A DNA stretch of 20,820 nucleotides. Origin: a virus. The notes beneath the pieces are model-generated. The model saw nothing but the letters and a program-made list of their open reading frames with translations, had not been told where the DNA came from and made no database searches. How positions within the stretch are numbered: position 1 is the first letter of the stretch; each line of letters begins with the position of its first letter. Below are positions 1 to 20,820 of this stretch, one piece after another. The stretch lies in the IMG/VR virus record IMGVR_UViG_3300037011_000103, positions 1 to 20,820 of that record. The stretch is one strand, 5' to 3'. The translations under genes were made by a program, and so were the position numbers.

Positions 1-3000
1 ATCCCCCCGACCCGGGAGAGGCAGTCATCCCTGCCTGCTGAGTAGCGGATCCCCGGATCGCCATCTGCTGGTCATAGAGAGGCGTGCCAGGGAGCTGGGG
101 ATAGTCGGAGATGCGGCTGGGCGGGGGGATCATCATCGACGGCGAGCCCGGAGCCCCGATGGTCGGCCCGGTGTATGCCCGACCAGCAGGAGCGGCGGGC
201 GGGGCTACCGGCTCTCCCCACGCCTGGCTCCCTGCCATCTGGGGTGGAAGGTTCTGCCTGAGATTTGCTCGTTGCTCCTCCAGCCCCGCAGCCGCCATTT
301 TCGTGAGCTCGGCCTGGCCTGCCCTTGCATCGCGCAGGAAGCCCTCTGCGACCTTGGCCGCACCAGGGCTCATGCCAGCCGCTACTCCACTGGGTCTACC
401 CCCTGCCGCACCCGGGAATGCCGCCAGACCTGGCGCAATCAGGGGCTCCTGAAGCAACTGGAGCGTGACAGCCCACTGGTTGGAAAGCTGCCTGGTTCGC
501 TGAGACTGGAGCTCAGACATCTGGATCTGAGCCTTGATCTGGCGCATGTTCTCATCAGCCCAGACTCCGGCTTCAACGAGGGTCTTGCCGGTAGCCGTCT
601 GCTGGATGGCCTGCTGGCGAAGAGCTTTCCCGGCTTCGGTAGAGGAGTCAACGATCTCGCCATTGACCTTCATGATGATGCCGGACTGCATTGCCAGAGA
701 GGCGCTGTACTGATCTCCTGCGTTAGTGGCGGCAACGACCGCCTTGTCGATCTCCTCGTAGGTCTTTGCAACTTCCCACGAGACCTTGACATGCTTGCCA
801 CCCGAACTCTCGAGGGCTTTGCCAGCTCGGTCGGCAGCCATGTTGAGATCGTTCAATCCTGCGGTTCGAGCAACGAGCTGACCAGGCTTCATGCCTTTGT
901 TTGGATCGAATGGAGTTTCCTTTGCTGAGTTGGGCATTCCTTGTGCCGCAGTTGCTCCTGCAACGGTGGCACCAGCAACCATTGCGCCCCCAGCCACCAA
1001 GCCCACAGGACCCCCGATAGCCGTAGCCGCCATTGCGGCAGGGAGAACGGAAAGAAGTCCGGTCAGAACTCCAACCTTAGCTTGGTCGCCTGGCTTTGCC
1101 ATTCCAAACTGGGCTGCCTTGTAATCAATGTATTCCTGCTCTTTCGGAGAAGTGATGTAATCGCCGGCAGTAACCAGGTTATCCGCCATGGAACCAAATG
1201 CCTGAAGCGAGTTACCGCCACCGGAAAGGCCCTTGAACGTCCCGGCGACGTTCTCCATGAAGCCCTTGCCGCCGCCCATCTGCTCACCGAACAGGGCAGT
1301 TCCGAAAAGGCCACCGTAGCCACCGTACAGCCCCTCAGGGGCGCTTCCCTGAGCGTATGCAGCGGACCTGGTGAGGTCCATCGTCTCGCCCTGAGCGATG
1401 GCTGCTGCCTTCGCGGAGGCAGACGCGGACAAGGCGGAACTGACGAACTGGTACATGGACTTCGACAGGCCGGCAGTAGCGGCCGATTGAGCCATGGTCG
1501 CCTGCACGTTGCCATGCGACTCGGCCACTGCTTTCCCAAGCGCAGTAGTAGTCGCGGAATATGTTGAACGGAAACCAGCGAGCTGATCCAGATACTTACC
1601 GGCGGCTGGAAGAGCCGCCTCATTGATGACGGTCGAAGCGAGCTGCATCGCCATGCCGTAGGCCGTAGTGGCGCCGAGGATCACACCAAGGTTTCGGATA
1701 ATGCCCGGAGTGGTGGGCATTGCCTTCTTGGTTGCCTGCTCGAGGTTCTCGAACCGCTCCTTTTCAATGACCTTCTGTTCGCGAACGGCCCCGAGAAGTT
1801 TCTTGTTGTTGGCGTGATAGTCAGCAGTAGCCTGCTTGTACTCGTCAGTGCTCTTGTATGCAGCAGAGGCAGCCTTGTACTCGGCAGTTCCCTTCTTGAG
1901 TCCCCTTACAGCGTCAGAGTGTCCCGCTGTTTCCTTCTTGAATGCTTCGTAGTAGACATCATGCTCGGCAGCCGTTTTGGAAACGAGAATGCCGCCAGCT
2001 TTGAGCGACTTGTTGTAGGCCGATTGGGACTCGATCCGAACTCGCTCGGCTTGCGTGATTTGCTGAACTCCGCCGAGGAAGAACGAACCGACAGAAGCGA
2101 TGGCTCCCTGGATGGTACGGGATGGCATTGCCTTGCCAGCCCCAGCCCGCATTACCGAGAGTTCCTCACTTCGGTTTATGCGTTCGACAGGAAACGCTGT
2201 CCGCGCTCCCCGACGAGCCTTATCTGCTTCCTTTGCGACAGCCTCTCTCCACTCTGCCCTCAGAATGGCATTTATTGAGGGCTCGGCATCACCGAAACTG
2301 GGACGCGCTCTGGTTGTTTCCCTCGTTGGACGTGTCGGCCCATAGGCAAGATCCCCAGCGACCGCTCCCGACCACGGATCCTCAGCTCGCTTGAACGCAG
2401 CATTGGCATCGTAACGACCTTCGCGAGCATGTGGGATCTGGTCGATCAGGCGGTTCGGGATGATGATCCCGTCCTCGGGCGGAGCGAAGAGCTCGTTCCG
2501 TTTGCGGCCGATCTCGACGATGCCGCCATTCGCGGCACGCGGGATCTGGTCCATGACCTTCTTCGGGATGCGGCCAGCTAGACGATTGGGGACGAAGAGC
2601 TCGGGGCCGATCTCACCAACGATGTAGAGGCCCTCGCCAGCCTTGCCACCGGACGCCATCTTCCCCTTGATGTCCTTCGGAAATGGAGTCAAGGCCATGT
2701 TCGATGGGAGGTTCCGGGGGTGCATCCATGCTGTTGCATTCAGATCCCCGGCGGGATCAGCACGCAACTTCGACATCATGATGCGCCAGATATTGGTAGC
2801 GTCCTCGGGAGACTTCTTCAGCAGATGGAGAAGACCTTCATCGAGAGCCTCCGGGCCCATCGGAGCGCCAACGAAGTCTCGATTGAGGCGATACTGCGGC
2901 TTGGCAAGCGGGCTGTCATACATCCGACCGCCAACATAGAACCCACCAACCCCGAAATCGGTCAGCGGGCCCATGTAGCCAGCCCTGGTGATACCCCAGT

Positions 3001-6000
3001 CTCCGCGCCCCACTCCGCCACCGCCAGCGCGACCGGAGAGCTTGCTGAAGATCTCTGCGGCCCGCATCCGCTCTGGCTCGACCTTCTCGAGCGAGCGGTT
3101 GGCCGAGGCAATGCGGGTCAGGCCGGGGCTCTCAATCAATCCCCCGATGCCGCGCACGGCGTTCAGGGCGTCCTTGCCGGACGCCTCGATCATGATCTGG
3201 TGGCCCTGGCGAGCGCCCAGGCTCAACCAGTGCCACATGAGCTTCGCGTTAGCCACTTCACCAGGAGCTGATGGCCGTCCAGCCCGGGTCAGGTTCTGGA
3301 TCCGGGTCATGTTCTGGATGTGGATGACGGCGTCGTAGTCGGCCGCCATCCTTGCGAGGTGGGCGGACGGACGCATGTGGAGACCGAGCTCGTCGGCCAC
3401 CGTGAACAGCTTGCGAACAGGACCGCCAGCCATGCGCTTCTGGGCCTGCTGCATGGACTGGTAGGACATGATCGCCATGAAGGGATCGTTGGCCCAATCA
3501 GCAGCCGTCTGGAAGATCTGGCTGATCATCCCCCCGCCGGGATGGACCAGACCGTGGGGCTGGCCTGCGACGGCAGCGCCGCCAGAGGCGCGGCGGTGCA
3601 TCGGGCTGAACATGTTCTCGAGCTGGCCGAGACTCTGGGGCTTGACCTTCCTGCCGGGAAGCGGGTTGGCCTCCCTCTCGTAGAGCCATGAAGCAGCCTG
3701 GAGCTCCACCGGGTGCAAGCCGAGCTCGGCTGCTACCTGGCGGTAGGCGGCATCAACGTCGTTCCGAAGAGGACCCTCTCCATACGCGGAGAGATGGCCG
3801 CGAGTGGCAGTCCTGAAGGCCCAGCGGTCGAGAGTGAGGGCATCAAGATCGCCACCGAGGTTCCGATAGAACGGCCCGACCTTTGGGGTATGGCCGAGGA
3901 TCCTCTCTGGGTCCGCTCCCTCGAGGATGGCCCTGGCCTTCCCGTGGGCATCGAGCCTCATGTTGTAGGGGAACGACTCACCGAACAGGCCCATTCTGTG
4001 CGTCTGGAGGACCCTGTGAGCCTTGGTCTTGTTGGCTTGCCACGACGTGCCGGCCGAGAGGGCGGCAGTCACACCGCGAACAGTGGTCGGGTCGATCCCG
4101 TAGCGAACAGACTGCTCGTTGATCCATTTCTGGGCATCGGCATACCAGACCTTGCCGAACTTCATCTGGTCTGGTGAGATCCTCGCCGCTGCTGCTCGCA
4201 AGTTGCCGGCGAAGTCCAGCTCCTCCTGGGTCATCCGTCCGACGACAGCACCCTTCTTGGCGTGAACCGGGCCACCAGCCATTTCCCCGAACAGCTTGGT
4301 TGTTTCGCCGGTCAGGGGAACGAGAGGTTCAGCGGCGAGGGGGAAGGTTTCCCATGCGCTCGAAGCGAACCCGGGGATGCGACGCTTGGCACTAGCCTCG
4401 TAGGCCGCCCGGCGAGCATCCTCGATCTCGCGGCGCTCCTGATCGCGCCACTGAGCGTTTTCCCAGCCCTTGATGTTTCCGTAGGAACGCGTCATGCCGT
4501 AGGCGCGGGTGCGGCGGGCAGCATTGACGGGCCCACCAGCCATCATGCCGAAGGTGAGCTGGCCGGAAGACGGGCGCGGGACTCGACTGGGGCGCGGGGC
4601 CGGCTCGGTCTTCGTGTACGGACCAGGGGGGTGCTTCCACAGCTCCCAGTCGAACCCGTATTCCCCGCCGACACGGTCGAGCATCCGACGCTGGAGGTCG
4701 AAGCTCTGAAGGACCTCTTTCGACGAAAATGCCTTGATGAAGGCAGGAGTGAAGTAATCCGCTCCACTCGCCCCATATCCTCGCGGGATGTGGGTGCCCT
4801 TGATGAACTCCTCTTCACGGACACCCATGGCCTGGGCCAGCTCTTCGGCCATGCTCCGGGCAAGCCGGATCTGGCCCGGATCACTGTGAATGGAATGTCC
4901 TCTCGGACGCATGATCTGTGTGGAGTGCGGGGTCACGACCCACGACTCGCGCTCCTCCCCCGAGAACATCGTGCGAATATCAGGAAGCGAGGGACGCCAG
5001 ATGTCGGTCGAGCCCTTGTAGAGAGGATGGTTGTGGATACCAACCAGACCCGAGGTGTCATTCAGCCTCGAGCGCCCATATCCAAAGTTTCGCCAGCGAA
5101 GCTGACTCTCGGCAGGAAGCCCGGGACGCATCTTGGTTTTGCCCGGGGAAACGGATCCCGTGTCTCCGATGGCCTGACCGATGACGAAGGGACGACCCTC
5201 TACAAGTTCATCAATGCCGAGCCAATGCTCCCGGGTCATGCCCCGGATGCGGTCGATGTCATGCGACACTCCGGGACCGGGCTCGAATGGCCCGAGCCCC
5301 TGAGATCCCAATCCGAGACCGAAGCGGTGCATCAGCTCAGATGGTTTGCCCGACGAGCGGAAGGCGGAGGCTGGCCCGCCCTCCTGGCGCTTCCGGCCGG
5401 ACATGATGAGCTGGTTGATCCGCTCGGCCGTGGCCCGCAGCTTGTGGGTGCTGGTGGGGATCTCGTCGAAACGCTTCAGGTCGAAGAAGGCGAGCTGGGA
5501 CTTGGCCCGAGCCACGAGATCAGCTTCGCGGCGACGCCCGAGGACAGCAGCCGGGTCGATGTGGATCTGGCCCTCGTGGAGCCAGGTCCCGACGAAGGGC
5601 GGGAAGTCGCCAGCCGCCATCTGGGCCTTGCGCTGGGCGTTGTACTTTCGGAAGAAGTCACGGGGATCGTTCGGGTCAGCGAGCTGGCTGGTTCCGGTCT
5701 CGATGCCCACGGCGTAGCCCTTCGGGGGCTGGGGTCCGCCGTAGAGCGGGAAGGTGCCACCCTCGTTCGCCAGGGTCGCCCGGAGAGCGATGGCCCCAGC
5801 GCCGGCATGACGGATCCCACGCCAGGCATGCGATGCCGCCCAGTTCTCGCTCCAACGCCTCTTCAGGCGCCGCCTGGCAAGCCCGGTGAGCTTCGGGGAG
5901 CCACCGAGTCGGGCGAGCTGGTGAAGGGCCAGCTCAGATCCCTCGTTGCCGATCATCTGGATCTCGTCGCCCGGGATAGCCATGAGCTGGGCCCAGCCCA

Positions 6001-6964
6001 TCATGCTCCGGGGTGACAGGTTGGGAGATGCACCGTTTGTCAGGTTGCGGATCTGGATCGCGGCATCGGGATAGTGCTGGGCCACCTGGGCCAGGACGCC
6101 CGACGGACGCATGTGGAGACCCATGGGGTCTGCAACGGTAAAGGTCCGCACCGGCCCGCCGGCCATGCGGAAAACCTTGGGCGGAAGGCGCTGCTCGCGG
6201 GCGCGGCGCATCCATTCCGGCTCGAAGATCGGCTGGGGCTGCTCGACAGGAGGAGGCGGGGAAGGCCGGTACGGACCTTCGCGGAGACGACGGGCCAGAG
6301 GGCCTTCGACGGGGCCTCCGGCGAAGCGTCCCATCTCGCGCTCGTGGCGACGCTGCTGGGTGTACTCGAGAGCAGCGAGCTCTGCCTCGCGGCGGCGGAA
6401 GCGTTCCTGCTCACGGTAGAACCGCGTGGCGTCCGGCTCGATGTGGCCGTGGCTGCGGGGGATGAAGACCTCGGGTCGATGCTCTCCCACGATGACCGCA
6501 CGCCCGGCCTGGACGGGCCCGCCGTGGGCCTTCTGGGGAAGGTTCTGGCGGACGGCAGACTCCACCACGCGGGCGGCCCCGCTCCGGGTCCCGATGGCCG
6601 GCGTGCTGACAGCCGCGACGACCGACTGGGCCTCTGCCCTGGCCGCCTTGGCGCCCTGGGTCGTGACGGTGATGGGGATGTTCTGGAGGGCGCCCTGGAC
6701 TTGCTTGCGAAGACCAGCGAGCTGCTGGTCGGAAAGGACCAGGGAGACATTGATGCCCGTCAGGCTCTGGGCAGACGAAGGCCCGGAGGCGGTTTGCTTG
6801 CCGCCCCCGGCCTTGAGCTGGCCTGCCCCGGACCCGGCCTTGGCAGCCTGCTGCTGGAACGTATTGAGGGAACCCTGGGCGGCCTTCATGCCACCCATGA
6901 ACTCCCCGGCATCGAGGGTCAGCTTTACGCCGATGCTACTGACTTCGCCCGTCTCACCTGGCAT
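1..6964 (-). CDS. Giant tail tape measure protein with embedded HPr-like and JAMM-like modules (3' partial)
   Basis: The ATG at 6964 follows GGGAGAG, 18 bases after the T extension stop. I translated the frame to the left edge and met no stop: 2321 residues with the C-terminus outside the window. Residues 1-125 are a typical tape measure start (VKLTLDAGEFMGGMKAAQGSL). A GG..V..G...VGE..PE.F.P motif occurs at 147-169, again at 1436-1459 and in a weaker form at 1479-1504. Residues 213-1280 hold the modules listed separately. From about 1520 on comes the ordinary ruler: charged helices, then hydrophobic segments at 1620-1633, 1754-1780 and 1964-2008, then Ala/Gln-rich helices and a Pro/Gly-rich end. 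The protein sets tail length, occupies the tube lumen and may be released into the host at DNA ejection. The last 2.2 kb appears lower in GC than the module region. Confidence 0.9.
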   Translation of the reverse strand, partial: MPGETGEVSSIGVKLTLDAGEFMGGMKAAQGSLNTFQQQAAKAGSGAGQLKAGGGKQTASGPSSAQSLTGINVSLVLSDQQLAGLRKQVQGALQNIPITVTTQGAKAARAEAQSVVAAVSTPAIGTRSGAARVVESAVRQNLPQKAHGGPVQAGRAVIVGEHRPEVFIPRSHGHIEPDATRFYREQERFRRREAELAALEYTQQRRHEREMGRFAGGPVEGPLARRLREGPYRPSPPPPVEQPQPIFEPEWMRRAREQRLPPKVFRMAGGPVRTFTVADPMGLHMRPSGVLAQVAQHYPDAAIQIRNLTNGASPNLSPRSMMGWAQLMAIPGDEIQMIGNEGSELALHQLARLGGSPKLTGLARRRLKRRWSENWAASHAWRGIRHAGAGAIALRATLANEGGTFPLYGGPQPPKGYAVGIETGTSQLADPNDPRDFFRKYNAQRKAQMAAGDFPPFVGTWLHEGQIHIDPAAVLGRRREADLVARAKSQLAFFDLKRFDEIPTSTHKLRATAERINQLIMSGRKRQEGGPASAFRSSGKPSELMHRFGLGLGSQGLGPFEPGPGVSHDIDRIRGMTREHWLGIDELVEGRPFVIGQAIGDTGSVSPGKTKMRPGLPAESQLRWRNFGYGRSRLNDTSGLVGIHNHPLYKGSTDIWRPSLPDIRTMFSGEERESWVVTPHSTQIMRPRGHSIHSDPGQIRLARSMAEELAQAMGVREEEFIKGTHIPRGYGASGADYFTPAFIKAFSSKEVLQSFDLQRRMLDRVGGEYGFDWELWKHPPGPYTKTEPAPRPSRVPRPSSGQLTFGMMAGGPVNAARRTRAYGMTRSYGNIKGWENAQWRDQERREIEDARRAAYEASAKRRIPGFASSAWETFPLAAEPLVPLTGETTKLFGEMAGGPVHAKKGAVVGRMTQEELDFAGNLRAAAARISPDQMKFGKVWYADAQKWINEQSVRYGIDPTTVRGVTAALSAGTSWQANKTKAHRVLQTHRMGLFGESFPYNMRLDAHGKARAILEGADPERILGHTPKVGPFYRNLGGDLDALTLDRWAFRTATRGHLSAYGEGPLRNDVDAAYRQVAAELGLHPVELQAASWLYEREANPLPGRKVKPQSLGQLENMFSPMHRRASGGAAVAGQPHGLVHPGGGMISQIFQTAADWANDPFMAIMSYQSMQQAQKRMAGGPVRKLFTVADELGLHMRPSAHLARMAADYDAVIHIQNMTRIQNLTRAGRPSAPGEVANAKLMWHWLSLGARQGHQIMIEASGKDALNAVRGIGGLIESPGLTRIASANRSLEKVEPERMRAAEIFSKLSGRAGGGGVGRGDWGITRAGYMGPLTDFGVGGFYVGGRMYDSPLAKPQYRLNRDFVGAPMGPEALDEGLLHLLKKSPEDATNIWRIMMSKLRADPAGDLNATAWMHPRNLPSNMALTPFPKDIKGKMASGGKAGEGLYIVGEIGPELFVPNRLAGRIPKKVMDQIPRAANGGIVEIGRKRNELFAPPEDGIIIPNRLIDQIPHAREGRYDANAAFKRAEDPWSGAVAGDLAYGPTRPTRETTRARPSFGDAEPSINAILRAEWREAVAKEADKARRGARTAFPVERINRSEELSVMRAGAGKAMPSRTIQGAIASVGSFFLGGVQQITQAERVRIESQSAYNKSLKAGGILVSKTAAEHDVYYEAFKKETAGHSDAVRGLKKGTAEYKAASAAYKSTDEYKQATADYHANNKKLLGAVREQKVIEKERFENLEQATKKAMPTTPGIIRNLGVILGATTAYGMAMQLASTVINEAALPAAGKYLDQLAGFRSTYSATTTALGKAVAESHGNVQATMAQSAATAGLSKSMYQFVSSALSASASAKAAAIAQGETMDLTRSAAYAQGSAPEGLYGGYGGLFGTALFGEQMGGGKGFMENVAGTFKGLSGGGNSLQAFGSMADNLVTAGDYITSPKEQEYIDYKAAQFGMAKPGDQAKVGVLTGLLSVLPAAMAATAIGGPVGLVAGGAMVAGATVAGATAAQGMPNSAKETPFDPNKGMKPGQLVARTAGLNDLNMAADRAGKALESSGGKHVKVSWEVAKTYEEIDKAVVAATNAGDQYSASLAMQSGIIMKVNGEIVDSSTEAGKALRQQAIQQTATGKTLVEAGVWADENMRQIKAQIQMSELQSQRTRQLSNQWAVTLQLLQEPLIAPGLAAFPGAAGGRPSGVAAGMSPGAAKVAEGFLRDARAGQAELTKMAAAGLEEQRANLRQNLPPQMAGSQAWGEPVAPPAAPAGRAYTGPTIGAPGSPSMMIPPPSRISDYPQLPGTPLYDQQMAIRGSATQQAGMTASPGSGG
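3128..3415 (-). other. HPr-like domain 2 within the tape measure protein
   Basis: Residues about 1184-1279, directly after RMAGGPV. LFTVADELGLHMRPSAHLARMAADYDAVIHIQN is followed by an insertion of about 15 residues, then ANAKLMWHWLSLGARQGHQIMIEASGKDALNAV. His1196 and Arg1198 match HPr His15 and Arg17. LSLGARQG matches the HPr MSLGIAKG segment closely. The position of regulatory Ser46 is Leu1242. This is the clearer of the two HPr matches. Confidence 0.85.
3416..3436 (-). repeat. RMAGGPV module-boundary peptide (before HPr-like 2)
   Basis: Residues 1177-1183, identical to the copy at 6149-6169 and followed in both cases at once by an HPr-like strand (VR.FTVAD or VRKLFTVAD). Confidence 0.8.
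3668..4234 (-). other. Helical module resembling a phage/plasmid family of unknown function
   Basis: Residues about 911-1099, starting just after EMAGGPVHAKKGAVVG. Key segments are YADAQKWINEQSVRYGIDPTT, then GVTAALSAGTSW..N, then KARAILEGADPERILGHTPKVGPFYRNL, then DALTLDRWAFR, then AYRQVAAELGLHPVELQAASW. I know this pattern from phage and actinobacterial proteins of unknown function, possibly of the HhH DNA-glycosylase-like type (DUF7178-like). Family name from memory. Confidence 0.55.
4895..5221 (-). other. JAMM/JAB-like metal-binding module in the tape measure protein
   Basis: Residues about 582-690. HNHP at 644-647 is followed by P658-S659-L-P-D662-I, giving H-x-H...P-S-x-x-D-I as in JAMM metalloproteases and RadC-type proteins. 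The spacer between the second His and Ser is 12 residues instead of about 7. Glu586 or Glu589 could be the upstream acid. A WVVTPHSTQIMRP strand follows. Tail proteins such as lambda K also carry JAB domains. Activity is inferred only. Confidence 0.6.
5456..5761 (-). other. Unnamed GY...W...FDL phage domain in the tape measure protein
   Basis: Residues about 402-503: GGTF.LYGG, then GYAVGI, then FVGTWLHEGQIHIDP, then an A..LVARAKSQLAFFDL end. I know a similar pattern (GY.V..., W.D.G..Y.D, A..LA...NQ.AI.DL) from many phage and plasmid proteins of unknown function. No catalytic residues are evident. The family match is from memory. Confidence 0.5.
5900..6148 (-). other. HPr-like domain 1 within the tape measure protein
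   Basis: Residues about 273-355. The order is FTVADPMGLHMRPSGVLAQVA, then a beta segment AAIQIRN, then NLSPRSMMGW, then GDEIQMIGNEGSELALHQLARL. This follows bacterial HPr: GLHxRP with His284 and Arg286 matching the phosphorylated His15 and Arg17, and S-M-M-G (Ser320) matching the regulatory Ser46 region S-I-M-G. A loop about 5 residues longer lies before the serine. Preceded immediately by RMAGGPV. Confidence 0.82.
6149..6169 (-). repeat. RMAGGPV module-boundary peptide (before HPr-like 1)
   Basis: Residues 266-272. The same heptapeptide recurs before HPr-like domain 2 at 3416-3436. Variants occur at 6311-6328 (FAGGPV), 4526-4546 (MMAGGPV) and 4265-4285 (EMAGGPV). It is related to the GGPV start of the general tape measure motif. 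Confidence 0.8.
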
Positions 6965-6982
6965 GGGGATCTCTCCCGGGCG

Positions 6983-7192
6983 CTACACCGACTCTCCAGT
7001 GAAAGCCTCAGCGTTGTACTCGACGACGTCTTCGACGCTTGCGAGCTTGTCGCCTTCTGTGGCGACCGTATTTCGGCCGATCCAGTCCTCGCGCAAGGCG
7101 AGGTAGAGATGAAAAGGGAGTGCCGCTACCTCGTGAGGCCACTTCCCGTATCGGGCCGCGATACGGAAGATGAGGTCACGAGTGGTCAGGCG
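6983..7192 (-). CDS. T extension of the chaperone, made by -1 frameshift (G-T)
   Basis: After the slippery site the -1 frame stays open for 69 codons, to a TAG at 6985-6983. It encodes LTTRDLIFRIAARYGKWPHE, then a helical PFHLYLALREDW segment and an acidic end (GESV). The fusion with G would be about 192 residues. There is no good start codon of its own, and the frame begins exactly at the slip point. The content (helical with Trp-rich segments) and the position just before the tape measure gene match known G-T products. Confidence 0.88.
   Translation of the reverse strand, partial: RLTTRDLIFRIAARYGKWPHEVAALPFHLYLALREDWIGRNTVATEGDKLASVEDVVEYNAEAFTGESV
7142..7169 (-). promoter_or_regulatory. 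Possible frameshift-stimulating stem-loop
   Basis: 7159-7165 pairs with 7147-7153 (7 bp), and 7166-7169 with 7142-7145 (4 bp) past one bulged base, around a 5-base loop. It starts 22 bases after the slippery site. That spacing is longer than the usual 5-9 bases, so a role in frameshifting is uncertain. Confidence 0.45.
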
Positions 7193-7560
7193 TTTCCCTT
7201 GGGGGTCTCCTCGGCCGCGTCGTCGGCGGGCTCCGCCTTCTTCTCCGGCTCGTCGCCGTAGTGCATCCGGTTCACGGTCTGGTTCAGCTTCAACACCACC
7301 CGCATCGGGAGGTTGGCGAGCGTCTCGGGGGTGAGCTTCGGCTCGACCGAGCAGCGCAGGACCATGAACTTCAGGAGGAGGGAGTTGTCGATGGTCTCGT
7401 CCTCCTGGCCGGTGAGGGGGTTGGCAACCTTCGTGGTCGCCTTCTTCACGAGCTCGTCGTAGTCACCAATGGAGAGCTCGCGGAGGCGATAGGGAATGCC
7501 CCGGATGTTGATCTCTTCCTCGAGGAAGTCGGGAGTCAGGCTAGCGGCGCGAGGTGTCAT
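7186..7560 (-). CDS. Tail assembly chaperone, gpG-like
   Basis: 124 residues; ATG at 7560 with GAAGGGA about 10 bases upstream. It contains FLEEEINIRGIPYRLRELSIGDYDELVKKA, a start typical of siphophage tail assembly chaperones (tube-like beta strands then helices). It ends in an acidic Ala/Glu/Lys tail (EPEKKAEPADDAAEE). A -1 slippery heptamer sits four codons from its stop. In lambda, G and G-T bind the tape measure protein and recruit tube subunits; the tape measure gene follows here too. Confidence 0.88.
   Translation of the reverse strand: MTPRAASLTPDFLEEEINIRGIPYRLRELSIGDYDELVKKATTKVANPLTGQEDETIDNSLLLKFMVLRCSVEPKLTPETLANLPMRVVLKLNQTVNRMHYGDEPEKKAEPADDAAEETPKGNA
7192..7198 (-). promoter_or_regulatory. 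-1 programmed frameshift slippery heptamer GGGAAAC
   Basis: On the minus strand the zero frame reads AAG GGA AAC GCC TGA, so G GGA AAC is an ideal X XXY YYZ heptamer (lambda uses GGGAAAG). The zero-frame stop follows one codon later, while the -1 frame opens into the T extension. Confidence 0.9.
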
Positions 7561-7879
7561 GGATGGTTATCCCTTCAACCAATAGGGTCCGACCCTCCCG
7601 CACCATTCGGGTTTCGGGCTCGTTCTCGACCCTGTATTGCTTGTGCGGCGTGATGTTCAGGAAGATGACCTTGCCGTATTCGTCATCGTTCCACAGCGCG
7701 TCGCTGACAAATGAAAAGACGGCGTGAAGATCGTAGAGGCCGGCATCCCGGCCTTGATCTCCGCGCCGCTGAAGCGTCCAGGAACTGAGCTCCCCGACCT
7801 TGGCTCCAAGGAAGGGGATTTCCACGGTGCCGGCGGGACTGTAAATCCCTGACCGGATCGTCTTGAACAAGTATCCCAT
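7541..7879 (-). CDS. Small phage tail-region protein, function unknown
   Basis: 112 residues; ATG at 7879 preceded by AGGGAGTTCGCG. It starts MGYLFKTIRSGIYSPAGTVEIPFLG, and most of the protein is a mixed beta pattern (AVFSFVSDAL, GKVIFLNITPHKQYRV, RTLLVEGITI). I do not recognise the family. It lies between the tail tube and the tail assembly chaperone and overlaps the chaperone start by 20 bases, so it is probably a tail component or assembly factor. Confidence 0.72.
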   Translation of the reverse strand: MGYLFKTIRSGIYSPAGTVEIPFLGAKVGELSSWTLQRRGDQGRDAGLYDLHAVFSFVSDALWNDDEYGKVIFLNITPHKQYRVENEPETRMVREGRTLLVEGITIHDTSRR

Positions 7880-7891
7880 CGCGAACTCCCT

Positions 7892-7946
7892 GCGCTGGAG
7901 GCGGCTGACAGCCGGGAGGGGCCGATATTTCGGCCGCCTCCAGCGC
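7892..7946 (-). terminator. 14-bp perfect stem after the tail tube gene
   Basis: The arms 7892-7905 and 7933-7946 are perfect reverse complements (gcgctggaggcggc and its complement) with a 27-base loop. A smaller palindrome (7920-7935) competes inside it. No T-tract follows. The ribosome binding site of the next gene (AGGGAG) begins right at the base of the stem. A role as attenuator or mRNA-stability element between a highly expressed gene and its neighbour is likely. Confidence 0.75.
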
Positions 7947-7959
7947 GGATGCTACGAGA

Positions 7960-8403
7960 TTAGGTGAGGGTCCCGTCCGAGAAGACGGTCCACGCCGCCG
8001 AGGCGCGGAAGTTGCCGGTCGTCTTGATCGCGTCCGAGATGCTCGCCGTGATCGAGGCGTCCATGAGCCCCGGGCCCTTCGCCACGAGGATCTCGCTGGA
8101 GACGCGGTCGTCCGCGTAGAGGTAGATGTAGATCGCGTCCGAGGACGCGGCGTTCACCTGGTAGTCCCCGGAGACGTCCAGGAGGCCCGCGAAGGTGCCC
8201 TGGATGTCCTTGAGGCCGACGAGGTAGGTCTTGTTGGTGGCCCCGAATGAGGTGCTGTCAACGTAGTCACGAGACAGGTTCAGGGTCCACTCGGTCTTGG
8301 CCGTGAGCTTGACCTTGGCGCCGTAGGTGTCGGCCCCCGTCGCGAATGCGACGTAGATCGCCCCATTTTTGCCGTGCAGCTTGGTGCCGGCTCCTGTTGC
8401 CAT
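7960..8403 (-). CDS. Tail tube-like protein, paralogue 2 (probable major tail protein)
   Basis: 147 residues; ATG at 8403 with GAAGGAG upstream, the strongest ribosome binding site of this cluster. It is related to the preceding gene across its full length but has a longer N-terminus, an extra loop (VAFATGADTYG) and a longer C-terminus (TVFSDGTLT). The strong site and the hairpin after its stop suggest high expression, so this copy is the better candidate for the main tube subunit. Functional assignment comes from order and pattern. Confidence 0.8.
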   Translation of the reverse strand: MATGAGTKLHGKNGAIYVAFATGADTYGAKVKLTAKTEWTLNLSRDYVDSTSFGATNKTYLVGLKDIQGTFAGLLDVSGDYQVNAASSDAIYIYLYADDRVSSEILVAKGPGLMDASITASISDAIKTTGNFRASAAWTVFSDGTLT

Positions 8404-8415
8404 TGTTCAACTCCT

Positions 8416-8787
8416 TCAGGGAATGTCCCATGCCCCGGCAGACTTGAAGTTGCCGGAGATGCGGACCGCATCAGAAATGCTGACCGTCACGGAGCAATCC
8501 ACAAAAGCGGGTCCAGAGGCGATCGGGGAGGCACCATCCTCGGCATAGACGGCCACCGTGTAGGCGACTCCGTCGTTGCTCTGGAGGGCAAGATCCCCGT
8601 CGATGTCCAGCAATCCCGCGAAGGTCCCCGAGATGTCCATGAGACCAGCCGCGTACACCTTGTTCCTGTCACGGAACGTGGAGACGTCGGCGTAGTCCCG
8701 GTTCATGTTCAGGGCCCACTCGGTCTTGGCGGTGACCTTGGATCCGTTGATGTAGATGGCGCCGTTCTTGCCGTGGAGCTTTCTCAT
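8416..8787 (-). CDS. Tail tube-like protein, paralogue 1
   Basis: 123 residues; ATG at 8787 overlaps the terminator stop, with no strong ribosome binding site. It starts MRKLHGKNGAIYINGSKV and shares KLHGKNGAIY, a TAKTEW.LN..RDY core, DI.GTFAGLLD..GD and SISDA....GNF with the next gene. The beta-rich pattern and position match a phage tail tube (major tail) protein. Two such genes in a row mean either a heteromeric tube or that one copy has another role, such as a decoration or baseplate tube protein. Confidence 0.78.
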   Translation of the reverse strand: MRKLHGKNGAIYINGSKVTAKTEWALNMNRDYADVSTFRDRNKVYAAGLMDISGTFAGLLDIDGDLALQSNDGVAYTVAVYAEDGASPIASGPAFVDCSVTVSISDAVRISGNFKSAGAWDIP

Positions 8788-9200
8788 AGGGACTGGTCGG
8801 TCCAGACCGAATACGAGCCGCCCACCTGGTAGATGCGCTTTCCCTCGGAGTCGATGTCTGGCCCCGTTGGCAGATCCGCGACCCGGCGGCAAAGCAGGCT
8901 GGTCTGCCCATCGACATTGAGCCCAGCCTCGTTGAGGGCCCCGGCGACGAGCGCGTCGATGTTGTTGGCATCGACGGGGTTCTCCGCATAGACCGAAACG
9001 TCGATCAACGCCTGGATCATCATGCCGGTCCAGTCATACGCATACGGGGCCGCCACGAGCTGATAGGTGATGAACGGGTAACGGACCTTGCGGGGAGCGA
9101 TCCCCTCGTGGATCCCGCCTCTTATGGCGGACACGAGAGAGGGTGAGGCGCGGAGCGCCTGCACGACCGCTCGCTTGACCGGGGCGACGGATGTCGTCAT
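8784..9200 (-). CDS. Tail terminator / tail completion protein (DUF3168-like)
   Basis: 138 residues from the ATG at 9200, preceded by GGGGAAGGACAG. The open frame extends further upstream within the gp10-like gene but only as an Arg/Pro/Ser-rich shadow. The N-terminal helix (VKRAVVQALRASPSLVSAIRGG), then YPFITYQLV and a strand with LIDVSVYAENPVDANNIDALV, fit the tail terminator family that caps the tail tube during assembly. The position between the gp10-like gene and the tail tube genes agrees. Its stop overlaps the next start as ATGA. Confidence 0.8.
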   Translation of the reverse strand: MTTSVAPVKRAVVQALRASPSLVSAIRGGIHEGIAPRKVRYPFITYQLVAAPYAYDWTGMMIQALIDVSVYAENPVDANNIDALVAGALNEAGLNVDGQTSLLCRRVADLPTGPDIDSEGKRIYQVGGSYSVWTDQSL

Positions 9201-9213
9201 CTGTCCTTCCCCT

Positions 9214-9900
9214 TCACAGCCGCACCATGATCTCGATCTCCGTCTTCCCGGAGCCCGTGCGGGCGGCCTCGGTGACGGCAGCCGCAATGCGGCTGACGAC
9301 TTCAGCTCGGCTCTCAGCCGCCGCCGGGCGAAGGAAGGGGTGGGCCGCGTTGTGGCGCGTCCCGAACTCCTGGTACTTCGCATAGCGGGTCGGTGAGATG
9401 ACCCATGCTTCAGCCCGACTTCCAGCCAGCGTGGCGGGGATGGCGCGGATCTCTCCACGCAGCCGACCGCCGACGTTGAGATGCTGGAAGGTGGCGAAGG
9501 AAGGAGAGAGCCTCCCTGTCGGGGAGCGACTCCCTGGCTTTGGATGAGCAAGCGCCTGGCGCACTTCGTACGCACCGCGCCTGGTGAGCGTCGAGCGGTC
9601 ACCCTCGTCGTACGACTCGAGCGCGGCAGTGGCCGCCGCTAGACGACGCCCGCGCCAGTTGACTGGGGGGCGAGCTACCGAAACTACCTGAGTTGCCCTG
9701 TTCAGGGACCCGGTGCCGAGTGGGCTGATGCCCGACGATTGAGGGGCCGATTGGGGACGAATACTGGACCCGCCACCCCGGAAGATATGGCGCACCGGAG
9801 CCAGGCTCCGAGCTCTCGCAGCGACGATGTTCGCGCCTTCCCCCAGGGCTTCGGAGGCGGCCTCGAGGATCGCCTGGCCGAGAGCCTCGAAGGAGATCAT
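9214..9900 (-). CDS. HK97 gp10-like neck/minor tail protein
   Basis: 228 residues. The ATG at 9900 overlaps the stopper stop (ATGA) and follows an AGGAAGAAGGA purine tract. An upstream in-frame Met at 9921 would extend into the previous gene and is less likely. The C-terminal motif YAKYQEFGTRHNAAHPFLRPA near residues 182-202 is the family hallmark, in which a Gly-Thr/His loop precedes H-P-F-L-R-P. These proteins join head and tail in long-tailed phages. The middle region is rich in Arg, Ser and Pro, and longer than the usual 120-150 residues of the family. Confidence 0.88.
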   Translation of the reverse strand: MISFEALGQAILEAASEALGEGANIVAARARSLAPVRHIFRGGGSSIRPQSAPQSSGISPLGTGSLNRATQVVSVARPPVNWRGRRLAAATAALESYDEGDRSTLTRRGAYEVRQALAHPKPGSRSPTGRLSPSFATFQHLNVGGRLRGEIRAIPATLAGSRAEAWVISPTRYAKYQEFGTRHNAAHPFLRPAAAESRAEVVSRIAAAVTEAARTGSGKTEIEIMVRL

Positions 9901-10307
9901 TCCTTCTTCCTCAGACTGCACGTCAGGAGCGGCAGCCAGGTTCCTTCGGCCGTGGTGTCGCTGACCGTGTAGTCGTCGATGGGGTTGGTCGCGACGTGAA
10001 CATGGTCACCGACTCTGACATCGGTCCCGACCGGAAGGAATAGGCGGTAGGTGTTGACCGTTACGATCTGGCCCGTATCCACTTCCTGGACTGGGGTCGG
10101 AGTGGATTGAAACCAACCCTTGACCTGGAGCCGTCTTGTCTCGTTCGTCTGGGTGTACGAGAGGAAGTCGTCTCCGTAGTCGCCACCCGCAGGGATAGGC
10201 CCCTCTGCCCGGCGTTCAATCGTGAGAGGGGTGATCATCCCGAGCAGGGCCAGGTCGCGAACCCGCTTCATCTGGTTCTCGGTCAGGAAGCGGTCCTGGC
10301 GAGGCAT
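9897..10307 (-). CDS. Head closure / stopper-like protein
   Basis: 136 residues, ATG at 10307 abutting the connector stop with no strong ribosome binding site, so probably coupled. The sequence is beta-rich after residue 25, with GWFQSTPTPVQEVDTGQIVTV and a DVRVGDHVHV strand, as expected for the small barrel of SPP1 gp16-like stopper proteins. The order connector, stopper, gp10-like, terminator matches siphophage head-tail clusters. The call rests mainly on that order. Confidence 0.6.
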   Translation of the reverse strand: MPRQDRFLTENQMKRVRDLALLGMITPLTIERRAEGPIPAGGDYGDDFLSYTQTNETRRLQVKGWFQSTPTPVQEVDTGQIVTVNTYRLFLPVGTDVRVGDHVHVATNPIDDYTVSDTTAEGTWLPLLTCSLRKKE

Positions 10308-11219
10308 CTAACGAACCGTCAGATGATCTGCGGCATACCCACCCAGGAGCAGGGCAGCCTCGGGGACAAGCATGTTCAGGTTCTCGACCAGGCCCTTGGC
10401 TCCACCTCGCCGGATGTCCTTCTCCATCTCGACCTCGGCCACCCTGAGTTTCGTCAGGTGAGCCATGCCCCGCGCCTGGAGCTCGGACTGTCCGTGGAGG
10501 TAGGCCACGATGTGGGCAGTCCCGTACTGGATGTCCGTGGGGAGCTTGTGGTGGTAGGTCGCGCTGACGGTGTCGGTCGCGAGAAGGTTGTCCGTGAAGA
10601 CAACCGTTCCCTCTGCGGCGTCAACGGTGAAGCCGGTGGTGACCACGGCACCGTTCTTCTTGATCACCGGCTCGCGTCCGGTGTCCGTGAACCAGAACTG
10701 GTTCTGGGCCCGCCAGGTCTGGCCGTCGGTGCAGGAGAGCGACTCGTCTGCGACCTCGAAGTCCCAGCCGTAGGTGTAGCTGGTCTTCGCCAGCGGTGAG
10801 GCGAGGTAGACGTTGGGAACGATGAGGGCGTTGAACAGGCCGAAGCTCGTGATCGCCAGGGACACGATCTCGAAGTACCTCTCCGTGTTGTTGATCATCA
10901 GCTCGGTCGGGGCGATCTCGATGTACTGGGTATTCGTGACGTAGATGCGGAAGTTGGAGATCGCCAGGATCGGCCAGTGGAAGAGGTACTCGCGACGCTG
11001 ACCGATGTCGAGGGAGTTGACCGGGTAGCGCCAGGTGTGGGCCTCGCTCGTGATCGTGCCACCACGGAAGTCGTGCATCTGCGGGATCCGGGGGACATTG
11101 CAGTAGGCATTGACCACCGTCGTCGCCTGGTTGACCAGGGACAGGAGCTCGACATCGTCGAGCTCGGAGGTGTCAATGCCGAAAGCCATCTCCCGGAACC
11201 GCGCTGGAGTCAGATACAT
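10308..11219 (-). CDS. Head-tail connector (gp6-like adaptor) with inserted beta domain
   Basis: 303 residues; ATG at 11219 with GGAGGGTGCG directly upstream. The N-terminal 45 residues (TPARFREMAFGIDTSELDDVELLSLVNQATTVVNAYCNVP) are the helical start typical of phage head-tail adaptors. The helical C-terminus after residue 235 (AHIVAYLHGQSEL onward) completes the adaptor. Between them lies a beta-rich region containing a KKNGAVVTTGFTVDAAEGTVVF segment, a hairpin-rich insertion also seen in other phage adaptors. Usual gp6-type proteins are near 100-150 residues, so this is a long version. It would sit under the portal and receive the stopper protein encoded next. Family call from pattern and order. 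Confidence 0.7.
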   Translation of the reverse strand: MYLTPARFREMAFGIDTSELDDVELLSLVNQATTVVNAYCNVPRIPQMHDFRGGTITSEAHTWRYPVNSLDIGQRREYLFHWPILAISNFRIYVTNTQYIEIAPTELMINNTERYFEIVSLAITSFGLFNALIVPNVYLASPLAKTSYTYGWDFEVADESLSCTDGQTWRAQNQFWFTDTGREPVIKKNGAVVTTGFTVDAAEGTVVFTDNLLATDTVSATYHHKLPTDIQYGTAHIVAYLHGQSELQARGMAHLTKLRVAEVEMEKDIRRGGAKGLVENLNMLVPEAALLLGGYAADHLTVR

Positions 11220-11231
11220 CGCACCCTCCGG

Positions 11232-11271
11232 GCGTGCGAGAGGGCCGCCCCGAAGGACGACCCTCTCACGC
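11232..11271 (-). terminator. 17-bp UUCG-tetraloop hairpin after the capsid gene
   Basis: In the minus-strand transcript, positions 11271-11255 pair with 11250-11232 around a TTCG loop (11254-11251) closed by C-G. The stem has 17 pairs, including two G-U pairs and a 2-base bulge (11237-11236). It starts 6 bases after the capsid stop. No T-tract follows, and the next ribosome binding site (GGAGGG) begins within 2 bases. It may act as an attenuator, an RNase barrier or an mRNA stabiliser rather than a full terminator. Confidence 0.75.
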
Positions 11272-11277
11272 TGTGGC

Positions 11278-12618
11278 CTAGACCTGGACGCGGATCTTGT
11301 TGCTCCACGGCAGGACCTTCACCGCGAGCCCGTTCATCATGAAGACGATGTACAGGTGGGTGAGCTGGCCGCTGATGCCGATGGGGATCTCGAGGACCGT
11401 GGGGCCTGGGCTCCCGAGGTAGGGAAGCGTGATGCTCCCCTCGTCGAGGAGGTACAGGTCGCGGTACGCGGTCGGACCGATGTGGTACGAGGCGATGGAG
11501 TCGCCCGGCACCGTCGCGAACGGGATCTGGCCGGCATAGGTGTTGACCGTCTGGGCCGTGACACCGACGCCGATGTTGACGTAGTTCGGGCCGACCAGCC
11601 GAACGTTGGTGTCCTGCTGCTCGTCGAAGGTGATCTTCTCCTGCGGATGGCCCCAGATGATGTTGGCGTTGCCGCCAGCCTGGGTGATGAACAGGAGCGC
11701 CTTGTCCACCTGGTTGCGGAACGCGTGGTCCCCGTAGGTGGTGGCGTCGGTGTTACTGAAGCCCACGGGGTTGAAGCTGTGGGCGTTCGTGGTCAGGATC
11801 TGCCGCAGCCCGGTGAAGGCGTTGGCGTCGTACAAGCCGAACTCGTCGTCCGCCGTGCCGGAAGCGACCGCAGCGTTGCCGCCGAAGATCTGCTTCTGCA
11901 TCTTGTGGGACATGGCACGAAGGCCACCCTGAAGCTCGATGGCTTCGGGGTTGTAGTTCATGCCGCCAGCCATGACCGCGAACTGCGACTTCAGGCTGAT
12001 GCCCCGGCGGGTGGCGAGGATGCCGACGTTCGTGGTCTTCCGCTCGTAGGTGCTCGTGTCGTCGGACACGGTGCCGAGCTCGGCCATGAACTTGGCGTCG
12101 CCGTACGCCGTGATCTGGTTCCAGGCGTGGACCAGGCCGTTGGCCGGCTCCTTGGGGAAGCGGTCATAAGCCGGGAACTGCCGGATGAAGACCTCGTAGA
12201 GCATCGGCTCGAGGTCCTGGCGGATCAGGGCAGCAGCCCCACCCGTGTCCAGGGCCTTGGCGATGTCCGGCGCGAGCTGACCACTGATGTTGTTGAACGC
12301 GTTCTGGGCCGCGAAGCCCGCCGTGTTCAGCCAGAGATCGAGCGGAATGCCCGTGTCCTTCGCAGCAGCCTGGCGAGTGACGAGCTCGAGGATGTTGTTG
12401 GTGGACTTGGTGCGAAGGGTCTCGGAGAGCTCCATGCGCTCGTCCGGGGTGATGTAGCGGCGGGTGGCGGAAGCGGGAGTGCCCTGGTCCTCGACGCCCT
12501 TGACTTCAGGCGTCGCGACATTGGGGGCCTCGTTCATCTTCAGGAGCGTCTTACCGATCTGCTCCTGAGTCTCGAGGACACCCTTCAGGAGGGCCTCCAG
12601 CTCTGGCGACATTGCCAT
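11278..12618 (-). CDS. Major capsid protein (HK97 fold)
   Basis: 446 residues from the ATG at 12618. An AAGAAAGG ribosome binding site lies 9 bases upstream. A TTG at 12627 overlaps the protease stop but has no spacing from that site, so I prefer the ATG; an ATG at 12612 is also possible. The first 100 or so residues are helical and charged, as in an N-terminal arm or delta-type segment that may be removed by the protease. The rest has features of HK97-like capsid proteins: a long alpha/beta body, TAYGDAKFMAELGTVSDD, an AGGMNYNPEAIELQGG segment and a C-terminal strand region. Position directly after the protease and before head-tail connectors supports the call. A strong hairpin follows the stop, as expected for a highly expressed gene. 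Confidence 0.88.
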   Translation of the reverse strand: MAMSPELEALLKGVLETQEQIGKTLLKMNEAPNVATPEVKGVEDQGTPASATRRYITPDERMELSETLRTKSTNNILELVTRQAAAKDTGIPLDLWLNTAGFAAQNAFNNISGQLAPDIAKALDTGGAAALIRQDLEPMLYEVFIRQFPAYDRFPKEPANGLVHAWNQITAYGDAKFMAELGTVSDDTSTYERKTTNVGILATRRGISLKSQFAVMAGGMNYNPEAIELQGGLRAMSHKMQKQIFGGNAAVASGTADDEFGLYDANAFTGLRQILTTNAHSFNPVGFSNTDATTYGDHAFRNQVDKALLFITQAGGNANIIWGHPQEKITFDEQQDTNVRLVGPNYVNIGVGVTAQTVNTYAGQIPFATVPGDSIASYHIGPTAYRDLYLLDEGSITLPYLGSPGPTVLEIPIGISGQLTHLYIVFMMNGLAVKVLPWSNKIRVQV

Positions 12619-12623
12619 GCTGG

Positions 12624-13940
12624 TCAACCTTTCTTGAGGAGGGTCAGGAAGTCATCGCCGTAGACCGACTTCAGGCTCGCGAACTGCTCGGTGGCCTGGC
12701 GGACCGTGGCGCGACGACCTACGGGGGTTGCGGACAGGCGGGCCAGGATCTCGGCCGTGTTCGCGAGAACCTTCTCGGTCGCCGCGATGGCTGCGTCCCG
12801 CTCGAGAGTCGCTTCGTCCAGGGCCGCCTTTGTCTCGATCAGCTCGCGGGTGATCGCCTTCAGGAGGTCACTGGAGTTCCGCAGGGATGCGACGACGGTG
12901 GGGCTCAACATGAAGAGCGCCGGGTCGATCCCTTCCATCTCGGGCTCGCCAGAAAGGCCGATGGCCGCCCATGGGTTCAGGGGCAGGCTCTCGTCCTCGT
13001 CCGTTTCCTCGTTCTCAGGGGCGCTCAGGAGAGCTTCCTGCGAGGTGTCACCAGCGGGGGTCTTGGGAGTCCCCCGGTTTCCGGTGTCGATGTGGACCTT
13101 GCCGCCGCCCGGCATCTCGATGTGGACGGTGGCGTCGGAAATGTCGGGCCAGGGGGCCTCGGCGTGATCTCGGGCGATGTCGAGCAGCCGGTCGAATGTC
13201 TCGCCTGCCACGACTACTGTTCCGTCTTCCTGCTCGCGGTGACGGTGGAGAACCGTGCCGTTCTCCGTCTCCTCGATCAGGGGCTCGCCCTCGGCCTCCT
13301 CAAGCGGGTCGTCATGGTGATCCATCTCGTCGGAGGTCAGCTCCGCGACGATCTCAGGAGCCTGGAGCGGGCCGTCACCGACGATGGTGACTTCCTCGCC
13401 CAGCTCCGCCTCGATGAGGCTCACGCCGCCGTTGAGCGACTTCACGGCGTACTCGACCCAGGACCTGGGGTTCGCCGGCACGCCGACCAGGGAGGTCTCG
13501 AGGAGATCGACATGGTTGATCTCGTACGAGCCTGTTTTCCGGTCGCGGACGGCACCGTTCTCGGGGATCATCGCGCCGATGGAGAGGCCGAGCTGGGTGC
13601 CACCATTGATGGCCTCCCATGCTTTCACGGCCCGCTCGTTGCTCTGGTTCACGATGATGTCGAGGGCCAGGTCGTGGATGCTGGAGTCCTGCGGATGGGA
13701 GCGGATGATGGCCCGCTCGACCGATCCCGCGACATCCTCGGGCACCCGGTACTCGTGATTGAGGAAGATCGTCATGTTGTTGTTGGCGCTGTTCTCCATG
13801 TCGGAGAGCGCCGACGGGTTCATCGTGTCGCCGTGACGGTCTTTGACCGTCGAGCTGGCGATGCCGTGAAGCCTCATCTTGCCGTCTGGTCCCATGCTTG
13901 CCTTGAGCATGGGCGCGAAGATCTTGAACATCGGGTTCAT
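12624..13940 (-). CDS. HK97-type prohead protease with long C-terminal extension
   Basis: 438 residues; ATG at 13940 in an ATGA overlap with the glycosyltransferase, with GGAGG 7 bases upstream. Residues 1-170 show the prohead protease fold: LHGIASSTVKDRHGDTM, FLNHEY with the likely catalytic His62, GLSIGAM with the likely nucleophile Ser120, and ETSLVGVPANPRSW. The enzyme matures the capsid by cleaving scaffold or the capsid N-terminus. Residues about 175-330 are acidic and low in complexity. Residues about 335-420 are predicted helical and rich in Ala, Glu and Leu, resembling a scaffold segment. Usual proteases of this family are about 200 residues, so the extra 260 may be a fused scaffolding domain. 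The major capsid gene follows immediately. Protease call strong; scaffold fusion inferred. Confidence 0.9.
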   Translation of the reverse strand: MNPMFKIFAPMLKASMGPDGKMRLHGIASSTVKDRHGDTMNPSALSDMENSANNNMTIFLNHEYRVPEDVAGSVERAIIRSHPQDSSIHDLALDIIVNQSNERAVKAWEAINGGTQLGLSIGAMIPENGAVRDRKTGSYEINHVDLLETSLVGVPANPRSWVEYAVKSLNGGVSLIEAELGEEVTIVGDGPLQAPEIVAELTSDEMDHHDDPLEEAEGEPLIEETENGTVLHRHREQEDGTVVVAGETFDRLLDIARDHAEAPWPDISDATVHIEMPGGGKVHIDTGNRGTPKTPAGDTSQEALLSAPENEETDEDESLPLNPWAAIGLSGEPEMEGIDPALFMLSPTVVASLRNSSDLLKAITRELIETKAALDEATLERDAAIAATEKVLANTAEILARLSATPVGRRATVRQATEQFASLKSVYGDDFLTLLKKG

Positions 13941-15199
13941 GCGGACGCCTCCGGCGCTTCAGTAGTGGCGGGGGGCTGGGCATTCGCCAGCGCCGTCACG
14001 TACTCGTCGAACTTCTGGGCCGCGAAGTCCCAACTGAATGTCTTCGCGTGGGCGGCACCGGCCTCACCGAGGTCTCGCCGCAGCCCCTTGGAGTGATACA
14101 GGCGCTCGACTGCCGCCGTGAAGGCGTCGATGTCGGGCAGCCAGTTGTCCTCGCCTGCGGGAGTCGTCAATAGACCCCGAGGCTCAAGGAGGATCCCTCC
14201 GGGCCCGACCACTTCCGGGATGGCGGACACGTTCTGGGCAACGATGGGGATGCCGCACGAAGCGGCCTCGAGGAGGGTCAGGCCGAAGCCCTCTCCCCGC
14301 GAGGTGGAGACGAAGCAATCGAAGGCCGAGTACAGAACATTGAGGTCCTGGAGAGCCCAGCCCTCGAAGCTGGAGTGCAGGCCGGGGAAGTGGAACCGCG
14401 TCGGGTCCACTGTATCGGCCTCCCGGGAGAGCAAAGCCTGGAAGCGGATCCCCGCCGTGGGACCCTCGTCCTGGCAGTGGAAGTGGACGTCGATGTCCTT
14501 GAACTTTTTCATCAGCGGCCAGAGGGCCTTGACCAGTGCCGAGTAGTCCTTCCGTCCGCTGTTCGAGTCCACCCTTCCGATCAGGAAGTTCTGGGGATCG
14601 AAGTTGAATGCCCGTTTGCATTCCGCCTTCGTCTTGCAGACGATCCCGGTGCTGGTGACCTTGGGCTTCTCCCAGATCGGCCAGAAGACCTCCGGGTCGG
14701 CACCGTGGTAGACCATCTCGCTCGGCTGGTAGTGCTGTTGTCCCCACTTGCTCATGGCGACGACATTGGTGACCTTCGGGAGGAGCGTCATCCATCGAGG
14801 AGGTAGGTTCGTGCCGTCGTCCGGCGTGTACGCGATCAGGGGCCGGTACTGGAGAAGGATCCGTTCCGGGTCGTACTTGTTGTCGAACAGGAACTGGAGA
14901 ACGACCTGGGGATCCGCCAGGGTGACCACGACATCCGGCTCGATCTTGGCGAGCATCTCGATGATCCTGGACAGCCCGTAGATGTCCGACGTGGAAAGGA
15001 GGTCTGGGCGGTAGAGGCGCATTGGCGTCGTGTGGTCATGGCCTGGTCGTTCACAGGGCCACGAGTCGCCCCTGTAGTTGACGGCGAGGACTGAGACCTC
15101 GTGGCCGTAGTCCTCGACCAGCCGCTCACCGATGGCATGCGTCACGCGGGCAAAGCCCGTGGTGCAGCCCGCATCGGAAAGCCACAAAACCTTCGACAT
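13937..15199 (-). CDS. Glycosyltransferase family 4 (GT-B fold)
   Basis: 420 residues. The start at 15199 (MSKVLWLSDAG) is chosen because GGAGG lies 6 bases upstream of that ATG; an upstream in-frame Met at 15226 has no comparable site. The N-terminal half has the acceptor-domain pattern with a Gly-rich first loop (DAGCTTGFARV). The C-terminal half carries the nucleotide-sugar domain with IGRVDSNSGRKD, then the E-x7-E motif E303-GFGLTLL-E311 followed by AASCGIPIV, the hallmark of GT4 retaining enzymes. The length is normal for the family. The gene sits among virion genes, after the Ser/Thr-rich repeat fibre and before the capsid genes, and overlaps the protease start by ATGA. Possible roles are glycosylation of the repeat protein, of the capsid, or of a host surface component. 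The donor sugar cannot be read from sequence. Confidence 0.92.
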   Translation of the reverse strand: MSKVLWLSDAGCTTGFARVTHAIGERLVEDYGHEVSVLAVNYRGDSWPCERPGHDHTTPMRLYRPDLLSTSDIYGLSRIIEMLAKIEPDVVVTLADPQVVLQFLFDNKYDPERILLQYRPLIAYTPDDGTNLPPRWMTLLPKVTNVVAMSKWGQQHYQPSEMVYHGADPEVFWPIWEKPKVTSTGIVCKTKAECKRAFNFDPQNFLIGRVDSNSGRKDYSALVKALWPLMKKFKDIDVHFHCQDEGPTAGIRFQALLSREADTVDPTRFHFPGLHSSFEGWALQDLNVLYSAFDCFVSTSRGEGFGLTLLEAASCGIPIVAQNVSAIPEVVGPGGILLEPRGLLTTPAGEDNWLPDIDAFTAAVERLYHSKGLRRDLGEAGAAHAKTFSWDFAAQKFDEYVTALANAQPPATTEAPEASA

Positions 15200-15205
15200 T
15201 CCATT

Positions 15206-15242
15206 CCTCCGGGCATGCCGAAACACCGGGTTCGACCGGCAT
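15206..15242 (-). promoter_or_regulatory. Small hairpin and ribosome binding site before the glycosyltransferase
   Basis: The gap 15200-15255 has arms 15215-15220 and 15237-15242 (6 bp, 16-base loop), followed 4 bases later by GGAGG at 15210-15206. The stem is weak compared with the two downstream hairpins, but the arrangement is the same. Confidence 0.4.
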
Positions 15243-15255
15243 CGGCTGCTAGCGG

Positions 15256-15579
15256 TTACTCCTTTGGGGGAGCCTTGGTGAACGGCCTGAAGCCGCCGTG
15301 CTGTCCCTTGTGATCCTCTGGCCTACCGCAGTAGGCGAGCCATCCGCAGGGTGCCGCTCCGGTCTGGGCAGGAGTCCTGACCCAACCCATGGCCGACAGG
15401 GCCTCCATCGCGCCACCGACCCCGAGCCTGATATACAGGCCCTGCATGTGGTTCTTCACGGTCTGAAGCGAGATGTTCAGTTCGTGGGCCACTTGTTTCT
15501 GGGATCCGAGGCGTGCGTATGCCTCGAGTACCTTCAACTGGGTGATGGTCGGACTCGGGCCTTCGAGCAACCGGCGCAT
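15256..15579 (-). CDS. LuxR-type helix-turn-helix protein with C-terminal Cys/His motif
   Basis: 107 residues. Residues 10-66 are a compact LuxR/GerE-type DNA-binding domain: a TITQLKVLEAYARLG helix, then QKQVAHELNIS, then the recognition helix SLQTVKNHMQGLYIRLGV. There is no receiver or autoinducer-binding domain. The C-terminal 40 residues contain C78, C84, H90 and H94 (CX5CX5HX3H), which could bind a metal. The start lies one base from the preceding stop and lacks a strong ribosome binding site, so translation is probably coupled. A transcription regulator within a virion structural cluster is unusual; it may control the late operon or a host promoter. The HTH call is firm; the target and the metal site are inference. 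Confidence 0.85.
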   Translation of the reverse strand: MRRLLEGPSPTITQLKVLEAYARLGSQKQVAHELNISLQTVKNHMQGLYIRLGVGGAMEALSAMGWVRTPAQTGAAPCGWLAYCGRPEDHKGQHGGFRPFTKAPPKE

Positions 15580-15580
15580 A

Positions 15581-15898
15581 TCACTGACGACGGACGGTAA
15601 TGGTTACCTCCGGGCTGGTCGTCTGAACGCGACCGCCTAGATAAGTGACTTCCCACTGGACTACGTACGTACCCGGAACGGAGAGGTCGTTCGCCGCCCA
15701 CGAGTAGCTCACCCGTCCGTTGACAGCATCGAGGATGTCGGCCCCCGAGTTGACCTGGTAGCGACGGTCGTCAGAGCGCCTCATCTGGAAGCGCACCGAG
15801 GCGTTGGTCAGGTCAACAACCTGGGTCGGGTCGTCTTCCTCGTGGATGATGGCTGTGATGTCCGGGGCTGTATCGCCCTGGACGAAGGTGAGACTCAT
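15581..15898 (-). CDS. BppU-like N-terminal domain protein (small Ig-like phage structural protein)
   Basis: 105 residues starting MSLTFVQGDTAPDI. The start ATG at 15898 overlaps the stop of the repeat-protein gene (ATGA) and is preceded by GGAGG with about 4 bases of spacing. A much longer open frame continues upstream in the same phase but lies inside the repeat gene and is not credible. The sequence has the pattern of the phage baseplate upper protein N-terminal domain: an F.QGDTAP.I start, then DLTNASVRFQMR, then an SYSWAANDLSVPGTY segment and a final TSPEVTITV strand. In known phages this domain anchors a receptor-binding protein or fibre to the virion. Here it stands alone directly after the giant repeat protein, so it may be its adaptor or a small decoration protein. 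Family call from pattern recognition. Confidence 0.75.
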   Translation of the reverse strand: MSLTFVQGDTAPDITAIIHEEDDPTQVVDLTNASVRFQMRRSDDRRYQVNSGADILDAVNGRVSYSWAANDLSVPGTYVVQWEVTYLGGRVQTTSPEVTITVRRQ

Positions 15899-18800
15899 GC
15901 GACCTCCGCATCGAGGAGGAAGGTCCGTCGCCTCGTGTGCGACCACGAGGTGCTGACCGTGGCGGCGATGGTTCGGGCCGATGTCGTGGCCTCGATGGTC
16001 CGGGCCGAGAGCGTCCCCGCGATGGTCGCGGCCGAGAAGGTGGCCTCGATCTCCGCGACGATCCTCTCGCTGATCGAGGCATCGACCGGGAAGTTCCCGT
16101 AGCCGGGCCCGGAGATCGAGGCATCGACGATGAAGTGCTGGACGCCCGCGCCGCTGATCGAGGACTCGACCGCGAAGGACCCGGCCATCCGGGCCTTGAT
16201 CGCGGCGTTGGCCGTCAAGGTCCCGGTCTCGATGATGGAGACGGCCGCTGCGGCGGTGTATGAGCCGGACGCGACCTTCAAGAGGATCGCATCTGCGGCG
16301 AAGGATCCACCAGCCGCAGCAAGGACGATCAGGGCATCGGCCGTGATCGCGGCGGTTCGGGGGGACAGAAGAACAGCGTCGGTGGCAAACCCGACCATTC
16401 GGGTGGCCCCGATGACCGCCTGGGCCTCGAAGCTCGCCTGGAAGACCGTCTTCAGCAGCGCGTCGGCGGTAGCCGAGCCACTGCTCGTCCGGCGCACGAC
16501 CGCGCTTGCCGTGATGGTAGCAGACGCCGTGCGCGTTACAACGGCATCCGCAGAGAAAGCCCCAACCCCGGATCCGGCGATCCACGCCTCGGCAGTCAAG
16601 GCCCGCGTGTATGACGCGAATATGACGGCGTCGGCGCTCGTCTCCCCCACGGATTGCCCACGGATGACGGCATCGGCCGCGAACGAACCGGCTCCAGCGG
16701 TGGGACTCAGGATGTAGGCGTCGGCAGTCAGCGATCCCGTTGACGGCCGGGTGATGATGGCGTTGGCCGTCAGGGTGTTGGTGACGCCGCGGAGGATGAC
16801 CGCATCGGCTTCCACGGTGGCCGACGTCGAGCCCCTGACGACCGCATTCGCCGCGAACGACACGCTCGCCGTTGTTGCGATAATGGCGTCGGTCGTCAGG
16901 GTGGCGTTGCGGGTCTGGATGATCGCCGCATCAATCGTCCAGCTACCGGATGCGGTGACCCTGACGACCGCATCCCCGAGCATGGACCCCGTCCGGGTTG
17001 CGAGGATCGTCGCGTCGAGGGTAGCGGACGCGATCGTCTGGCTCCCAACGACCGCGTCCGCCGGGAGGCTACCGGAACGCGGGCGGGAGATTATGGCGTT
17101 GGCAGGGAAGTTGAAGTAGTACGGGCCCGCGATCCAAGCGTCGATGTTGAAGAAGCCCGACTTGCCAGCCCGAAGGAAGGCATCGACCAGCAGCCGGCCT
17201 GCGAGGAATGCTCCGACCGTGAAGGTAGCGGACTTCCATGCGGCGGCCGTGAACGACCCCGTCTGGCTCCCGAAGACCACCGCGTCCACCGAGGCAGAGG
17301 CGCCAGGATGCCCCAGGAGGACCGCAGACAGGCTGAAGGCCGTACCACTCTGCTGCCGGGCAACGACGGCGTCAGCGGTGCTCGAGGAGGCCCTGGCGAC
17401 GCGTAGAATGGCGTCGGTCGTCAGGCTAGCCAGTGCCGTCTGGCGAATGACAGCGTCGGCTTTGGCCTCCTTTACCGCCGTCCGCCTGACGACCGCATTC
17501 CCGCTGAACGAACCGGTCTTCGACGCGAGTACGATGGCGTTGGTCGTCAGGCTGGCCGCGAAGACCCGTCGAATGACGGCGTCGGCTTTCGGTTCTCCTC
17601 CGGCAGTCCGCCTGACGACCGCATTCGCAGAGAAGGAGGTCACCGTGGGCTTGAGGACGATGCTGTCCGAGCTGAATGACGAGCTGACAGAGGCCAGGAT
17701 CAGCGCATCGGCAAAGGAGATCCGGGAGACCGTCGCAAGGCTGACAGAGTCCAACCGGAAGTTGACGATGGCGCTCTTGGCGGTGATGGAAGAAGCCTGG
17801 AAGGACCCGGACTGCGGAGCCAGGATCGTGGAGGTCGTAGCGAATGTGCTAGAGCTCGACGAGAGCAGCACCGCCGCGACGGGGAACGTGCCCGACTGAG
17901 GACCCTTGATGACCGCGTTGGCGGCGAAGGATCCCGGAACCGCACCGTAGATGACGGCGTTGAGGGTGGTGCTTCCCGTCACCGTCCTCCGCAGGACGGC
18001 ATTCAGGGTCGCCGCAGACGTTGACGATTTCTTGACGATTGCCGAGACCGTGATCGAGAAACCGACCGTTGCCTTGATCGTCGCGGCGGTCGTGAACGAG
18101 CCCGTCGCGGTCTTCTTGATGACCGAGTTGGCCGTGAAGGTCTCCGTCCTGGTGGCCTTCAGGACCGCGTCCGCCGTCTTCGACCCGCTCAGGGTCGCCT
18201 TCAGCGTCGCGGCAGCGGTGAAGGTCCCGGTCGCGGTCCGCAGCTTGACCGCGTTGACGGTCGTCGAGCCCAGGAGATCGGGCTTCCTGACGACAGCATT
18301 GGCCGGGAAGTCGAAGAAGTACGGACCGGCGATCCACGCCTCGGCGTTGAAGAAGCCTGTGCCGCTGGAGACGATGAAGGCATCGACGTAGATCGCTCCC
18401 GCGATCCACGCCCCCACCGGGAAGATGCCGGCCTTGACCGCCTGGATGGTGAAGGTCGAGGTGGTGGACTTCCACAGCACCGCGTCCGAGGTCAGGGACC
18501 CGGTCTGGGTGCGGCGAATGATCGCCGCGAGCGTGAAGCTGCCGGATGCTGACTTCGCGAGGACAGCGTTGACCGTGGTCGAACCCGCCTGGGTCCGCTT
18601 GATAACGGCGTCCAGCAGGGTGTCGTCGTTGGTAATGATCGCCTTCAGAACGGCGTTGACGGTCGTCGTCCCCGTCTGCGTCCTCTTGATCGTCGCGGCG
18701 ACCGTGGTGGAGCTCGCCAGCCCTGTCTTGAGGATGACGGCATTGACCGTGGACGAGCCCGCCTGGCCCTTCAGGAGAACCGCATTGGCGGTCATGGATC

Positions 18801-20820
18801 CCGGGATCGTGGCCTTGAGCGTGGCGTTTGCAGTCAGGCTACCGGCGAACGTCTTCCGCACCACAGCATCGGTCGTGGCGGACCCGGTCTGCGTTCGTTT
18901 CAGGACGGCGTTGGCCGAGAAGCTGCCGGCTGACGTTTTCTGGAGCCAGGCGTCGGCCTTGAGCCCGGTCGGAGTATAGGTGCGGAACAGCACCGCGTTC
19001 GCCGTCAGGCTCGAGGCATTGGTCTTCTGGATCCACGCCGCGACCGTGAGGCCGGTCGGGGTGATGGTCTTCTTCAGGACGGCGTCGGCCGTCAGCGACC
19101 CGGTCTGGGTTCGCTTCAGGGTGGCATTGGCGGTGGTCGAGCCCGTCAGCGTCTTCCTGATCGCGGCGTTGGCCGTCGTCGAGAGCGTGATCGTGGCCTT
19201 GACAACCGCGTTCGCCGTCAGGCTGCTCGACTGGGTCAGCTTGATGGTTGCGGCAGCGGTGAACGAACCGGTCGCTGCCTTGAAGAGGACTGCGTTAGCG
19301 GTCAGGCTGCCCGACTGGGTCTTCCTGATTGCGGCGTCCGCAGAGAACGAACCGGTCTGGGTGACCATCCCCGCAGAGATGACAGCGTCAGCGAAGATCC
19401 GCGAACCACCGACGAGGTTGGACCCGTCGGCTGTCATCTGCGAGACGTTGGTTAGTTCGCCGGAAAAACCATTCCACTCGACGGTGTAGACGTTGCCGAC
19501 CTGACTAACCGTCGCAACGAAGGAACTATCCCAATACGTCTCCATCCGCGACTGGAGGTCGGCACCACTGATGTCCCACGAAAGATCGGGGAGATGGAGA
19601 TCTCCATAGACCTCTGTCGATTGATCTAGGGCCCACGTTCCGCCCGTGGCCACGACCGTGATCTGCTGGATCTCGTTCTGAGTTGGCCCGCCATCCTGGA
19701 GCGTGGTGACGGTGACGGATGCGGCGGGCATCGTCGCAAGACGGATGGCGTCGGCCGCGAACGAGCCTGTCTGCTCGCGACGGATGACGGCGTCGGCTGT
19801 CAAGGACCCGGTGTATGACCGCCCGATGACGGCGTTCGCGGGGAACGTAGGCTCGAAGGTGCGCCTGGCGATGGCGTCGGCTGCGAACGTCTTCGTGCCT
19901 GAGTTGGCGAGGATGACGGCATCGGTCGTGGCCCCGCCCGCAGGCGTGACAGTCGCCTTGATGGCCGCGTTCGCCGCAAATGTGGGCTCGAAGGTGCGCC
20001 GCAGGGCGGCTGCGGCATCGAACGTCTTCGTGCCTGAGTTGGCGAGGATGGTCGCGGCGGCGGTGGTACTGCCCGAGATGGCGGCCTTGATCGTGGCATT
20101 CGCGGTCGCAGATCCGGTCTGCGTCCGCTTCAGCGTCGCGTTCGCGGTGAGGCTCAAGGCGAAGGTCCCGCGAAGGATTGCGTTGTCCGTGAAGGAGCCG
20201 GCCTGGGTACGCTTCAGGACGGCGTTCGCGGCAAAGGTCGAGGAGATCGTCTTCTTGATCGTCGCGTCGGCCTTGGCCGTCGCCACCGTGATGGTCGCCT
20301 TGATCGTGGCGGCTGCCGTGAGAGAGCCGGTCTGGGTCCGCTTCAGGACGGCATTCGCTGTGGACGATCCCGCCATGCCCGCCTTGAAGATGACGGCATT
20401 GGCTGTGGATGTACCGGTCTGGGTCCGCTTGAGAGTTGCCGCAACCGTGAGGCCGGTCGGGGTGAAGGTGCGCCTGACGATGGCGTCGGCTGCGAACGTC
20501 TTCGTGCCCGAGTTCTTGAAGAGGACTGCGTTGACCGTCGTCGTTGGGTTGAGCGTCTTCCGCAGGACAGCGTCGGCCTTCTTGTCGGTGAAGGTGTAGG
20601 TCGCCTGGGGGATGACCTTGACAGCACCACCCGTGCCGTCGTTGTTGCCGATGTAGAAGGTGGCGGACTGGGTCTTCTTCTGGATCGCGTTTGCGGGCAG
20701 ACCAGTCGGCGTGATCGTCTTCTTGATGACAGCGTTCGCCGCGAACGAACCGGTCTGGGTCGTATAGCTCGCCGTCGTCCCGATCAGCGCGAAGCCGACG
20801 ACGCCCCATGCGTCCGAGTC
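15895..20820 (-). CDS. Giant 14-residue-repeat fibre-like structural protein (5' partial)
   Basis: The frame is open from the right edge to a TGA at 15897-15895, giving 1641 residues with the N-terminus missing; the Met at 20376 is internal. Nearly the whole protein is a degenerate 14-residue repeat with consensus G-S-[FL]-T-A-[ND]-A-[VI]-[IL]-[KR]-[RK]-T-Q-T, on the order of a hundred copies. Hydrophobic and small residues alternate across the middle of each unit, which suggests a short beta strand followed by a Thr/Gly/Ser turn. The array is interrupted by a globular domain near 19400-19710 and by two related non-canonical blocks near 17090-17220 and 18290-18430. The first residues in the window (DSDAWGVVGFALIG) look like the end of a beta-sandwich domain. 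The C-terminus (about the last 60 residues) departs from the consensus. The stop overlaps the next start as ATGA. Likely a virion fibre or appendage; its position ahead of the protease and capsid genes leaves head or tail attachment open. No family recognised for the repeat. Confidence 0.85.
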   Translation of the reverse strand, partial: DSDAWGVVGFALIGTTASYTTQTGSFAANAVIKKTITPTGLPANAIQKKTQSATFYIGNNDGTGGAVKVIPQATYTFTDKKADAVLRKTLNPTTTVNAVLFKNSGTKTFAADAIVRRTFTPTGLTVAATLKRTQTGTSTANAVIFKAGMAGSSTANAVLKRTQTGSLTAAATIKATITVATAKADATIKKTISSTFAANAVLKRTQAGSFTDNAILRGTFALSLTANATLKRTQTGSATANATIKAAISGSTTAAATILANSGTKTFDAAAALRRTFEPTFAANAAIKATVTPAGGATTDAVILANSGTKTFAADAIARRTFEPTFPANAVIGRSYTGSLTADAVIRREQTGSFAADAIRLATMPAASVTVTTLQDGGPTQNEIQQITVVATGGTWALDQSTEVYGDLHLPDLSWDISGADLQSRMETYWDSSFVATVSQVGNVYTVEWNGFSGELTNVSQMTADGSNLVGGSRIFADAVISAGMVTQTGSFSADAAIRKTQSGSLTANAVLFKAATGSFTAAATIKLTQSSSLTANAVVKATITLSTTANAAIRKTLTGSTTANATLKRTQTGSLTADAVLKKTITPTGLTVAAWIQKTNASSLTANAVLFRTYTPTGLKADAWLQKTSAGSFSANAVLKRTQTGSATTDAVVRKTFAGSLTANATLKATIPGSMTANAVLLKGQAGSSTVNAVILKTGLASSTTVAATIKRTQTGTTTVNAVLKAIITNDDTLLDAVIKRTQAGSTTVNAVLAKSASGSFTLAAIIRRTQTGSLTSDAVLWKSTTSTFTIQAVKAGIFPVGAWIAGAIYVDAFIVSSGTGFFNAEAWIAGPYFFDFPANAVVRKPDLLGSTTVNAVKLRTATGTFTAAATLKATLSGSKTADAVLKATRTETFTANSVIKKTATGSFTTAATIKATVGFSITVSAIVKKSSTSAATLNAVLRRTVTGSTTLNAVIYGAVPGSFAANAVIKGPQSGTFPVAAVLLSSSSSTFATTSTILAPQSGSFQASSITAKSAIVNFRLDSVSLATVSRISFADALILASVSSSFSSDSIVLKPTVTSFSANAVVRRTAGGEPKADAVIRRVFAASLTTNAIVLASKTGSFSGNAVVRRTAVKEAKADAVIRQTALASLTTDAILRVARASSSTADAVVARQQSGTAFSLSAVLLGHPGASASVDAVVFGSQTGSFTAAAWKSATFTVGAFLAGRLLVDAFLRAGKSGFFNIDAWIAGPYYFNFPANAIISRPRSGSLPADAVVGSQTIASATLDATILATRTGSMLGDAVVRVTASGSWTIDAAIIQTRNATLTTDAIIATTASVSFAANAVVRGSTSATVEADAVILRGVTNTLTANAIITRPSTGSLTADAYILSPTAGAGSFAADAVIRGQSVGETSADAVIFASYTRALTAEAWIAGSGVGAFSADAVVTRTASATITASAVVRRTSSGSATADALLKTVFQASFEAQAVIGATRMVGFATDAVLLSPRTAAITADALIVLAAAGGSFAADAILLKVASGSYTAAAAVSIIETGTLTANAAIKARMAGSFAVESSISGAGVQHFIVDASISGPGYGNFPVDASISERIVAEIEATFSAATIAGTLSARTIEATTSARTIAATVSTSWSHTRRRTFLLDAEVA
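17090..17225 (-). repeat. Long-range duplicated block, copy A
   Basis: Encodes a stretch with GAFLAGRLLVDAF, GFFNIDAWIAG and PYYFNFPANA. It is clearly related at protein and DNA level to copy B near 18290-18430. It replaces several 14-residue units with aromatic, AxIAG-type segments. Confidence 0.75.
18290..18430 (-). repeat. Long-range duplicated block, copy B
   Basis: Encodes GAWIAGAIYVDAF, GFFNAEAWIAG and PYFFDFPANA, parallel to copy A about 1.2 kb away in the same gene. This implies a segmental duplication larger than the 14-residue unit. Confidence 0.75.
19400..19710 (-). other. Globular beta domain inserted in the repeat array
   Basis: About 100 residues without the 14-residue repeat. 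They begin near NEIQQITVVATGGTW and end near TADGSNLVGG. The order of elements (NE.Q.ITV..TGGTW, then a D-LQ..ME helix, then V..VGN-YTVEWNGFSG, then TADGS.L.GG) matches a domain I know from many phage virion proteins, where it usually reads GGTFTLTF...A.VQ.ALE...G.YTVTFTG...TADGSGLTGG. The family match is from memory; the insertion itself is seen directly. Confidence 0.65.

Follow-up and report, generated by a model that had tools for sequence, protein, structure and literature searches.

HPr phosphocarrier domains in an exchangeable cassette array of a probable phage tape measure protein

Introduction

HPr (the ptsH product, PF00381) normally exists as a free protein of 85–90 residues, so two copies of it embedded in a virion-type protein longer than 2300 residues raise the question of what a phosphocarrier of the sugar phosphotransferase system (PTS) would do in a phage tail. 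The window analysed here is a stretch of 20,820 nucleotides of a viral record (IMGVR_UViG_3300037011_000103), and an earlier note, made from its letters, had placed two HPr-like segments inside a tape measure protein (TMP). Three points need to be settled: whether the domains are genuine, whether their carrier is a TMP, and what the domains could do once a virion meets its host. Profile, structural and comparative analyses indicate that both HPr domains are genuine on their profile scores and that they lie inside what is, by synteny, probably the TMP. They belong to an array of exchangeable domains that may be directed at the host cell.

Two HPr domains with intact active sites

Residues 273–355 and 1184–1279, the two segments proposed earlier, correspond exactly to the interval 6148..3128 of a minus-strand frame that runs from 6964 to 2 (Table 1); the earlier note gave no strand. 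This frame is open throughout and has no stops in either segment, which rules out a wrong frame or strand. The curated cut-off of the Pfam PTS-HPr family (PF00381) is 23 bits, and it is exceeded twice, by HPr1 with 42.4 bits (E 1.2e-12) and by HPr2 with 57.7 bits (E 1.7e-17), as the earlier note led one to expect. A chance match is also ruled out: the two domains together score 88.5 bits (E 3e-25), and matches in the PDB are confined to the HPr family. A profile of the phage copies retrieves only HPr, Crh and NPr chains at E <= 1e-3, with the best value (1.2e-12) for a B. subtilis-type HPr. No HPr family from PHROGs matches the window protein at E <= 0.1.

The phospho-acceptor histidine and its arginine, read by eye in the note, are present in both copies as H284/R286/P287 in HPr1 and H1196/R1198/P1199 in HPr2, each within a GLH-x-RP motif equivalent to the His15-x-Arg17-Pro18 triplet of HPr. 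The Gram-positive-type regulatory site at Ser46, which is not required of every HPr protein, is occupied by S320 (in 'RSMMG') in HPr1 and by serine in its relatives, by leucine in HPr2, and by tyrosine in the HPr of relative L017. HPr1 resembles Gram-positive HPr at this position. HPr2 carries an insert of about 15 residues before strand 3 compared with solved HPr structures.

Structure prediction bears out the proposed fold with confidence for HPr2, which is modelled as an open-faced beta-sandwich of HPr type. The AlphaFold model has a mean pLDDT of 83.7, with 91–96 over most of the core. HPr, Crh and NPr account for every one of its 37 best PDB matches, and superposition on the HPr structure 3ihs gives a VIA Z of 14.5, an rmsd of 1.5 over 84 residues and a TMt of 0.90. 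Structure alignments put its identity to cellular HPr at about 18–34%. The model of HPr1, built together with the next cassette, did not reach such confidence (pLDDT 57); HPr1 probably has the HPr fold as well, judging from its profile score and its 46–48% identity to HPr2.

Table 1. Features of the probable tape measure protein and of neighbouring structural genes in the window (residues are those of the TMP)
Feature	Position	Strand	Support
Probable TMP, 2321 aa, cut by contig end	2..6964	-	Open frame; adjoins tail assembly chaperone; same place in relatives
Conserved TMP N-terminal part, residues 1-215, motif GGPV..VGEHRPEVF	6320..6964	-	phrog_30701 E 2e-8
Pro-rich spacer, residues 216-268, MAGGPV at end	6161..6319	-	Similar spacer before HPr of L017
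HPr1, residues 273-351; His284 codon 6113-6115, Arg286 codon 6107-6109, S320 codon 6005-6007	5912..6148	-	Pfam PTS-HPr 42.4 bits
Cassette, residues 373-528, also a stand-alone phage family	5381..5848	-	phrog_17808 (137-position model) E 1.3e-5; 72% identity in L017
JAB-like cassette, residues 529-808, HNHP at 644-647	4541..5380	-	Motif HNHP..S..D only; absent in L004
Cassette, residues 809-895, between two MAGGPV linkers	4280..4540	-	Homologues in L004, L013
DUF7178 cassette, residues 928-1096	3677..4183	-	Pfam PF23802 112.7 bits; phrog_3842
Conserved spacer 'QTAADWANDPFMAIM', residues 1128-1179, MAGGPV at end	3428..3583	-	Also in L012, L013, L015, L017
HPr2, residues 1184-1278; His1196 codon 3377-3379, Arg1198 codon 3371-3373	3131..3415	-	Pfam PTS-HPr 57.7 bits
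Conserved landmark GLYIVGEIGPELFVP..APPEDGIIIPNRL, residues 1443-1516, array's end	2417..2638	-	Alignment and viral scan
TMP C-terminal part, residues 1517-2321, runs off contig	2..2416	-	Homologous to longer TMP frame of L017
Probable tail assembly chaperone	7186..7560	-	phrog_389 XkdN-like E 0.0019, weak
Major tail protein	7960..8403	-	phrog_10528 E 5.9e-8
Major capsid protein	11278..12627	-	phrog_752 E 3.3e-14; 61-94% identity in full-length relatives

The carrier as a probable tape measure protein

The frame is probably a TMP, a name that rests on synteny because Pfam and PHROGs offer no TMP model that matches the window protein, nor one for the C-terminal parts of the relatives L013 and L040. 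Profile searches identify a probable tail assembly chaperone (a weak match), tail tube proteins, neck proteins and the capsid protein ahead of the gene, and this gene order is conserved in relatives. In the 77-kb contig of L017, the gene next after the TMP encodes a 530-residue YQBQ-like protein (E 0.005, below the cut-off), a 1407-residue repeat protein also lies downstream, and no other ruler candidate was seen. A distant relative by capsid (41% identity), the contig L053 from an Anaerolinea metagenome-assembled genome (MAG), carries a canonical TMP (TMP_3, 107.8 bits) downstream of the capsid gene. Both ends of the protein are conserved. Residues 1–215 are about 50–100% identical over most of their length in closer relatives and 40–46% identical in more distant ones, and a transmembrane scan finds a single hydrophobic stretch in the C-terminal part, at residues 1962–2007.

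Other genes and host clues

Several further features of the window, all on the minus strand, merit description. Two adjacent tail tube paralogues (7960–8403 and 8416–8892) are about half identical, and the pair recurs in relatives. A glycosyltransferase gene (13937–15226; Pfam 62.6 bits) lies in the head gene cluster beside the capsid protease and is kept at 71–99% identity in relatives. Among the structural genes, a small protein (15256–15579) has a LuxR-type (GerE) DNA-binding domain (E 1.7e-7) and a 45% identical homologue in L017. A segment with a BppU N-terminal (baseplate) domain (15581–15892, E 1.3e-7) lies directly downstream of a 1641-residue repeat protein (15895–20820) that is open at the contig end. 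This protein has a degenerate repeat of about 14 residues with a motif like TGSFTANAVLKRTQ, and the 14-residue spacing dominates; weakly similar long repeat proteins occur in L017 and L040–L042, and Pfam gives no match. Rfam has no match within the window.

Clues to the host are sparse. GenBank phages contain no match to the capsid protein, whose one match in cellular genomes, a distant one, is the Anaerolinea contig. No capsid relatives occur in 399 other Chloroflexota genomes. HPr was not found in the Anaerolinea MAG, and the TMP landmark was not found in cellular genomes.

A cassette array with exchangeable parts

The N-terminal 60% of the TMP is an array of exchangeable, mostly globular cassettes joined by MAGGPV-type linkers. 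GG-type linkers cut the protein between residues 1–215 and the landmark GLYIVGEIG (1445), with MAGGPV at 267, 808, 895 and 1178, and the intervals between linkers are families common to relatives in shuffled order. In the named phages inspected, DUF7178 is encoded by small genes of its own. Relatives carry a ParB-like cassette whose profile matches a solved ParB (E 2e-4) and a GNAT-like cassette below the cut-off (E 0.013), and the names of the JAB-like, YHGT-motif and HEFGH-motif cassettes come from motifs alone. The JAB-like cassette has no JAB profile match, and neither it nor the GNAT-like cassette has a trustworthy match among solved structures. A motif of zinc peptidases, HEFGHLLHH, occurs in a TMP cassette at L015:14228–14884, which has no Pfam match. 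A YHGT-like cassette, present twice in tandem at L024:4130–5047 and also in L015, L019, L022 and L035, is reminiscent of ADP-ribosyltransferases in its motif; two copies searched gave no profile match.

DNA comparisons of close relatives expose the boundaries of exchange. In L012 and L013, the DNA of codons 1–790 is 98.6% identical; the two then diverge completely into unrelated cassettes at a GG linker, and similarity returns with the next spacer. The JAB-like cassette of the window (residues 530–807) is missing from L004, where the flanking DNA is 91.5% and 87.7% identical. Both pairs look like recent cassette exchange. The GNAT-like cassettes of L011 and L013 are 92.5% identical in DNA and stand in different settings. 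HPr is only one among many such interchangeable units. This context, which the earlier note missed, speaks for a domain array directed at the host and against a dedicated sugar-PTS device.

HPr domains in related phages

The search for HPr in other TMPs, proposed in the earlier note, was productive. Scanning of viral contigs with the TMP ends and with HPr alignments yielded 29 related contigs, ten of which carry HPr above the Pfam cut-off. Three types can be distinguished: HPr1-like (L003, L004, L012, L013), HPr2-like (L016, L017) and a third type in L039–L042, whose copies are identical over the stretch compared. G-[LI]-H-x-R-P-S is invariant in the alignment across copies of all types, which are 37–48% identical between groups; HPr2 and the HPr of L017 are 71% identical. 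The dN/dS ratios are 0.06–0.24 for HPr1 pairs and 0.32 for HPr2. Purifying selection acts on the HPr domains with about the same strength as on neighbouring parts of the protein. Phage copies are somewhat closer to one another than to cellular HPr, which hints at a single acquisition followed by spread. HPr is optional, as the TMPs of L015, L020 and L035, which lack it, show.

The note knew of no HPr domain in a tail ruler, and our searches of GenBank phages, PHROGs and open literature turned up no TMP that carries HPr. Among the four best tblastn matches in named phages, three are stand-alone HPr frames of 89–106 codons in unannotated records (L067, L068, L070), and the HPr motif was not picked up in the fourth (L069). 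A search of 13 phage contigs, which may all be fragments, revealed neither an Enzyme I N-domain nor an HPr kinase.

Proposed mode of action and its rivals

We tentatively favour, with a probability of about 0.45, the reading that this protein is a tape-measure version of a 'polyvalent' protein, that is, a delivered, host-directed array in which the HPr cassettes engage the host PTS. The TMP would leave the tail at infection, its cassettes would reach the cell and each would act on its own host target. An HPr cassette could bind the usual PTS partners (Enzyme I, EIIA and HPr-reading regulators) through the conserved His15/Arg17/Pro18 face, and its histidine would probably accept phosphate. Four observations weigh against this reading: TMP profiles do not match the protein, HPr was not found in the Anaerolinea MAG, the 13 possibly fragmentary phage contigs gave no Enzyme I N-domain or HPr kinase, and several neighbouring cassettes owe their names to motifs only. 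We infer release of the TMP into the cytoplasm and engagement of the PTS, and entry together with the DNA is what the position of the protein in the virion suggests. A virion holds few TMP copies and a cell holds thousands of HPr molecules. Because so few copies arrive, docking or signalling close to the point of entry would fit better than bulk titration; of the roles put forward in the earlier note, titrating PTS partners is the least probable. One specific form of signalling appears unlikely: Enzyme I would phosphorylate HPr cassettes as they emerge, so that the virus reads PTS state or energy supply at entry, or anchors itself to PTS complexes while its DNA enters.

The cassettes might instead serve entry itself, without general signalling. 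They would attach, on the cytoplasmic side, to a PTS permease complex that acts as an inner-membrane port, and so hold the TMP or pull it through. EIIA and Enzyme I are natural binding partners of HPr, and the conserved active face suits docking. PTS permeases are known ports of this kind, ManYZ for lambda and phage 434 (PMC6832061) and PtsG for HK97 (PMC5099701). Such an anchor is nevertheless improbable here, given that cassettes are gained and lost among close relatives and that TMPs without HPr show it not to be essential for entry. Spacing is another conceivable role: tail length is set by TMP length (PMC5099701), and cassettes that vary in number and order could be interchangeable folded beads that lengthen the ruler without PTS activity. 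Spacers do not need a catalytic triplet, yet every HPr copy has one across divergent lineages, and several cassettes resemble enzymes. Conservation of the active-site triplet in otherwise diverging domains makes a role purely as spacers unlikely.

We also give little credence to action in the producing cell during assembly, or against competing phages, rather than at entry. TMPs are made late, in several copies per virion multiplied by the burst size, and effects on rival elements were also considered by the authors of the survey of polyvalent proteins (PMC5512222). The cassettes are nonetheless parts of a virion protein and not separate genes, which favours delivery. Least probable among these alternatives is that the gene encodes another large virion or injected protein at the TMP position, as the missing match to TMP models might suggest. 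Its place after the chaperone and before the distal tail genes argues against this, as do the lack of a second ruler in the 77-kb relative and the canonical TMP downstream of the capsid gene in the distant Anaerolinea relative.

Comparison with known systems

The embedded domains resemble HPr, Crh and NPr in profile score, in the fold of HPr2, in the active-site triplet and, for HPr1, in the Ser46 site; they differ in their setting within a giant protein and, for HPr2, in the insert before strand 3 and the leucine at position 46. In phages and conjugative elements, polyvalent proteins combine unrelated domains and have been proposed to enter the host with the DNA (Iyer et al. 2017, PMC5512222). 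Our array likewise joins disparate domains in one polypeptide, with HPr and DUF7178 over the cut-off and a ParB-like domain (E 2e-4) in relatives; ParB-like, GNAT-like and JAB-like classes are listed in that survey, and delivery with DNA is predicted in both cases. Here, in contrast, a probable tail ruler is the carrier, and one type of linker recurs between the cassettes. The main text of the survey mentions neither 'HPr' nor 'tape measure' (PMC5512222).

Ordinary TMPs of siphoviruses and myoviruses (TP901-1, XkdO-type) share the gene position after the chaperone, the great length and the conserved ends, but the middle of this protein consists mostly of globular cassettes and it matches no TMP profile. 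Polymorphic toxins swap domains beside conserved parts by recombination (PMC3482391). The cassettes described here are internal and exchanged between linkers, and no toxin/immunity pair was seen.

Implications

We found no earlier description of a PTS phosphocarrier in a virion protein. Genuine recent shuffling in TMPs could not be confirmed in a large survey of shuffling in phage proteins (PMC10684548), and the close pairs L012/L013 and window/L004 now supply apparent recent exchange of this kind. TMPs are usually seen as rulers and as conduits for DNA. If the frame described here is the ruler, this phage group uses its TMP to carry exchangeable host-directed domains.
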